Assembly (NCBI RefSeq): GCF_024346455.1
Contig: NZ_JAGQCY010000003.1
Location: 124,001-188,000 of the forward strand
DNA: 64,000 bases
Source of the DNA: Cyanobium sp. Aljojuca 7A6
GTDB lineage: Bacteria > Cyanobacteriota > Cyanobacteriia > PCC-6307 > Cyanobiaceae
Reading direction: 5' to 3'
Shown: positions 1 through 64,000 of the stretch, one piece after another
How the letters are laid out: every line of letters begins with the position of its first letter
How positions within the stretch are numbered: position 1 is the stretch's first letter
Translations under genes and position numbers: made by a program
Notes under the pieces: generated by a model
Databases searched by the model: none
What the model saw: only the letters and a program-made list of their open reading frames with translations
What the model was told of the DNA's origin: nothing

Positions 1-360
1 GGGCGTGGGGGCCGGCCCAAGGGTGGGTTTGCCGGGCCGGTCGTCGCTGGCGGCAGGGGCGCTGGGGGTGGCTCCAGGGGCGGGAACGGCTGGGCTGGTG
101 GGGGTGGCTCCGGGGGCGGGAGCCTCTGGGGTACCGGACGGGGCAGGGGCGACGTCGGCCGGTGCGGCGAAAGGATCGGCTCCGGCCTGGGCCAGCGAGG
201 GCACTGGAGCCTGCCCCTCGCGCTTGGTTGGCGGACTCTCGGCCGCCCTGGCCTGGCCGCCTGTCAGCAGCAGGGCCACGAGCAGTGGCAGAGAGGCGGT
301 CGCCGCCCGGGGCGTGACGCTTCGAAGGGTGTGGGGCCTGCCGAGGCGAACGCCAATCAT
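1..360 (-). CDS. Secreted protein N-terminus, probably BamA/Omp85 (partial)
   Basis: This is the first 120 codons of a minus-strand gene that runs off the left edge, starting at an ATG at 360. The N-terminus has basic residues, a hydrophobic stretch (about residues 20-35) and an Ala-rich cleavage-like end (QARAA), so it should be exported. A low-complexity Pro/Ala-rich linker with repeated PAPGATP units follows. No POTRA or barrel domain lies inside the window. It sits directly downstream of purC, where related picocyanobacteria often carry the Omp85/BamA assembly factor; that identity is inferred from position only. Confidence 0.5.
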   Translation of the reverse strand, partial: MIGVRLGRPHTLRSVTPRAATASLPLLVALLLTGGQARAAESPPTKREGQAPVPSLAQAGADPFAAPADVAPAPSGTPEAPAPGATPTSPAVPAPGATPSAPAASDDRPGKPTLGPAPTP

Positions 361-403
361 GGATGTCGTCTGCAGAGCGGCCAGGCCGCAAATTCCGCTG
401 ACC

Positions 404-1162
404 TTACCCGTAGACCCGCGGTTCGGGACAGACCCCTTGGACCCGTTTGAGGACCTCCCCGTAGGCCTCGACAACACCGCCCAGGTCCTGGCGGAAACGG
501 TCCTTGTCCAGAATCCTTGCCTCGGTATCGCTCACCGACCGGTTCCAGAGGCGGCAGGTGTCGGGGCTGATCTCGTCCGCCACCACCAGTTCGCCGGTGG
601 TGGTGAACCCCAGTTCGATCTTGAAATCCACCAGTTCGAGCCCCACCTGGGCGAAGAGCTGGCGCAAGCCCTCGTTGACGCGGAAGGCGAGGGCTTGGAT
701 CGCCTTCAGCTGGGCGGGCGTCACCAGCTGGAGCCGCTCCAGCCGCGCTTCGCTGAGCAGGGGATCACCCAGGGCGTCATCTTTGTAATACAGATCCAGC
801 AAGGGCGGATCCAGTGGGGTGCCTGCCGGGATCGGCATCTGGCGGCAGAGGGAGCCGGCGGCCACGTTCCGCACCACCACTTCCACCGGTACCACCCGGA
901 CTGGCCGCACCATCATCCAGTGGTCCCCCTGCAGGCCCAGGTAGTGGGTGGGCACCCCCAGCCGTTCCAGGTGTTCGAACAGCAGGGCGGAGATGCGGCA
1001 ATTGAGGGCCCCCTTGCCAAGCAACTGGGCCTTCTTGAGGGCATTGAAGGCCGTGGCGTCGTCCTTGTACTCCACAGCCACCAGGTCGTCCTGGTCGGTG
1101 GCGTACACCCGCTTGGCCTTGCCTTCGTAGAGGAGGGGGCCGGTGGCTGGGGAGAGGGTCAT
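404..1162 (-). CDS. purC: Phosphoribosylaminoimidazole-succinocarboxamide synthase (SAICAR synthetase)
   Basis: PurC joins CAIR and aspartate with ATP to give SAICAR in purine synthesis. The 252-residue product opens with the family signature [12 protein letters not shown], has the VRNVAAGSL segment near residue 90, and the SPDTCRLW motif ([15 protein letters not shown]) in the C-terminal third. Its length is typical. The ATG at 1162 overlaps the stop of the upstream secreted-protein gene by four bases (ATGA), which suggests translational coupling. purD lies nearby on the opposite strand. A much longer open frame extends upstream but lacks family similarity there. Confidence 0.96.
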
Positions 1163-2334
1163 GGGGCGGGTGTCGTGGTCGGGGCGGTTTCCGTCGCCGG
1201 TACCGGAAGATCGGCGGCATGGCCGCCGGGGTCGCGGGGGGAGCGCAGCTGGATCTCCAGCTGGCGGGTGCGCGGGGCCGAAGCCGGATCCTCGCGCCGC
1301 CAGCGCCATTCCCCATAGGCGTCGTCGATGCGGCCGCTGAGCCGCAGGCGCCGCTCCACGGCCCGCTCGGAGGGCAGGGCGGCCTGGGTGTCCAGCAGCT
1401 CCGCCACCAGACCCCAGGCCCCCGCCGCTGCCGCCTGGTCGAGGGCCGCCTCCATCAGGGCTTCCCGCTGTGGTGACGGCAGTTCTGCCAGCAGCGCCAC
1501 CGCCTGCTGCAGACGCAGGGCGCCCGCCAGGCCGCCCTGGCGGGCCCGCACCAGCAGTTCGCCTCCGACCCGGGGAAAGCCCCGCGATTCCAGGTGCAGG
1601 GCCAGGAGCTCCAGGGCGGAGCGGCTGATCACCGTGCCATCCTCCCGGCGCTGCAGCGGCAGGGCGATGGCCTCGAGGGACGTCCCGCTCTCCTGCCGAA
1701 GCCGCTCCAGGGCCAGGGCCGCCCGGCGGTGGTCCAGCCCCGCCGAGGCGGCGCGCCACTGCAGTTGCAACCACTGCACCCGCTCGGCTCCCGCTGCCGG
1801 GCCGAAACGGTTGAGCACGTCCATGGCTTCATTGGGCGCCCGGCAGCTGAGCAGCACGTCGGCGTTGGCCAGCACCACCTCCAGGGGCTGGGGGGCGGGA
1901 TGGAGCGTCAGCAGCCGCTGCTGCAGCTGCCTCAGGCGCTCACCCAGACCGGCCTCGGCGCTCTCGCGACAGGCCGCGTCGAGCTGCTCCAGGTCCCCGT
2001 CGCGGAGCAGGTAGGCGAACGCCTTCTCGCTGAGCAGCGGGGGCGTTTCCTCGGCCTCCTGTGTCGGCCCGGAGGGTCCGGCCTCCGCCGCATCAGTGGC
2101 AGGGAGCAGATTCGGTGCTTGGACTGGTTCCGCTCCCGGTGCGGTGGCTGCGGGGCTGGCCGCCGCAGCCACCGGTGGCGTGAACAGGCCCAGGATGGCC
2201 AGGGCTCCGAGGGTTCTCAGGAGCGACCTCCGCCACTCCGCCGGCCACCGCCGCCCACGCAGGGGCTGGCCATTGGTTGGGCCGGATCCGCTGAGTGGGA
2301 CGGCGGTTGTGGCGGCGGTCGGAGAGAATGGCAA
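1159..2334 (-). CDS. Conserved secreted protein of unknown function
   Basis: A 391-residue protein with a basic N-terminus ([17 protein letters not shown]) followed by a hydrophobic, Ala-rich segment at about residues 40-60, consistent with a signal peptide or anchor. A Pro/Ala/Glu-rich linker leads into a helical Leu/Ala/Arg-rich body that reads like degenerate TPR-type repeats. No catalytic motif is visible. It overlaps purC by four bases and is probably co-transcribed with it. The reading frame is supported by the purC overlap and by GC-rich third positions. Function not recognised. Confidence 0.72.
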
Positions 2335-2448
2335 AGGGGAGTGGCAGCAAGGCAGGTGAAGGCAACTGGTGCAACACCCGTGCCAGCGCTCAACCTAGGG
2401 GAGCTCTCTTCCCCGATCCACCCCCCCTTTCCGCCCCCCTTTCTGCCA

Positions 2449-3807
2449 ATGGCTTCATCCACCATCGCCGATGTTCCCCCCGTCGGCCCGGTGCCGGCCA
2501 GGGTCCTGGTGGTGGGCGGCGGTGGACGCGAGAACGCCCTGGGCTGGGCCCTGGCGCGCTGTCCTGGGGTGGAGCAGGTGCTGGTGGCTCCCGGTAACGG
2601 CGGCACGTCGGATCTGGCGGGCTGCGGCCAGCTGGCCATCGCCGAAACCGACCAGGAGGCCCTGGCCGCGGCCTGCCGGGAGCGGGCCATTGACCTGGTG
2701 GTGGTCGGCCCGGAAGCGCCCCTGGCGGCCGGTCTGGCGGACCGGCTGCGCTCGGAGGGGCTGGCGGTCTTCGGCCCCGGTGCTGACGGGGCCCTGCTGG
2801 AGGCCAGCAAGCGCTGGGCCAAGGACCTGATGCGGGAAGCGGGTGTGCCCACGGCGGGGTACTGGGCGGCAACGTCCCGGCAGGAGGCCCTGGAGGCCCT
2901 GGAGCGGCATGGTCGCCCCCTGGTGGTGAAGGCCGATGGCCTGGCGGCCGGTAAGGGGGTGACGGTGGCCGACAGCCTCGAGCAGTGCCGGGACGCCATC
3001 GAGGAGGTGTTCGCGGGCCGCTTCCAGACCGGCGCTCCCGATGGAACCGACGCCGCCCCCTCCCTGGTGCTGGAGGAGCGGCTGCATGGCCCGGAGGTAT
3101 CGGTGTTCGCCCTCACCGACGGCCGCACCATGGTGCTGCTGCCCCCGGCCCAGGACCACAAGCGCATCGGCGAGGGGGACACCGGCCCCAACACCGGCGG
3201 CATGGGGGCCTACGCCCCCGCCCGGCTGCTGGATCGGGCAGGGCTGGAGCAGGTGCGCCAGCTGGTGCTGGAGCCGATCCTGGCGGCCCTGCGGGCCCGG
3301 GGCATCGACTACCGCGGCGTGATCTTCGCGGGCCTGATGCTCACCGAGGAGGGTCTGCAGGTGATTGAGTTCAACTGCCGCTTCGGCGACCCGGAATGCG
3401 AGACCCTGATGCCGCTGCTGGGCCCGGAGCTGGCCAGGGTGTTGCTCGCCTGCGCCACCGGCCGTCTGGAAGGGGCTCCTCCACTGACGATCGAGCCCCG
3501 CTGCAGTGCCTGCGTGATCGCCGCCGCCGAGGGCTATCCCGGCGAGGTGCGTCGTGGTGATCCCATCCATGGCGACCTGGCGGACCACCCGGATCTGCAG
3601 CTGTTTCACGCCGGCAGTCGCCGGGGTGAGGATGGTCACGTGGTCACCGCTGGAGGCCGGGTGCTGGCTGTGGTGGCCCAGGCAGAGGACTTCGATACCG
3701 CCTTCGAACGGGCCTACGCCGGCCTGGGACGGGTGGGCTTCAAGGGCATGGTTTACCGCCGTGACATCGGCCACCAGGTGCGGACGCTACCGCCGGTGCG
3801 GCCGTGA
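2449..3807 (+). CDS. purD: Phosphoribosylamine-glycine ligase (GAR synthetase)
   Basis: PurD ligates phosphoribosylamine and glycine with ATP, the second step of purine synthesis. The 452-residue product has the N-terminal VLVVGGGGRENALGW motif, the ATP-grasp section (VVKADGLAAGKGV, about residue 160), and the PurD signature NTGGMGAYAP followed by IEFNCRFGDPE. The ATG at 2449 follows a pyrimidine-rich leader and adds about 20 residues ahead of the conserved core. The frame is open further upstream, but that part is antisense to the secreted-protein gene. Its TGA overlaps the GTG start of nblS. Confidence 0.96.
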   Translation: MASSTIADVPPVGPVPARVLVVGGGGRENALGWALARCPGVEQVLVAPGNGGTSDLAGCGQLAIAETDQEALAAACRERAIDLVVVGPEAPLAAGLADRLRSEGLAVFGPGADGALLEASKRWAKDLMREAGVPTAGYWAATSRQEALEALERHGRPLVVKADGLAAGKGVTVADSLEQCRDAIEEVFAGRFQTGAPDGTDAAPSLVLEERLHGPEVSVFALTDGRTMVLLPPAQDHKRIGEGDTGPNTGGMGAYAPARLLDRAGLEQVRQLVLEPILAALRARGIDYRGVIFAGLMLTEEGLQVIEFNCRFGDPECETLMPLLGPELARVLLACATGRLEGAPPLTIEPRCSACVIAAAEGYPGEVRRGDPIHGDLADHPDLQLFHAGSRRGEDGHVVTAGGRVLAVVAQAEDFDTAFERAYAGLGRVGFKGMVYRRDIGHQVRTLPPVRP

Positions 3808-5858
3808 CGCTCAGCGATCCAGGGTCCGCCCGGACCAGCACCGAACCGGCCGATTCCCTGAACCTCTGGCGGGCGCGGCTGCGGCGTTGGTGGGCTGAGT
3901 TCAGCCTGCAGACGAAACTTCTGGCGGTCGCCACCCTCGTGGTGAGCCTGCTGATGACGGGCATCACTTTCCTGGCGCTCAACGGCATCCAGCGCGATGC
4001 CCGGACGAGCGACACCCGCTTTGCCCGGGACCTCGGGCTGCTGCTGTCGGCCAACGTCACCCCCCTGGTGGCGGAGGGCAACGACCGCGAACTGGCTTCG
4101 GTCGCCGAACGCTTCTGGCAGTCCAGCCGCAGCCTTCGCTACATCTTCTTCGCCGATTCCGACGGCGTGATCTATCTGGGCATTCCCATGGGTGGCAGCA
4201 CCGGCAGGGGCGAGCGGGTGCTCAGTCGCCGATTGGAGCTGCCTGCCGACATCCAGCGCCGCCCCGACAATCCCCTGATCCGCCAGCACCTCACTCCGGA
4301 CGGCCAGGTCACCGATGTGTTCGTGCCGATGGTGAGCGACGGCCGCTATCTGGGCGTGGTGGCCCTGGGCATCAACCCCAACGAAACGCTCCTGGCCAGT
4401 GCCGCCCTCACCCGTGAAGTGACCGTGGCGGTGTTCATCTCCATCTGGGTGCTGGTGATCCTGGGCTCGGTGTTCAACGCCCTCACGATCACCCAGCCGG
4501 TGAAGGAGCTCCTGCGGGGGGTGCGTTCGATCGCCGGTGGCAACTTCGAGACCCGCATCGCCCTTCCGGTAGGGGGTGAGTTGGGTGAGCTTCTCAACGG
4601 GTTCAACACCATGGCCTCCCAGTTGGAGGTCTACAAGGCGGCCAACATCGAGGAGCTCACGGCCGCCCAGGTCAAGCAACAGTCGCTGATCGCCACCATG
4701 GCCGATGGGGCGGTGCTGCTCGACGCTGAAGGACTCATCGTTCTGGCCAACCCAACGGCCAGGCGCCTGTTCCGCTGGGAGGGCCGCAACCTGGAGGGCA
4801 GCGAACTGGCCGGCGAATTGCCCGATCGGCTGGCGATGGAACTGCACGATCCGCTCGAGAGCCTGATCCTGAGCGAGCGGGACAACACGGAGGTGCGCTG
4901 CAGTTTCGGTGATCCCGCCCGTACACTGCGCATCGTGCTCCAGTCGGTGCGGGACGCCAGCGGCGAGAGCCTCAAGGGCATCGCCATGACCATCCAGGAC
5001 CTGACCCGGGAGGTGGAGCTGAATGCCGCCCAGAGCCGCTTCATCAGCAATGTCTCCCACGAGCTGCGCACCCCCCTTTGCAACATCAAGAGCTATGTGG
5101 AGACGCTCCACGACATGGGCGATCTGCTCAGCCCCGAAGAACAGAAGGAATTCCTGAGCATCGCCAACGCCGAAACCGACCGGCTGTCGCGGCTGGTCAC
5201 GGATGTGCTGGACCTGTCCAGGCTGGAGTCGGACCGGGTCTGGCAGCTGGAGCCCATGGACCTTGCCCCGGCCATCGAGCAGACCCTGCGCACCTACCGG
5301 CTGAACGCGGAGGAGAAGGGAGTCATCCTGATCTTTGCCGGCGACCAGCACCTGCCCCGGGTTCGTGGCAACTGGGATCTGCTGCTGCAGGTGTTCGACA
5401 ACCTGGTCGGCAACGCCCTCAAGTTCACCCAAGGCGGCGGTCAGCTGCTGCTGCGGGCCTACCCCTGGCCCGACCACTGCCTGCTGGATCCAGGGGCCAG
5501 CCCGGGCGATCACCCCTCCTGTGCCCTCACCTCACCCCTGCCCCGGCTGCGGGTCGAGATTGCCGACAGCGGCTGCGGCATCTCCGAGGCCGACCAGGCG
5601 CGGATCTTCGAGCGCTTCTTCCGGGTGGAAAATGCCGTGCATACCGAGGCCGGCACCGGCCTGGGACTCTCGATCGTGCGCGGCATCCTCGAGAAGCACG
5701 GCAGCCAGGCCCGGATGGCCAGCGAGCCAGGCGTGGGCACCACCTTCTGGTTCGATCTGCCCCTGGAGGACGCCGACGGCGATGAATTGCAGGTTCTGGT
5801 GGAGCGATCCTCGGCTATGGCCGACATGGACAAGGAACGGAGAATCCCCGTTGGTTGA
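3804..5858 (+). CDS. nblS: NblS/Hik33 (DspA)-type sensor histidine kinase
   Basis: A 684-residue membrane sensor kinase. The order is TM1 (about 38-60), an extracytoplasmic sensor region, TM2 (about 205-230), HAMP (NFETRIALPVGGELGELLNGF region), a PAS-like segment, HisKA with phospho-accepting His419 in SNVSHELRTP, and an HATPase domain (NALKFTQGG; GTGLGLSIVRGIL). This architecture and the sequence match NblS/Hik33, the essential cyanobacterial regulator of high-light, nutrient and phycobilisome-degradation responses. It starts at GTG 3804, overlapping the purD stop (GTGA). Linkage to purD supports the NblS assignment over a generic kinase. Confidence 0.9.
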   Translation: MTLSDPGSARTSTEPADSLNLWRARLRRWWAEFSLQTKLLAVATLVVSLLMTGITFLALNGIQRDARTSDTRFARDLGLLLSANVTPLVAEGNDRELASVAERFWQSSRSLRYIFFADSDGVIYLGIPMGGSTGRGERVLSRRLELPADIQRRPDNPLIRQHLTPDGQVTDVFVPMVSDGRYLGVVALGINPNETLLASAALTREVTVAVFISIWVLVILGSVFNALTITQPVKELLRGVRSIAGGNFETRIALPVGGELGELLNGFNTMASQLEVYKAANIEELTAAQVKQQSLIATMADGAVLLDAEGLIVLANPTARRLFRWEGRNLEGSELAGELPDRLAMELHDPLESLILSERDNTEVRCSFGDPARTLRIVLQSVRDASGESLKGIAMTIQDLTREVELNAAQSRFISNVSHELRTPLCNIKSYVETLHDMGDLLSPEEQKEFLSIANAETDRLSRLVTDVLDLSRLESDRVWQLEPMDLAPAIEQTLRTYRLNAEEKGVILIFAGDQHLPRVRGNWDLLLQVFDNLVGNALKFTQGGGQLLLRAYPWPDHCLLDPGASPGDHPSCALTSPLPRLRVEIADSGCGISEADQARIFERFFRVENAVHTEAGTGLGLSIVRGILEKHGSQARMASEPGVGTTFWFDLPLEDADGDELQVLVERSSAMADMDKERRIPVG

Positions 5859-5967
5859 ACGGCAGGCCTCCGTTTTCATCCTCCTGAAATGCTGATGAGA
5901 AGTTGAGCTTTGGGGAGTTGTCGGTTGTTCCTTTAGGATCCAGTCATTACGGCAATCTCTACCGAGA

Positions 5968-6747
5968 ATGAATGTCTTCATCCATATCGGAACCCACAAG
6001 ACCGGAACAACCTCAATTCAAGCTTTCCTGAGGAGTCATGCCCGTGAACTTGCTCAATCAGGAATTCTTGTTCCTTTGGTGGGTACACTTTCCGAGTCTT
6101 CTGGCCATCACAATCTGGCGTTCCAGCTAAATGGGGATAGTCGCTACGATTCAAGGCTTGGTAGATTGAGCGAATTGGTCGATGAGTTGCGTCATTCCAC
6201 CGCTCTCAGGGCCGTGATCAGTAGCGAGGACTTTTCTGGTTTAGTGGATAGACCTGATCGAGTGCAACACCTCGAGAGTACGCTCCGTCGTGCAGGGCAT
6301 TCCGTGACCTGGGTGATGTTCATTCGACGCGTCGATGACTACTCGGAATCTCTCTACACGACGATGTGGGGAAGTGGTGTGCGTCCCAGGTTTGGCTACC
6401 CAGGCTTTGTTCTTTCCATTCTGGCCTATGGCAAGTATTCTCAGAATCAAAGATTTGGAGGTTCGGTGCATTATTGTGATTTCACCGCCTTTGTCCGTCG
6501 CTGGCGAGAAGCTTCGGAATCTCGACTGCTCCTTCGCGACTACGATCAGGCTGTTTCTGCGGAGGGCCTCCTGCCCTGTTTCTTGAAGATCATTGCGGCT
6601 CCAGACACTCTCCTTGTCGCCGCTGAAACTGACTCGCCCCGGCTGAATGGTCGGATTGAGCGCATCACGCGGCGCTACCGACGATGGCTTCGCCCGCTGC
6701 TGATGGCCCGCTTCCACAACTCTAATCTGAGTCTGATCAATGGCTGA
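5968..6747 (+). CDS. Sulfotransferase-like P-loop protein, copy 1
   Basis: A 259-residue protein beginning IHIGTHKTGTTSIQAFL, a P-loop matching the 5'-phosphosulfate-binding loop of PAPS-dependent sulfotransferases. Further motifs shared with its neighbour are SGHHNLAFQL, RRVDDYSESLY and DYDQAVS. It ends with a basic stretch (RITRRYRRW). Family membership rests on the P-loop; the substrate cannot be told, though cell-surface sugars are typical of such proteins. Base composition is visibly lower in GC than the flanking nblS and kaiC, suggesting transfer. It is a tandem paralogue of the next gene. Confidence 0.72.
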   Translation: MNVFIHIGTHKTGTTSIQAFLRSHARELAQSGILVPLVGTLSESSGHHNLAFQLNGDSRYDSRLGRLSELVDELRHSTALRAVISSEDFSGLVDRPDRVQHLESTLRRAGHSVTWVMFIRRVDDYSESLYTTMWGSGVRPRFGYPGFVLSILAYGKYSQNQRFGGSVHYCDFTAFVRRWREASESRLLLRDYDQAVSAEGLLPCFLKIIAAPDTLLVAAETDSPRLNGRIERITRRYRRWLRPLLMARFHNSNLSLING

Positions 6748-6766
6748 GGAGTCGTCTCTCTGCGCG

Positions 6767-6772
6767 TATAAT
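6767..6772 (+). promoter_or_regulatory. Possible -10 element before sulfotransferase copy 2
   Basis: A TATAAT hexamer lies 26 bases before the ATG of the second sulfotransferase-like gene, in the 51-base spacer between the paralogues. No convincing TTGACA-like -35 is seen at the right distance, so this is a weak call. Confidence 0.3.
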
Positions 6773-6798
6773 TCCAATGCGTTTGGTCGCGCCTGTTG

Positions 6799-7551
6799 AT
6801 GCATCTGTTCATCCATATCGGCGATCACAAGACCGGAACCACATCCATCCAAGCGTTTCTGAGGCGGCAGGCAGGCAAGCTTGCCTCGGTGGGAATCAAT
6901 GTGCCAACAACGGGCACCTATTCAGAAGAGTCCGGCCATCACAATCTCGCTTTTCAGCTCATTGGAGACAGGCGATGGAATCAGACCCATGGTGGCTTGG
7001 ATGAGCTGGTGGCTGAGTTGCGTTGCTGTCGACAGCCCCAAGCGGTGATGAGTTGCGAGGACTTCAGTCTGTTGGTCGCGCATCCGGAAGGTCTGAAACG
7101 TCTGGAATCAACGCTTCAAGCGGAGGGGCACACCCTCTGCTGGTTGATGTTCCTGCGTCGTGTTGACGACTACTCCGAGTCGTTGTATTGCGAGCTGAAG
7201 CGTCATGGATTTCAACCTCGCCTTGGGTATCCAGGTTTTGTTTTGAATTTTCTGCTCCATGGCAGGTATCATTCCAAATTTTGCGATTACGACGCCTTTG
7301 TCAGAGAGTGGCGGCGCCTTTCAGCATCCCCTCTGCATCTTTTTGACTACGACCAGGCCGTTAGCGATGGAGGCGTTTTACCCCGCTTCTTGGCGGAGAT
7401 CGGTGCTCCAGCCTCCCTGGTTGAAGACGGTACCACGCATCCTGTTCTGAACCGCCGCCGCGAGCTCGCGACACGACACTTTCGTCGACTGTTCCGGGCT
7501 CTGCTGATGGCCCGCTTCCACCGCTCCAACCTGCGGGTCCTGCAGGCCTGA
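6799..7551 (+). CDS. Sulfotransferase-like P-loop protein, copy 2
   Basis: A 250-residue paralogue of the preceding gene. It has the same P-loop (HIGDHKTGTTSIQAFL) and the same SGHHNLAFQL, RRVDDYSESLY and DYDQAVSDGG blocks in the same order, and ends similarly (LLMARFHRSNL). A TTG directly precedes the ATG at 6799; the ATG is preferred. The pair most likely arose by local duplication. GC is lower than in the neighbours. Only 14 bases separate its stop from the convergent kaiC stop. Substrate unknown. Confidence 0.72.
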   Translation: MHLFIHIGDHKTGTTSIQAFLRRQAGKLASVGINVPTTGTYSEESGHHNLAFQLIGDRRWNQTHGGLDELVAELRCCRQPQAVMSCEDFSLLVAHPEGLKRLESTLQAEGHTLCWLMFLRRVDDYSESLYCELKRHGFQPRLGYPGFVLNFLLHGRYHSKFCDYDAFVREWRRLSASPLHLFDYDQAVSDGGVLPRFLAEIGAPASLVEDGTTHPVLNRRRELATRHFRRLFRALLMARFHRSNLRVLQA

Positions 7552-7565
7552 AGTTTTCCTCCTGG

Positions 7566-9110
7566 TCAGTTCTCCCCATCCACGCTGCGCATGATGCGCC
7601 CCAGATCGGCCCGTTCATCGGTGGTGATGCGATGGGGAACACCGCTGATGATGCGCTCGAAATTGGCGAAGGAATCCTTGATCTCCGGCCCATTGCCCGT
7701 GATCACGAACTCGCGGATGCCCTTGTCGTGCCAGGAGCCGCGCATCTTGAACACGTTCAGGGCCCGGGCCATCTCGCCGCGGATCTCTACATACTGCAGC
7801 AGCAGAATGGTGTCGGTGATGGTGGAGATGTGGGAATCGGTGATCGAGTGGCTGCCCATGAACTCCTCGGAGGTGTTAGTGAAGAAGCCCGCGATCTCCT
7901 CCTGCTTCGCATAGCCCGTCACCCCGATCACAAACTGCCGGAAGGCATTGTGGCTGACGCCCCTGGCCAGGGCGGAAAGGGAATCAATCGCCATCCTGGA
8001 CGGTTTGAACTCGCTGATCTCCGTCTTGATGATCTGCAGGTGATCCTCCAGGCCGGTGGACTCTGGATAGGCGCAGATGATCTTGAGCAGACCGTCCTGC
8101 TCCATCTGCTCAAAATCGATGCCCCAACTGGTGGCGTTGCGTAGCAGCTGGGAGCGGGATTCCTCGTAGGCGAACAGGATCGCCCGCTCCTTGCTGCGGC
8201 AGGCATCTTCCACGAACTTGCTGACCAGCAGGGTCTTGCCGGTGCCCGTGGCGCCGGTTGCCAGGATGATGGAGTCCTTGAAGAAGCCCCCGCCGCACAT
8301 TTCATCGAGCCGGGGAACGCCGGAACTGAGGCGCACGTTGGAGGAGCGCTGGGTGAGACGCATCGCCCCCAGTGGGAACACACTGATTCCGTGGCTGCCC
8401 ATGGTGAAAGGGAACTCCCCTTTCATATGGGTGGTGCCACGGAGCTTGAGCACTTCCACCGTGCGACGCCGCCGTTCCCCCTCCAGCACGTTGCGCAGGA
8501 TCACCACGTTGTCGGAGACGAACTCCTCGACGCCGTAACGGGCGATGGCTCCATACTCGTCAACCCGTTCGGTGGTCATCACCGTGGTGACCCCGATCTC
8601 CTTGAGGCGGGCGATCAGTCGAAAGATCTCCCGGCGCACTACGGAGATGGCGTCGTACTGCTGAAAGACGGCCGTGATGGAATCGATCGCCACACGCTTC
8701 GCTTTGTATTTCCGGATCGCGTAGTGGATTCGTTCGATCAGGCCGGAAAGGTCGAAACTTCCTGAGACTTCCTGGCCATCGGGATCCGGAGAGGCATCAA
8801 GGACAAACAGCTTGTTCTGCTCCACCATTTCCTGCAGGTTCCAACCGAAGCTGGAGGCATTGCGAAGGATGTCGAGAGGAGATTCCTCGAAGGTGACGAA
8901 AATTCCGTGTTCGTTGAACTGGCGGATCCCATTGCAGAGAAAATTCAACGAGAAGACCGTTTTCCCTGTCCCTGAGGTTCCGCTGATCAAGGTCGATCGG
9001 CCGATCGGCAAACCACCATGGCAGATGTCATCTAAGCCTTCGATCCCCGTGGGAAGCTTCTGCATCTGCATCCGGTTGGCTGCGGGGTCGTGGTCGTTGG
9101 GATCCGGCAT
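7566..9110 (-). CDS. kaiC: Circadian clock protein KaiC (autokinase/ATPase)
   Basis: KaiC is the hexameric double-RecA ATPase whose phosphorylation cycle keeps circadian time. The 514-residue product has Walker A GTSGTGKT (44-51) in CI with the catalytic-type FEESP, and a second Walker A GATGTGKT in CII. The phosphorylation pair is intact in DSHISTITD (Ser429/Thr430, equivalent to S431/T432 of S. elongatus). The frame extends upstream to 9251, but that part overlaps kaiB and is not KaiC-like, so the ATG at 9110 (MPDPNDHD) is chosen, 55 bases after kaiB. Confidence 0.97.
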   Translation of the reverse strand: MPDPNDHDPAANRMQMQKLPTGIEGLDDICHGGLPIGRSTLISGTSGTGKTVFSLNFLCNGIRQFNEHGIFVTFEESPLDILRNASSFGWNLQEMVEQNKLFVLDASPDPDGQEVSGSFDLSGLIERIHYAIRKYKAKRVAIDSITAVFQQYDAISVVRREIFRLIARLKEIGVTTVMTTERVDEYGAIARYGVEEFVSDNVVILRNVLEGERRRRTVEVLKLRGTTHMKGEFPFTMGSHGISVFPLGAMRLTQRSSNVRLSSGVPRLDEMCGGGFFKDSIILATGATGTGKTLLVSKFVEDACRSKERAILFAYEESRSQLLRNATSWGIDFEQMEQDGLLKIICAYPESTGLEDHLQIIKTEISEFKPSRMAIDSLSALARGVSHNAFRQFVIGVTGYAKQEEIAGFFTNTSEEFMGSHSITDSHISTITDTILLLQYVEIRGEMARALNVFKMRGSWHDKGIREFVITGNGPEIKDSFANFERIISGVPHRITTDERADLGRIMRSVDGEN

Positions 9111-9165
9111 CGAAGGGATGGAAGGGGGGCTGGGTGTGCTGGGAGTTGGCCTGGCCAGTGCGGCC

Positions 9166-9528
9166 TCAGGAGGATTCGGGAGGGGAAGCTTCACCGCCCG
9201 CTTCGAGATCGTCGATGTCCAGCTTGAAGTCCTCGTCCGAGAGTTCTTCATAGAGGAGATCGAGGCCGATCAATACCCGATCCCGGTCGGAGAGATCGCC
9301 GATGATCCGCCGCACGGGTGGCGGCAGGATCTTTGCCAGGGTGGGCGTAGCCAGGATCTTGTCTTCTTCGGCCAGTTGTGGATTCTTGAGAACGTCAATC
9401 ACCTTGAGGGCGTAAACCCCACGGAACTCGGATTCGAGGATGTCGCGTAGCGTTTTCAGGGCCCGCATGGAATTGGGGGTGTTGCCTGCCACGTAGAGCT
9501 TGAGGATGTAGGTCTTGCGGAATGTCAT
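9166..9528 (-). CDS. kaiB: Circadian clock protein KaiB
   Basis: KaiB is the fold-switching thioredoxin-like protein that binds KaiC and sequesters KaiA. The 120-residue product starts [16 protein letters not shown] and contains [19 protein letters not shown] and [20 protein letters not shown], all hallmarks of KaiB. It is longer than S. elongatus KaiB (about 102 residues) through an acidic C-terminal tail ([12 protein letters not shown]) like that of picocyanobacterial forms. It lies 9 bases after kaiA and before kaiC, all on the minus strand, consistent with a kaiABC operon. Confidence 0.97.
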
Positions 9529-9537
9529 GGCGGTGGC

Positions 9538-10386
9538 TTAGGCGATGGGGCTAGCGACTTCGGGCATGGGGGCAGTCAGGATCGGCACGTCCGGAGGAAT
9601 GGAGCGCCGATACATTTCGCAGAGGTGGGCCATGACGTCGAGGAGGGCGAGCCGGTAGTCCTGCAGAAAATCGTTCTTCTGTCCCTTCAGCATGAGCTGT
9701 TTCCAGAACTCTTCGATCAGATTCACGTGGATCTCCACCATCTTGGTAATCGGTAGATCGGCAAAGAAGGCTGTGTTCACGAAGCTTTCGATCGCCTGGT
9801 TCGCCGTGGCCGGATTCTTGAAATAACTGATCAGCAGATCGCGGTAGCTGCGCCGCAGGGAGTCGAGCAGTTCGCGGCGCTCTTCGGCTTCCAGGTTGCG
9901 CAGGAAACGGGAGGGGTCCCGCTTGTAGTAGACGCTCAGGTACCCGAGGCGACCGTTCAGCCGGTTGGACAGTTTCCAGCCGTCGGGGGTGGTCGCCTGG
10001 GCTTCGCTGCTGGCTGGCGGGGTGTGGCTGCGCAGGAACCGGGAAACGGCAGCATCAAGGCTGTAGCTCAGTTGCTCCAGCTGGTCGGGGGGCAGGCGGA
10101 CTTCGGCTCCATGGAACAGCACGTCACCAGTGACGGGCCCGATCAGCACGGCCGGTAGTTCCAGCCCCCGCTCGTGCAGGGTGCTGAAAAAGCGTTTCCC
10201 CACGGCACCCTCCTCCAGCAGCAGGCCGTCGACGTCCTCGCAGCGCTGCTCCAATTGAACGAGGGGTTCGGTGGCAGGGTCAGCCTGCAGCAGGTGGTAG
10301 CGCCCACCTTTGAGCCACTGAAGACAGGCCTCCTGCAGAGCAGGGGTCTGGATGACGGTGAGGATGTTGAGAACCGGTTGGGGCAT
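9538..10386 (-). CDS. kaiA: Circadian clock protein KaiA
   Basis: KaiA stimulates KaiC autophosphorylation. The 282-residue product is full length: an N-terminal pseudo-receiver (about 1-135) lacking a usable phospho-acceptor, a linker, and the C-terminal all-helical KaiA domain with LGYLSVYYKRDP and FFADLPITKMVEIHVNLIEE. The ATG at 10386 (MPQPVLNILTV) fits the known N-terminus; the frame runs on upstream as a shadow of rplU. Prochlorococcus lost most or all of kaiA, so an intact copy implies a self-sustained oscillator here (inference). Confidence 0.95.
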   Translation of the reverse strand: MPQPVLNILTVIQTPALQEACLQWLKGGRYHLLQADPATEPLVQLEQRCEDVDGLLLEEGAVGKRFFSTLHERGLELPAVLIGPVTGDVLFHGAEVRLPPDQLEQLSYSLDAAVSRFLRSHTPPASSEAQATTPDGWKLSNRLNGRLGYLSVYYKRDPSRFLRNLEAEERRELLDSLRRSYRDLLISYFKNPATANQAIESFVNTAFFADLPITKMVEIHVNLIEEFWKQLMLKGQKNDFLQDYRLALLDVMAHLCEMYRRSIPPDVPILTAPMPEVASPIA

Positions 10387-10536
10387 CGACCGCTGCGGCG
10401 GGGAACTCCCCAGGTCGAGCTGAATCTTGACGGAAGGTAGCCCCAGACGGGAGGATCTTAGTTCTGTCTTTCGATTCCGTGCGTCCAGGCCCAATGGCGG
10501 CTTCCTGCCGCCAGCCTGGCCACGCCCCTTGACGTG

Positions 10537-10938
10537 ATGACCCAAGCCCCCCAGCAGGACCTCTCCAGCGAAGCAGCGACAGGAGCAGCGACCAGTGACA
10601 GCACCGGCGCGTACGCCATCGTCGAGGCCTCCGGCCAGCAGTTCTGGCTCCAGACCGATCGCTACGTCGACCTTGATCGACTCAGCGCGGACGTCGACAG
10701 CACTGTCACCCTGGAGAACGTTCTTCTTGTTAAGGATGCGTCTGGCACCACCCTCGGCCAGCCCTATGTGGAGGGTGCCACGGTGGAGCTCAAGGTGATG
10801 GCCCATCGCCGCGGCCAGAAGATCATCGTCTACAAGATGCGCCCCAAGAAGAAAACCCGCCGCAAGAACGGCCACCGCCAGGAGCTCACCCGCGTGATGG
10901 TTCAGTCGATCAAGGTCGGCGGCAAGGCGATCGTCTGA
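10537..10938 (+). CDS. rplU: 50S ribosomal protein L21
   Basis: L21 of the large ribosomal subunit. The 133-residue product has YAIVEASGQQFWLQTDRY and the C-terminal MAHRRGQKIIVYKMRPKKK block followed by KNGHRQELTRVMVQSI. A non-conserved Ala/Ser/Thr-rich N-terminal extension of about 24 residues precedes the core. GTG and ATG stand side by side at 10534/10537; ATG is preferred. It is divergent from kaiA across a 150-base spacer that must hold both promoters, though none was clear. rpmA follows after 54 bases. Confidence 0.95.
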   Translation: MTQAPQQDLSSEAATGAATSDSTGAYAIVEASGQQFWLQTDRYVDLDRLSADVDSTVTLENVLLVKDASGTTLGQPYVEGATVELKVMAHRRGQKIIVYKMRPKKKTRRKNGHRQELTRVMVQSIKVGGKAIV

Positions 10939-10992
10939 TCGGGCCCGCCAGCGTCCAGTCCACTTTTTTCTCCCGCCCCCCACTCTCTCCCC

Positions 10993-11259
10993 ATGGCCCA
11001 CAAGAAAGGCACAGGCTCAACCCGTAACGGCCGCGATTCCAATTCCAAGCGCCTCGGCGTCAAGCGCTATGGCGGTGAAACCGTCAGCGCCGGCTCGATC
11101 CTGATCCGTCAGCGCGGCACCTCGGTGATCCCCGGCGTCAATGTCGGCCGTGGTTCCGACGACACCCTGTTCGCCCTGGTGGACGGTGTTGTCAACTTCG
11201 AATCGATCAAGCGGGGCCTGCGTAACCGCAAGCGCATCAACATCGCCGTCGCTGCCTAG
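10993..11259 (+). CDS. rpmA: 50S ribosomal protein L27
   Basis: L27 reaches the ribosomal peptidyl transferase centre. The 88-residue product begins [20 protein letters not shown], with no cleavable N-terminal extension, and continues with [16 protein letters not shown] and [14 protein letters not shown]. It forms the usual rplU-rpmA pair. Its TAG stop shares the palindrome CTAG (11256-11259) with the stop of the convergent transporter gene, so the two coding regions overlap tail to tail by four bases. Confidence 0.97.
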
Positions 11260-12011
11260 GTCAGGGGCACCTCGCCCAGTTCCGTGCCGTCACCCGGAAC
11301 CTCCAGATAGCGCCTCAGCCAACCCACCAGAAGGTAAAAGGGCAGCGTGTCGGCCAGGGCGGCCACCAGCTTGAATAAATAGCCGCTGGCGATGAACACG
11401 CCCAGCTGGGGCAGCACGGGTTCTCCCGCCCTGATCGGCAGTACATGGGCGGCGTAGTGGCTGATCAGCACCACGGCCGACGTGTCCACGATCTGGCTGA
11501 TCAAGGTGGAGCCGTTGTTGCGTAGCCACAGGGCCTTGCCATTGCTGAAACGTTTCCAGAAATGGAACAGCCGCACGTCGGTGAACTGGGCTGCCATGTA
11601 CGCAGCCATGGAGGCTCCCACAGCCCCGAAGGCCAGCCGGCGAACCTCGAAGAACACCGGCACCCCATCGGCCTGGGTGTCGGGCGGCAGACCCGCCACC
11701 CCACCGAATCCGTCCAGGCCCGGCAGGATGCCCCCCAGCCAGAGCACCAGCACGATCCAGCCATTGAGCATCAGACCCACCCACACCACCTGGGAGGCGC
11801 GTCGCTCTCCCCAGATCTCGCTGATCAGGTCGGTGCAGAGGAAGGTGACGGGGTACGGCAGGGCCCCGATTGCCACGATGATCGGGAAAGAGCCGATGCT
11901 GCCCAACGTCAGGAACCGGGTCAGACCGAGGATGTTCAGCATGCCCATGGTCCCCAGGAAGATGCCGGCCAGCACCAGAAAGGTCACCTCGCGCCGGTCC
12001 TGCAGCGTCAT
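11256..12011 (-). CDS. yhhQ: Queuosine precursor transporter (YhhQ/VUT family)
   Basis: A 251-residue integral membrane protein with about six hydrophobic segments. It matches the VUT_1/YhhQ family through [36 protein letters not shown] and the late [15 protein letters not shown] region. E. coli YhhQ imports queuosine precursors for tRNA modification; the same role is inferred. Its start lies only 12 bases from the divergent truB start, so the promoters must overlap, and its stop overlaps rpmA. Confidence 0.85.
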
Positions 12012-12023
12012 CGGCGCTTGAGC

Positions 12024-12947
12024 ATGGGAGAAGGTCCCACCAGGCTGCCGCCTTCACCCCCGTCGCGCCACGGTTGCGGCTTCCTGGTGCTCGACAAACC
12101 AGCCGGACTGACCTCTCACGACGTCGTGGCCCGGGTGCGGCGTGCCTCCGGCCTGCGGCGGGTGGGCCATGGCGGCACCCTGGATCCGGCGGTCACCGGC
12201 GTGCTGCCGATCGCCCTGGGTCCGGCCACCCGATTGCTGCCCTATCTCCCCGGTGACAAGACCTATCGCGGCACCGTGCAGCTGGGACTCCGCACGGGCA
12301 CCGATGACCTCGAGGGTGAGGTGCTGGAGCAGCAGGCCGTGCCGCCCCTCGGCGCCGAGGAGCTGGAGCGGGCTCTGGCCCCCTTCCGGGGGGAGATCCT
12401 GCAGGTTCCTCCCCAGGTCTCCGCCGTGCATGTTGATGGCCAGAGGGCCTATGCCCGGGTTCGGGCGGGAGAACAGCTGGCACTGGAGGCGCGGCCGGTG
12501 GTGATCCATGGCCTTGACCTGCTCGGCTGGGACCCGATCAGCGGCCGCCTGGAGCTGGAGGTGCGTTGTTCCGCCGGCACCTACGTGCGCGCCCTGGCGA
12601 GGGACCTGGGGGAGGCCCTGGGCTGCGGTGGCGCCCTGGCCAGCCTGCGCCGCACCGCCGCCCTCGGTTTCGGCCTGCACCAGGCCATTTCCATGCAGCG
12701 CCTGGCGAGCGGCCCCCTCCCCCCCCTGCTGGATCCCCTCGAGGTGCTGGTGGATCTGCCGCGCCAGCGCCTCGATCCGGCCCAGCTGTCCCCCTGGCGT
12801 TGCGGCCGCGCGCTGCCCCGTACGGTGGAGCAGTTGCCCGAAGGGGCCGTCGCCGTGCTCACGCCGGATGGCGCTCTGGCTGGCATCGCCCGTGCCGATG
12901 GCAAGGGCCTGCTCCTGCCCCGGCTGGTGTTTGACGCCGCCGGTTGA
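12024..12947 (+). CDS. truB: tRNA pseudouridine-55 synthase
   Basis: TruB makes pseudouridine 55 in the T-loop of tRNAs. The 307-residue product has FLVLDKPAGLTSHDVV, the catalytic-aspartate motif GHGGTLDPAVTGVLP, GDKTYRGTVQLG and RCSAGTYVRALARDLG, all TruB hallmarks in the right order. The ATG at 12024 adds a short Pro/Ser-rich leader of about 18 residues before the conserved start; the frame is open upstream only antisense to the transporter. yebC follows after 18 bases and is probably co-transcribed. Confidence 0.95.
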   Translation: MGEGPTRLPPSPPSRHGCGFLVLDKPAGLTSHDVVARVRRASGLRRVGHGGTLDPAVTGVLPIALGPATRLLPYLPGDKTYRGTVQLGLRTGTDDLEGEVLEQQAVPPLGAEELERALAPFRGEILQVPPQVSAVHVDGQRAYARVRAGEQLALEARPVVIHGLDLLGWDPISGRLELEVRCSAGTYVRALARDLGEALGCGGALASLRRTAALGFGLHQAISMQRLASGPLPPLLDPLEVLVDLPRQRLDPAQLSPWRCGRALPRTVEQLPEGAVAVLTPDGALAGIARADGKGLLLPRLVFDAAG

Positions 12948-12965
12948 ACCTCCCCCGACACCGCG

Positions 12966-13742
12966 ATGGCCGGCCACAGCAAATGGGCCCAGATCAAGCG
13001 CACCAAGGCGGTGGTGGATGCCAAGCGGGGAGCCCTCTTCACCCGGCTGGGCCGGGAGATCACCGTGGCGGCCCGCTCCGGTGCCGATCCCGCCGGCAAC
13101 TTCCAGCTCCGCACCGCCATCGAGAAGGCCAAGGTGGCCGGGCTGCCCAACGCCAACATCGACCGGGCGGTTGCCAAGGGGAGCGGTCAGGGGGGTGCGG
13201 GCGCCGAGCTGTTTGAGGCAGTGCGCTACGAGGGCTACGGCCCGGGCGGGGTGGCCGTGCTGGTGGAGGCCCTCACCGACAACCGCAACCGCACCGCCGC
13301 CGACCTGCGGCTGGCCTTCGGCAAGCATGGCGGCAACCTCGGTGAGACCGGCTGCGTCAGCTACCTGTTCGAGCAGCGGGCCGTGGTGCGGCTGGCCCTG
13401 CCCGCCGTCGACGAAGAGACCCTGCTGGAGAGCCTGCTGGTCCTTGAGGAGCGGGGAGGCCCGGCAGCGGCGGGCTACGCCATCGACGCGGAAGGGGTCG
13501 ATGTGTTCGGGGCCTTTGCCGATCTCGAAGCTCTCCAGGATGGGCTGAGGCATCTGGACCTGCCGCTGGCAGGTTGGGAGCACCGCTGGATCGCCTCCCT
13601 CCCCTGCCGCCTCGAAGATGGGGCGCTGCTGGCGGCCTGTCTGCGCATGCTGGATGTGCTCGAGGATCTCGATGACGTGCGCAGTGTCACCACCAATCTC
13701 GAAGCGGACGAGGCCCTGATGGAAGCGGTCCTGCTCGGCTGA
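12966..13742 (+). CDS. yebC: YebC/PmpR family translation/transcription factor
   Basis: A 258-residue YebC family member. It starts with the invariant [15 protein letters not shown] and contains [18 protein letters not shown] and [19 protein letters not shown], the family signatures. Members were annotated as transcriptional regulators; YebC-type proteins and the mitochondrial relative TACO1 are now linked to relief of ribosome stalling at proline runs. Length is slightly above the usual 240-250. It probably forms an operon with truB and converges on nagB with a 16-base gap. Confidence 0.94.
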
Positions 13743-13758
13743 CGCCGCCGTTTTCGTC

Positions 13759-14526
13759 TCAGCCCATGGCGTCGGCGTCGGCGATCACGGTGAGGGCGGG
13801 ATGGTGCTGCAACCAGCTGGCGGGCAGCTCCGCTGTGGGGGGCTCCTGGAGGGCACGGCGCAGGATGGCCGCCTTCTCGGCGCCGGTGACCACCAGCAGC
13901 ACCCGGCGGGCCGAGAGGATCTCGGCCAGTCCCAGGGTGATGGCTTGCTCGGGAACGGCGTCGGGGTCCCCCCCGAAGGCGCCGGCGTTCTGGCGGCGGG
14001 TGTGGCTGCTGAGTGTCACGCAGTGGCAGGCCATCCCAGGGTCCGAGGGGGGTTCGTTGAAGCCCACGTGGCCGTTGAGTCCCAGGCCCAGCAGTTGCAG
14101 ACCGATGCCGCCGGCCGCGGCGACGGCCGCGCCATAGCGACGGGCTTCGGCCTTCGGATCGGCGGCCTGTCCATCGGGGAGTTGCACCCGCTCAGGGGCC
14201 AGGCCGAGGGGCCCCACCAGTTGGCGGGCCATGGTGGCGGCGAAGGAGGCGGGATCCTGGGGCGCCAGCCCCACGTACTCGTCCAGGTTGAAGCTGCACC
14301 AGGTGTGCCGCACCCTGGCGGCCTGGGCGGGCTCCAGCCGATCCAGCCGTCGGGCCAGGGCCGCGTACACCGGCGCCATGGTGCGTCCAGTGGCCAAGCC
14401 AAGGGGGAACTGCGGGCGCAGCCGGTCCGCCAGCAGCAGGGCCGCCACCCGCTCGGCCACCGCCGCCGCATCGGCCAGCACGAGGGGCGTGATGGCGCGG
14501 CAGGTGGTGGGGGCGCCGTGCCTCAA
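13759..14526 (-). CDS. nagB: Glucosamine-6-phosphate deaminase
   Basis: NagB converts glucosamine-6-phosphate to fructose-6-phosphate and ammonia, returning amino-sugar carbon to glycolysis. The 255-residue product has LGLATGRTMAPVYAAL, the active-site block FNLDEYVGL, the LLGLGLNGHVGFNEP motif and ITLGLAEILSARRVLLVVTG. Its ATG overlaps the stop of the upstream SpoIID-domain gene by four bases, which ties an amino-sugar recycling enzyme to a protein with a predicted cell-wall role. Confidence 0.9.
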   Translation of the reverse strand: MRHGAPTTCRAITPLVLADAAAVAERVAALLLADRLRPQFPLGLATGRTMAPVYAALARRLDRLEPAQAARVRHTWCSFNLDEYVGLAPQDPASFAATMARQLVGPLGLAPERVQLPDGQAADPKAEARRYGAAVAAAGGIGLQLLGLGLNGHVGFNEPPSDPGMACHCVTLSSHTRRQNAGAFGGDPDAVPEQAITLGLAEILSARRVLLVVTGAEKAAILRRALQEPPTAELPASWLQHHPALTVIADADAMG

Positions 14527-15848
14527 AGGGAGGAGTAGGGGAGGATCCTGGCCCCTTGATAAAAGTGATGAAGGATCTGGCGATAATCATCCCCGCGCAG
14601 GGCCAGGCCGTGGGCACCCCACTGGCTCATGCCCACGCCGTGGCCATAGCCGCGGCCGCTCACCAGCAGCGTCGGCGCGGCCGGCTGCCGGGGGGCCTGC
14701 CAGGGGGCCTGCAGCAGGCCGGAGGCCAGGGAGCGGATCCCTTCGGGGGTGAACACGCCCTGGAGGGAGGGCAGTGGGGGAGGGAACGGGTTGGCCCTGG
14801 GGGCCTCGAAGTCGAAGCGGGCGAGGGTGCTGCGCAGGCCCAGCCGCTGACGCAGCTCGGGGCCTGTGAGCAGCAGCGAGCCACCGGGTCCCGTCACCCG
14901 GGCCTGGCGGATGCGCCCGGAGCTGGTGGTGGAGAGCACCTCAATGCGGAAGGCGCCGTCGATTTCCCGAAAGGCCCTGGCGAGTCTTTCGGGCTCGATG
15001 CGAAGCTGCCAGGCATGGACCGGGCTGGCCTGGTCGAAATCGGGAACGCTCACCAGATAGGGGAGCTGCTGGCGCCAGATCTCACCGCTGTTTTCCGTCA
15101 GGCCGCCACTGCTGCTGTGGAAGACGGCGTTGATCAGGGCGGAACCGTGCACCAGCACCTGGGAGCGGGTGCTGCGCACGGCTTCACGGGTGGAGTCGGT
15201 TTCGGCTTCCACCCCCTTGTAGACCTGGCTGGTCACTGTGGCCTTGAGGTCGAAGGGGGCGGCGGGCCGGCGATGGCGCAGGGCGTAGGTGCGGGCCGCC
15301 ACCGCCTGGGCCCGAAGGGCCGCCTGCGGCCAGCTGGCCGGCATCTCGCTGCCCACAACGCTGGGCAGGTAGCTCTCGACGTCAATCAGGTTGATCGCCT
15401 GCAGCCGATCGCCCTCGCTGCGCACCAGCAGCCGGCCGCGGTAACGGCGTTGCTGCAGGGTCAGTAAGGCCTCGCTGCCACCGCCCTGACCCGGGGCGGG
15501 ATCGATCCAGGCCTGACCCGACGGCAGGGCCAGCCGCCGGGGCGCTCCGGAGGAACCCAGAAGCCTCGCTTCCAGGGCCGCGCCGTTGCGGACCAACTGC
15601 AGCCGGTCCCCTGGTGCCAGTTCCAGCAGGGTACGGCCAGCGCTGTCGCCCAGGCGCAGGGCGGCGCTGCCGGCCTCCAGCTCCAGGCTGGGGGCTTCCT
15701 GGAGCAGCACCCGCACCACAGGGATCGGCGCCCTGGCCTGCATGGGGACCGGCGCCGCCAAGGCGGCTGGGATCAGCGCCAGGGGCAGACCAGCGCGCCA
15801 TCCGAAGCGGAGCAGGGACACGAGTGCGCGCGAGCGACAACGGGTCAT
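14523..15848 (-). CDS. SpoIID/LytB domain exported protein
   Basis: A 441-residue protein with an N-terminal signal peptide (about 1-32, ending LIPAALAAPV). The SpoIID/LytB domain spans about 150-430: INLIDVESYLPSVVGSEMPA, LRAQAVAARTYALRHR, a VFHSSSGGLTE segment and the C-terminal GRGYGHGVGMSQWGAHGLA. SpoIID enzymes are lytic transglycosylases acting on denuded peptidoglycan; cyanobacterial relatives are common but poorly studied. It is translationally coupled to nagB and divergent from rnz across 87 bases. Confidence 0.88.
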   Translation of the reverse strand: MTRCRSRALVSLLRFGWRAGLPLALIPAALAAPVPMQARAPIPVVRVLLQEAPSLELEAGSAALRLGDSAGRTLLELAPGDRLQLVRNGAALEARLLGSSGAPRRLALPSGQAWIDPAPGQGGGSEALLTLQQRRYRGRLLVRSEGDRLQAINLIDVESYLPSVVGSEMPASWPQAALRAQAVAARTYALRHRRPAAPFDLKATVTSQVYKGVEAETDSTREAVRSTRSQVLVHGSALINAVFHSSSGGLTENSGEIWRQQLPYLVSVPDFDQASPVHAWQLRIEPERLARAFREIDGAFRIEVLSTTSSGRIRQARVTGPGGSLLLTGPELRQRLGLRSTLARFDFEAPRANPFPPPLPSLQGVFTPEGIRSLASGLLQAPWQAPRQPAAPTLLVSGRGYGHGVGMSQWGAHGLALRGDDYRQILHHFYQGARILPYSSL

Positions 15849-15935
15849 TCTGGACGGCTCTGTCGGCGATGGCTACGGCGCCGGCCACCAGACCGGCTGG
15901 CGGCGTGGCAGCATGCGCGTTGAGGCCTCCGGGTT

Positions 15936-16883
15936 GTGCAGGTCACCTTTCTGGGAACCAGTTCTGGTGTTCCCACCCGCGCCCGCAACGTTTCTGCCGT
16001 CGCCCTGCGTCTGCCCCAGCGGGCCGAGCTGTGGTTGTTCGATTGCGGCGAGGGAACGCAGCACCAGTTCCTGCGCAGCGAGCTGCGGGTGTCGCAGCTG
16101 CGCCGCATCTTCGTCACCCACATGCACGGTGACCACGTCTTTGGTCTGCCCGGACTCCTGGCCAGCCTCGGCCTGGCCGGCAGCTGTGGCGGGATCGATC
16201 TCTACGGACCGGATCCCCTGCGGGACTATTTGGAGGGGGTGATGCGCACCTCCTCCACCCGCATCGGCTACCCCCTGCGCACCCACCGGGTGAAGGAGGC
16301 CGCCGCCCGCGGCAGCCTGGTGCTCGATGACGACGACATCACGGTGCGCTGCACGGCCCTCACCCACCGGGTCCCGGCCTACGCCTACCGGGTGGATCAG
16401 AAGCCGCGGCCCGGCCGCTTCGACGTGGAGCGGGCCAAGGCCCTGGGCGTTCCCCCCGGCCCGGTCTATGGGGAGCTCAAGGCCGGTCGCAGCGTCACCC
16501 TCGACGACGGCCGGGTGATCCGCGGTGACGCCCTGTGCGGGCCGCCCCGGCCAGGCCGCAGCGTCGTCTACTGCACCGACACCGTGTTCAGCGAGGCGGC
16601 GGTGGCCCTGGCCCGGGGCGCCGACCTGCTGATCCATGAATCCACCTTTTCCCATGGTGAGGCGGAGCTGGCCATCGCCCGCCAGCACTCCACCAGCACC
16701 ATGGCCGCCCAGACCGCCCTGGAGGCGGGGGTGAAGCGGCTGGTGCTCACCCACCTCAGCCCCCGCTACGTGGCAGGGAATCCCATGACCCCCGACGACC
16801 TGGTGGCTGAGGCCCGGGCCATCTTCCCCGAGACGCTTGTGGCCAGGGACTTCCTCAGCCTTGAGGTGGGGGAGGCGGGCTGA
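15936..16883 (+). CDS. rnz: Ribonuclease Z (tRNA 3' endonuclease)
   Basis: RNase Z trims tRNA 3' trailers before CCA addition, which matters here because the tRNA in this window lacks an encoded CCA. The 315-residue product has [17 protein letters not shown], the metal-binding [37 protein letters not shown] and [10 protein letters not shown], with a last histidine in LTHLSPRY. It starts at GTG 15936, right at the family start; no ATG fits as well. Length is typical. Confidence 0.95.
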
Positions 16884-16979
16884 GCCTGCAACAGTTCACG
16901 TGATTCGGTTCCGGGGGACCCATCGCCCGTGATACAAGGTCTCAGTTGCGGTCCCACCGCCATTTCGCCGGCTTCTTCC

Positions 16980-17522
16980 ATGGCCCCCCTCTTTCTCTCA
17001 GCCGCCCCCTTTTCAGCTGTTCGCCGTGCCGTTGGCCGTGCCATCGCCCGGACCGTGCTGATCCTTCCCCTGGCCCTGCTGGTCTGCTTCGCGGGTCCCG
17101 CGGCAGCGGCCCAATGGAGCGCCGACGACCTCACCGTGCCGGTGTCTCCTGACGGCAGCCTGGTGACCTTCACAGAGAAGGAGGTCAAGAGCGGCCGCAA
17201 GCTCTTCAACGACAGCTGCGGCACCTGCCACGCCGGTGGCATCACCAAGACCAACCAGAACGTCGGTCTGGATCCTGAGACCCTCGCCCTGGCCACCCCG
17301 CCCCGGGATTCGGTCGATGCCCTGGTTGATTACATGAAGGACCCGACCTCCTACGACGGGGAGTACAGCATTTCCGACGTGCATCCCAGCCTGCGCAGCA
17401 GCGATGTGTTCGTGAAGATGCGCGACCTGGACGACGAGGACCTGCGCCTGATCGCCGGCTACATCCTGGTGGCCCCCAAGGTCCAGGGGATCCAGTGGGG
17501 CGGCGGCAAGATCTACTTCTGA
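16980..17522 (+). CDS. psbV: Photosystem II cytochrome c550
   Basis: PsbV is an extrinsic lumenal subunit that stabilises the oxygen-evolving Mn cluster. The 180-residue precursor has a signal peptide with hydrophobic core TVLILPLALLVCFAGPAAA (about 25-43), and the mature start AQWSADDLTVPV. The haem site is C80-G-T-C83-H84. The C-terminal QGIQWGGGKIYF is characteristic. The frame opens at a GTG at 16929, but the ATG at 16980 gives the usual leader length. A strong hairpin terminator follows the stop. Confidence 0.95.
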   Translation: MAPLFLSAAPFSAVRRAVGRAIARTVLILPLALLVCFAGPAAAAQWSADDLTVPVSPDGSLVTFTEKEVKSGRKLFNDSCGTCHAGGITKTNQNVGLDPETLALATPPRDSVDALVDYMKDPTSYDGEYSISDVHPSLRSSDVFVKMRDLDDEDLRLIAGYILVAPKVQGIQWGGGKIYF

Positions 17523-17538
17523 GCCGTTAGCACTCTCC

Positions 17539-17568
17539 AGCCGGCAGCCCAGCGCTGGCCGGCTTTTT
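17539..17568 (+). terminator. Rho-independent terminator of psbV
   Basis: AGCCGGC (17539-17545) pairs perfectly with GCCGGCT (17558-17564) around a 12-base loop, followed by a T-run ending at 17568. It lies 17 bases after the psbV stop and just before the end of the convergent unknown gene. Confidence 0.8.
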
Positions 17569-17593
17569 CATGGCCTGACAGGGAGGGGGAGAC

Positions 17594-17971
17594 TCAGGCT
17601 GCCGGGTCTGGAGGCACCAGGTTGCCGGCTTCCAGGGACCCAGGCAGCTTGCTGTACCACCACTCCTGCAGGCCGGGGGCCAGCCGCTGGGGGAACAGGG
17701 TGATGATGGTGCGGGTAGGCCTGGACCCCGGCTGGAGCAGCTCCACGGCGTAGGAGGGGCAGCGGCGGGCGGCCAGGTCTGGCACGAAGCGGCGGCCAAC
17801 GCGGCGCCAGCTGGGTTCCTTGCTGCGCCAGGCCAGGCGGCAACAGGGCCAGGGCAGTTCTTCCCGATCGAACAGGCGACAGCAGGGCCCCAGGACCCGG
17901 TAGCTGTACTGGCCGCCGGGGCTGGGATGCTCGCTGCCGGAGGCCAGCACGGTGTCCACCTGGAGTGACAT
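17594..17971 (-). CDS. Conserved hypothetical protein downstream of ferredoxin
   Basis: A 125-residue protein from the ATG at 17971 (MSLQVDTVLASGSEHPSPGG); the same frame can start 15 residues earlier at 18016. It is rich in Arg, Trp and Cys, including paired cysteines (GPCCRLFDREELPWPCCRL), with no signal peptide or TM segment. The composition suggests a real small cyanobacterial protein, perhaps binding metal or nucleotide, but no family was recognised. It lies directly beyond the petF terminator, so it depends on read-through or its own promoter. Confidence 0.55.
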   Translation of the reverse strand: MSLQVDTVLASGSEHPSPGGQYSYRVLGPCCRLFDREELPWPCCRLAWRSKEPSWRRVGRRFVPDLAARRCPSYAVELLQPGSRPTRTIITLFPQRLAPGLQEWWYSKLPGSLEAGNLVPPDPAA

Positions 17972-17972
17972 G

Positions 17973-17995
17973 AAAAAGCCACCCCTGAGGGTGGC
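17973..17995 (-). terminator. Terminator of petF
   Basis: On the minus strand GCCACCC and GGGTGGC (17989-17995 with 17978-17984) form a 7-bp perfect stem with a 4-base loop, followed by TTTTT at 17977-17973. It lies about 55 bases past the petF stop and ends two bases before the ATG of the next minus-strand ORF. Confidence 0.75.
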
Positions 17996-18049
17996 GGAGA
18001 AGAACACAGGGTTCAAGGGGCGATCCGCGCGAATCGCCCGGCGAGGAGC

Positions 18050-18349
18050 TCAGTAGAGCTCTTCTTCGGTGTGGGTCTTGATGGTGCAGTCGGAGGTGGG
18101 GTAGGCCACGCAGGTGAGGACGAAGCCGGCCTCGATCTGGTCGTCGTCGAGGAAGCTTTGGTCTGACTGGTCGACGGTGCCGGCGGTGAGCTTGCCAGCG
18201 CAGGTGGAGCAGGCGCCGGCGCGGCAGGAGTAGGGCAGATCAATGCCCTGCTCTTCGGCGGCGTCGAGGATGTACTGGTCGTCAGGAACCTCGATGGTCT
18301 TGTTCAGCCCCTCGCTCTCGTTGACGAGGGTGACCTTGTAGGAAGCCAT
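18050..18349 (-). CDS. petF: [2Fe-2S] plant-type ferredoxin
   Basis: PetF carries electrons from photosystem I to FNR, ferredoxin-thioredoxin reductase and other acceptors. The 99-residue product has the cluster ligands Cys42, Cys47, Cys50 and Cys80 ([12 protein letters not shown] and VLTCVAYP), and the usual acidic surface and C-terminus TEEELY. Length and spacing are classic for PetF1. It has its own terminator and a 142-base upstream spacer. The ftrV gene elsewhere in the window encodes part of one of its partners. Confidence 0.97.
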
Positions 18350-18491
18350 GGAAGAGATTGGAGCTCACAGACACCCGGCAGCCAGGGCCTGTAGGACCCG
18401 CCCTTCCTACATCCGACAGGGGGCTTTCCCGGCGATCTTGGCCTCGCAGGCCGGGAAGGCCAATCAAAGCCAGGACACAGATCAGCGTGCC

Positions 18492-19436
18492 TTATGCAAC
18501 ATCCGATGCCGAACGGATCCGCAGCAGGCCCCAGCGGTCCTGTTCGACCCGCTGTTCCACCTTCCAGCCCGCGGCCCGCAGATCCCGCTCCAGGCCAGGG
18601 GCCTGATCCACCAGCAGACCGCTGAGCAGGCCCACCCCGCCGGGGCCCAGCAGGCGCGGAAAGCAGGGAATCAAGGCCTCGATCACCGGCGCCAGAATGT
18701 TGCAGAGCAAGAGATCGGCGCCGCGTCCCTCCAGCAGCTCCGAGAGGGCCTCCGCCGATCCGGTGGTCACCGTCAGCGCCTGCGCGCCGTCCAGGCCGTT
18801 CAGGGCGGCGTTCTCCCGGGTCGCCCGCTCCGCCAGGGGGTCGGTGTCGGCGGCCGCCACGGTCGCCGCCCCCAGCCGCAGGGCGGCCAGGCCCAGGATG
18901 CCGCTGCCGCAGCCCAGATCGGCCACCCGCAGCCCCCGCAGCCCCGGCCCCAGGCCGGCCAGCTCCCGTTCGCCGGCCAGGGCTTCGAGCGCCTCCAGGC
19001 AGAGGCGGGTGGTCGGATGGCTGCCGGTGCCGAAGGCGCTGCCCGGATCGATGCGGATCACCAGGCGCCCGGCCTGCTCCGGCGGCACATCCAGCCAGGC
19101 CGGCAGCACCAGCAGCCGCTTGCCCACCGGATCGGGCTGCCAGTGACTCTTCCAGCTCAGGCTCCAGTCCTCATCGTCCTGGCGGTGCCAACGGATCGGC
19201 GGCAGTGCCAGATTGAAGGGTTGCCCCAGGGGGGCCAGGGCCCGCTCCAGCTCCAGCCGCTGGTCGGCGGGCCAGTCGCTTTCGGGCAGCCAGGCCAGCA
19301 GCTGGCGACGCTCCGGGGCCTCGGGGGGATGCTGCAGGGCCACCCGAGGCACCCCAAGGAGCGGCAGCTTCCAGAGCAGGGATTCCTCCAGTTCGGCAGG
19401 GGCGGCCATCTCCAGCCGCCACCAGACCAGGCCCAT
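18492..19436 (-). CDS. prmA: Ribosomal protein L11 methyltransferase
   Basis: PrmA trimethylates L11 using SAM. The 314-residue product carries the N-terminal substrate-recognition domain (WWRLEMAAPAELEESLLWKL) and a Rossmann methyltransferase core: DPGSAFGTGSHPTTRLCLE, motif I VADLGCGSGILGLAALRLG and the catalytic-loop LLCNILAPVI. Its ATG overlaps the serA stop by one base (TGATG), indicating coupling. petF lies further downstream on the same strand but has its own upstream region. Confidence 0.93.
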   Translation of the reverse strand: MGLVWWRLEMAAPAELEESLLWKLPLLGVPRVALQHPPEAPERRQLLAWLPESDWPADQRLELERALAPLGQPFNLALPPIRWHRQDDEDWSLSWKSHWQPDPVGKRLLVLPAWLDVPPEQAGRLVIRIDPGSAFGTGSHPTTRLCLEALEALAGERELAGLGPGLRGLRVADLGCGSGILGLAALRLGAATVAAADTDPLAERATRENAALNGLDGAQALTVTTGSAEALSELLEGRGADLLLCNILAPVIEALIPCFPRLLGPGGVGLLSGLLVDQAPGLERDLRAAGWKVEQRVEQDRWGLLRIRSASDVA

Positions 19437-21022
19437 CAGAGGGTGACCGGATGGGCGGCCTGGATGCCGTTGATGTCGTGGATCACCGCCAGCAGGCTGG
19501 GGGGAATCGGGTCGTCGAGGCTCAGCACCATCACGGCGTCGCCCCGCACGATGCGTCGCCCCACCTGCATCGAGGCGATGTTGACGTTGTGCTCGCCGAG
19601 CAGGGAGCCCAGTTCTCCGATGATGCCGGGCATGTCCCGGTGGCGGGTGAAGAGCATGTGACGGCTCGGCGTCACGTTCACCGGGAACTCGTCGATGGTG
19701 GTGATGCGCAGTTCCCCGTCGGTGAACACCGCGCCGGTGACGCTGTGGTTACCGCGGGGGCTACGGGAGCTCAGCTGGAGGGAACCGCCGGCGAAGTCGC
19801 GGCTGGCATCGTCCTTCACCTCAAGCACGTGGATGCCGCGTTCCTTGGCCTCCAGGCTGGCGTTGACGTAGTTGATGCTGTCGCCCAGGGCGGCCGAGAG
19901 GATGCCCTTGAGGGCCGCCACCACCAGGGGCTGGGCCGGGTGGGAGGCGAATTCCCCCTGCAACCGCACCTCCAGTTCGCTGATCTGGCCACTGGCCAGC
20001 TGGCTGAGCAGCAGGCCGAGGGTTTCGGCCAGTTGCAGGTGGGGTTTCAGCTGTTCCATCACCTCGGCGGTGAGGCCGGGGATGTTGACGGCGCTGCGGG
20101 CCGGCAGGCCCAGCAGCACGTCCCGGATCTGCTCGGCCACGTCAATGGCCACGTTCTCCTGGGCTTCCTCCGTGGAGGCCCCCAGGTGGGGGGTGAGGAT
20201 CAGCCGCTCCTTGACCAACCGCAGCGGCGAATCGGCGGCCAGAGGTTCTTTGGCAAACACGTCGATCGCGGCGCCGGCGATCACCCGGTTGTCCACCGCC
20301 TCGGCCAGGGCCTTTTCATCGATGATGCCGCCGCGGGCGCAGTTCACCAGCCGGGCGGTGGGCTTCATCGTGGCCAGCAGCGCGGCGTTGACCAGGTTCT
20401 CGGTGTCCGGGGTGCGGGGCAGGTGCAGGCTGATGTAGTCGGCTTCGGCGAACAGCTGGGGCAGGGCCAGCAGGCGCACCTGCAGCAGCTGGGCCCGCTC
20501 GGCGGAGATGAACGGGTCGTAGGCGGCCACGTCCATGCCCAGGGCCCGGGCGACACGGGCGACGTGGGAGCCGATCTTGCCGAGCCCGACCACGCCCAGG
20601 GTTTTCTTGTAAAGCTCGTTGCCCACGTAGGTCTTGCGGTCCCAGCCGCCGGCCATGGTGCTGGCGTGGGCGTGGGGCACGTGTCGCGAGAGAGAGAGCA
20701 TCAGCGCCAGGGCATGCTCGGCGGCGGCGATCGTGTTGCCTTCTGGAGAATTCACGACGATGACCCCGCGCCTTGTGGCGGCTGGCACATCGACGTTGTC
20801 GACCCCGACGCCGGCCCGGCCGATGATGCGCAGCTGGCTGGCAGCCTCGATCACCTCGGCGGTCACCTGGGTGCCGGAGCGGATCATCAGGCCGTCGTAC
20901 GCGCCGATGCAGCCCACCAGCTGCTCCGGGCTGAGACCCGTTCGCACGTCCACTTGGGCCACCTGGGAGAGGATGTCAATCCCCGCCTGGTCGATGGGAT
21001 CGGAGACCAGAACCTTCGTCAT
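19436..21022 (-). CDS. serA: D-3-phosphoglycerate dehydrogenase (long form)
   Basis: SerA oxidises 3-phosphoglycerate to 3-phosphohydroxypyruvate, opening serine synthesis. The 528-residue product is the long type: substrate/NAD domains with [33 protein letters not shown] and [17 protein letters not shown], then an intervening domain and a C-terminal ACT domain ([20 protein letters not shown]) for possible serine feedback. It starts at ATG 21022 and is followed by coupled prmA. Confidence 0.96.
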
Positions 21023-21109
21023 GTCCGGCAGCGGTGCGGGGGGCGGTGGGTACGCCCCCAGAGGGGCAGGCCGGAGGTGCAGTGTAGAGAGCGGTGCGGA
21101 GACGAGCCC

Positions 21110-21613
21110 ATGTCAGTGAGTGTGGTGGTCGTGTTGGACGATCGCGATCGCCTGCAGGCGCTGCGGGATCGATTACTGGCGCTTCAGCCGGCCCTGACCC
21201 GGGTGCTGGCGATCGGCAGCGGTGAAGCGACCATGTCGGACGTCGAGCGACTGGATCCGGCCACGGCCCGGCGGCGACGGCAGCAGTCGCTGGTGCGCTG
21301 GTTGCTGCCCTTCGGCTTCCTGGCTGGTCTCACCTTCACCCAGATCACGGATCTGCACACCTTCAGCTTCGCCGGGGCCTATGGGGAGCCGCTGATCGGC
21401 GGCCTGCTGGGCATGGGCTCCGGCTGGATGGGCAGCTTCGCCGCCGCCGCCAGCGTCAGCTCCGAGGAGGACGATCGCATCCGAGTTCTGCGCAACCGGC
21501 TCGAGGAGGGCTGCTGGCTGCTGCTGCTGGAGGTGCCCGCCGGGAGGGAGATCCCCTGGAGCACCATCCAGCTGGCACAACCGAAGGCGGTTGTGCGGCT
21601 GGATGACACCTGA
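21110..21613 (+). CDS. Conserved cyanobacterial membrane protein
   Basis: A 167-residue protein with a cytoplasmic-like N-terminus ([19 protein letters not shown]), a hydrophobic hairpin at about 63-105 ([12 protein letters not shown], then [22 protein letters not shown]) and a C-terminal soluble part ([19 protein letters not shown]). The glycine-rich segment resembles a small membrane-inserted hairpin. Function not recognised. It begins 87 bases from the divergent serA and ends 11 bases before the S4-domain gene, so the two are probably co-transcribed. Confidence 0.75.
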
Positions 21614-21624
21614 GCCCTGGCGCC

Positions 21625-22398
21625 ATGCTTCCACGACGGGACTTGCTGGACGGAAATCGCCACCCTGAGGCCCTTGAGGGCCTGTTCAGCCTGGCGGAAA
21701 CGGCCCTGCGCACCTGGGAGCCCCAGGTCAGTGGTTTTCTTGACGCCTCGCTGCGGGAGGAGGCCGAGGCCAGGCTCGGGTCTCTCAGTGAGCTGAGCCT
21801 CGCCAGCGACGGCGGGCACCCCGGCGCCGAGCGCCGCTGCCTGCTGCTGGCACGGGCGGGACAGAAGCCCACCCCCCCTGATCTGATGGGGCTGGAGATC
21901 AGCGGCAATTTCCTTTTCGATCCCGCCTCCGCGACCGACATGGTCGATGGACTGGCCCACGCCGGTGCCAGCGCGGCGGAGCGGGGTGATCTGTGGCTGC
22001 GGGGCGATCGGGGCGCTCAGGCCATCGTCTCCGCGGCCCTGGCCGGGCGGCTGGATGGGGGGGAGGGCCTGGTGCGCACGGTGTCTGTGCGCTTCGAGGC
22101 CAGGCCCATCGAGGTGCTGCAGCTGCCGGCCCAGCGCCTGCCCCGCCAGCTGACCACCGTGGAAGCTTCCCTGCGGCTGGATGCCCTGGCCTCGGCCGGT
22201 TTCGGTCTGTCACGTAACCGCATGGCCACCCTGATCCGCCAGGGGGCCGTTCGCATCGACTGGCGCGTGGTCAGCAGCCCCAGCCAGCCGCTGGCCGTGG
22301 GCACGCGGGTCCAGTTGGAGGGGCGGGGGGAGTTGCAGGTGTTGGCGATCGATCCCACCAAGCGGGAGCGCTTCCGGGTCCGGATGGAGCGCCATTGA
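21625..22398 (+). CDS. S4 RNA-binding domain protein (photosystem II S4 / YlmH-like)
   Basis: A 257-residue protein ending in an S4 domain (about 180-250): LRLDALASAGFGLSRNRMATL followed by IRQGAVRIDWRVVSSPSQPL. The N-terminal region (PTPPDLMGLEISGNFLFDP and a following beta-rich part) matches the YlmH-like proteins called photosystem II S4 domain proteins in cyanobacteria and plants. RNA binding is expected; a precise role is not established. The tRNA-Val gene lies downstream. Confidence 0.85.
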   Translation: MLPRRDLLDGNRHPEALEGLFSLAETALRTWEPQVSGFLDASLREEAEARLGSLSELSLASDGGHPGAERRCLLLARAGQKPTPPDLMGLEISGNFLFDPASATDMVDGLAHAGASAAERGDLWLRGDRGAQAIVSAALAGRLDGGEGLVRTVSVRFEARPIEVLQLPAQRLPRQLTTVEASLRLDALASAGFGLSRNRMATLIRQGAVRIDWRVVSSPSQPLAVGTRVQLEGRGELQVLAIDPTKRERFRVRMERH

Positions 22399-22466
22399 GA
22401 CGCTGGGACCTCAAGTTGACAGGAGGGAAGGCCGGCGAGTAGGAAAAGCCCTAGGAAGTAGCCGAT

Positions 22467-22485
22467 CCAACGGATTTCCCGTTGG
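22467..22485. other. Hairpin in spacer before tRNA-Val
   Basis: Within the 166-base spacer between the S4 gene and the tRNA, CCAACGG and CCGTTGG form a perfect 7-bp stem with a 5-base loop. A second short hairpin (ATCTC/GAGAT) lies near 22512-22525 and is followed by a T-rich stretch. They could be a terminator or processing region for the S4 gene, or part of a small RNA. Nothing decides between these. Confidence 0.35.
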
Positions 22486-22564
22486 TGAAGTCGCGGACGA
22501 CATCCCGTTTCGATCTCTATCGAGATAGCTGTCGTTTTCCTTGCACCTCAGTGACCCCGGCAAC

Positions 22565-22636
22565 GGGCGATTAGCTCAGAGGTAGAGCACTACCTTGACA
22601 CGGTAGGAGTCACTGGTTCGATTCCAGTATCGCCCA
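22565..22636 (+). tRNA. tRNA-Val(GAC)
   Basis: The 72-base cloverleaf has acceptor stem GGGCGAT/ATCGCCC (22565-22571 with 22629-22635) and discriminator A at 22636. The D-arm is TAGCTCAGAGGTAGAGC, the anticodon arm CTACC/GGTAG encloses loop TTGACAC with anticodon GAC, and the T-arm reads CTGGTTCGATTCCAG. CCA is not encoded, so it must be added after RNase Z cleavage. Confidence 0.97.
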
Positions 22637-22731
22637 TTTAAGTTCTATTTAATACCCCTGAATCTGCAGGCATTCAATCCTCGTTCGCTTCGCTGCTACC
22701 CTCAGCCGATCGTGCCTGTGAGCCTGCCAGC

Positions 22732-24138
22732 GTGAGCCCCACCGAGGCCGTCCCACCTCTGTCCTGCACGGTGGTTGTGGGACTCGGTCGTTCGGGACTG
22801 GGGGCCGCCCGTTTGCTTCACGCTCGCGGCGAGACGGTGGTGGTGATCGAGAGCGGCGACTCTCCAGACCTTCGTGCCCGGGCCGCCGAGCTGGAGAGCG
22901 AGTCCATTGCGGCGCACCTGGGGGTTCCCCTCAGCGTCGAGGCGTTCTACGCCTTGCCGCTGCCGCCGTCGGCGGTGGTGGTGAGCCCGGGCATTGCCTG
23001 GAACCATCCGGTGCTGGAGGAGCTGCGCTCCCGGGGGGTGCAGGTGCAGGGGGAGATCGTGCCCGCCTGGCAGGCCAGCCGCGACGTGCCCTGGATCGGC
23101 ATCACCGGCACCAACGGCAAGACCACCGTCACCTGCCTGGTGCACCACCTGCTGGAGCACGGTGGCAGGGACGCGCCGCTCTGCGGCAATGTCGGCATCT
23201 CCGCCGCTGAGGTGGTGCTGCAGCGGCGTCTGGAGGACGGCCCCCGCCCCGATTGGCTGGTGGTGGAACTCAGCAGTTACCAGCTGGAGGCTGCCCCGGC
23301 CGTCGCTCCCGCCATCGGTGTCTGGACCACCCTCACTCCCGACCACCTGGAGCGCCACGGCACCCTGACCGCCTACCGGGCCATCAAGCGGCGGCTGCTG
23401 GAGCATTCACGCGTCCGCATCCTCAACGCCGACGACCCCGACCTGCGCCGCCACGCGGACACCTGGGATCACGCGGACTGGATCACCGCCGGACCCAGGG
23501 AGGCCCTGCCGGCCGGGATGGATCCCCTGCTCTGGATCGATGAGCACGACCTGGTGCAGGGGCGCCAGGGTCCCTTGTTCCCAGCCAGCGCCCTGGCGAT
23601 GCCCGGGGCCCACAACCGCCAGAACCTGCTGCTGGCGGTGGCGGTGGGGCTCCATGCCGGGCTGGAGCCGGCGGCGATGGAGGCGGCCTGCCGCTGTTTC
23701 CCCGGCGTGCCCCATCGGCTGGAGCGCCTGCGCCAGCTGAACGGCATCACCTGGTTCAACGACAGCAAGGCCACCAACTACGACGCCGCCGAGGTGGCCC
23801 TGCGGGCCCTGGAGGGACCGTTGGTTGTGCTGGCCGGTGGCCAGTCGAAGCAGGGGGATGCGGCGGCCTGGCTGGAGCGGCTCCAGGAGCGGGCGGCGGC
23901 GGTGGTGCTCTACGGCGCCGCCCGGGAGGAATTCGGTGGCCTGCTGCACGCCAGTGGCTACGGCGGGGTGGGTCGGCAGGTGGAGGATCTGGAGGCCGCC
24001 GTGGCCCTGGCCGCCTCCCTGGCTCCCGAGCTCGGCTGCCAGGGGGTGTTGCTGTCCCCGGCCTGTGCCAGCTTCGACCAGTACACCAGCTTCGAAGCCC
24101 GCGGCGATCACTTCCGCCGGCTGGTGCTGGCCCTCTGA
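22732..24138 (+). CDS. murD: UDP-N-acetylmuramoylalanine-D-glutamate ligase
   Basis: MurD adds D-glutamate to UDP-MurNAc-L-Ala in the cytoplasm. The 468-residue product has an N-terminal nucleotide domain (VVGLGRSGLGAARLLHARG), the ATP-binding GITGTNGKTTVTCLVHHLL, the central WLVVELSSYQLE and LTPDHLERHGTL, and the C-terminal ligase motif WFNDSKATNYDAAEVALRAL. It starts at GTG 22732. The EVE-domain gene begins 12 bases after its stop. Confidence 0.95.
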   Translation: MSPTEAVPPLSCTVVVGLGRSGLGAARLLHARGETVVVIESGDSPDLRARAAELESESIAAHLGVPLSVEAFYALPLPPSAVVVSPGIAWNHPVLEELRSRGVQVQGEIVPAWQASRDVPWIGITGTNGKTTVTCLVHHLLEHGGRDAPLCGNVGISAAEVVLQRRLEDGPRPDWLVVELSSYQLEAAPAVAPAIGVWTTLTPDHLERHGTLTAYRAIKRRLLEHSRVRILNADDPDLRRHADTWDHADWITAGPREALPAGMDPLLWIDEHDLVQGRQGPLFPASALAMPGAHNRQNLLLAVAVGLHAGLEPAAMEAACRCFPGVPHRLERLRQLNGITWFNDSKATNYDAAEVALRALEGPLVVLAGGQSKQGDAAAWLERLQERAAAVVLYGAAREEFGGLLHASGYGGVGRQVEDLEAAVALAASLAPELGCQGVLLSPACASFDQYTSFEARGDHFRRLVLAL

Positions 24139-24150
24139 GACCGAACATCC

Positions 24151-24618
24151 ATGGCCTGGTGGTTGATGAAGAGCGAGCCGGATGTCTACGGCATCCAGCA
24201 CCTGCAGGCGGAGGGCACCACCCTCTGGGACGGGATCCGCAATTACCAGGCCCGCAACTTCATGCGGGCGATGCAGATCGGTGATCGCGCCTTCTTCTAC
24301 CACTCCAATGCCAGTCCCCCCGGCATCGTCGGTCTGATGGAGGTGATCGAAACGGGGGTGGTGGATCCCAGCCAGTTCGATCCCGCTTCCAAGTATTACG
24401 ACCCGGCCTCGAAGCCGGAGGCCCCTCGCTGGGACTGCGCCCGTCTGGCCTATCGCACCACCTTCCCGGCGATGCTCAGCCTTGAGGCCCTGCGGGTGCA
24501 GTTCTCGGTGGAGGAACTGGTGGTGGTCCGCCGGGGCAACCGCCTCTCGATCCTGCCGGTGAGTGACGCCAGCGCCGAGCGGATCTTCACCCTGCTGGGG
24601 GTGGAACCGGACGCCTGA
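24151..24618 (+). CDS. EVE domain protein
   Basis: A 155-residue stand-alone EVE (PUA-like) domain. It begins WWLMKSEPDVYGIQHLQ and has LWDGIRNYQARNFMRAMQIGD, FFYHSNASPPGIVGL and YYDPASKPEAPRWDCARL, all characteristic. EVE domains form an aromatic-cage pocket that binds modified bases in DNA or RNA. As a stand-alone housekeeping copy next to murD, its substrate is unknown; such proteins are widespread in cyanobacteria and proteobacteria. Confidence 0.92.
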   Translation: MAWWLMKSEPDVYGIQHLQAEGTTLWDGIRNYQARNFMRAMQIGDRAFFYHSNASPPGIVGLMEVIETGVVDPSQFDPASKYYDPASKPEAPRWDCARLAYRTTFPAMLSLEALRVQFSVEELVVVRRGNRLSILPVSDASAERIFTLLGVEPDA

Positions 24619-24634
24619 GGCGCCCCAGGCCACC

Positions 24635-24889
24635 TCAGGCCGCCGGCGCCGAAAACCCCTGATGGCCAGGAAACAGGTTGGCCAGGTAGCAGCGAGTCAC
24701 CCCCCGGTTGCGGACGCCGTTCTGCACCAGAAAGCCCGCCAGGGCCGCTTGAAACAGCCGGTACTGGTCCCAGTTGGGATGGCACTCGATGAACTGACGC
24801 ATGGCCTCCAGCAGCGGTTCGGGCACCTCCGCCCGCAGGCTCACCAGCGTCTCGGCCCCGTCCAACGGCAGGGTTCTCGGGCGGGCCAT
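24635..24889 (-). CDS. DUF2811-like small cyanobacterial protein
   Basis: An 84-residue protein from the ATG at 24889 (MARPRTLPLDG); in-frame ATGs at 24901 and 24925 would lengthen it. The core LVSLRAEVPEPLLEAMRQFI followed by HPNWDQYRLFQAALAGFLVQNG resembles DUF2811, a short helical family confined largely to cyanobacteria. Function unknown. It converges on the EVE gene with a 16-base gap, and its upstream region contains the inverted repeat noted at 25084-25145. Confidence 0.75.
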   Translation of the reverse strand: MARPRTLPLDGAETLVSLRAEVPEPLLEAMRQFIECHPNWDQYRLFQAALAGFLVQNGVRNRGVTRCYLANLFPGHQGFSAPAA

Positions 24890-25083
24890 TGCGGACTCCA
24901 TGCAGCGCGTCAGCCACTTCTCCACACCGCAGGGGGAACGTCAAACGGCCCCGGCTGTGGCCAGAGGTACCCGGTCCCAACTTGAGACATAAGCCCTTGC
25001 AGGGGCTTTGAGCTGCCCCCTTCGTTGCCGTCCTCCCGCCGTCGTGGCGGCCTCGCTGTGTCAAGCCAGGTCGGCGGTCGGCG

Positions 25084-25145
25084 CCGTTTCTCCCCAGCTG
25101 AGTCAAGGGGGCAACGCCAGAGGAGACCCGCCTGGGGAGAAACGG
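25084..25145. repeat. 14-bp perfect inverted repeat in an otherwise empty spacer
   Basis: CCGTTTCTCCCCAG (25084-25097) and its exact reverse complement CTGGGGAGAAACGG (25132-25145) flank a 34-base loop; pairing extends outward by about three bases with one mismatch. The spacer 24890-25183 has no credible gene. A smaller hairpin AAGCCC/GGGCTT lies at 24991-25008. The element could be a structured leader of the DUF2811 gene, a small RNA on either strand, or an operator pair. Confidence 0.6.
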
Positions 25146-25183
25146 TGCAAAACAGGGGTGACGGTTGCGGAATCCGCCAACGA

Positions 25184-25609
25184 TCAACAATCCTGATCCT
25201 CGCCGTCCTGCTCAGCGGGTCTCAGGCGCTCCAGGGCCGCGGCAAAGGCTTCGCTGGCGATGGCGCTCCAGCCCCCTTCGATCCCCCGCGATCCCGGCTC
25301 CGGGGCAAGTACGAGCTGCAGCGACCATCCTTGCCGATCCCCCCGCAGGCCCAGCCACAGGGATCCACCGCCGCCGGCCCGGGGATCCCCGATCGGCACT
25401 TCCAGCTCGATGTCGATGGCTTCGTCCGCCATCAGGGTGTCCGCGAGGGCGCCGTGCTGATGCGTCAGCCGACGGGCGGCCTGTTGCAGGGCCAGCAGTT
25501 CGGCCGCGGTGAGCTCGCTGGCCCAGCCCTCTCCTCCGATCAGGGCGGTGTAGGGGGTGCGGGAGGGATCCACCACCAGCCGCCAGCCCTGGCCTTCGCC
25601 GATCTCCAC
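25184..25609 (-). CDS. DUF1818 family protein
   Basis: A 141-residue cyanobacterial protein with GEGQGWRLVVDPSRTPYTAL near the start and GGEGWASELTAAELLALQQA after it, as in DUF1818. The C-terminus is acidic. No TM or signal peptide is seen. The function of the family is unknown. It follows rpoZ by 21 bases on the same strand, so co-transcription with the RNA polymerase omega gene is likely. Confidence 0.82.
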   Translation of the reverse strand: MEIGEGQGWRLVVDPSRTPYTALIGGEGWASELTAAELLALQQAARRLTHQHGALADTLMADEAIDIELEVPIGDPRAGGGGSLWLGLRGDRQGWSLQLVLAPEPGSRGIEGGWSAIASEAFAAALERLRPAEQDGEDQDC

Positions 25610-25630
25610 AGGGGTTGGGATGGGCCCGGC

Positions 25631-25858
25631 TCAGCCGGGCAGCAGGTCGGGCTGGTCCTGCTCGTCGCTGAGTTCGACGATGGCCCGCTGCACGGGCTTG
25701 ATCATGGAGTCGTCAAGCAGGCCGTCGAAATCGTCGAAGCGGCGTTGCTTGGCCCGGAAAGCGATGCGAACGGTGGTCAGGTAGCGGTTGCTGGAGTGCC
25801 GAATCAGGCTCTCTCCTCTCTGGGCCAGCTCCTTGGCGTTGAGATCGCTGTTTGGCAT
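25631..25858 (-). CDS. rpoZ: DNA-directed RNA polymerase subunit omega
   Basis: Omega assists folding and assembly of the beta' subunit. The 75-residue product has [20 protein letters not shown] and [20 protein letters not shown], followed by [16 protein letters not shown], matching the short cyanobacterial omega. It is divergent from the Hsp70-like gene across 124 bases and followed by the DUF1818 gene. Confidence 0.9.
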
Positions 25859-25982
25859 ACAAACCTGACTATCAATATCCGCAGCCTAGATCAGCCCCCC
25901 GGCCCGCCCTTCCCCCCTGGACAAGGCCTAGAAGAGGGCTGGCCGCGCCCCTGCACCGCCACCGCTCCCCCTCCAACGACCC

Positions 25983-27536
25983 ATGCCCGGAACCCTCGCC
26001 ATCGACCTGGGCAGCAGCACCACCGTGGTGGCCTGGCAGGACAGCCAGGGGCCTCCCCGGCTGCTGCCCCTGCCGCCCTACAGCTGCGGCGACCCCTGCG
26101 TGGTGCCCAGCCTGCTGTGGCTGGAGACAGCCGACGCCGAACGGCCGCTGATCGGCCGGCAGGTGCTGGAGGCGGCCCTGGCCGATAGCGACCATCCAGG
26201 CCTTTGCAGGGATTTCAAGCGGCACATCGGGGCCCCGACGCCTGCCCCACCGGAGGGCTGGCCCACGGCCGAGCGGGCCGGTGCCCTGCTGTTGGAGGGG
26301 CTCTGGCGGGTCCTGCCGCCGGGGATGGTGCCGGAGCGGCTGGTGCTCACCGCCCCGATCGAGACCTACCGCGGCTACCGGGCCTGGCTGCAGCGGGCCA
26401 GCCGCGATCTGGCCGTGCCGGAGCTGGTGCTGGTGGATGAGCCCACCGCCGCCGCCATCGGCGCCGGACTGCCCGCCGGCAGCCGGGTGCTGGTGGTGGA
26501 CATGGGCGGTGGCACCATCGACCTCTCCCTGGTGGCTCTGGAGGGTGGTGAGGGGCGGGCGGCGCCGATTGCCCAGCTGCTGCGCTTCGCGGGCCGGGAT
26601 CTGACCCGCAGCAGCCAGACCTTGCGCTGCGCCCGGGTGATCGGCAAGGCAGGTGCGGCCCTCGGTGGGCGGGACATTGATCGTTGGATTGCGGCCCACC
26701 TCTGCCCGGATGTCCCCGTTGATGGCGCCCTGCTGCAGCTCGCTGAGCGCCTCAAGTGCCAGCTCAGTGAGGCCCCCGAGGCCCTGCAGATCCAGGCGAC
26801 GGCAGGATCCTTGCGTGAACTGACCCTGAGCCGGCCGGCCTTTGAGCGGCTGCTGGAAGAGCGGGGCCTGCTGCAACTGCTTGATGGCCTGCTGGAGGCG
26901 GTGCTGGCGGCCGCCCGTCGGGAGGGACTGGGGCTGGGCGCCATCGACGCGGTGCTGCCGGTGGGTGGCAGCAGCCGGATCCCCCTGATTCGCCGCTGGC
27001 TGGAGAGCCGCTGTCCGGGCGTGCCCCTGCGTGGCGAGCGGCCCGTGGAGGCCGTGGCCCTGGGGGCCCTGGCCCTGACGCCCGGTGTCCGGGTGCGGGA
27101 CGTGCTGGCCCGTGGTGTGTCGCTGCGTTGCTGGGATCGGCGCAGCGGCTGCCACCGCTGGCATCCCCTGTTCATGGCCGGCCAGAGCTGGCCCACGGAG
27201 CAGCCCCTGGAGCTGGTGCTGGCCTGCAGCAGGGATGGTCAGGACCAGCTGGAACTGGTGCTGGGGGAGCCCCTACCCGAAGAACGGGCTGAAGTGGTCT
27301 TTGAGGGGGGGCTGCCGGTGCTGCGCGAGCGGCCGGCGGGGGCGGCCCCGGTGCGGCCCTGGTCCACGCCGCCGCGGGCCATCCCCCTGTCCTCCCCTGG
27401 CCGCCGTGGCGTCGACCGGCTGCGGCTGCGGTTCCACATTGATGCTGAGGCTCAGCTCCTGGTGGAGTGCGACGACCTGGAGGCCCCCGCTGACGCCGGC
27501 CCCCAGGGGGGGCAACGGCTCGGCCCGGTGCGCTGA
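25983..27536 (+). CDS. Hsp70-family protein with shortened substrate-binding region
   Basis: A 517-residue Hsp70-like ATPase. Nucleotide motifs are present: LAIDLGSSTTVVAWQ (phosphate 1), LVLVDEPTAAAIGAGL (connect 1), VLVVDMGGGTIDLSLVALEG (phosphate 2) and VLPVGGSSRIPLIRRWLESR (adenosine). The nucleotide domain covers about 1-370; only about 145 residues follow, so the beta-sandwich is reduced and the helical lid missing compared with DnaK (about 630). A Pro/Arg-rich linker interrupts the C-terminal part. It is probably a specialised chaperone, paired with the following membrane-anchored gene. Confidence 0.85.
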   Translation: MPGTLAIDLGSSTTVVAWQDSQGPPRLLPLPPYSCGDPCVVPSLLWLETADAERPLIGRQVLEAALADSDHPGLCRDFKRHIGAPTPAPPEGWPTAERAGALLLEGLWRVLPPGMVPERLVLTAPIETYRGYRAWLQRASRDLAVPELVLVDEPTAAAIGAGLPAGSRVLVVDMGGGTIDLSLVALEGGEGRAAPIAQLLRFAGRDLTRSSQTLRCARVIGKAGAALGGRDIDRWIAAHLCPDVPVDGALLQLAERLKCQLSEAPEALQIQATAGSLRELTLSRPAFERLLEERGLLQLLDGLLEAVLAAARREGLGLGAIDAVLPVGGSSRIPLIRRWLESRCPGVPLRGERPVEAVALGALALTPGVRVRDVLARGVSLRCWDRRSGCHRWHPLFMAGQSWPTEQPLELVLACSRDGQDQLELVLGEPLPEERAEVVFEGGLPVLRERPAGAAPVRPWSTPPRAIPLSSPGRRGVDRLRLRFHIDAEAQLLVECDDLEAPADAGPQGGQRLGPVR

Positions 27537-27587
27537 GGCCCCACCGCCGGTGGACGCCGACCAGGCTGCCCCCGGGACCGGGCGCCG

Positions 27588-28466
27588 GTGCCTGCCATTG
27601 CATACAAAGGTGGAGACCCGCCCCGCTCCCCCCTCCCCTTGGCCCTTCGCCGGCACAGACTTCCGCGTTTCTGGCTGGCCATCACCTTGGGTTCGGTCGC
27701 CGCGGCCATCGGTCTTGGCTACTGGTGGGAACGGCAGCTGCCCGTGCGCCTGGAGCAGGCCTCCGCCACCGGCCGTCTCGACGATTGCCTGCGCTACAGC
27801 GAACAGCTGGCCGCCCTCAGCTGGCTGCCAGGCCGCACCCCTTTGGATCGGGGCCGTTGCCTGCGGGCCAAGGCCGACCAGCTCTGGGGCGAGGAGAACT
27901 GGGGTGAGGCCCTGCGGCTGCAGCGCCAGGTGATCAACTCCAGGGCCGGCACCCCCTCCGACCGCGAGCGGCTCGCCCGCTGGCAGCGCCAGCTGCGGGC
28001 CCTGGCCTTGAACCGCTTCCAGGCCGGTGATCTGCCTGGAGCCCTGGCGGCGCTCACACCCCTGGGGGAGGAGCGCAAGGACGATGGCCGTTCCATGGGC
28101 GACGATCTCCAGGCGATCTGGAACCGCAACCGTTCCCAGCTCGAGCGGGCAACGCTGCTGGTGAAGCAGAAGCGCTGGTGGGAGGCCCTCGACAGCCTCA
28201 ACCGCATCGACCATCCCTGGTGGCGCCAGCAGAGCGAACCCCTGCGGCAGGAGGTAAAGAAGGGTCTTGACCAGCTCAAGGGCATGGACCGGGAGCACGA
28301 CACCCACGGTTCCCTGCCCCATACCGTGTCTGGAGAGAAGCTGGATGGTCTGGTGCAACGCCGCATCGCCGCCGGCATGGATGAGTGGCAGGCGTTCCAG
28401 GAGGCCTGCAAGGAGCTGGGGGGCCGGGTGGTCGAGGCCGGGCCCGAGAGCGCCTGCCAGCGCTGA
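27588..28466 (+). CDS. Membrane-anchored TPR-like cyanobacterial protein
   Basis: A 292-residue protein with one N-terminal TM segment (about 30-47, FWLAITLGSVAAAIGLGYWW) and a helical body of tandem Leu/Ala/Arg helices spaced like TPR units (LDDCLRYSEQLAALSWL; WGEALRLQRQVINSRAG; ALALNRFQAGDLPGALAAL). The frame starts at GTG 27588. It lies 51 bases after the Hsp70-like gene and could be a co-chaperone or membrane adaptor for it (inference). The C-terminal stretch DEWQAFQEACKELGGRV may be a separate helix pair. Confidence 0.7.
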   Translation: MPAIAYKGGDPPRSPLPLALRRHRLPRFWLAITLGSVAAAIGLGYWWERQLPVRLEQASATGRLDDCLRYSEQLAALSWLPGRTPLDRGRCLRAKADQLWGEENWGEALRLQRQVINSRAGTPSDRERLARWQRQLRALALNRFQAGDLPGALAALTPLGEERKDDGRSMGDDLQAIWNRNRSQLERATLLVKQKRWWEALDSLNRIDHPWWRQQSEPLRQEVKKGLDQLKGMDREHDTHGSLPHTVSGEKLDGLVQRRIAAGMDEWQAFQEACKELGGRVVEAGPESACQR

Positions 28467-28479
28467 GTCCCATGACAGG

Positions 28480-28725
28480 ATGACCCCGAAGAGCGTCCCG
28501 GTGGACATGCAGCCAGGTGATCAGGTCAAGGTGAGCAGCAGCGTGGTCGTCTACAACCACCCCCAGCACCGCGGTGAGGCCTTCGACATGCAAGGGCAGC
28601 AGGGGGAGGTGTTCAACGTCCTCAACGACTGGAAGGGGCGCCCCATCAGTCCGAACCTGCCTGTTGTGGTGGCCTTCGGCAAGTTCCGAGCCCACTTCCG
28701 AGAGGATGAACTGGCCGCCGTCTGA
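28480..28725 (+). CDS. ftrV: Ferredoxin-thioredoxin reductase variable chain
   Basis: FtrV is the small SH3-like subunit of ferredoxin-thioredoxin reductase, which passes photosynthetic electrons to thioredoxin. The 81-residue product has MQPGDQVKVSSSVVVYNHP, FDMQGQQGEVFNVLNDWKGR and the C-terminal VAFGKFRAHFREDEL, characteristic of the subunit. The ATG at 28480 gives nine residues before the conserved MQPGD, which is itself a possible start. The catalytic subunit ftrC is not in this window. Confidence 0.9.
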   Translation: MTPKSVPVDMQPGDQVKVSSSVVVYNHPQHRGEAFDMQGQQGEVFNVLNDWKGRPISPNLPVVVAFGKFRAHFREDELAAV

Positions 28726-28762
28726 GGCCCTTCAAGTCCGGCCGCAGCCAGCCCGACGAACC

Positions 28763-29323
28763 TCAGTCCCGCAGCAGGTAGACCCCTTCCTCGCCATCGA
28801 TGGCCTGGAGGCAGAGCTGGATGGTCTCGTGGCGGGCCGTGGGCACCACACGACCGCAGTAATCCGGTTGGATCGGCACTTCCCGGTGGCCCCTGTCCAC
28901 CATCACCAGCAGCCCCACCCGGCGGGGGCGTCCCCAGGCCTGCAGGGCCTCCAGGGCGGCCCGCACCGTGCGGCCGGTGAAGATGACGTCGTCGACGAGC
29001 ACCACCTGACGGCCATCCACGGGTACCGGCAGCTGGGTGGCTTCCACCAGCCGGGTGCCCACCCGCTCCAGGTCATCGCGGTGGAAGGTGGGGTCGAGGC
29101 TGCCGTGGGCAATGGGATGGCCGCAGATCGCCTCCAGCCGTCCGGCCAGAACACGTGCCAGGGCTACACCCCGGGTGGGGATGCCGAGCAGCACCAGGTC
29201 CTGGCTTTCGGCAACCGCCTCCAGAACCTGGGAGGCGAGCCTGTCGAGGGTGCGTCCCAGGTCCTGGGCGGACAGGAGTTCCAGCCGATCGGCCGGGGCC
29301 GTACCGGCCTGAGGTCTGGCCAT
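28763..29323 (-). CDS. pyrR: PyrR bifunctional regulator / uracil phosphoribosyltransferase
   Basis: A 186-residue PyrR. It has [40 protein letters not shown] and the PRPP-binding [20 protein letters not shown]. In Bacillus, PyrR binds pyr mRNA and also makes UMP from uracil; which activity matters here is unknown. The ATG at 29323 is placed right at the family start; the longer frame upstream reads through the gpmI promoter region. It is divergent from gpmI. Confidence 0.92.
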
Positions 29324-29402
29324 TAAACGTATGGCATGTAACCAAAGCCTGACGCATCCAGGTCTCGAGAGGGTGATTCGGGAGGAGGGCTGTAGGTTGG
29401 CG

Positions 29403-31085
29403 ATGCGTAGAAACGTGCAGATTTTCTCGCTGGTGAAAGCAGCTCCCTCCCAGAAGCAGTCCGCCAGCGGCACAGCCGAACGCGTCTCCTGCGAGACGGC
29501 CGCCCCCGTCGCCCCGATGGTTCTGGCCATCCTTGATGGCTGGGGCTACAGGCCCGAAAGCGACCACAACGCGGTCAGGGAGGCGGATACGCCTGTCATG
29601 GATGCCCTTTGGGCGGCCTATCCCCACACCTTGATTGAGGCCAGCGGTGCCGCCGTCGGCCTGCCGGATCACCAGATGGGCAATTCGGAGGTGGGTCACC
29701 TCACCATCGGCTCCGGTCGGATCATCCGCCAGGAACTGGTGCGGATCGGCCAAGCCGTACGCAGCGGCAGCATCGCCAGCAATCAGGCCCTCAACGACCT
29801 GGGCGACACCCTGGTGGCCAGTGGCCGACCCCTGCATCTGATCGGCCTCTGCTCCGATGGCGGCGTCCACAGCCATGTCGACCATCTCGGCGGGCTGCTG
29901 CGCTGGGCGGCCGGCCGCGGCCTCAGCGATGTGCTGGTCCACGTGGTCACCGACGGCCGTGACTCCGCCCCCCACGGGGGGCCCGGCTATCTGGCCCGCA
30001 TTCAGGCCATGATTGAGGACGCAGGCGTGGGGCGGATCGCCACCCTCTGCGGCCGCTACTGGGCCATGGACCGCGACCAGCGCTGGGAGCGCACGGAGAA
30101 GGCCTACCGGCTGCTCACCGAACCGGCCGAGATCTGCCCCCTCACCCCGGAGGAGGTGCTGCAGGGCTCCTACGCCGAGGGCGTCACCGACGAGTTCCTG
30201 GAGCCGGTGCGCCTCGCTGAGGGTCTCCTGGAAAGCGGCGATGGCCTGGTCTGCTTCAACTTCCGCCCCGACCGGGTGCGTCAGCTGATGCGGGCCCTGG
30301 TGCTGCCGGCCTTCGACGGCTTCCAGCGCCAGTGGATCGGCCCCCTCCACGTCGTCACCTTCACCCAGTACGAGCAGGGCCTGCCCGTGCAGGTGGCCTT
30401 TCCCCCCGAGTCCCTCGATGGCCTGCTGGGCCAGGTGGTCTCCGAGCACGGCCTGCGGCAGTTCCGCACCGCCGAAACCGAGAAGTACCCCCACGTCACC
30501 TATTTCATGAATGGTGGCATCGAGCAGGCCTTTCCCGGTGAAGACCGGCACTTGGTGCCCTCCCCCCGCGTCGCCACCTACGACCAGGCGCCGGCGATGT
30601 CGGCGGAGAAGCTCACCGACAGCTGCATCGCCGCCATCGGCAAGGGGATGTATTCCCTGGTGGTGATCAACTACGCCAACCCCGACATGGTGGGCCACAC
30701 CGGCCAGATGGAGGCCGCGGCCGAAGCCGTCGCCACGGTTGACCGCTGCGTGGGCCGGCTGGTGGAGGCCACCACCCGCATGGGTGGCACCCTGCTGATC
30801 ACGGCCGACCACGGCAATGCTGAGGTCATGCAGGGCCCCGATGGACTCCCCTGGACCGCCCACACCACCAATCCGGTGCCGGTGATCCTGGTGGAGGGCG
30901 AAAAGCGCAAGCTGGCCGGCCACGGCAACGACATCAGCCTGCGGGAGCACGGCGGCCTGGCCGATATCGCCCCCACCTTGCTCGAAATCCTGGGTCTGCC
31001 CAAGCCGGCCCGCATGACCGGCGTCTCCTTGGTGGTGCCGGCCTCCGCGCCCGCCGCCAGGATTCCCCAGACCCTCGGCGCCTGA
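29403..31085 (+). CDS. gpmI: 2,3-bisphosphoglycerate-independent phosphoglycerate mutase
   Basis: GpmI interconverts 3- and 2-phosphoglycerate with two Mn ions. The product has [20 protein letters not shown], the catalytic-serine motif [33 protein letters not shown], and the C-terminal metal site [13 protein letters not shown] with [13 protein letters not shown]. The start is uncertain: ATG 29403 (560 aa), GTG 29433 (550 aa) or upstream 29331; the conserved part begins at about 29515. A GGAGG lies 17 bases before 29403. secG follows after 32 bases. Confidence 0.93.
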
Positions 31086-31117
31086 GGGGCCGCTTCCGGG
31101 ACGGCTAGTCTTGGGCG

Positions 31118-31348
31118 ATGGTCAAGAACATCGTTTCCTCCCTCTGGATGCTCAGCGGCGCCCTGCTGATCATTTCCGTGCTGCTCCACAGCCCCAAGGG
31201 TGATGGCATGGGAGGCCTGGCCTCCAGTGGCGGCTCGATGTTCAGCAGCGCCCGCAGCGCCGAGAACACCCTCAACCGCATCACCTGGACCCTGCTGGCC
31301 CTCTTCCTGGGGCTGGCCGTTGTGCTGAGCGCCGGCTGGCTGGGCTGA
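31118..31348 (+). CDS. secG: Protein translocase subunit SecG
   Basis: SecG aids SecYE translocation. The 76-residue product has two TM segments (about 5-22 and 52-74) flanking the conserved loop LLHSPKGDGMGGLASSGGSM. Length and topology match cyanobacterial SecG. It lies 32 bases after gpmI and 5 bases before msrB, suggesting one transcript. Confidence 0.92.
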   Translation: MVKNIVSSLWMLSGALLIISVLLHSPKGDGMGGLASSGGSMFSSARSAENTLNRITWTLLALFLGLAVVLSAGWLG

Positions 31349-31353
31349 ACCGG

Positions 31354-31857
31354 ATGGAACGCCGCCGTTTCCTCTCCTCACTGATGGCCCGGCTGGGGGC
31401 TCCCCTGGCGGGGCTGCTGCCCTTCCTGCCGGCCTCCAAGGCCCTGGCGGCGGCGAAGGCCACCGACCCCGCCTGGCAGCTGACTTCGTCGGAGTGGAAG
31501 AAGCGCCTGAGTCCGGCGGCCTATGCCGTGCTGCGGAACGAGGGCACCGAGCGCCCCTTCAGCAGCCCGCTCAACAACGAGAAGCGCAGCGGCACCTACG
31601 TCTGCGCCGGTTGCCGTCTGCCGTTGTTCGCCTCCACCACCAAGTTCGACTCCGGCACCGGCTGGCCCAGCTTCTGGCAACCCCTGCCCAAGGCGGTGGC
31701 CACCAAGACCGACTTCAAACTGATCCTGCCGCGCACGGAATACCACTGCCGCCGCTGCGGTGGCCACCAGGGCCACGTGTTCGACGATGGCCCCAAGCCC
31801 ACCGGCAAGCGTTACTGCAACAACGGCGTGGCCCTGGCCTTCGTGCCCGGGGGCTGA
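31354..31857 (+). CDS. msrB: Peptide-methionine (R)-S-oxide reductase MsrB, exported form
   Basis: MsrB reduces methionine-R-sulfoxide. The 167-residue product starts with a twin-arginine-like leader (MERRRFLSSLMARLGAPLAG, hydrophobic to about 28, then ASKALAAA), so it is probably exported or lumenal. The MsrB core begins WKKRLSPAAYAVLRNEGTE; zinc ligands are CAGC and CRRC, KFDSGTGWPSFW and GHVFDDGPKPTGKRYCNN carry the active site with catalytic Cys in RYCNN. Export would place repair where photosynthetic oxidants form (inference). Confidence 0.92.
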   Translation: MERRRFLSSLMARLGAPLAGLLPFLPASKALAAAKATDPAWQLTSSEWKKRLSPAAYAVLRNEGTERPFSSPLNNEKRSGTYVCAGCRLPLFASTTKFDSGTGWPSFWQPLPKAVATKTDFKLILPRTEYHCRRCGGHQGHVFDDGPKPTGKRYCNNGVALAFVPGG

Positions 31858-31871
31858 GCCGCGGCCCCTCC

Positions 31872-32072
31872 ATGGCCCCCTTACCTGCGCTGCTGCTTGC
31901 CCTGGGGGTTCCGCTGCTGCTGCTGCTGGGCTTCACCCTGCTGCTGGAGCAGCGCCGCGGCCGCCTGCCCGGCTGGCTGGCTGCCCTCTCCAGCCGCGAC
32001 GCCCTGCTCTGGAACATCAGCGTGGGGCTGCTGATCGGCCTGAGCCTGCTGCGTTATCTGTTGGGGCGTTGA
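31872..32072 (+). CDS. Small two-helix membrane protein
   Basis: A 66-residue protein with two hydrophobic segments (about 4-24, LPALLLALGVPLLLLLGFTL, and 47-64, NISVGLLIGLSLLRYLL) joined by a basic loop. It starts 14 bases after msrB and may be co-transcribed. No family recognised; the two-TM pattern and codon bias support a real gene. Confidence 0.6.
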   Translation: MAPLPALLLALGVPLLLLLGFTLLLEQRRGRLPGWLAALSSRDALLWNISVGLLIGLSLLRYLLGR

Positions 32073-33196
32073 GCCCCAGGCGCCGTGGTCAGTCCGCCCC
32101 CACCAGAACGGGTTCCCTGGCGCTGAGGTCGGCTCAGGCGAGGTTGCCATGGGGGGATCGAGCTGGCCACCGATGCTCCCCCTGAACGAAGGCGAGCCAG
32201 CCACTGGCGGGCGCTGCCTTCACTGCTGCCATGGTCTGCGTCAGCCAGGCGATGAGGTTCAGTTGCCAGAGCAGCTGGCCCTTGGCGGACTCAGGTCACG
32301 GGTAGATAGATCATCAAAGCGGCTTGATGCCTGGTTCAGGCACCTCGGTGGCCATGGCATCAAAGATCGAAGTGCGGATCCCGGCAATCGAGGCCAGATG
32401 AAGTGAAGGGTCTATTGAATGGCCATTCAAGATCTCCATCGAGGGGAATGGCAGTGCAGCGAGCCCCCCGTGATCAGCACTGCCTGCTGCGATTGGCCCG
32501 GCTCGTCAAACAGGGCGTCGAGCTGTTCGCCCGCTTTCTGCGCTGAGACAATGGTTAGGGCGTGGCTTCCACTCCTGGCATCAGACAAGATCGCATCAGC
32601 TGCGCTGGCTTGACCTGAAGGGCTAGCTCAACTGTGATCCCCCCCTGCCTGGGCCATGGCCACCGACGGATCGCCGCTGAGACCCGCTTTCAGAAACTCG
32701 GGCGTTTTCGGCACCACCAGATGTAGCGGCTTCTCCCGATGCAGCTCCAGGAGCGCCTGTGCCTGCTCGGACGGAGCGGCAGAACGCTGCCTGCCACCAC
32801 GCCAAGCTGCTCCACGAGCCATACAAATAACCGCTGCTCAGGGCTGGCAATACCGGAGGATGCCTTGACCTCCAGGGCTACGAACTGGGCGGATCTGCTG
32901 GCCGACCATCTCCAGAGTCACCTCCAGGAGCGCAGCCCGAACAGGTCATGTCCGCCCTTGGCGAGCTGAGAGATGTCGAGATGGGGGCTTACGCCGATCG
33001 GTTGATGGCACCGCAGAACGGGGTGGAACTTTGTCCGGACTGGGCGGAGGTCAGCGCGGCCGCGGCCGCGAACGCGATGCTGGGCTGGAGCGCGGCTGGA
33101 GCGCAAGGTGGTGCTGGCATTGGGGCAGGAAAGTGGCAAAACCAATGAAACCCTCCATCGCCTACGCACCACTGGCGTTCCAAGTTGGTGGTGCAG
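32073..33196. other. Low-coding accessory stretch with gene debris
   Basis: About 1.1 kb with no intact gene, lower GC than the flanks and only short frames. Besides the antitoxin-like fragment at 32427-32615, a minus-strand frame ending near 32630 (EQAQALLELHREKPLHLVVP) and a plus-strand frame near 33100-33180 (LERKVVLALGQESGKTNETL) look like remnants of coding sequence but were not identified. No terminal repeats of an insertion sequence were found. Together with the spacer after the decarboxylase, it marks an insertion-prone site. Confidence 0.6.
32427..32615 (-). pseudogene. Antitoxin-like remnant (YefM/Phd-like)
   Basis: A 62-codon open stretch with no usable start codon reads ADAILSDARSGSHALTIVSA and continues QKAGEQLDALFDEPGQSQQA then VLITGG. 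The pattern of IVSA..A...L..L.D......VLITGG resembles YefM/Phd-type antitoxin N-termini. The frame then ends early. A continuation is visible only in other frames, so it looks broken. No toxin gene is adjacent. Identity is tentative. Confidence 0.4.
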
Positions 33197-34873
33197 TTAG
33201 CCCATCTCGGGCGTCTTCAGCTTGTAACCACTGTCGATCGTGTCCTCAGGCATCGGTTGACTTTCTTCGTTGGGGATCATGACTTCGATATAGGCGGCCC
33301 CGTCATGGTTCTCGATTTTGTCGAGTACCTGGTCGAGTTCGGCCACCGTGGTGACCCGAGCGCTCAGCCAGTTTTTGCATCCAAAGGCTTCCGGAAGCAG
33401 GTGGTAGTTCACTTGTGCCAGATCGTCGTACCCGTGGCCGCGTTCACTGATGACGTCCTCAATGCCATAAAGGTTGTTGTTGAGCACGAAGATCCGCGGT
33501 TTTATACCGTAGCGGCCCATCACCGCCAGTTCATTCAGCGTGAGCTGGTGGGAGCCGTCGCCCGTCACCAACCACGTGTTGCCCGACCTTTTGGCCATCG
33601 CCACCCCCAGGCAGGCCGGGGTGGCCCAGCCGATTGAGCCCCACAGGCCCTGGCCTTCTGCTGTGACCCCAGCGGGCATCAGCAGCTTGTTGAGAATGGT
33701 CATGCATGTACCGGTTTCAATCACCAGCGTGTCGCCCGAGCGCAGTCGTCGCTGCAGGCGGGGATAGAAGTTGGCCGAGCATGTGGCGTCGCCCGCGGCC
33801 CCCACCAGGGGCTTTGGCTCAAGTTTCAGGCCGTGGTCGCTGCAGCGAGTGCTGACGCGGTCGCAAAGGGCATTGAGCACGTCATCGATCGCCACATTCA
33901 CAAAGATCTTGCTTCCAGCGCGAACCCAGTTGTCCTGGATCGACACCACCTTGGCGGCGTCGAAGCCGCCTGTCCACATGCCGGTGTTTAGCTCTGTCGT
34001 CACGATCCCGCCGATGTCGAGCACGAGGTCGGCGTTGCCCACGAGATGGCGAACGTTGTCCGACGAGGACCAATCACCGGCGTAGAGCCCGGCGTACTGA
34101 GGCATCGCTTCGTCGATGGTGCCTTTGTCGTTGGGGGTGATCGCCGTGGGCAGATTGGCCTTGCGGATCAGTTCCAGCGCCCGCTCACGTACGCCGTAGC
34201 GGCTCACCAGGTGGGTCAACACAGCCACAGGACGTTCCGCAGCCTCCAGTCGGGCAAGGATTGTTCCCACGGCTGCGTCCAGTTCCTGCGGCACGCTGTG
34301 CTGACGTTTCACAGCGCTGAGGGGTTCGCCGTTCACGGGTGTGCCGAGAATGGGTTGACTGCCGTTCACTTCCGAGATCACCAGGTAGGCCGGCATGCAT
34401 TGGCGCAGCGCTTCCCGAATCACACGCTCAAGCTCGTCGATGCAGTTGTCGGGAGTGAGGACAGCGCTGACGCAGGCAGCCGCCGCGGAGAGCTGCTGAA
34501 AACGGTCGTAGATCGTGTCACCCAAGTTGTGGTGGGTGATCAACCCCTGCTTTTGGATGCGCTCGCTTGGCATGCCCACCAAGTGGAACACCGGAAGGCG
34601 ATGGGCCTTGCTTCCCATCACACCATTGATGGCAGAAAGTTCCCCTACGCCGTAGGTGGTGGACAGCATGGCGGCGCCCCGAATGCGAGCGTAGCCATCG
34701 GCGGCATAAGCCGCATTGAGCTCGTTGGCGCAAGCCACCCACGCCAATTCCGGCACCTGCTCAACAGCATCGTCGATCGAAAATGCATAGTCTCCAGGAA
34801 CACCGAAGATGCGGTCGATCCCAAGCTTTGACAAACGGCTCAGGGTGTATTGCGCAACCGTAAGGGCAGCCAT
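33197..34873 (-). CDS. ThDP-dependent 2-keto acid decarboxylase (pyruvate/indolepyruvate decarboxylase type)
   Basis: A 558-residue ThDP enzyme. The N-terminal domain has GIDRIFGVPGDYAFSIDDAV and the glutamate motif CANELNAAYAADGYAR. ITHHNLGDTIYDRF supplies the adjacent histidines of pyruvate decarboxylases. The C-terminal ThDP motif is GDGSHQLTLNELAVMGRYGI followed by VLNNNLYGIEDVI. Pyruvate, indolepyruvate or branched keto acids are possible substrates. The ATG at 34873 fits the family start. It stands alone between degraded sequences and groEL, with slightly lower GC than the core, consistent with horizontal gain. Confidence 0.88.
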   Translation of the reverse strand: MAALTVAQYTLSRLSKLGIDRIFGVPGDYAFSIDDAVEQVPELAWVACANELNAAYAADGYARIRGAAMLSTTYGVGELSAINGVMGSKAHRLPVFHLVGMPSERIQKQGLITHHNLGDTIYDRFQQLSAAAACVSAVLTPDNCIDELERVIREALRQCMPAYLVISEVNGSQPILGTPVNGEPLSAVKRQHSVPQELDAAVGTILARLEAAERPVAVLTHLVSRYGVRERALELIRKANLPTAITPNDKGTIDEAMPQYAGLYAGDWSSSDNVRHLVGNADLVLDIGGIVTTELNTGMWTGGFDAAKVVSIQDNWVRAGSKIFVNVAIDDVLNALCDRVSTRCSDHGLKLEPKPLVGAAGDATCSANFYPRLQRRLRSGDTLVIETGTCMTILNKLLMPAGVTAEGQGLWGSIGWATPACLGVAMAKRSGNTWLVTGDGSHQLTLNELAVMGRYGIKPRIFVLNNNLYGIEDVISERGHGYDDLAQVNYHLLPEAFGCKNWLSARVTTVAELDQVLDKIENHDGAAYIEVMIPNEESQPMPEDTIDSGYKLKTPEMG

Positions 34874-35245
34874 GGCGGTTAGGATTGTGGACCAAAGATA
34901 CGCTAGACACGCTTGGACGGTCCCTCCAAACCTCACGCTTAATTCGTTGTATGTCTGGAGAGTAACTCGGCCCGCAGGTTAATCACCGCTAGAGGCGGCA
35001 TTAACAGAGTGGGATAAGGATAAGGACCCCATCCAAGGGGCGGCAGAGGTAAGGGCGGTTGGGTCAGCGCTGATCACGGCGAGCTTCAACTGCTCAATGC
35101 CCCTAAGTTGTTGAGGCTCTGCCCTCCTGGCGCTCCGGAACTTGGGCCAGCGATCAGCGCTGAACGGTCCGGCTGGCACGAGTGGCGGCAGTCGTAGAAG
35201 AGGTTGTGGACTGGGCAGCAGATCCTTGCCATGGCTACCACCGCA

Positions 35246-35342
35246 GCAAAGCTCCAGCATCTCCAGCGGGTTGGCGATGCCGTCGCTCCAGAAGGCCTTC
35301 CAGATGGCATCGATCTGGTTGCGCAGCTCACCCGGTGAGCAC
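35246..35342 (-). pseudogene. hsdM: Remnant of type I restriction methyltransferase hsdM (N-terminus, frameshifted)
   Basis: On the minus strand, GTG at 35342 reads V-L-T-G and then hits a stop. After removing one extra G the frame becomes ELRNQIDAIWKAFWSDGIAN followed by PLEMLEL, a near-textbook HsdM N-terminus (LTGELRxQIDxIWxxFWSxGIxNPL). Similarity stops after 28 residues. This is therefore the fossil start of a lost type I restriction system, with both a frameshift and a truncation. Confidence 0.72.
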
Positions 35343-35441
35343 CGAGGCCGCCGTTGTCCCTGGGGCGGATCGTGGCCTTGGGCAGCTGTAGGCGTGCATC
35401 AGACGTCGAGCGGGGCAGGCAGGGGAGGAGGCCTGGCAGCG

Positions 35442-35468
35442 AAAAAAAAGCGCCCCCGCAGGGGCGCT
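35442..35468 (-). terminator. Terminator of groES-groEL
   Basis: On the minus strand AGCGCCCC/GGGGCGCT (35461-35468 with 35449-35456) forms an 8-bp stem with a 4-base loop, followed by eight T. It lies 50 bases after the groEL stop and is the strongest intrinsic terminator in the window. Confidence 0.9.
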
Positions 35469-35517
35469 TGGTGCTGAAGGCGAAGGACCGGAGATCCGAC
35501 GCTGACCGCAGGGGCGA

Positions 35518-39236
<3,719 letters not shown>

Positions 39237-39252
39237 TCCGGGAATCCTCTCC

Positions 39253-39660
39253 ATGACCCTCACCCTGCGCGTCCTCGCCCCCGATCAGAGCGTCTTCGAC
39301 GGCACCGCCGACGAAGTGATCCTGCCCGGCACCACCGGCCAGCTCGGCATCCTCACCGGCCACGTCTCCATGCTCACCGCCCTCGACAGCGGCGTGCTGC
39401 GGGTGCGGGAGGGGGCCAACTGGCAGTCGATCGCCCTGATGGGTGGCTTCGCCGAGGTGGTGGCCAATGAGGTCACCGTGCTCGTCAACGGCGCTGAGCT
39501 GGGCAGCAGCATCGATGCCACCGCCGCCCAGAGTGATTTCGAAGCGGCCCAACAAGCCGCTGCGGCCCTGGAAGGCTCCGACCCCAGCCCCGAAAAAGTC
39601 AAGGCCCAGCAGGCCCTGGCCCGCGCCCGCGCCCGTCTTCAGGCCAGCAAGGCCGCCTGA
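39253..39660 (+). CDS. atpC: ATP synthase F1 subunit epsilon
   Basis: Epsilon is part of the central rotor stalk and can inhibit ATP hydrolysis. The 135-residue product has LTLRVLAPDQSVFDGTADEV, LPGTTGQLGILTGHVSMLTA and GGFAEVVANEVTVLVNGAEL, followed by a C-terminal helical hairpin ending ALARARARLQASKAA. Immediately downstream of atpD in the standard cyanobacterial beta-epsilon pair. Confidence 0.97.
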   Translation: MTLTLRVLAPDQSVFDGTADEVILPGTTGQLGILTGHVSMLTALDSGVLRVREGANWQSIALMGGFAEVVANEVTVLVNGAELGSSIDATAAQSDFEAAQQAAAALEGSDPSPEKVKAQQALARARARLQASKAA

Positions 39661-39692
39661 GTTCGCCTGCGGGCCGGGGGGCTGCGGCGGCC

Positions 39693-40799
39693 ATGGGCAC
39701 GGGTAGGGACTTAGGACTGCAATTGCGCCAGTGGATCGCCACCGGTGCGGTCAGCCTGGATAACCCCCAGGCCATGTCCAACCGGCTGATTGACGCCCTT
39801 GGGGCCGAGGAAACTCTGCGCGGACCCTTGCGGGATCTGGCCACCCAGCCTTTGCTGCTGCGGGTGTTGCAACTCCAGGGTGGCCCCCAGCGCAGTGCCA
39901 TTACGGCCCTCAGCCAGCATCTGGCCGGTGTCTACGCGCCGCAGGTGCTGGCCGAACTTCTTGATCTGCTGGAGGCCTGCTGCGGTGTGGCTCCGCCCCG
40001 GCCCGCTGGCGATGTCCAGGCCGCTGACGTCCCCCCTGCCATCGTCGGGAGCTTCCCCCGGTCCTGGCTGGAGAACCTGCGTCCCCTTGGTCCGGGGCTC
40101 GCTCTCTCGGCCTCGGGCGCCTTGGTGCTGTTCTGGGCCGGTGGGGAGCTCGACCAGTGGTTCTTCGATCCCTGGCGCTGGGGCAGCGGCCTGGTGCTGG
40201 TGGTGGCCCTGGCCCTGCTGCAGGCCCTGGCCCTCGGCCCGCTGCGGGCCCTGCGCCGCCGCTGGCCCCTGAGCCTCGAGGCCAGCGGTGACCCCCGCCG
40301 TGCCTGGTGCTGGATCACCGCCCCCTGGATCCATGCGGCCAACGCCGAGGCCCTGCTCAACCTGGTGATGCTGGCGATCGTGCTGGGCGGATCTTCGCTG
40401 CCCCTGGCCTCCCTGCTGCTGCGCTATTCGCTCACGGCCCTGGCCACCACGGCGCCGGCGGTGCTGGTGGCCCGCCGGGCCCGGGTGCTGCGGCACTGGG
40501 ACGGGGCCTCCGGGCCGATCGCGGCTGTGATCGCCCTGGCTTCGGTCCTCAGCCTGCTGCACTGGAAAGCCCACCCCTTTGTGGTGGGTGCCGTGGAGAT
40601 CCCCGCCTGGGTGCTGCTGGTGGTCTTTGGCGCCGTGCAGCTGGGCTGGCAACTGCCCCGCCGCGATCCCCAGGACAGCAGCAGCCCCATGGCGCGGCTC
40701 TGGAGCAGCCCCTGGTGCTGGGGCACAGCGTTGGGAACGGCGTGGGCCCTGGTCACCCGCGCCCAGGAGCTGGCCAGGGGCCTGGGCTGGCTGGGCTGA
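39693..40799 (+). CDS. Rhomboid-like membrane protein
   Basis: A 368-residue protein with a soluble helical N-terminus (about 1-130) and six or so TM segments after it. The membrane part has rhomboid features: ITAPWIHAANAEALLNLVML (cf. the TAPFLHxxxxHLxxN loop) and a GASG motif at 271-274 followed by hydrophobic residues. The usual late AHxGG catalytic-histidine motif is not clear, so protease activity is doubtful. It starts 32 bases after atpC and converges on the FHA-PBP gene. Could be a pseudo-rhomboid. Confidence 0.6.
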   Translation: MGTGRDLGLQLRQWIATGAVSLDNPQAMSNRLIDALGAEETLRGPLRDLATQPLLLRVLQLQGGPQRSAITALSQHLAGVYAPQVLAELLDLLEACCGVAPPRPAGDVQAADVPPAIVGSFPRSWLENLRPLGPGLALSASGALVLFWAGGELDQWFFDPWRWGSGLVLVVALALLQALALGPLRALRRRWPLSLEASGDPRRAWCWITAPWIHAANAEALLNLVMLAIVLGGSSLPLASLLLRYSLTALATTAPAVLVARRARVLRHWDGASGPIAAVIALASVLSLLHWKAHPFVVGAVEIPAWVLLVVFGAVQLGWQLPRRDPQDSSSPMARLWSSPWCWGTALGTAWALVTRAQELARGLGWLG

Positions 40800-40807
40800 A
40801 GCCGGCC

Positions 40808-43069
40808 TCAGCTCGCCAGGGCGCGCATGACCTGGCCCCACAGTTGGGCCACCAGGGCGCCGGAGGCGGCCTGGGCGGGGCGGTTGTCGTCGTTGCCCAT
40901 CCAGATGCCGGTAAGGATGCGGCTGGCGGGGGAGTAGCCCACGAACAGCACATCGACGCCGTTGTCGGTGGTGCCGGTCTTGCCGCGGGCATCGGCCACC
41001 ACGGCGGCGGCGCCGCCGGTGCCGCCACTCACCACCTGCCGCAGCAGGGCATCCATCTCGGCGGCCAGCGCCGGTTCGATCAGCTGACGCGGCAGCTCGC
41101 CCACCGGTGTGGTGACACCGCTGGGGGGGCAGGTGGCCAGGTTGCGCACCGAGCCGCAGATGCCCAGGTCGTAGATGCGCTTCACCCCATGCAGGGGCAC
41201 CGAGCGGCCGCCGTTGGCGACCACGGCGTAGGCCCGCGCCAGTTCGTAGAGGAAGGTTTCCTTGCCGCCCAGCACCATCGAGAAGCTCTCTTCCATGGGC
41301 GTGCTGATGCCCAGCTGGCGCGCTTTGGCCACCACCTTGCCCAGGCCCGCCTGTTGGGCCAGCCGCAGGGCCACCACGTTGTCGGAGTTGGCGAAGCCCG
41401 CTGCGACACTGGTGCTTCCACCCCCGCCACGGCAGCCGGCCACGTAGGCCAGGGGCGCGCAGGAGATGGCATCGCCGGGCTTGACGCCGGACTCCAGGGC
41501 CGCCAGGAAGCTGAACAGCTTGAAGGTGGATCCGGGCTGACGCAGGGCCTGCACCCGATCGAAGCTCGAGCGGCTGTAATCACCGCCGCCGACGTAGGCC
41601 AGGATCGCGCCGGTGCCGTAGTCGATCGCGATCATGGCGCCCTGGGTGAGCCCGGCCCGGCCACCCGGCCCCTCGAGGAACGCCTTCAATTGCTTCTGGG
41701 CGATGGCCTGCAGGCGGGGGTCAATGCTGCTGATCACCGCGTAGTTGCCCCGGGCCTCCGGGCTGCTGAGGTCGAGGGCGAAGCGCCGCCCCTCCAGCTC
41801 ACCGATCACGTAATCACTGAAGAAGGGATAGCTGGAGAAGCTGGAATCGCGGCAGGCGGAGGGATCGATGTTGAGGGGGCGGCGGCGGGCGTCGATCAGC
41901 GCCTGGTCGGAGAGATAGCCCTCGGCGTGCATCCGCCCCAGCACCAGGTCGCGGCGCTCCCGCCCCCAGGTGGGGTTCTCCCGGTTGCAGGGGCTGTAGC
42001 TGTTGGGGCTCGGCAGCAGGCCCACCAGGAACGCCGACTCCGCCACATCCAGGGCGCTGGCCGACTTGCGGAAGTAGAGCTGGGCTGCCTGCTCGAACCC
42101 TTCGGCCCCCAGGCCCAGGTAGGCCCGGTCGAGGTACATCTTGAGGATGCGGTTCTTGCTGAAGCCCGCCTCCAGCTGCCAGGCCACCCACAGCTCCCGC
42201 AGCTTGCGGGCCAGCGACACATCCGTCCCCACGGCGGGGTAGACCATGCGGGCCACCTGCTGAGCGAGGCCGCTGCCGCCGCCGGTACCCAGTACCAGGG
42301 AGCGCAGCGTGCCGAACAGGTCGATGCCGCTGTTCCAGCCAAAGCGGGAGTCCTCCGAGGCGATCAGGGCCTGGCGCAGGTGCAGGGGGTAGTCGGCCAG
42401 GGCGGGCAGGGCCGTCGAGGAGCCCTCGGCCGCATCGATCTGGCGGCCATCGGTGGAGAACACCTTCACTGGACCACCCACCGACCGGATCGAGGAGCCA
42501 CCGGAGATGGTGGTGGCCAGCAGCAGGCCCCCCAGGGCCACGCCCGAGCCGACGAGGGCGCCGATGGCCCCCCAGTGCACCAGTTGCCCCAGGGGACTGC
42601 GGGGATGGCGATACACCAGGGTGGGCGCTTCGCCTTTGAGCGGCGAGCCGAGCTGCAGCCGGTCCCCGTCTCGCAGGTGGATGGCGCGGATGCGGCGATC
42701 GCGGTGAAACAGACCGTTGGCGGAGCCGAAATCCTCGCCGTGGTAATCCCGATCGCCGGGGCGCTCCTGCTCCACGATCGCGTGCACCCGGCTGACGCCG
42801 GTGGCGTTGGTCTGCAGCTCGCAGAGGGGATCCCGGCCGATGCGGTAGCGGCCCCCCTGCAGGGCCAGCCGCTGGCGGCACTGACCGCCGATCCAGAGTT
42901 CCAGCCAGGCGTCGTGATGCCTCAGCTCCCCCAGGCCCGCCGCCAGGGCCCGGCGACGGCCGCCGGCCGGAGCGGGGCGGCGAAGGGCCTGCCAGAGGCT
43001 CAGCCAGCCCGTGGCGGGTTCGGGTGCGGTGTCGTGACCAGGCGACGCCTGCTCCGTCGTCCCCACCAT
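40808..43069 (-). CDS. Class A penicillin-binding protein with N-terminal FHA domain
   Basis: A 753-residue bifunctional peptidoglycan synthase. Domains in order: cytoplasmic FHA (about 55-142; YRIGRDP at 75-81, GVSRVHA at 91-97, GSANG at 115-119), one TM (about 165-187), GT51 glycosyltransferase (Glu239 in IASEDSRFG; GGGSGLAQQVARM), and transpeptidase (SxxK Ser514 in QPGSTFKLFS; SDN in FANSDNVVALRL; KTGTTDNG). FHA binds phosphothreonine, so the cytoplasmic tail should sense a kinase. It is divergent from a kinase/phosphatase cluster 60 bases away. The start ATG at 43069 is chosen because it precedes the FHA domain closely. Confidence 0.92.
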   Translation of the reverse strand: MVGTTEQASPGHDTAPEPATGWLSLWQALRRPAPAGGRRRALAAGLGELRHHDAWLELWIGGQCRQRLALQGGRYRIGRDPLCELQTNATGVSRVHAIVEQERPGDRDYHGEDFGSANGLFHRDRRIRAIHLRDGDRLQLGSPLKGEAPTLVYRHPRSPLGQLVHWGAIGALVGSGVALGGLLLATTISGGSSIRSVGGPVKVFSTDGRQIDAAEGSSTALPALADYPLHLRQALIASEDSRFGWNSGIDLFGTLRSLVLGTGGGSGLAQQVARMVYPAVGTDVSLARKLRELWVAWQLEAGFSKNRILKMYLDRAYLGLGAEGFEQAAQLYFRKSASALDVAESAFLVGLLPSPNSYSPCNRENPTWGRERRDLVLGRMHAEGYLSDQALIDARRRPLNIDPSACRDSSFSSYPFFSDYVIGELEGRRFALDLSSPEARGNYAVISSIDPRLQAIAQKQLKAFLEGPGGRAGLTQGAMIAIDYGTGAILAYVGGGDYSRSSFDRVQALRQPGSTFKLFSFLAALESGVKPGDAISCAPLAYVAGCRGGGGSTSVAAGFANSDNVVALRLAQQAGLGKVVAKARQLGISTPMEESFSMVLGGKETFLYELARAYAVVANGGRSVPLHGVKRIYDLGICGSVRNLATCPPSGVTTPVGELPRQLIEPALAAEMDALLRQVVSGGTGGAAAVVADARGKTGTTDNGVDVLFVGYSPASRILTGIWMGNDDNRPAQAASGALVAQLWGQVMRALAS

Positions 43070-43128
43070 CCCCGGCCCGTCTGCCTTGCTCCCATACGCT
43101 ACCCGCAGCGATCGGAGCGGCCGGCCAG

Positions 43129-43413
43129 GTGGAGCAACGCCGGGACCCATGGGCACCCTTCCGCATCTGGACCGCCCTGACCATTGGGGTGTACGCGGTG
43201 CGGGCCACCTTCGCCGCCACCTGGGTGGGGGCGATCCCCGGCTGGGTGCTGCTGCTGTTGCTGCTGGTGGCCCTGGCCCTGGCGGCCTCGGCCCTGCTGT
43301 TCCCCGGGCGGGTGATTCCCTGGCGGGAGGGGGAACCGATGGGCTGGTGGGGCCGCTTCCAGGCCGACCGGCGCCTGGGCCGCCGGCCCAAGGCCGGTGA
43401 CGACCCTCGATGA
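43129..43413 (+). CDS. Small membrane protein opening the FHA-kinase cluster
   Basis: A 94-residue protein from GTG 43129, with two TM segments (about 10-29, IWTALTIGVYAVRATFAATW, and 33-54, IPGWVLLLLLLVALALAASA) and a basic C-terminal tail (FQADRRLGRRPKAGDD). The frame is open upstream to 43024 but that overlaps the divergent PBP gene. Its stop overlaps the start of the next gene (ATGA), so it belongs to the signalling operon. Function unknown. Confidence 0.6.
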   Translation: MEQRRDPWAPFRIWTALTIGVYAVRATFAATWVGAIPGWVLLLLLLVALALAASALLFPGRVIPWREGEPMGWWGRFQADRRLGRRPKAGDDPR

Positions 43414-44135
43414 ACGCCCAACCCCGGCTGCTGCTGCGTGACGATCCCGGCCGGAGCGTGCCGCTGGATCCCCGCACGCCCCTCTCCATCGGCCGCGATC
43501 CGGCCAGCGGCCTCTGTCTGGGCCAGGCCCAGGGCGTCTCCCGCCACCACGCCCTGGTACGGCTGTCGCGCACCAGGGCGGGCCAGTGGCTCCTGTGTGA
43601 CCTGGGCAGCGCCAACGGCACCTACCTCGAAGGCGCCCGGCTGCGGGACTGCCGGCCCCTCTCGGACGGCGACGAGATCCGGCTGGGCCTGAAGGGGCCG
43701 GTGCTGCAGTTCCGCAGCAGCGGCAGCGCTCCCCCCGAGGCTCTCCCTTCCGCCGGCCGCCGTGCGGCTCCGGCGGTGGCCCAGCCGGTTGCCGGCCAGC
43801 TGGATTTCGCCGGCCGTTCCCTGCCCCTGGATCGAATCCGCTCGGCCTACGTGGGCAGCCGGCGGCGCCATCCCCAGGCCTTCAGTTGGTGGCTGCTCCT
43901 CTGTCTGGGCGGCCTGCTGCTGCTGCCCTTCCCCTGGCTGTTCTGGTCTCTGCAGCTGGGGGCGCTGGCGGGCTGGATCCTGCTGGGGTCCCGCTGGGAG
44001 CATCTGCTCGAGGTGACGCTCCAGGACGGCCTGGCCTATCGGCACCGCTTCGACAGCCTGGAGACGGCCCTGGCCCACCGCAACGGCATCCGCAAGGCCA
44101 TGGGTCCGAGCCCGGCGGCGGGGAGGCGCCCATGA
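43410..44135 (+). CDS. FHA domain membrane protein
   Basis: A 241-residue protein. The N-terminal FHA domain (about 5-105) has LSIGRDPASGL, GVSRHHALVRL and DLGSANGTYLEGARL, all key phosphopeptide-binding positions. A Pro/Ala linker leads to a TM hairpin (about 155-195: WWLLLCLGGLLLLPFPWLFW, then LGALAGWILLG) and a cytoplasmic tail. It overlaps both neighbours by four bases. It is the likely membrane receptor for targets or for autophosphorylated kinase encoded by the next gene. Confidence 0.88.
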   Translation: MNAQPRLLLRDDPGRSVPLDPRTPLSIGRDPASGLCLGQAQGVSRHHALVRLSRTRAGQWLLCDLGSANGTYLEGARLRDCRPLSDGDEIRLGLKGPVLQFRSSGSAPPEALPSAGRRAAPAVAQPVAGQLDFAGRSLPLDRIRSAYVGSRRRHPQAFSWWLLLCLGGLLLLPFPWLFWSLQLGALAGWILLGSRWEHLLEVTLQDGLAYRHRFDSLETALAHRNGIRKAMGPSPAAGRRP

Positions 44136-45487
44136 GCTGGATCCTGCCGGAGGGCGCCAGCCTGGGCTTCGAAGGTCTGGCCGCACCGCTGCGGATCGTG
44201 CGCGGCCTCGGGGGTGGCACCCAGGGCCAGGTCTATGAGGTGGACCTGGAGGGGGAGCGGCTGGCCCTGAAGTGGTACCTGCCAGCCTGCATCGCCCGCG
44301 ACGGCGGACTGGAGCGGCGCCTGATAGCGAGCATCCGGGCCACCGCCCCGAATGAGGATTTCCTCTGGCCGATCGCCCTGCTGCGGGCCAGCCCCGCCAG
44401 CCGCCCCCTGATCCGCATCCGCGACGAGAGCTTCGGCTACCTGATGCCCCTGCGGCCGCCCGCCTACGTGGGCGCCTGCGAGCATGCCGCCGGCCGGCTG
44501 GCGATCGGCCTGCGCCAGGTGCTGCGGGCCTGCTTCGGCCTTGCTGACGCCTTCCATTCCCTGCACCTGGCGGGGCTCTGTTACAAGGACGTCTCGCTCG
44601 GCAACCTCTTCCTGGAGCCCGACAGCGGCGGCATCCTGATCTGCGACAACGACAACGTCGCGGTGGATGGCGCCGACCATGGCGCCGTGCTGGGCACCCC
44701 GGGTTTCATGGCTCCGGAGGTGCTGCTGGGGCAGGCCCGTCCCGGGGCCGACAGCGACCTGTTTTCCCTGGCGGTGCTTCTGTTCCGGCTGCTCACCCGC
44801 CACGACCCCCTCAAGGGCCAGATGGAGCTGGCGATCCGCTGCCTCGATGAGCCGGCCCGCCGGCGTCTCTGCGGCGAGGACCCGGTGTTCATCTTTGATC
44901 CGGTGGATGACCGCAACCGGCCCGACCCGATCGAGCATGCGGCGGCCCTGATCACCTGGCCCATCTACCCCCGACCCCTCCAGGCGCTGTTCGAGCAGAC
45001 CTTCTGCCGCGGCATGAAGCAGCCCTCCCGCCGCGCCCTCACCGGCCAGTGGAAGCAGGAGCTGGCCCGCACCCTCGACCGCCGTGCCTTCTGCCCCGCC
45101 TGCGGCCAGGAAAACTTCCAGGCCAGCGGCGGCCCGGCGCTGTGCTGGAGCTGCGGCGCCCCCCTGCCGGAGCCGACCACGCTGCTGCTGCCCCATGGGA
45201 GCGTGGTCGCCGCCCCCGACAACGAGCTGCACGCCCACCACTTCGATGCCCTGGCCGGGGAGGATCTGCGCCGGCCGCTGGCCCGGGTGGTGGCCCATCC
45301 CCAGGACCCCCGGCGGCTGGGGCTGCGCAATCTCTCCACGGTCGCCTGGAGCGCCGAAACCCCCGACGGCCGCGTCCAGGCGGTGCAGCCTGGCGAGAGC
45401 TGTAGCCTCGCCGCACTCACCCGGATCCAGTCCCCGGCGGGTCCGATCGCCGTGCAACGCCCCACCCGGCCATCCCCCGCCGCCTGA
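44132..45487 (+). CDS. Hanks-type serine/threonine protein kinase with zinc ribbon
   Basis: A 451-residue kinase. The glycine loop is GLGGGTQGQVYEVDL, the ATP lysine is in LALKWYL, the catalytic loop reads CYKDVSLGNLFLE (HRD replaced by YKD, Asp and Asn kept), and the DFG position is DND (ICDNDNVAVDG), followed by GTPGFMAPEVLLG. A zinc-ribbon-like CPACGQENF...CWSCG follows at about 325-355, then a beta-rich C-terminal domain. The architecture fits kinases encoded with VWA and PP2C partners, such as E. coli YegI. It overlaps the FHA gene by four bases. Confidence 0.9.
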   Translation: MSWILPEGASLGFEGLAAPLRIVRGLGGGTQGQVYEVDLEGERLALKWYLPACIARDGGLERRLIASIRATAPNEDFLWPIALLRASPASRPLIRIRDESFGYLMPLRPPAYVGACEHAAGRLAIGLRQVLRACFGLADAFHSLHLAGLCYKDVSLGNLFLEPDSGGILICDNDNVAVDGADHGAVLGTPGFMAPEVLLGQARPGADSDLFSLAVLLFRLLTRHDPLKGQMELAIRCLDEPARRRLCGEDPVFIFDPVDDRNRPDPIEHAAALITWPIYPRPLQALFEQTFCRGMKQPSRRALTGQWKQELARTLDRRAFCPACGQENFQASGGPALCWSCGAPLPEPTTLLLPHGSVVAAPDNELHAHHFDALAGEDLRRPLARVVAHPQDPRRLGLRNLSTVAWSAETPDGRVQAVQPGESCSLAALTRIQSPAGPIAVQRPTRPSPAA

Positions 45488-45490
45488 TCC

Positions 45491-46228
45491 ATGCCGTTTC
45501 CCGACGTCAAGCTGGCCAACCGGCCGCTCCACTTCCTCTACCTCTGCGACTGTTCCGGCTCGATGGCGGCGTCGGGCAAGATGCAGGCCCTCAACCAGGC
45601 CATCCGCCAGTCGCTGCCGGGGATGGCGGCGGTGGCCCGGGACAACCCGGAGGCGCGGGTGCTGGTGCGGGCCGTGCGCTTCGCCGACCACGCCGCCTGG
45701 CACATCGAGACCCCCACGCCTGTAGACCAACTGGAGTGGCGGGATCTGCAGGCCGGCGGCATCACGGCCATGGGGGAGGCCCTGAAGCTGGTGGCGGCGG
45801 CCCTGCAGACCCCGCCGATGGAGGTGCGAGCCCTGCCGCCGGTGCTGGTGCTGATCTCCGACGGCCAGCCCACCGATGATTTCGCCGCTGGCCTCGAGGC
45901 CCTGCTGCGGGTGCCCTGGGCCCAGAAGGCGGTGCGGCTGGCCATCGCCCTGGGCCACGACGCCGATCTGGAGGTGCTGCAGCGGTTCATCGGCACCGAG
46001 CCGGCCACGGCGGGCCGCTCGCCCCGACGCCCCCTGCAGGCCAGCAACGCCACCTCCCTGGCCCAGTACATCCAGTGGGCCTCCACGGCGGTGGTGGGGG
46101 CCGCCTCGATGCCGGCGAGCCGGGTGAGCGAGACGCCCCTGGAGCCCGCGGTGGGCAACATCCCCCTGCCGGATCTGCCCCCCACCGTGCTGGATCCCAC
46201 CGACGACGTCGGTCCCCTGGTGTGGTGA
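45491..46228 (+). CDS. VWA domain protein (TerY/YegL-like)
   Basis: A 245-residue soluble von Willebrand A protein. The MIDAS metal site is YLCDCSGSMAASGKM near residue 18, with the later Thr/Asp motifs GGITAMGEALKLVAAAL and LVLISDGQPTDDF. The C-terminal tail is Pro/acidic rich (LPDLPPTVLDPTDDVGPL). TerY-type VWA proteins commonly pair with a kinase and a PP2C in phospho-relay modules. It starts 3 bases after the kinase and overlaps the phosphatase by four bases (GTGA). Confidence 0.92.
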   Translation: MPFPDVKLANRPLHFLYLCDCSGSMAASGKMQALNQAIRQSLPGMAAVARDNPEARVLVRAVRFADHAAWHIETPTPVDQLEWRDLQAGGITAMGEALKLVAAALQTPPMEVRALPPVLVLISDGQPTDDFAAGLEALLRVPWAQKAVRLAIALGHDADLEVLQRFIGTEPATAGRSPRRPLQASNATSLAQYIQWASTAVVGAASMPASRVSETPLEPAVGNIPLPDLPPTVLDPTDDVGPLVW

Positions 46229-47601
46229 ACCCCTGGGTGGCGCCGATCGGTGCCAGCCGGGCCGGGGCCTCCCACCTCAGGGCCGGCCGCCCCTGCCAGG
46301 ACGCCGTGCTCTGCGGCGAGTTGCGCGACGCCGCCGGGCAGCCGGTGATGCTGATGGCGGTGGCGGATGGCCACGGCGGGCGCCGCTACCGCCGCAGCGA
46401 GGTGGGCAGTCGCCTGGCCTGCGAGACGGGCCTGGCCGTAGTGGCTGATGCCCTGGCCTCCATGCCCCCGGGGGACGGGGAGGGGGTCTGGAGCCGCTGG
46501 CTGGCCCACGACCTGCCCGAAGCGGTCCAGCGCCGCTGGCTGGAGGCAGTTCAGGCCCACTGGCAGGCCGATCCCGGCGAGGGCGACTTCGAGCCCCTGC
46601 TCTATGGCAGCACCCTGGGCCTGGTGGTGATGACGTCCCGCTGGTGGGGCCATACGGGCCTGGGCGACTGGGACCTGGTGCGGGTGGAGGCGGACGGCCG
46701 CGCCCGGCTGCTGCAGGAGGAGAATGAGCCCACAGCGCTTGGGGAAGCCACCTGTAGCCTCTGCCAACCCCAGGCGGCGGCCCTGTTCGCCCGCCGGGCG
46801 GCCCTGCATGCGATGGCGCCCGAAGCGGCCGATTTCGCCCTGGTGCTCTGCACCGACGGCATCCGCAAGTCCTGCGCCACCGACAGCGATTTCCTTACTC
46901 TGGCGGCCTGGTTGGCCCGCAGCGGCGCTGAGGGGGCCGGCGTCCTGCCGGAGGCGCTGGATCGGATCAGCCGCGAGGGCAGTGGCGACGACGTGACCGT
47001 GGCGATCGGCCGCAGCGGAGCGCCCGCCGAGGAGCTGCCGCCGCCGCCGCCGCCAGCCCAGGCGACGCAAACCCCTCCGCCGTCGCCATCCCCCCCGGCG
47101 GCCCCGGAGGCGTCCCCCCCCCGCCCCCTTCCCCGGAGGCGGCGCCCGGCGATCGGCCGGGCGCTGGCCATCGGCCTGGCCCTGGCCGCCGCCGGTGCGG
47201 GCTGGCTGGCCCTGGTCTGGCCCCAAACCCAGCCCCCGCCGCAGGCGGCGACCACCTCCCCCGGGCTGCGGGCCGCCCTGGCGGAGGTGGAGCGCCTCTG
47301 CAGCCAGCCGGCCACACTGCCCCTGGAGCTGCGCCGTCGCCGCGAGCTGTTCGTCGCCCTGCGCCAGGGCCGGCAGGATCCGGCCCAACTGAAAGCTTCA
47401 GCCGCCACGGATCCCCTGGCAGCCCTGATCGCCGCGGATCTGTCCGCTGCCAATCCAGCTGAGGACAAGCCCGCTGCGGCCCAACCTCCTCCGGCTAAAC
47501 CTCGCCGCCCTCTGCAGGCCCTCGGAGCCTGCCCGGCCCTGCTGGAGGCCCTCAGCCGGCAGTGGGCCGAATCCCCAGCCCCGGCCACCGTTACCCCCTG
47601 A
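46225..47601 (+). CDS. PP2C-family protein phosphatase with membrane segment
   Basis: A 458-residue protein. The PP2C domain covers about 1-265, with AVADGHGGRRYRRSEVG, FALVLCTDGIRKSCATDSDF and GSGDDVTVAIG supplying metal-binding aspartates. A long Pro-rich linker (about 270-310) precedes one TM segment (ALAIGLALAAAGAGWLALVW, about 313-333) and a helical C-terminal part of unknown role. It starts at GTG 46225 inside the VWA stop. It should reverse the kinase, like PphC/YegK in E. coli (analogy). Confidence 0.9.
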   Translation: MNPWVAPIGASRAGASHLRAGRPCQDAVLCGELRDAAGQPVMLMAVADGHGGRRYRRSEVGSRLACETGLAVVADALASMPPGDGEGVWSRWLAHDLPEAVQRRWLEAVQAHWQADPGEGDFEPLLYGSTLGLVVMTSRWWGHTGLGDWDLVRVEADGRARLLQEENEPTALGEATCSLCQPQAAALFARRAALHAMAPEAADFALVLCTDGIRKSCATDSDFLTLAAWLARSGAEGAGVLPEALDRISREGSGDDVTVAIGRSGAPAEELPPPPPPAQATQTPPPSPSPPAAPEASPPRPLPRRRRPAIGRALAIGLALAAAGAGWLALVWPQTQPPPQAATTSPGLRAALAEVERLCSQPATLPLELRRRRELFVALRQGRQDPAQLKASAATDPLAALIAADLSAANPAEDKPAAAQPPPAKPRRPLQALGACPALLEALSRQWAESPAPATVTP

Positions 47602-47606
47602 ACCCC

Positions 47607-48269
47607 ATGGCCCTGCGTCTGCTGCTCGATTGCGCCGATCCCCTGGAGTGGGAGCGCTGGCTGCCCAGCGGCCTGTTCCAGGGCGTCACCACCAACCCGA
47701 CCCTGCTGCGGCGGGCCGGTCAGCCCTGCAACGTTGACCACCTCGGGCGGCTGCATGAGCGCGCTGTGGCCCTGGGCTGCCGCGAGCTGCATCTGCAGAC
47801 CTGGGGCGCTGATGGGGAACAGCAGCTGGCCACCGGCCGGGCCCTGGCGGCCCTCGATCCCCAGAGGGTCTTCGTCAAGGTGCCGATCACCCGGACCGGC
47901 GCCGCGGTGGCACTGCAGTTGATCGCCGAAGGGGTGCCTGTCACGTTCACCGCCTGCTACGAGGTGGCGCAGGTGCTGGTGGCCGCTGCCCTCGGAGCCG
48001 ATGGCATCGCCGCCTACCTGGGCCGCATCAGCGATCTCGGCCGTGACGGCCACGGTGAGCTGATCGCCATGCAGAGGGCCCTCGAAGGGGTGGGCTCCAG
48101 CACCCGGTTGCTGGTGGCCAGCCTTCGGCAGCCTGGGGATCTGGCCCGCCTGGCCGCCGCAGGCCTGGCCCACCACACGATCAGCCCGGCGATTGCCGGC
48201 GCCCTGTTCGGCAGCCTGGACACCGCCGCGGCCGCCGAACAGTTTGAAAGGGACGCCCAAGGCGGCTGA
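47607..48269 (+). CDS. Transaldolase family protein (fructose-6-phosphate aldolase-like)
   Basis: A 220-residue short transaldolase-like TIM barrel. FQGVTTNPTLLRRAG is the N-terminal signature, VFVKVPITRTGAAVALQLIA carries the Schiff-base lysine, and VTFTACYEVAQVLVAAALGA plus LGRISDLGRDGHGEL follow. It is of FSA/TalC size rather than the long TalB type, so fructose-6-phosphate aldolase or transaldolase activity are both possible. It starts 5 bases after the phosphatase stop and may be co-transcribed with the signalling cluster. Confidence 0.88.
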   Translation: MALRLLLDCADPLEWERWLPSGLFQGVTTNPTLLRRAGQPCNVDHLGRLHERAVALGCRELHLQTWGADGEQQLATGRALAALDPQRVFVKVPITRTGAAVALQLIAEGVPVTFTACYEVAQVLVAAALGADGIAAYLGRISDLGRDGHGELIAMQRALEGVGSSTRLLVASLRQPGDLARLAAAGLAHHTISPAIAGALFGSLDTAAAAEQFERDAQGG

Positions 48270-48277
48270 ACCGCCCA

Positions 48278-48779
<502 letters not shown>

Positions 48780-48820
48780 CTAGCAAACGATTAACTTACC
48801 AGCCGATTCGCTGCAACCCC

Positions 48821-49618
48821 CTGGCTGCCCCCGCCGCACCCCGCGCCGTCCTCCTGTTCGACATCGATGGCGTGATCAGGGATGTGGCCGGCAGCTACCG
48901 GCGCGCCATCGTCGAAACTGTGCGGCACTTCAGCGGCTGGGCTCCGGAGCCCGCCGCCATCGACGCCCTCAAGGGTGAAGGCCGCTGGAACAACGACTGG
49001 CAGGCCTCGATGGAGCTGCTGCGCCGCCGCGGCGCGGCCCCTCTGCCGGCCTGGGCGGAGCTGGTGGACGTGTTCAGCGGCCACTACTTCGGTGGTGATC
49101 CGGAGGGGGACCCCGGCCTTTGGCGTGGCTTCATCGGCCGCGAGCCCCTGCTGGTGGATGGGCCGTTCTTCGCCGCCCTCAGCGATCGGGGGATCGCCTG
49201 GGGCTTCGTCAGCGGTGCCGAGCCCCCCTCTGCCCGCTTCGTGCTGGAGCAGCGGCTGGCCCTGGTGGCGCCGCCCCTGATCGCCATGGGCCAGGCCCCC
49301 GACAAGCCCGATCCCACTGGCCTGCTGACCCTGGCGGCGCGCCTGGCGGCGGTGCCCCTAGGGGCCGGGGCCCCGCCCGTGACCTACCTCGGCGACACGG
49401 TGGCCGATGTCGAGACGGTGCTCCAGGCCCGCGGCCGGGAGCCTGGCCAGCGTTTTGAGGCCCTGGCGGTGGCGCCCCCCCATCTGCACGGGCCCGGAAG
49501 GGAGGCCGAGCGGCAGCGGTATGAGGCGCAGCTGCGCCAGGCGGGGGCCGACCATGTCCTGGGCTCCACCCGTCAGGTGCTGGAGCTGTTCAGCGCTCCA
49601 TCGCCGCCGGCGCCTTGA
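48821..49618 (+). CDS. HAD-superfamily phosphatase (IA-hyp1 type) with unusual start
   Basis: A HAD hydrolase of about 250-265 residues. Motif I is AVLLFDIDGVIRDVAGSYRR, a serine motif occurs in WGFVSGAEPPSARFVLEQRL, and VTYLGDTVADVETVLQARG gives motif IV. The first ordinary start codon (GTG 48872) lies inside motif I, after DIDG, which would destroy the active site. No ATG, GTG or TTG lies in frame between the upstream gene and motif I. Position 48821 is a CTG codon; CTG, ATT or an assembly error must be considered. The tail overlaps the convergent pepP by 29 bases. Confidence 0.8.
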   Translation: MAAPAAPRAVLLFDIDGVIRDVAGSYRRAIVETVRHFSGWAPEPAAIDALKGEGRWNNDWQASMELLRRRGAAPLPAWAELVDVFSGHYFGGDPEGDPGLWRGFIGREPLLVDGPFFAALSDRGIAWGFVSGAEPPSARFVLEQRLALVAPPLIAMGQAPDKPDPTGLLTLAARLAAVPLGAGAPPVTYLGDTVADVETVLQARGREPGQRFEALAVAPPHLHGPGREAERQRYEAQLRQAGADHVLGSTRQVLELFSAPSPPAP

Positions 49619-50921
49619 GGGCGGCGGCCGTGAGCACCTCATGGCCGTGGTCGCTCACAGCCACATCGTCCTCGATGCGGATGCCGATGCCCTTCCAACG
49701 CTCCGCGATGGCGGGCTGGCCCTCGGGTACCGCAAGCCGGTCACTCACGTAAAGGCCGGGCTCCACGGTCAGCACCATGCCCGGCTCGAGCGCCACGTGG
49801 TGCTCGCCCAGCCGGTAGGCCCCCACATCGTGGACATCGAGGCCGAGCCAGTGGCCGGTGCGGTGCATGTAGAGATGGCGGTAGGCCCCCTGCTCGATCA
49901 GGCCATCCACAGCGCCGCTGAGCAGGCCCAGCTCCACCAGCCCCTCCACCAGCACCCGCACGGCGGTGTCGTGAACCCCTTCGGCGGTCTGGCCCGGGGC
50001 CACCGCCGCCACGGCGGCTTCCTGGGCGGCCAGCACCAGTTCGTAGAGGGCCCGCTGCTCGCCGCTGAAGCGTCCGTTGACGGGGAAGGTGCGGGTGATG
50101 TCGCCGTTGTAGTAATCGTCGAGGCTGCAGCCCGCGTCGATCAGCAGCAGGTCGCCGTCCCGCAGCACATCGGCGTTGGCGGTGTAGTGCAGGACGCAGG
50201 CGTTGTCGCCGCCGGCCACGATCGAACCGTAGGCCGGGCCGCGGGCCCCCTGCTCGAGAAAGTGCTGCTCGATCACCGCCTGAACCTGCCGCTCGCTGAG
50301 GCCGGGCCGCACCACCCGCCGGGCCAGTTCGTGGGCCTCGGCGGAGATGCGGGCGGCCTGCCGCAGGCGGGCCAGTTCCTCGGGTTCCTTGCGCAGCCGC
50401 AGCTCGTGCAGCAGCGGGCAGGGGGCGACCAGCCCCAGGGCCGCCTTGCCGCTGCGGGGGGCCCGATCCAGCTGGCGCCCCCAGGCGGCCAGCACCAGGG
50501 GCTCCACCTGGGGGTGGCGGCCCACCCGGAAGGCGATCCCCTCGGCGCCGTCGAGATACTCCGGCAGCCGCTCGGCCAGTTCGCTGCGGGGGTGGGCCAG
50601 ATCGGCGGAGAAGCTGGTCACGGCCCCCTCGCAGCCCCAGCGGAAGCCGTTCCATACCTCGGCCCCCGGATCCTTCGCCTCCACGAACAGCACGAAGGGG
50701 TTGTCGGGGCGGTGGGGGAGGAACAGGGCCACGGCACCGGGCTCATCGAAGCCGGTCAGGTACCAGAAGTCGCTGTTCTGGCGGAAGCTGTGTTCGACGT
50801 CGGCGTGGTGGGTCACCAGCGCCGCCCCGGGGATCACCGCGGCCACACCCCCCAGCTGCTGCAGGAACCGCTGGCGCCGGCGGGCCAGCAGGGCGGCATC
50901 GATCGGGGGGGTCGGCGGCAT
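49590..50921 (-). CDS. pepP: Xaa-Pro aminopeptidase (PepP, M24B)
   Basis: PepP removes N-terminal residues before proline. The 443-residue product has the N-terminal domain with ALVTHHADVEHSFRQNSDFW and YLTGFDEPGAVALF. The pita-bread catalytic domain carries the metal ligands in LLLIDAGCSLDDYYNGDITR, HRTGHWLGLDVHDVG, MVLTVEPGLY and GIRIEDDVAV. The ATG at 50921 matches the family start (MPPTPPIDAALLARRRQRFL). It is divergent from the CNNM gene across 104 bases. Confidence 0.95.
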   Translation of the reverse strand: MPPTPPIDAALLARRRQRFLQQLGGVAAVIPGAALVTHHADVEHSFRQNSDFWYLTGFDEPGAVALFLPHRPDNPFVLFVEAKDPGAEVWNGFRWGCEGAVTSFSADLAHPRSELAERLPEYLDGAEGIAFRVGRHPQVEPLVLAAWGRQLDRAPRSGKAALGLVAPCPLLHELRLRKEPEELARLRQAARISAEAHELARRVVRPGLSERQVQAVIEQHFLEQGARGPAYGSIVAGGDNACVLHYTANADVLRDGDLLLIDAGCSLDDYYNGDITRTFPVNGRFSGEQRALYELVLAAQEAAVAAVAPGQTAEGVHDTAVRVLVEGLVELGLLSGAVDGLIEQGAYRHLYMHRTGHWLGLDVHDVGAYRLGEHHVALEPGMVLTVEPGLYVSDRLAVPEGQPAIAERWKGIGIRIEDDVAVSDHGHEVLTAAALKAPAAMER

Positions 50922-51025
50922 CGCTGGGATAGGGATGTACAGCGAGAAGATGGCACAGCCGATTAAATACACGTGATCCCCCCGAACCTGCGCGTGCCGT
51001 TCTTCTCTGTTTCGATCAGCTGCGG

Positions 51026-52039
51026 ATGAACGATCTCCTGCTTCTGGTTCTGGCGGTGGTCGTGATGTTGATGGGGTCCTTCCTGTGTTCGGGGGTGGAG
51101 GCGGCCCTGCTCACGGTCAACCCAGTGAAGGTGCATGAACTGGCGAGCCGCCCCCGGCCGGTGCCAGGGGCCCGGCGGCTGGAAGCCCTGCGCCAGCGAC
51201 TCGGCCGCACCCTGGCGGTGCTGGTGATCGCCAACAACATGTTCAACATCTTCGGCAGCCTGATGGTGGGCGGGTTTGCCAGCGTCGTCTTCGCCCGCTA
51301 CGGCGTCAGCGGCCCTGCCCTGCCCCTGTTCTCGGTGGCCCTCACCGTGCTGGTGATCCTGCTGGGGGAAATCCTGCCCAAGGCGATCGGCAGCAAGCTG
51401 GCCCTGCCCGTGTCCCTGGCTGTCGCCCCGGGGCTGGGGTTGATCACCACCTTGATGCTGCCCCTGGTGCTGCTGCTGGAGCGGATCCTGCCGGCGATCA
51501 CGGCCGAGAACGAGATCAGCACCGACGAAAACGAGATCCGCCTGCTGGCCCGCCTCGGTTCCCAGCAGGGTCAGATCGAGGCCGATGAGGCCGCCATGAT
51601 CGCCAAGGTGTTCCAGCTCAACGACCTCACCGCCAGAGATCTGATGCTGCCGCGGGTCTCGGCCCCCACCCTGGCGGGCCACCAGAGCCTTGATGAGCAG
51701 CGCGCCACCCTGCTGCGCCATGCCACAGCCTGGTGGGTGGTGCTGGGGGAGGAGGTGGACGAGGTGCTGGGCGTGGCCAGTCGCGAGCAACTTCTCACGG
51801 CCCTGGTGGAGTGCCGTGGCGCCAGCCAGGCGGCCGATCTCTGCGAACCGGTGGAGTTCGTGCCGGAGATGATCCGGGCCGACCGGCTGCTGACCAGCTT
51901 CCGCCGCAATGGCTCCGGGGTTCGGGTGGTGGTCGATGAGTTCGGCGGCTTTGTCGGGGTGATCGGCCCCGAGGCGGTGCTGGCGGTGCTGGCCGGCTGG
52001 TGGCGCCGGCCGGCCTCCGCCGCCGAGAGCCACCCATGA
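51026..52039 (+). CDS. CNNM/DUF21 transporter (hemolysin C-like family)
   Basis: A 337-residue membrane protein. The DUF21/CNNM transmembrane domain (about 1-165) has FLCSGVEAALLTVNPVKVHE, VLVIANNMFNIFGSLMVGGF and VILLGEILPKAIGSKLALPV, the family hallmarks. An acidic linker (ENEISTDENEIRLLARLGSQ) and a CBS-pair region follow (NDLTARDLMLPRV; VVVDEFGGFVGVI). Members have been linked to Mg2+ or other divalent transport. It overlaps the next gene by four bases (ATGA). Confidence 0.88.
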   Translation: MNDLLLLVLAVVVMLMGSFLCSGVEAALLTVNPVKVHELASRPRPVPGARRLEALRQRLGRTLAVLVIANNMFNIFGSLMVGGFASVVFARYGVSGPALPLFSVALTVLVILLGEILPKAIGSKLALPVSLAVAPGLGLITTLMLPLVLLLERILPAITAENEISTDENEIRLLARLGSQQGQIEADEAAMIAKVFQLNDLTARDLMLPRVSAPTLAGHQSLDEQRATLLRHATAWWVVLGEEVDEVLGVASREQLLTALVECRGASQAADLCEPVEFVPEMIRADRLLTSFRRNGSGVRVVVDEFGGFVGVIGPEAVLAVLAGWWRRPASAAESHP

Positions 52040-53373
52040 CCATGGCGGCCCCGGCCCCCCTGGCTGCTCCCCCCGCCGCCGAGCGCTGCCGTCAGCTGCT
52101 GGCCCGCTGGCGATCGGGGCTGGTGCTCAGCGGCCGGGAGCAGGCGGCCCTGGCGCCGGAACTGGCGAGCCTTGATCGCCAGCTGGCACGCCTGCGCCAG
52201 CGCCGGCCGCGGGTGGCGGTGTTCGGCCGGGTGGGGGTGGGCAAGTCGAGCCTGCTCAATGCTCTGCTCGGGGAGGAGCACTTCGCCACCGACGTGGCCC
52301 ACGGTTGTACCCGCCGCCAGCAGCAGCAGGCCTGGGGCCAGCCGCTCGCCGGTCTGGAGGGGGTCGACCTGGTGGACACCCCCGGCATCGACGAGATCGG
52401 CGCCGCCGCTCGCTCCCGCCTGGCGGCCCGGGTGGCGGTGGGGGCCGACCTGGTGCTGTTGGTGATCGACAGCGACCTCACCGTGATGGAGGCCGAGGCC
52501 CTGGACGATCTGCTGGCCTCCGGCAAGCCGCTGCTGCTGGTGCTGAACCGCAGTGACTGCTGGCCGGAGGCCGAGCGCGAGGCCCTTCTCGCCAGCATTG
52601 GCCGGCGCCTGCCGGCGGAGGCCCGCAACCTGCGGCCCCTGGCCGTGGCGGCCGCCCCTCGCGAGGCACGCCTGCGCGCCGACGGCCGGGTGCGCAGCGA
52701 GCCAGCCCCTCCCAGGGTGGAGCCCCTGCGCCGGGAGCTCATCGGCCTGCTGGAGCGTCACGGGGAGCTGTTGCTGGCCCTCAATGCCCTGCGGGCCGCC
52801 GACCGCTTCAGCCAGGCCCTGCACCGCTGCCGCCTGCGCCATGGCCGCCGCCAGGCGCAGGGCCTGATCGGTCGCTTTGCAGCCCTCAAGGCCACCGGCG
52901 TGGCGGTCAACCCGCTGCTGTTGCTCGATCTGGCTGGGGGGCTGGCCTGCGACAGCGCCCTGGTGGTCCAGCTCTGCCAGCTCTATGGCCTCCCCATGAC
53001 CCGCGGTGGCGCCCGAACGCTGCTCACGCGCCTGGGCGGCCACAACGCCCTGTTGGGTGGCGCCCAGCTGGGCCTGCAGCTGCTGCTGGGTGGCCTGCGC
53101 CAGCTGCTGCTGCTGGCGGCGCCCCTGAGCGGCGGGCTGAGCCTGGCGCCGGCGGCCCCGGTGGCGCTGGCCCAGGCGGCGCTGGCGGTGCACACCACCC
53201 GGCGCACCGGCCGGCTGGCGGCCGCCGAACTGCTGCGCAGCACCACCGCCGCCGGCCAGCCGGGTGCCCTGCTGCGCCGGCTGGTGCGGCAGGATCCAGA
53301 AACCCGCCGTTGGCTGGGCGAGTGGCAGCAGGAGGGAGCGGAGCGGACCGCTGGCGGCGGCCTCCAGCCGTGA
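52036..53373 (+). CDS. Membrane-associated GTPase (Era/DUF697-like)
   Basis: A 445-residue GTPase. The P-loop is AVFGRVGVGKSSLLNALLG, the G3 motif LVDTPGIDEIG, and the G4 motif LVLNRSDCW (NxSD instead of NKxD). The C-terminal third has hydrophobic segments (GVAVNPLLLLDLAGGLACDS; LQLLLGGLRQLLLLAAPLSG), as in the DUF697-type membrane GTPases of cyanobacteria. Function unknown. It starts at ATG 52036 in the CNNM stop and its own stop overlaps nadD. Confidence 0.87.
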   Translation: MTMAAPAPLAAPPAAERCRQLLARWRSGLVLSGREQAALAPELASLDRQLARLRQRRPRVAVFGRVGVGKSSLLNALLGEEHFATDVAHGCTRRQQQQAWGQPLAGLEGVDLVDTPGIDEIGAAARSRLAARVAVGADLVLLVIDSDLTVMEAEALDDLLASGKPLLLVLNRSDCWPEAEREALLASIGRRLPAEARNLRPLAVAAAPREARLRADGRVRSEPAPPRVEPLRRELIGLLERHGELLLALNALRAADRFSQALHRCRLRHGRRQAQGLIGRFAALKATGVAVNPLLLLDLAGGLACDSALVVQLCQLYGLPMTRGGARTLLTRLGGHNALLGGAQLGLQLLLGGLRQLLLLAAPLSGGLSLAPAAPVALAQAALAVHTTRRTGRLAAAELLRSTTAAGQPGALLRRLVRQDPETRRWLGEWQQEGAERTAGGGLQP

Positions 53374-53951
53374 CTCCCACTGGAAGTCGTCTCGCCCTGT
53401 TCGGCACCAGCGCCGATCCCCCCACCCGTGGCCACAGGGCCCTGCTGGAGGGATTGCTGGGTCTGTTCCCCCAGGTGGTCACCTGGGCCAGCGACAACCC
53501 CCTCAAGCAGCACGGCGCCCCCCTGGAGGTGCGCACCGCCCTGCTGGCTGCCCTGGTGGGCGCCATTGACGACACCCGCCTCAGTCTCGAGCCGCAGCTC
53601 AGCAGCCCCTGGGCGGTGGAGACCCTGGAAAGGGCGCGGGCCCGCTGGCCCCAGCGGGAGCTGGTGTTTGTGGTCGGCAGCGACCTGGCCGGCCAGATAC
53701 CCCGCTGGAAGCGGGCCGACGCGCTGCTGCGGGGCTGCCGGCTCGGCATCGCCCGTCGGGAGGGCTGGCCGCTGGAGACGGCGGATCTGGAGCGCTTGCG
53801 CGGCCTGGGGGCCAGCCTCGACCTGCTGCCCCTGGCGATCCCGCCCAGCGCCAGCTCCCGGATCCGGGAGCGGCCCGATCCGGCCCAGGTACCGTCCGAG
53901 CTCTGGCCCGTGCTGCTGCAGCACAATCTCTACGGCCTCTCCGAGCCCTGA
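53370..53951 (+). CDS. nadD: Nicotinate-nucleotide adenylyltransferase
   Basis: NadD adenylates nicotinate mononucleotide. The 193-residue product begins RLALFGTSADPPTRGHRALL, where TRGH is the nucleotidyltransferase HxGH-type motif (first His replaced by Thr). VFVVGSDLAGQIPRWKRADA and the late PPSASSRIRERPDP (SSxxIR motif) support NadD. It starts at GTG 53370 overlapping the GTPase stop and ends one base into nadE, so both last steps of NAD synthesis are coupled. Confidence 0.88.
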   Translation: MTPTGSRLALFGTSADPPTRGHRALLEGLLGLFPQVVTWASDNPLKQHGAPLEVRTALLAALVGAIDDTRLSLEPQLSSPWAVETLERARARWPQRELVFVVGSDLAGQIPRWKRADALLRGCRLGIARREGWPLETADLERLRGLGASLDLLPLAIPPSASSRIRERPDPAQVPSELWPVLLQHNLYGLSEP

Positions 53952-55660
53952 TGCGCCTCGCCCTGGCCCAGCTCAATCCCCTGGTCGGCGACCTGGAGGG
54001 CAACGGCCAGAGGATCCTGGCGGCCGCCGAGCGGGCCCGCGCCGGCGGTGCCGACCTGGTGCTCACCCCCGAGTTGTCGCTGTGGGGCTACCCGCCACGG
54101 GACCTGCTGCTGCGGCCTGCCCTGATCCAGCGCCAGGAGAAGGTACTGGCGTCCCTGGCGGCGGCCTGCCAGGACGACCTGGCCCTGCTGGTCGGGGTGG
54201 CCGAGCCGGTTGTTGGCCCACGGCAGCCTGGGCTCTACAACGCCCTGGCCCTGGTGCAGCGGGGTCGCTGGCGCCATGTCTGTCGCAAGCGCCTGCTGCC
54301 CACCTACGACGTCTTCGATGAGCGCCGCTACTTCCTGCCAGGAGAGGCCCCGGCGCTGCTGGAGCTGGAGGTCGGTGGCCGCCCCTGGCGGCTGGGTCTG
54401 ACCATCTGCGAGGACCTCTGGGTGGAGGAAACCCTGCGCAGCCGCTGGCCGGACGCGGTGGATCCGATCGCTGATCTGGTGCCGAGCCGGATCGACCTGC
54501 TGCTCAACCTCTCGGCCTCCCCCTTCGGCCGCGGCAAGGGGGAGGTGCGCCAGGCTCTGGCGGCCCGGGCGGCGGCCCGGCTCGGGGCGCCGGTGGTCTA
54601 CCTCAACCAGGTGGGCGGCAACGACGAGCTGGTCTTCGATGGCGCCAGCTTCGTGGTCGATGGGGCGGGGCGTCCATTGCTGCAGCTGGCCTGCGCCGCC
54701 GAGGACCTGGGCGTCTGGGACGCCGGCCCCCCTGCGGCGACCAGCCCCGGGGCCGCCACAGCCACGACGCCCGCGGCGCCGCCAGACCCCTGGGAGCAGC
54801 TGCTGCGGGTGCTGGTGCTGGGGGTGCGCGACTACGTCGCCAAGTGCGGCTTCCAGCGGGCCCTGCTGGGGCTCAGCGGCGGCATCGATTCGGCCCTGGT
54901 GGCGGTGATCGCCGCCGCGGCCCTTGGGCCTGAGCGGGTGGAAGGGCTGCGGATGCCCTCCCCCTTCAGTTCGGCTGGCTCCTTGGACGACGCTGACGCC
55001 CTGGCCGGTCGGCTCGGACTGCGCACTGCCACCCTGCCGATCGCGCCGCTGATGGAGGCCTTCGCCGCCGCCCTCAGCGCCGGGCTGGGGGCGCCACCGC
55101 GCGGGGTGACCGAGGAGAACCTGCAATCGCGGATCCGGGGCACGCTGCTGATGGCGGTGGCCAACGACAAGGGCGGTCTGCTGCTGTCCACCGGCAACAA
55201 ATCGGAGCTGGCGGTGGGTTACTGCACCCTCTACGGCGACATGAACGGCGGCCTTGCGGTGATCGGCGACCTCTACAAGACCACCATTTCCGGCCTCTGT
55301 GACTGGCTGGATGGGCCGGCCTCCGGCCCCTGCCGCGCCGCCCTCGGCCTGCCGCCCAATGGGGAGCTGATCGGCGTGGCGATCCGCACCAAGCCCCCCA
55401 GCGCCGAGCTGCGCCCCGATCAGCGCGACAGCGATTCCCTGCCCGACTACGCCGTGCTTGATCCCCTGCTCAAGGCCTGCATCGAGGAGATGCGCATGCC
55501 AGAGGAGCTGGTGGCCCGGGGGGCGGACCGGGAGCTGGTGGCCCGGGTGGCCGGCCTGCTGCGGCGGGCCGAGTTCAAGCGCCGCCAGGCGGCGCCGGTG
55601 CTCAAGGTGAGTGACCGGGCCTTCGGCAGTGGCTGGCGGATGCCTATCGCCTCGGCCTAG
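53951..55660 (+). CDS. nadE: Glutamine-dependent NAD+ synthetase
   Basis: NadE amidates NaAD to NAD+ using glutamine. The 569-residue product has an N-terminal nitrilase-type glutaminase (RLALAQLNPLVGDLEGNGQR; Glu in LTPELSLWGYPPRDLL; Lys in CRKRLLPTYDVFDE; Cys in LTICEDLW) and a C-terminal synthetase with the PP-loop LGLSGGIDSALVAVIAAAAL and LLSTGNKSELAVGYCTLYGD. Its ATG overlaps the nadD stop by one base. Confidence 0.95.
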   Translation: MRLALAQLNPLVGDLEGNGQRILAAAERARAGGADLVLTPELSLWGYPPRDLLLRPALIQRQEKVLASLAAACQDDLALLVGVAEPVVGPRQPGLYNALALVQRGRWRHVCRKRLLPTYDVFDERRYFLPGEAPALLELEVGGRPWRLGLTICEDLWVEETLRSRWPDAVDPIADLVPSRIDLLLNLSASPFGRGKGEVRQALAARAAARLGAPVVYLNQVGGNDELVFDGASFVVDGAGRPLLQLACAAEDLGVWDAGPPAATSPGAATATTPAAPPDPWEQLLRVLVLGVRDYVAKCGFQRALLGLSGGIDSALVAVIAAAALGPERVEGLRMPSPFSSAGSLDDADALAGRLGLRTATLPIAPLMEAFAAALSAGLGAPPRGVTEENLQSRIRGTLLMAVANDKGGLLLSTGNKSELAVGYCTLYGDMNGGLAVIGDLYKTTISGLCDWLDGPASGPCRAALGLPPNGELIGVAIRTKPPSAELRPDQRDSDSLPDYAVLDPLLKACIEEMRMPEELVARGADRELVARVAGLLRRAEFKRRQAAPVLKVSDRAFGSGWRMPIASA

Positions 55661-55739
55661 GGTTTGGCCACGATCGCCTTCGGGCGGCAATTCTTCTTGG
55701 CCCATGCCAGCTCCCGGCCCGGCACCCCTGGCCTCCCCG

Positions 55740-56852
55740 ATGGCGAGCATCGGTGTGCCCACGGAAATCAAGCGTGACGAACAGCGGGTGGCCCTCACCC
55801 CCGACGGCGTCCATGAGCTTGTGTCCCAGGGCATGGAGGTGCGGGTCCAGGAGGGGGCGGGCCTGGGGGCCGGCATCAGCGACGACGACTACCGCGCCTC
55901 GGGCGCCCGCATCGTCAGCTGTGAGGAGGCCTGGGCCGCCCACCTGGTGGTGAAGGTGAAGGAGCCCCAGCCCCAGGAATTCGCCTTCCTGCGCAGCGAC
56001 CTGGTGCTGTTCACCTACCTGCACCTGGCGGCCTACCCCGAGGTGGGCCAGGCCCTGCTGGCGGCGGGCACCACGGCGGTGGCCTACGAGACCGTGCAGC
56101 TTGAAGACGGCAGCCTGCCGCTGCTGGCGCCGATGAGTGAGGTGGCCGGCCGGCTGGCGGCCCAGGTGGGCGCCCACCTGCTGGAGAAGCCCCACGGGGG
56201 GCGTGGCGTGCTCATGGGGGGCTGCACCGGGGTGCGGCCGGCCCGGGTGGTGGTGCTGGGGGCCGGCACCGTGGGCTGGAATGCGGCCCGCATTGCCGCG
56301 GCCATGGATGCGGAGGTGTTCCTGCTGGATCGTTCGCCGCACCGCCTGCGGGGCCTGGAGTCCGACCGGCGCGGCCGGATGACCAGCCTGGTGAGCAGCC
56401 GCAGCCTGATCGAGCGGCTGGTGCCGGGGACCGACCTGCTGATCGGCGCCGTGCTGCTGCCCGGCGGCCGGGCCCCCACCCTGGTGGGGGAGGAGCTGGT
56501 GCAGCGCATGCGGCCCGGCTCGGTGATCGTCGATGTGGCCATCGACCAGGGGGGGTGCATCGCCACCAGCCGCGAGACCACCCACACCGACCCGGTGGTC
56601 ACCATTCACGGGGTGCAGCACTACGCCGTCGGCAACATGCCCGGCGCGGTGCCCTTCACCTCCACCGAGGCGCTGGTGAGTGTCACGCTCCCCTACATCC
56701 TGGTGATGGCGGGACGGGGCCTGCTCGAGGCGGTCACCGACCGGCCCGAGCTGCTCTCCGGCCTGAACACCGTCGATGGGGCGGTGTGCCACCCGGGGGT
56801 GGCGAAGGCCCTGGGGGTGGCGCCGCGCCATCCCATGGCGTGCCTGCGCTGA
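55740..56852 (+). CDS. ald: Alanine dehydrogenase
   Basis: Ald interconverts alanine and pyruvate with NAD. The 370-residue product has IGVPTEIKRDEQRVALTPDG, VVKVKEPQPQEFAFLRSDLV, the Rossmann motif VVVLGAGTVGWNAARIAAAM and IVDVAIDQGGCIATSRETTH, followed by YAVGNMPGAVPFTSTEAL. The ATG at 55740 matches the known start; an ATG at 55704 adds only Pro/Ala-rich residues. It reads away from nadE and converges with the methyltransferase gene. Confidence 0.95.
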   Translation: MASIGVPTEIKRDEQRVALTPDGVHELVSQGMEVRVQEGAGLGAGISDDDYRASGARIVSCEEAWAAHLVVKVKEPQPQEFAFLRSDLVLFTYLHLAAYPEVGQALLAAGTTAVAYETVQLEDGSLPLLAPMSEVAGRLAAQVGAHLLEKPHGGRGVLMGGCTGVRPARVVVLGAGTVGWNAARIAAAMDAEVFLLDRSPHRLRGLESDRRGRMTSLVSSRSLIERLVPGTDLLIGAVLLPGGRAPTLVGEELVQRMRPGSVIVDVAIDQGGCIATSRETTHTDPVVTIHGVQHYAVGNMPGAVPFTSTEALVSVTLPYILVMAGRGLLEAVTDRPELLSGLNTVDGAVCHPGVAKALGVAPRHPMACLR

Positions 56853-56879
56853 GCCGGCGGCAGGGCGCCTTCACGCGGC

Positions 56880-57620
56880 TCAGGTGGCGTTCAAGGTGGT
56901 GGCGCGAAAGATCACCGAGGCGGGCTGGCCGCTGAGGGGATCCAGGGGTTCGCGCATCTCCCTGACCTCGAGGTCGTGACGGCGGAAGAGCCGCGACCAG
57001 GATTCCAGAGTGCGGAAGTACCAGGGAGCCGGCGTCCGGAAGGATGGGGAGAAACCTGACCAGGACCCCTCCCGCCACCCATCTTCGTAGGGATGGTCGG
57101 CGCAGATCAGCATGGGGTGCAGGGTCTGGACAAGCACGCAGCCAGTGGGGACAAGCAGCTTCGGCAGCGCCAGAAACAGCTCGTCGACGCTGCGATTCCC
57201 CAACAGGGAGAAGTTGGCCACCACCACATCAAACCGCTCCATCAGGCTGCCGGTCGCGATGTCCTGGTAGCTGAGCGTCTGAAAGCGGGCACCGGGCGGG
57301 GCGCCGTCCGCGGCAACAGCGGTGAGCTCGTTCACGGCGTCGATGCCGAGCACCTCAATGCCCTGACGGGCGCAATGGTGGGCCAGCCAGCCTTCACCGC
57401 AGCCGAGATCCAGCAGGGTGTGTGGTGCTACCTCCTTGATCGCTTCGAGAATGGCCCCATTGGTGACCCGTTCGCGGCTGAGGATCTCACCGCGACGGAC
57501 GGCCTTGGTCCAGACGGCGGCATTGAGGCCCCACGACGTCAGGATCTCTTCCTCCAGGAGCGGCATCGACGCGCCTGGGTCGGAGGCCGCATCGCCGGCA
57601 GTGCCATAGGGGAAAAGCAT
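56880..57620 (-). CDS. SAM-dependent methyltransferase (class I)
   Basis: A 246-residue protein with a standard class I core: motif I TLLDLGCGEGWLAHHCARQG, acidic motif VLGIDAVNELTAVA and FDVVVANFSLLGN. An insert near LVQTLHPMLICADHPYEDGW precedes the C-terminal strands. The SAM-binding motif is convincing; the substrate is unknown. It stands alone between convergent ald and the membrane protein, with a 185-base upstream spacer that shows no strong promoter. Confidence 0.85.
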   Translation of the reverse strand: MLFPYGTAGDAASDPGASMPLLEEEILTSWGLNAAVWTKAVRRGEILSRERVTNGAILEAIKEVAPHTLLDLGCGEGWLAHHCARQGIEVLGIDAVNELTAVAADGAPPGARFQTLSYQDIATGSLMERFDVVVANFSLLGNRSVDELFLALPKLLVPTGCVLVQTLHPMLICADHPYEDGWREGSWSGFSPSFRTPAPWYFRTLESWSRLFRRHDLEVREMREPLDPLSGQPASVIFRATTLNAT

Positions 57621-57805
57621 GAGAGTGGGTGGAACCCTAGGTTAATGAGAGGTTAACCCCAAGGGTGAGTGAATGGTGAAGACGGGCGGAAGAAGCGCCT
57701 GTCCATATCGTGTTCAGAAACCGTAGTTCGAAATGTAGTTAATCCGAATCAGGATCAATGCCTAAGTCAGCGAAGCCGAGCAGGGCCGTTGCAAGTGGCC
57801 GGGGA

Positions 57806-58579
57806 TCAGGCCGCCGGCTCGACCAGCAGTCCGGTGAGGTCTTCGCTGCCGAACACCTGGCGATAGGCGGCCGTGCTGGTGCACAGGATCACCGGCACCG
57901 CCACCAGCAGCCCCACGAAGCAGGCCAGCAGGCCCAGCAGGGCGATGGCGAATTCCACCAGGGCCAGCAGCAGCACCGAGCCCCACTGGGGATCGAGCAG
58001 GGTGCGGCCCCGGGTGATCGATTCGATGGGCCCGAGCCCCTGCAGCAGGGCGATCTGGGCCATGAACTTCTGGTTCACCGCCAGGTAGATCAGCACGGCG
58101 AAGGCCACCAGGAAGGGCAACACCGCCAGGACCTGGTTGAGCCGGGCGGCGGCGACCCCCACCAGGGCCGCCACCACCAGGACCACGCCAAACAGGATCC
58201 CGAGCACCAGTCCGTTGCGGAACAGCCGCCAGCTGGCCTGGCCATCCCAGCGGAGGAAGGTGCCAAGGCTTGGCTTCCCTCCCGCCAGGGCGCTCCAGGC
58301 ACCCCGGACCAGCCCCGTGGTGCTCCACAGGCTCACGAGCACGCTCAGAATCGAGCCCACCACAAGGCGGATCACCTGGACCGTTGTGACCACGGCGGCT
58401 TCGTCGGGGTCGACCTGGCCCTGGATCAGGGAGCAGAGGCTGCTCAGCACCCCCGCCAGCAGGGTGAAACCGACGAACACCCAGGGGGCCCGGGTGAAGG
58501 CCTGCCACCCCTCCTTCACGGCCTCGATCACCTTCAGGGAGGATCCACTGGAGGGATCCTGCATCAGAGACACGGCCAT
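57806..58579 (-). CDS. Polytopic membrane protein, cyanobacterial
   Basis: A 257-residue protein with about six hydrophobic segments: WVFVGFTLLAGVLSSLCSLI, VVGSILSVLVSLWSTTGLV, FRNGLVLGILFGVVLVVAAL, VLAVLPFLVAFAVLIYLA and SVLLLALVEFAIALLGLLAC, then AVPVILCTSTAAY. The pattern resembles DUF975-like or YciC-like membrane proteins. The start is ATG 58579 or 58564. No transport or catalytic motif is seen. Function unknown. Confidence 0.75.
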   Translation of the reverse strand: MAVSLMQDPSSGSSLKVIEAVKEGWQAFTRAPWVFVGFTLLAGVLSSLCSLIQGQVDPDEAAVVTTVQVIRLVVGSILSVLVSLWSTTGLVRGAWSALAGGKPSLGTFLRWDGQASWRLFRNGLVLGILFGVVLVVAALVGVAAARLNQVLAVLPFLVAFAVLIYLAVNQKFMAQIALLQGLGPIESITRGRTLLDPQWGSVLLLALVEFAIALLGLLACFVGLLVAVPVILCTSTAAYRQVFGSEDLTGLLVEPAA

Positions 58580-58671
58580 CGCAGCGGGAAGGGAGCGTTG
58601 CCGGGAGACTAGGCAGAGGCGTGCCAGTGGGCACCCCATCGGTGCGAAGCGTTGCACCGCCCCAAAGCAGT

Positions 58672-59037
58672 TCAGGCGCGCTGGGGAAAGGACACATCCA
58701 GCACCAGGCAGCCTTCGCCATCGGTGTGGAAGGGGCCATGCACCTCCCCCGGCGGCCGACTGGCGTAGTGCCCCGGCTCCAGCCACAGGCCGAAGGCCGC
58801 GTCAAACAGGCGCCCCGCCACGATGAAGATCTCCTCGGGGAAGGGGTGGGCCTTGCCCCCGAAGGCGGCAGTGTCGGCCCCGCTCAGGAAGCGGGTGAGG
58901 CGGGTGATCTCCCCGCTGGCCGGATCCTCACTGAGAACCAGTTCCTGCACCTGCCCCTCCAGTCCCTCGATCCAGCGCCAGCGATGGGCCTGCTCCGGCG
59001 CCAGCGGATTCCAGTAGGGGCTGGTGGTCTTGCTCAT
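58672..59037 (-). CDS. Cupin domain protein (ChrR-like)
   Basis: A 121-residue single cupin. FGGKAHPFPEEIFIVAGRLF carries cupin motif 1 and GHYASRPPGEVHGPFHTDGE motif 2, with histidines and glutamate for a metal. It resembles the anti-sigma ChrR C-terminal cupin but has no zinc-binding N-domain. It overlaps the hydrolase gene by four bases and lies at the end of an SDR-hydrolase-cupin set on the minus strand, so it may act on the same metabolite (inference). Confidence 0.8.
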   Translation of the reverse strand: MSKTTSPYWNPLAPEQAHRWRWIEGLEGQVQELVLSEDPASGEITRLTRFLSGADTAAFGGKAHPFPEEIFIVAGRLFDAAFGLWLEPGHYASRPPGEVHGPFHTDGEGCLVLDVSFPQRA

Positions 59038-59666
59038 GGTGGGGCGAGGGGAGCGGCGGCGGCCAGGTGGGCGTCGATGAGCGGCGCCAGCTGCTCAGCG
59101 TGATGCCGGCCGAGATCATGGTCGCCGCCCGGGATCAGCTGCAGACGGGCCCGGGGCAGCCGCCGGGCCAGCCGCTCCCCCACGGCCACCGGGCTGAACG
59201 GGTCGGCATCGCCCCACAGCAGCAGGGTGGGTGCCGCGACCTCCGGCAGGCGCCCGGAGAGGTCCGTGGTTTCCGTGGCGAACCAGTCAGGAAGGTGGGA
59301 CAGGCTGGTGCGGAAGCTGTCCCTCCAGTCGGCGGCCCCCAGCTCGGCCATCGGCAGGCCGCCGGAGGTGGCGCACAGCACCAGGTGCGTCACCTCCGGC
59401 GGCCGGGCCAGGGCGGCCTGCAGGGCCAGGACCCCTCCCATCGACTGGGCGATCAGGGCGCAGGGGCGATCCAGCGGCTCCAGCACGAGGGCCAGCAGGT
59501 CATCGAATCCTGTGACCCCCGGCCGGGGCGGGGTGTCGCCGAAGCCGGGCCAGCCCAGGTGCAGCCGCTCGGCGCGGCAGGCCAGCCGCCGCTCCAGGGG
59601 ACGCCAGAAGCCGGTGTCGCCCGAGGCGCCGGGAAGGAACAGCAGCCGCTCGGGCAGGCCCTTCAA
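59034..59666 (-). CDS. Alpha/beta-fold hydrolase
   Basis: A 210-residue alpha/beta hydrolase. The oxyanion region is LLFLPGASGDTGFW, the nucleophile elbow ALIAQSMGGVLALQAALA (Ser in QSMGG), the acid in LLWGDADPFSP and the histidine in GGDHDLGRHH. The best start is TTG 59666, overlapping the SDR stop (TTGA); the frame upstream is antisense-free but lacks homology. It overlaps the cupin gene too, indicating tight coupling. Substrate unknown. Confidence 0.85.
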   Translation of the reverse strand: MKGLPERLLFLPGASGDTGFWRPLERRLACRAERLHLGWPGFGDTPPRPGVTGFDDLLALVLEPLDRPCALIAQSMGGVLALQAALARPPEVTHLVLCATSGGLPMAELGAADWRDSFRTSLSHLPDWFATETTDLSGRLPEVAAPTLLLWGDADPFSPVAVGERLARRLPRARLQLIPGGDHDLGRHHAEQLAPLIDAHLAAAAPLAPP

Positions 59667-60658
59667 GGCCGATCGGCCTCCACGCCCACCAGGGCCGCAC
59701 TCGCCTCCCACAGCCGCCGGGCCAGATCAGCGTCCTGTCCTTCGGTGCTGGTGGCGGTGGGCTCAAACACATGCTGGCACGGGGCCGTGACGCGGTTGCA
59801 GTGGTAGCTGAAGCCGCCGGCGGCGTAGGCGTCATCGACGGCCAGGGCGGCCAGCAGGGCTCCGGCGTTCTCGACGCTTTCGGTGAGGCGCAGGATCGAG
59901 CGGGCCGCCAGGGCGAAGAGCCGTTGCCCCAGCTCATTCGACTGGCGGCTGTAGCGCCAGAAGCCGCCTTCGCTGGTGGGCGGAATCACCAATCCGGGGC
60001 TCCAGGCGATCACCGGATAGGGCGTTCCCTGCGCCTCCAGGCGGCGGGCGAACTCTCGGGCAAACAGCACATTGCAGAGCTTGCTGTCCTTGTAAGACTT
60101 GTCGGCATTGAAGCCGTCCGTGCCGTTCACCATCAAGGTGGCCTGCCCTGGCTGCAGACCTGCCAGCTCGCCGAGCCCCGCGGCGGCGCCCACCTTTCCC
60201 CCCGCGGTGGTGGGGTCGTGGACCTCGCTGGCGGTGACCACCAGCCGTGGGGACTGTCCGGCCGCCAGCAGGGGCCGCAGCTGGTGGGCCAGCAGGACAT
60301 GGCCGAGATGGTTCACCCCGAAGCTGAGCTCATGGCCCTGGGCGGTGCGCCGCGGTTCGCTGGCACCGGCGTACTGCAGGCCGGCATTGAGCACCAGCGT
60401 GTCGATGGGGGTCGCCTGGGCGAGCAGGGCGGTGGCACAGGCCCGCACGCTCTCCAGATCGCCCAGGTCGCAGGCCTCGGCGGCGGGTGGGGTGCCCGAA
60501 CCGGCCCTCTCCAGCACTCGCCTTCCGGCCGCTTCGGCGGTGACCCGGTCCCGGCAGAGCAGGGTGAGTCGGTGGCCGTCCCGGCAGAGCACCACGGCCG
60601 CCTCAAAGCCGATGCCGGAATTGCCGCCGGTCAGCAGGATGTGGCGCGCGGCGGCCAA
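59663..60658 (-). CDS. Short-chain dehydrogenase, protochlorophyllide-reductase-like
   Basis: A 331-residue SDR. The cofactor motif is LLTGGNSGIGFEAAVVL (TGGNSGIG at 10-17), NAG occurs in LVLNAGLQYAG and the catalytic Tyr189/Lys193 in SYKDSKLCNVLFAREFARRL. The YKDSKxCN block and the overall layout resemble light-dependent protochlorophyllide oxidoreductase (POR), but the POR hallmark region around NAAVY differs. It is more likely a POR-related SDR with another substrate than POR itself. It heads a coupled SDR-hydrolase-cupin set. Confidence 0.85.
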   Translation of the reverse strand: MAAARHILLTGGNSGIGFEAAVVLCRDGHRLTLLCRDRVTAEAAGRRVLERAGSGTPPAAEACDLGDLESVRACATALLAQATPIDTLVLNAGLQYAGASEPRRTAQGHELSFGVNHLGHVLLAHQLRPLLAAGQSPRLVVTASEVHDPTTAGGKVGAAAGLGELAGLQPGQATLMVNGTDGFNADKSYKDSKLCNVLFAREFARRLEAQGTPYPVIAWSPGLVIPPTSEGGFWRYSRQSNELGQRLFALAARSILRLTESVENAGALLAALAVDDAYAAGGFSYHCNRVTAPCQHVFEPTATSTEGQDADLARRLWEASAALVGVEADRP

Positions 60659-60748
60659 GGGCGGACTCCTGCAGGCGGCGAAACGGGTGCCGTGATCCGG
60701 TCAGGCTAAGGAGCCGCGCCATGGGCAGCGGGCCTCTGGCTTGCCAAA

Positions 60749-61180
60749 GTGACTGCTGTGGCACGCCTCACCCGACGCTCGTTCCTGGTGCTGGCGGCGG
60801 TGGCTGGTCTGGCGGCCATCGGCGCAGGGGTGGCGTTTCAGGAGCACACCCGGAACGCGCTCACGGTCAGCAACAGCAGCGGCCGCACGATCACTGCCCT
60901 GGAGGTGTCCTTGCCCTGGCAGACGCTGCGCTTCGAGCCGATCGCCGATGGTGACGTTGTCACCCAGTCCTTTCAGATCAAGTTCGACGCCCAGTTCGAG
61001 ATCTCAGGACAGCTGGCGGATGGCACCCCCATCCGCTCCTCCCAGGGCTACGTCACCAATGGGCACTACGGCGAAGCGGTGCGGATCGAGGTCGGCCCTC
61101 ACGGGGAGGTCAGGTTCACGCAACAGACCAGGCGTCTGGGCCGGCCGAACGCGCCAGATCACCCTCCATCCCAGGGCTGA
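60749..61180 (+). CDS. Small exported or anchored protein of unknown function
   Basis: A 143-residue protein starting at GTG 60749 (MTAVARLTRRSFLVLAAVAG); a second GTG lies three codons on. The twin-arginine-like RRSFLVLAAVAGLAAIGAG suggests a Tat or anchor signal. The rest is beta-rich (LTVSNSSGRTITALEVSLPW; FDAQFEISGQLADGTPIRSS). No family recognised. Its stop abuts the stop of the next, convergent gene with no spacer. Confidence 0.65.
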   Translation: MTAVARLTRRSFLVLAAVAGLAAIGAGVAFQEHTRNALTVSNSSGRTITALEVSLPWQTLRFEPIADGDVVTQSFQIKFDAQFEISGQLADGTPIRSSQGYVTNGHYGEAVRIEVGPHGEVRFTQQTRRLGRPNAPDHPPSQG

Positions 61181-62326
61181 TCAGAACAGCTTGAACAGGT
61201 TGAAGCCCCCCTGCTTCTTGGGCTCCTCCTTCCTTTCGCCGCCGCCCGGATCGAGGCCCTCCAGGCCCTCTCCCAACGGACGCATGGCGGTGGAGCGCCG
61301 CTCCAGGCTGAGACGCCAGGAGGGGGCGCCCTTGGCGCTGTTCAGCAGCAGGGTGTCGCCGTAGGCGGTGAAGGTGAGCATCGCCATCCGCATCGCCGCC
61401 ATGGCCTGGGCGCTGACCGAGCAGGTGGTGCGCTCCGGCGCCAGCAGCACGCCGCGCTGCACCAGCCGGGCCGCTGCCGGGGCCCTCAGTTCGCCCGGCA
61501 CCGAGCTGTCGGACCAGGGCGCCTCGCTGGAGGTCCACATGATGATGTCGCCCTCCTGGCGGCCCAGGCCGGTGGCCATGGCCTGGTAGCCCAGGGCCGT
61601 GGGGACGGCCTGCCAGCTGAGCCGCTGGGAGCCGCCGGCTGTGGTGGTGGTCAGCGTCACCGGGGCCAGGAAGTCGTGGCTGCTCTCCACCTGGAAGCGG
61701 ATTTCCGGCGCGTAGTTGCTGGCCACCACATGGCTGCCCACCAGCGAGGCCTGCAGCGGCACCGCCGGAGGCTCACTGCCAGAGGGCCAGCGACCGCTGG
61801 TGAGGGGCGCTCCGCCAGCGTTGGCGCTGGTCGCCAGACGACTGAGGCCCTCCAGGGCCTGGCGACGCTGTTCCGGCAACAGCCCCTTCAGGGTGATGAT
61901 CTCCGGCTGGCCGGCGCCCGCGCTTTCGGCGCAGCCGCGGTAGATCAACAGCCGACCCTTCGGCTCGGGGATTTCCTTGTCCTGCCACTGGCCGGGCTGC
62001 CCAGGGCTGTCGCTGCCGCTCCGCAACGGCAGCGCCGTGCCCATCGCCATGGCGGCGGGAATGCGGTGCTCGGCCGTTGGGTTGGCCGCCTTGCCGGGCG
62101 CCTGCAACTGCAGCTCCAGCTGGCGGCTGGTGCTGTTCATCGAAGGACGTCCGCCCATCATCATCCGCATGATGTCGGCGCCGCCCATGGCCGGCGCCGA
62201 CATCCCCGAACTGGTCACGGCCTCGATGGAATAGGTGGCCGCCAGGGACGGCAGGGCCAGGCCGGTGCTGAGCAGAACCACCAGGGGCCCCAACGCCTTC
62301 CGGATCCTCCGCTGAGCTGCACCCAT
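61181..62326 (-). CDS. Secreted protein of unknown function, Met-rich N-terminus
   Basis: A 381-residue protein from ATG 62326 (MGAAQRRIRKALGPLVVLLS); an ATG nine codons earlier is possible. A signal peptide ends near LALPSLAATYS. A Met/Gly-rich stretch follows (MSAPAMGGADIMRMMMGGRP), then Ser/Gly-rich and beta-rich segments (PVTLTTTTAGGSQRLSWQAV resembles a fibronectin-III-like strand pair). A Lys/Gly-rich tail ends GGFNLFKLF. Probably periplasmic or outer membrane. No family identified. Confidence 0.65.
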   Translation of the reverse strand: MGAAQRRIRKALGPLVVLLSTGLALPSLAATYSIEAVTSSGMSAPAMGGADIMRMMMGGRPSMNSTSRQLELQLQAPGKAANPTAEHRIPAAMAMGTALPLRSGSDSPGQPGQWQDKEIPEPKGRLLIYRGCAESAGAGQPEIITLKGLLPEQRRQALEGLSRLATSANAGGAPLTSGRWPSGSEPPAVPLQASLVGSHVVASNYAPEIRFQVESSHDFLAPVTLTTTTAGGSQRLSWQAVPTALGYQAMATGLGRQEGDIIMWTSSEAPWSDSSVPGELRAPAAARLVQRGVLLAPERTTCSVSAQAMAAMRMAMLTFTAYGDTLLLNSAKGAPSWRLSLERRSTAMRPLGEGLEGLDPGGGERKEEPKKQGGFNLFKLF

Positions 62327-62380
62327 GCCGCCGCCGCCCCTATGGCCATTCAATCTATGGGCAGTTGCTGATGGCTGCCC

Positions 62381-62911
62381 GTGCCCCCGCTGGAGTCCGC
62401 CGCCCCCTCCCCCCTGCAGCGCATCGATCAGGCGCTGGTCGACACCGTGGCGGCCGGCGCTGCCAGATCACCGCGCCGGCGCCTGAACCACAACTTCCAT
62501 GCCCCCGCCGATCGGGTGCAGCGCTTCCTCAATGTCCTGCAGATCGGCACCTATGTGCGGCCCCACCGCCACCGGCGCGAAACCCCCGGGGCCGGTTTCG
62601 AGTGCTTCCTGGTGCTGCAGGGGGAGGTGGGGCTGCTGCTGCTTGATGGCGGCGGTCGGGTGCTGGGGTGTGAACGGATCAGCGCCGGCGGGCCCCTGTT
62701 CGGGATTGAGCTGGCCGAAGGGGTGATCCACACCCTGGTGGCCCTGAGCGCCGATGCGGTGCTCATGGAGATCAAGCAGGGGCCCTACGAGCCATCCGCC
62801 GACAAGGACTTCCTGGCTGGTTTCCCCCTGGAGGGCAGTGAGGCCGCGGCGGCCCAGGAGAGGGCCTGGCGGGCCCTGTTCGACGACGACCACGAGGTTG
62901 GCGGCCCCTGA
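62381..62911 (+). CDS. WbuC-family cupin metalloprotein
   Basis: A 176-residue cupin. The signature RRRLNHNFHAPADRVQRFLN leads into VLQIGTYVRPHRHRRETPGA, followed by FECFLVLQGEVGLLLLDGGG and EIKQGPYEPSADKDFL, matching the WbuC family found near polysaccharide gene clusters. It starts at GTG 62381. The histidines of RPHRHR should bind metal. Substrate unknown. Confidence 0.85.
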   Translation: MPPLESAAPSPLQRIDQALVDTVAAGAARSPRRRLNHNFHAPADRVQRFLNVLQIGTYVRPHRHRRETPGAGFECFLVLQGEVGLLLLDGGGRVLGCERISAGGPLFGIELAEGVIHTLVALSADAVLMEIKQGPYEPSADKDFLAGFPLEGSEAAAAQERAWRALFDDDHEVGGP

Positions 62912-62930
62912 AGAGCCCCGGGTGAGGCGT

Positions 62931-63503
62931 TCAGGCCAGCTCAGCGCGGCGGCAGAAGCTGCAGTGGCCCCAGCGGGCCATCTCCCCGGCCGGCGCCGGC
63001 CGACCGCAGGCCGGGCAGTCCGCCATGCCGTGAACATCGCAGCGGCTCGGATGGACGGCCCACACCTCCGCCTCGCTCTGGCCGCCCGGGGTGGTGGGGG
63101 CAGGGTGGTGCTGTTGCACCCGCACGTCCCGCACGGCAAAGCCGGCGGCCCGCAGCGAACCCAGCAGCTGGTGGCGGTTGTACTGCAGGGCCTGCAGCCA
63201 GGGTCCCGGCGCGGCGCCCACCGTCAGCAGGCCCCCCTGCAGCTGCAGAGGGCGGCAATGGGGGGCCAGCTGGGGGCCGGCGATGCGGGGCCAGTCCCGC
63301 CATAGTCCCGCCAGGTGGCCGTCGCGGCGCCAGTCCTGCTGGAGGCTGTCGAGGCAGCTCCCCAGGGCACTGGCCGGCGGCCGGGGAGGCGGCATCAGCA
63401 AGGAAATGTTCCCCACCCGGCGCGTCTGCACCGCCTCGCTGATCCAGCGACGGGAGCCGCCGCTGTCGGCTTGGCGGCGCTGGCGGGAACGGGACGGCTC
63501 CAT
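62931..63503 (-). CDS. DUF721 (DciA-like) protein with C-terminal zinc ribbon
   Basis: A 190-residue protein. The middle (about 45-125) reads CLDSLQQDWRRDGHLAGLWR, DWPRIAGPQLAPHCRPLQLQ and GLLTVGAAPGPWLQALQYNR, matching DUF721/DciA, whose members load the replicative helicase DnaB. The C-terminus has CPACGRPAPAGEMARWGHCS then FCRRAEL, a four-cysteine zinc ribbon. The N-terminus is basic. Role in replication is inferred from the family. Confidence 0.8.
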   Translation of the reverse strand: MEPSRSRQRRQADSGGSRRWISEAVQTRRVGNISLLMPPPRPPASALGSCLDSLQQDWRRDGHLAGLWRDWPRIAGPQLAPHCRPLQLQGGLLTVGAAPGPWLQALQYNRHQLLGSLRAAGFAVRDVRVQQHHPAPTTPGGQSEAEVWAVHPSRCDVHGMADCPACGRPAPAGEMARWGHCSFCRRAELA

Positions 63504-63598
63504 GGGCCCACGCTAGGGGTGCGGCAATCCGCTGACCGTTGCAGGGGTGCGCCCGGCCAGTTCTGGCTACTGTCAGTTTCTGCAATAGCCCCGCCTCC

Positions 63599-64000
63599 AT
63601 GGGTTTTTTCGATCGGCTGAGCCGCCTTCTGCGCGCCAACCTCAATGACCTGGTGAGCAAGGCCGAGGATCCGGCCAAGATCCTGGATCAGTCCGTGGCG
63701 GACATGCAGTCCGATCTGGTCAAGCTGCGCCAGGCCGTGGCCACCGCCATCGCCAGCCAGAAGCGGCTCCAGAATCAGGCTGAGCAGGCCGAGGCCCAGA
63801 GCCGCACCTGGTACGAGCGCGCCGAACTGGCCCTCAAAAAGGGTGAGGAGGATCTCGCCCGCGAGTCCCTCTCGCGCCGCAAGACCTACACCGACACCGC
63901 CGCCGCCCTCAACGCCCAGCTCAACGGCCAGGCCGGGCAGGTCGACACCCTCAAGCGCAGCCTCACCGCCCTTGAGGGCAAGATCGCCGAGGCCAAGACC
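63599..64000 (+). CDS. PspA/IM30 (Vipp1-like) protein, partial
   Basis: The first 134 codons of a gene running off the right edge. It begins MGFFDRLSRLLRANLNDLVS and continues KAEDPAKILDQSVADMQSDL, then a long coiled coil (AVATAIASQKRLQNQAEQAE). This is the ESCRT-III-like PspA/IM30 family; in cyanobacteria Vipp1/IM30 maintains thylakoids. The Vipp1-specific C-terminal extension cannot be seen, so PspA versus Vipp1 is open. Confidence 0.9.
   Translation, partial: MGFFDRLSRLLRANLNDLVSKAEDPAKILDQSVADMQSDLVKLRQAVATAIASQKRLQNQAEQAEAQSRTWYERAELALKKGEEDLARESLSRRKTYTDTAAALNAQLNGQAGQVDTLKRSLTALEGKIAEAKT

Follow-up and report, generated by a model that had tools for sequence, protein, structure and literature searches.

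Little is known about the outputs of VWA-PP2C-kinase triads. The window analyzed here, a stretch of 64,000 nucleotides from Cyanobium sp. Aljojuca 7A6, carries such a triad within an operon and raises the question of what this kinase and phosphatase control. A first-pass annotation had proposed a complete operon of five genes, encoding a small membrane protein, an FHA membrane protein (FHA-TM), a Hanks-type kinase, a VWA protein and a PP2C phosphatase, and had regarded it as the window's best candidate for an undescribed system. The five genes are indeed present as proposed and form a real signalling operon (Table 1). A sixth gene had been missed, however; it starts 59 bases upstream, is transcribed divergently, and encodes an FHA-class A PBP (FHA-PBP).

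Within the operon, the small membrane protein and FHA-TM genes, the FHA-TM and kinase genes, and the VWA and PP2C genes each overlap by 4 bases, and the kinase and VWA genes are separated by 3 bases. Four-base overlaps recur among relatives, between the first two genes in 53 of 59 cases and between the VWA and PP2C genes in 52 of 59. The distance to the divergent gene is likewise 59 in 15 of 56 loci and mostly 3-115 in the rest; by eye, a TAnnCT-like element, a putative promoter, can be seen in the 20 upstream regions inspected. The small membrane protein is assigned to no Pfam family and occupies its place in all 60 genomes with the full module, the window's own included. The domain calls made earlier were confirmed by Pfam matches over cut-off to FHA, Pkinase, VWA and PP2C_2, and hydrophobic segments were found in the small protein, FHA-TM and the phosphatase. 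These segments were called by a hydropathy threshold that is loose, because it is also passed by the window's transaldolase and by 8 of the 63 rows for the kinase.

Table 1. Positions of the six genes and their parts in the window.
Feature	Positions	Strand	Remarks
FHA-class A PBP	40808..43069	-	FHA, one hydrophobic segment, transglycosylase, transpeptidase; divergent to operon; ATG probably 43069
Intergenic region, 59 bases	43070..43128	.	Separates FHA-PBP from divergent five-gene operon
Small membrane protein, 94 aa	43129..43413	+	GTG start; hydrophobic segment 40-58
FHA membrane protein (FHA-TM)	43410..44135	+	FHA at N-terminus, hydrophobic segment 162-180, weak DUF6232-like tail
Hanks-type kinase, 451 aa	44132..45487	+	Pfam; K47, D153, N158, D172 in 62/62; structure model
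Kinase zinc ribbon, Cys 321/324/338/341	45092..45154	+	Cys kept in 62/62; DZR 0.0065, under Pfam cut-off
Kinase C-terminal domain, predicted FHA fold without canonical motif	45170..45466	+	Structure model
VWA protein, MIDAS intact	45491..46228	+	Pfam and alignment
PP2C phosphatase	46225..47601	+	PP2C_2 1.4e-24; hydrophobic segment 313-331, then tail

The catalytic features of the triad are well kept. The YKD (151-153) and DND (172-174) sequences that the annotation had read in the kinase (Pkinase, 2e-12) are invariant in all 62 aligned kinases, as are the MIDAS residues in 61 of 61 VWA proteins (VWA_2, 3.4e-6; VWA, 2.1e-5). The alpha-C glutamate of the kinase is not conserved (E61 in 29 of 62); its structure model has a pLDDT of 82.6, with PDB kinases among the structural matches. 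D26, D48, D211 and D255 of the phosphatase are kept in 60 of 60 rows, and a hydrophobic segment past residue 260 is found in 39 of the 52 long rows and in none of the other 13, 8 short rows having been set aside. The operon's phosphatase is the sole PP2C_2 match of the genome, in which a second Pkinase match lies on contig 33.

The kinase ends in a domain whose model (pLDDT 91.9) most resembles an FHA domain, both by VIA-align (best Z 8.7, rmsd 2.6, 84 aligned; the next fold, Smad MH2, reaches 6.5) and by Foldseek, where the best match, again FHA, has an E of 0.016 and nothing falls under 0.001. The GR, SxxH and NG motif is absent from this tail, in which HH, HP and W are conserved instead, and Pfam FHA does not match the kinase even at E 0.1. 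The tail is thus predicted, with moderate support, to adopt a non-canonical FHA fold.

Two other proteins carry FHA domains that Pfam recognizes. In FHA-TM (FHA, 1.3e-16), G28, R29, S44, H47, N69 and G70 are all present in the window's copy. Across relatives the pocket is often eroded, with N69 retained in 24 of 62, S44 in 54 and R29 in 51. DUF6232 matches 13 of 32 FHA-TM members at E<1, with a best value of 0.0039, the window's own copy not being among them. In FHA-PBP (Transgly, 1.4e-42; Transpeptidase, 9.1e-24; FHA, 2.3e-11), the FHA residues G85, R86, S100, H103, N125 and G126, numbered according to P0006, which begins 7 residues before the ATG, are present in 58 of 58 rows. The SxxK and SxN motifs and the transglycosylase Glu are equally invariant (58 of 58), and the KTG Lys is kept in 56 of 58. 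Because the FHA-TM pocket is eroded and that of FHA-PBP is invariant, the main phospho-reader is probably FHA-PBP, which lay outside the range of the annotation.

FHA-PBPs are not confined to this locus; housekeeping versions are also carried by genomes that lack the triad, so a PBP can bear an FHA domain independently of this kinase. In a tree, the 24 triad-linked FHA-PBP rows cluster together (SH-aLRT 100), separately from 55 rows of housekeeping FHA-PBPs; the tree took 24 of the 58 triad-type sequences and left out L237-L239, L255 and L256, which are triad-type, and L254, a fragment. HMM scores separate the two types, at 950-1070 for the triad-linked type against 366-500. The triad-type FHA-PBP is absent from all 15 triad-negative genomes searched, 5 of which are 78-90% complete. 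Mapped onto a tree built from 56 housekeeping FHA-PBPs, the presence of the triad changes at least 9 times. The triad-type FHA-PBP follows the triad in all 5 independent contrasts, a test too small to reach significance (p = 0.0625). The triad-linked FHA-PBP is a separate, dedicated paralogue clade.

Kinase, VWA and PP2C genes were found in the identical 62 of 300 genomes of the family (cut-offs E ≤ 1e-15, E ≤ 1e-3 and E ≤ 1e-8, respectively). Among the matches listed, the FHA-PBP, small membrane protein and FHA-TM genes adjoin the triad in a fixed order in 60 of these 62, so the families named in the annotation are kept together in relatives, and the six-gene order spans 7 of 8 genera. Such numbers place the gene set far from chance. 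Both exceptions are Prochlorococcus (L059, L068): in MIT 0701 the triad is present and FHA-PBP was not found within the 18 kb around it, the search covering the fetched stretch, and the contig of L068, only 4.9 kb, is too short to show neighbours. In the genus of the window, 7 of the 9 triad-negative genomes were scored by kinase alone. One genome with the FHA membrane gene (G278) was not scored triad-negative, and loss of its triad was rejected, because its contig ends 55 bases past the match.

A synteny script placed all six genes on a single contig in 56 of 65 loci, in some of which an end gene is truncated where the contig stops (L055, L097, L084). Nine loci fall outside the 56. Two are the Prochlorococcus loci L059 and L068; of the others, the VWA match of L057 overlapped that of the kinase and was filtered, although present in the raw matches; the PP2C of L094 was missed in the synteny scan and present in the PP2C search; the contigs of L079/L080 and L088 stop inside the kinase and L096 meets a contig end; and L098 belongs to another family and has VWA and kinase only. 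The alignments left out two kinases under 400 aa, one PP2C under 250 and one FHA-PBP under 600; G327 contributes two copies, and G278 is included in the rows of the small membrane protein, FHA-TM and FHA-PBP. Mean column identity is 74% for VWA, 67% for the kinase and 50% for FHA-TM; the VWA protein of Synechococcus sp. WH 5701 (L141) is 76% identical. Recoding of stop codons within kinase matches was rejected: four such genomes (L040, L047, L050, L052) yield kinase ORFs of 443, 450, 443 and 443 aa, so the matches were judged to overrun the natural end by a few residues.

The core of the module is a described kind of triad. As given in the available text of PMC7159879 (eLife 2020), a kinase with a zinc ribbon and a beta-rich domain occurs with PP2C and a standalone vWA beside actinobacterial GAP1-N2 systems. 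The same three proteins are found here, and the kinase likewise bears a zinc ribbon and a beta-rich tail, the latter predicted in this case to be FHA-like. Unlike the triads beside those GTPase systems, this one is adjoined by FHA-PBP, FHA-TM and the small membrane protein. Since that text describes the triad and the kinase/phosphatase pair has already been studied in E. coli, the claim of an undescribed system is not supported for the core. Triads with no FHA gene next to them are found in many phyla; in 14 of 24 distant loci a single gene is matched by both the kinase and the tail HMM, and an alignment of 45 rows, 12 of them distant, has ten invariant columns, so that the tail is homologous to those of distant triads. 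The annotation was right in treating the FHA readers as an addition: a single FHA gene was seen near the 24 distant VWA loci, 3.7 kb off and on the other strand.

The likeness to E. coli yegI/yegL/yegK also holds, as that of a remote relative. There the VWA, PP2C and kinase genes yegL, pphC (yegK) and yegI lie close together (L034), as here, and profiles match YegL (VWA, E 7.5e-7) and YegI (kinase, E 2.7e-6) with hhalign probabilities of 91.8 and 88.6; the match of the phosphatase to PphC is short (46 residues, E 1e-5). In the accessible part of PMC13232886, the yegI/pphC pair is studied and no expression-promoting condition could be defined. YegI has, by eye, VGD and DSD in place of HRD and DFG, so departures of the YKD/DND type are not unique. 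It differs in what follows the kinase domain: the zinc-ribbon tail is replaced by a long C-terminal region that matches helix-hairpin-helix weakly and, by eye, includes a hydrophobic stretch. The 14 features of the E. coli yeg stretch include neither an FHA nor a PBP product.

In Pseudomonas, the kinase PpkA has a VWA domain. A Pseudomonas kinase with a Willebrand domain appears in a table line of PMC1262709. In the type VI system, according to the text available for PMC3953482, Fha binds the phosphothreonine made by PpkA on the membrane protein TssL; this pathway is a functional precedent for the switch proposed below. PpkA, PppA and Fha work alike in that a kinase, a PP2C and an FHA protein use phosphothreonine to steer how an envelope machine is assembled (PMC3953482 and PMC10482370, as far as their accessible text goes), whereas here the FHA domain and the class A PBP are one protein. 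VipB, of the T6SS sheath, had no match in the genome and a positive control in E. coli, and a T6SS link was rejected. The TerY-P triad of tellurium-resistance systems, on which Anantharaman et al. are said to have reported in 2012, reportedly consists of VWA, PP2C and kinase. The PADLOC TerY model matches the VWA protein weakly (E 0.0029), and TerD, absent from the genome (0 matches; control positive in 2 of 14), led us to reject a Ter system. In the cell-wall control of mycobacteria, FHA proteins link the Ser/Thr kinase PknB with peptidoglycan synthesis. PknB is a transmembrane PASTA kinase, whereas here a soluble kinase accompanies VWA and the FHA lies inside the PBP itself. Cyanobacterial FHA-kinase fusions, in the available portion of PMC1262709, also join FHA and a Hanks kinase in one protein; they are reported to retain GR, SxxH and NG, whereas the tail studied here, for which the FHA fold is predicted, lacks these and follows a zinc ribbon. 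The accessible parts of PMC2877116 and PMC6213207 contain nothing on this gene set.

The joining of a phospho-switch to a wall enzyme in one six-gene set suggests wall building as the process under the control of that switch. We consider the chances about even that the module is a plasma-membrane Ser/Thr phospho-switch recruiting or activating one dedicated peptidoglycan synthase. The observations beneath this proposal are which genes are present, their fixed order and inheritance as a set, the intact residues for catalysis and pThr binding, and the dedicated PBP paralogue; kinase activity, its substrates, phospho-dependent FHA binding, membrane topology, the effect on wall synthesis and the nature of the signal we infer. 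The soluble kinase, which its own FHA-fold tail and the VWA protein with its MIDAS would hold or switch, would phosphorylate threonine on membrane partners, with the small membrane protein, FHA-TM, the PP2C linker or the cytosolic part of the PBP as candidate substrates. The FHA domain of the class A PBP would then bind phosphothreonine, so that the PBP is recruited or activated, and the membrane PP2C would reset the state; its tail, predicted to lie outside the membrane, could sense the envelope. Somewhat more tentatively, the triad may directly drive FHA-PBP through a reader built into the synthase, the kinase's divergent FHA-fold tail docking it in the complex; picocyanobacteria would then have a route of peptidoglycan control that runs through a Ser/Thr kinase.

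Several observations weigh against the proposed switch: FHA-PBPs of the housekeeping type occur where the triad is missing, the genome has a second Pkinase match, the kinase lacks a conserved alpha-C glutamate, and the FHA-TM pocket is often eroded. Adjacent genes with a common promoter region may also be inherited together even if their products do not act on each other, and the triad could be a general stress device, YegL/PphC/YegI- or TerY-P-like, with many cytosolic substrates and with FHA-PBP and FHA-TM merely co-transcribed or co-regulated. Triads without FHA-PBP do occur in other phyla and, within the fetched stretch, in Prochlorococcus MIT 0701, and the triad therefore has other outputs elsewhere. 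We nevertheless regard this as rather unlikely for the present locus, where gene order is fixed across 7 genera and the FHA-PBP type was not found in the 15 triad-negative genomes, which keep the housekeeping FHA-PBP. Less probable still is an arrangement in which the PBP is sensor or substrate and not output, its cytosolic part being phosphorylated by the kinase when wall synthesis stalls and FHA-TM reading and relaying the mark. FHA-TM is a second reader in the gene row, its pocket complete in the window's copy, yet across relatives it is this pocket that erodes and that of the PBP that does not.

A module for defence, conflict or metal stress, whether tellurium-related (TerY-P) or akin to GAP1-N2 systems, seems very improbable. 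The triad's make-up matches that beside the actinobacterial GAP1-N2 systems in the text available from PMC7159879, and PADLOC matches the kinase to several defence-system kinase models (best 5.8e-14) besides the weak TerY match. Against this stand the missing TerD, the fixed order beside a PBP across genera, and a search of viral contigs in which no VWA relative was found; a phage or defence origin was rejected on that scan and on a PADLOC result consisting of kinase models and a weak TerY.

What is special at this locus is not the triad core but the FHA-PBP and membrane genes that adjoin it, and our searches of open-licence papers showed no report of a kinase-controlled wall synthase in cyanobacteria. 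Here a triad has a genetically fixed partner of known enzymatic job, and its target therefore becomes testable. If the proposed switch is correct, a path from kinase to FHA domain to peptidoglycan synthase would constitute a kinase-controlled wall synthase in cyanobacteria.

The window lies on contig 23 of an assembly of 3.13 Mb (G000). The five adjacent genes described in the first-pass annotation were recovered with the same coordinates, starts and spacings, their FHA, Pkinase, VWA and PP2C domains all score above the Pfam curated cut-offs, and hydropathy shows a segment in each of the three proteins to which it had given a membrane location (small protein, FHA reader, PP2C). The small membrane protein has no Pfam match, and hydropathy gave no hydrophobic segment in the window's kinase or VWA protein. 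The gene that starts 59 bases upstream on the opposite strand encodes an FHA-class A PBP, which by Pfam combines FHA, transglycosylase and transpeptidase domains; we count it and the five genes as one feature. Whole-genome matches in G000 number two for Pkinase, one for PP2C_2 and three for FHA. A homologue of the transaldolase-like gene that follows the PP2C gene lies instead beyond the far side of the FHA-PBP in some other loci; in many, none was found within the fetched stretch.

Coordinates of the module and of other features noted
Feature	Sequence	Position	Strand	Remark
FHA-class A PBP	window	40808-43069	-	
Small membrane protein, FHA membrane protein, kinase, VWA, PP2C	window	43129-47601	+	
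Transaldolase-like gene	window	47607-48269		named by eye; 5 bases after PP2C
Second Pkinase match	G000, contig 33	30116-30592		inside a 716-codon frame
Neighbours of the triad (trypsin-like/TPR proteins, FHA-ABC transporter)	L059, Prochlorococcus locus	1348-3705, 5539-7368, 11669-13201		trypsin-like/TPR proteins, named by eye, flank the triad
VWA-type proteins or fragments	L173, Trichodesmium/Okeania locus	5130-13650		several, around the triad VWA

The kinase was found in 27 of 36 other genomes of the window's genus. Across 300 genomes of the family Cyanobiaceae, searched with cut-offs of 1e-3 (VWA), 1e-15 (kinase) and 1e-8 (PP2C), each member of this triad was found in 62 genomes, the identical 62, belonging to 8 of 59 genera. 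Strong matches to the FHA membrane protein occur in 60 of these and in G278, where the contig stops just past this gene. The co-occurrence check called for at the outset found the genes kept together in relatives: the order FHA-PBP (reverse), small membrane protein, FHA membrane protein, kinase, VWA, PP2C holds in 60 of the 62 triad genomes as far as contigs reach, counting two genes missed in the locus scan and supplied from the family-wide VWA and PP2C searches, with a contig end cutting a gene in six of the 60 (kinase in G235 and G297; PP2C in G035, G003 and G254; PBP in G080). Four-base overlaps join the small membrane and FHA membrane genes in 53/59, the FHA membrane and kinase genes in 37/60, and the VWA and PP2C genes in 52/59. 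Both exceptions to the order are Prochlorococcus (genus g52), in which the FHA membrane protein found no match: in MIT 0701 the triad is all of the module that lies within 18 kb, and in AG-412-I05 the contig is too short for neighbours to show. The six genes very probably form one functional unit.

An FHA-ABC transporter lies about 5 kb from the triad in the Prochlorococcus locus L059, and neighbours differ for the same triad. One genome that is 68% complete (G327) carries two full modules on two contigs (L093, L099), either because its bin is mixed or because the module is truly duplicated.

The residues expected of working enzymes, whose catalytic roles we assign from family knowledge, are strongly conserved. 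Kinase K47, D153, N158 and D172 are invariant in 62/62 sequences, as are four zinc-ribbon cysteines and the YKD and DND motifs singled out earlier; E61 of the alpha-C stretch occurs in only 29/62. The MIDAS attributed to the VWA protein is borne out (61/61), and the PP2C metal aspartates are found in 60/60. In the FHA-PBP, the FHA pocket (GR, SxxH, NG), the SxxK and SxN motifs and the transglycosylase Glu are invariant (58/58), and the KTG Lys is kept in 56/58. The pocket of the FHA membrane protein, called a reader in the first-pass annotation, is intact in the window's copy but eroded in relatives (R29 51/62, S44 54/62, N69 24/62).

The predicted kinase structure (33 rows, pLDDT 82.6, residues 228-275 below 50) matches protein kinases. 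A separate model of the tail, built from 45 rows of which 12 are distant (pLDDT 91.9), aligned best with FHA domains: judged by title, or for several by general knowledge of the protein, ranks 1-39 in VIA-align are FHA domains or FHA-bearing proteins. The best alignment has Z 8.7 and rmsd 2.6 over 84 residues, and Z falls to 6.6 through rank 39, followed by Smad MH2 at 6.5; by the aligner's own caution, a Z near 8 may reflect merely a common arrangement. Foldseek again placed FHA first, at 0.016, with nothing under 0.001. The canonical GR/SxxH/NG motif is absent from the tail, and C8, C11, C25, W26, C28, H56, H57, P77, G84 and W93 (model numbering) are invariant across phyla. We read the predicted tail as a non-canonical FHA-fold docking domain, a reading that does not imply phosphopeptide binding.

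Because FHA-PBPs also occur in triad-negative genomes, we compared the triad-linked type with the other, housekeeping type. An HMM of the triad-linked protein scores its own type at about 950-1070 bits, the other FHA-PBP type at 366-500, and a class A PBP without FHA at about 300. These form three separate groups in a tree of 88 rows, the triad-linked group comprising 24 rows with an SH-aLRT of 100. Among 18 genomes searched for PBP type (15 triad-negative, nine of those 15 from the window's genus; some incomplete), the triad-linked FHA-PBP was found in 0 of the 15 that lack the triad. When triad presence is mapped onto a tree built from 56 housekeeping FHA-PBPs, it changes at least nine times, and the triad-linked PBP changes with the triad in 5/5 independent contrasts, too few for significance (p = 0.0625). 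Two genomes of different genera, G105 and G251 (loci L215 and L232), have nearly identical housekeeping FHA-PBPs and the triad in G251 only, a likeness possibly due to mis-binning.

Among the best 80 of 278 places considered, the nearest named VWA relatives are from Synechococcus and Cyanobium strains, and relatives at 53-60% identity come from Acidobacteria, Riflebacteria, Anaerolineae, Thiotrichaceae, Desulfobacterales, Trichodesmium, Okeania and others. At 24 loci outside the family (3.1-14.7 kb each), PP2C follows VWA in 23, and 14 include a kinase bearing the same tail, but the PBP, the small membrane protein and the tail of the FHA membrane protein were found in none; the triad is therefore widespread, and the cell-wall extension was seen in this family only. 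That FHA readers are an addition to the triad, as first suggested, agrees with an FHA gene near just one of these VWA loci (L178, opposite strand, about 3.7 kb off). Of 291 genomes searched across the class, 16 have a VWA match, ten of them outside the family, and the loci of those ten, about 3.5 kb each, contain neither FHA nor PBP. In the Trichodesmium/Okeania loci L173 and L177, several VWA-type proteins or fragments surround the triad VWA, and some of these include a portion of the kinase-tail domain but no kinase. A VWA at 79% identity in a record titled Bifidobacterium breve MAG (L140) probably belongs to a mislabelled or mixed bin.

The likeness to the E. coli yeg genes proved sound, YegL and YegI being remote homologues; YegI is reported to undergo autophosphorylation on serine, which PphC reverses (PMC13232886). 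The closest parallel in mode of action is the T6SS PpkA/PppA/Fha pathway, in which PpkA phosphorylates TssL and the resulting phosphothreonine is bound by Fha (PMC3953482), and Fha phosphorylation is undone by PppA (PMC10482370). The window's genome has no match to VipB. The module is thus a member of the VWA-PP2C-kinase triads that would work by analogy with the T6SS pathway. The proposal of an undescribed system is not supported for the core, a described kind of triad (PMC7159879). For the FHA-PBP arm, no published description was found among the open-licence papers listed by the searches.

We propose that a signal arises at the envelope, with the tail of the PP2C or else the small membrane protein as its possible route, and that the kinase, together with the VWA protein, would phosphorylate a membrane partner. 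The phosphorylated partner would be bound by the FHA domain of the PBP through its conserved pocket, so that wall synthesis may be positioned or boosted, and the PP2C, through its metal-binding site, would reset the state. That the output of the module is the cell wall we regard as an evenly balanced proposition.
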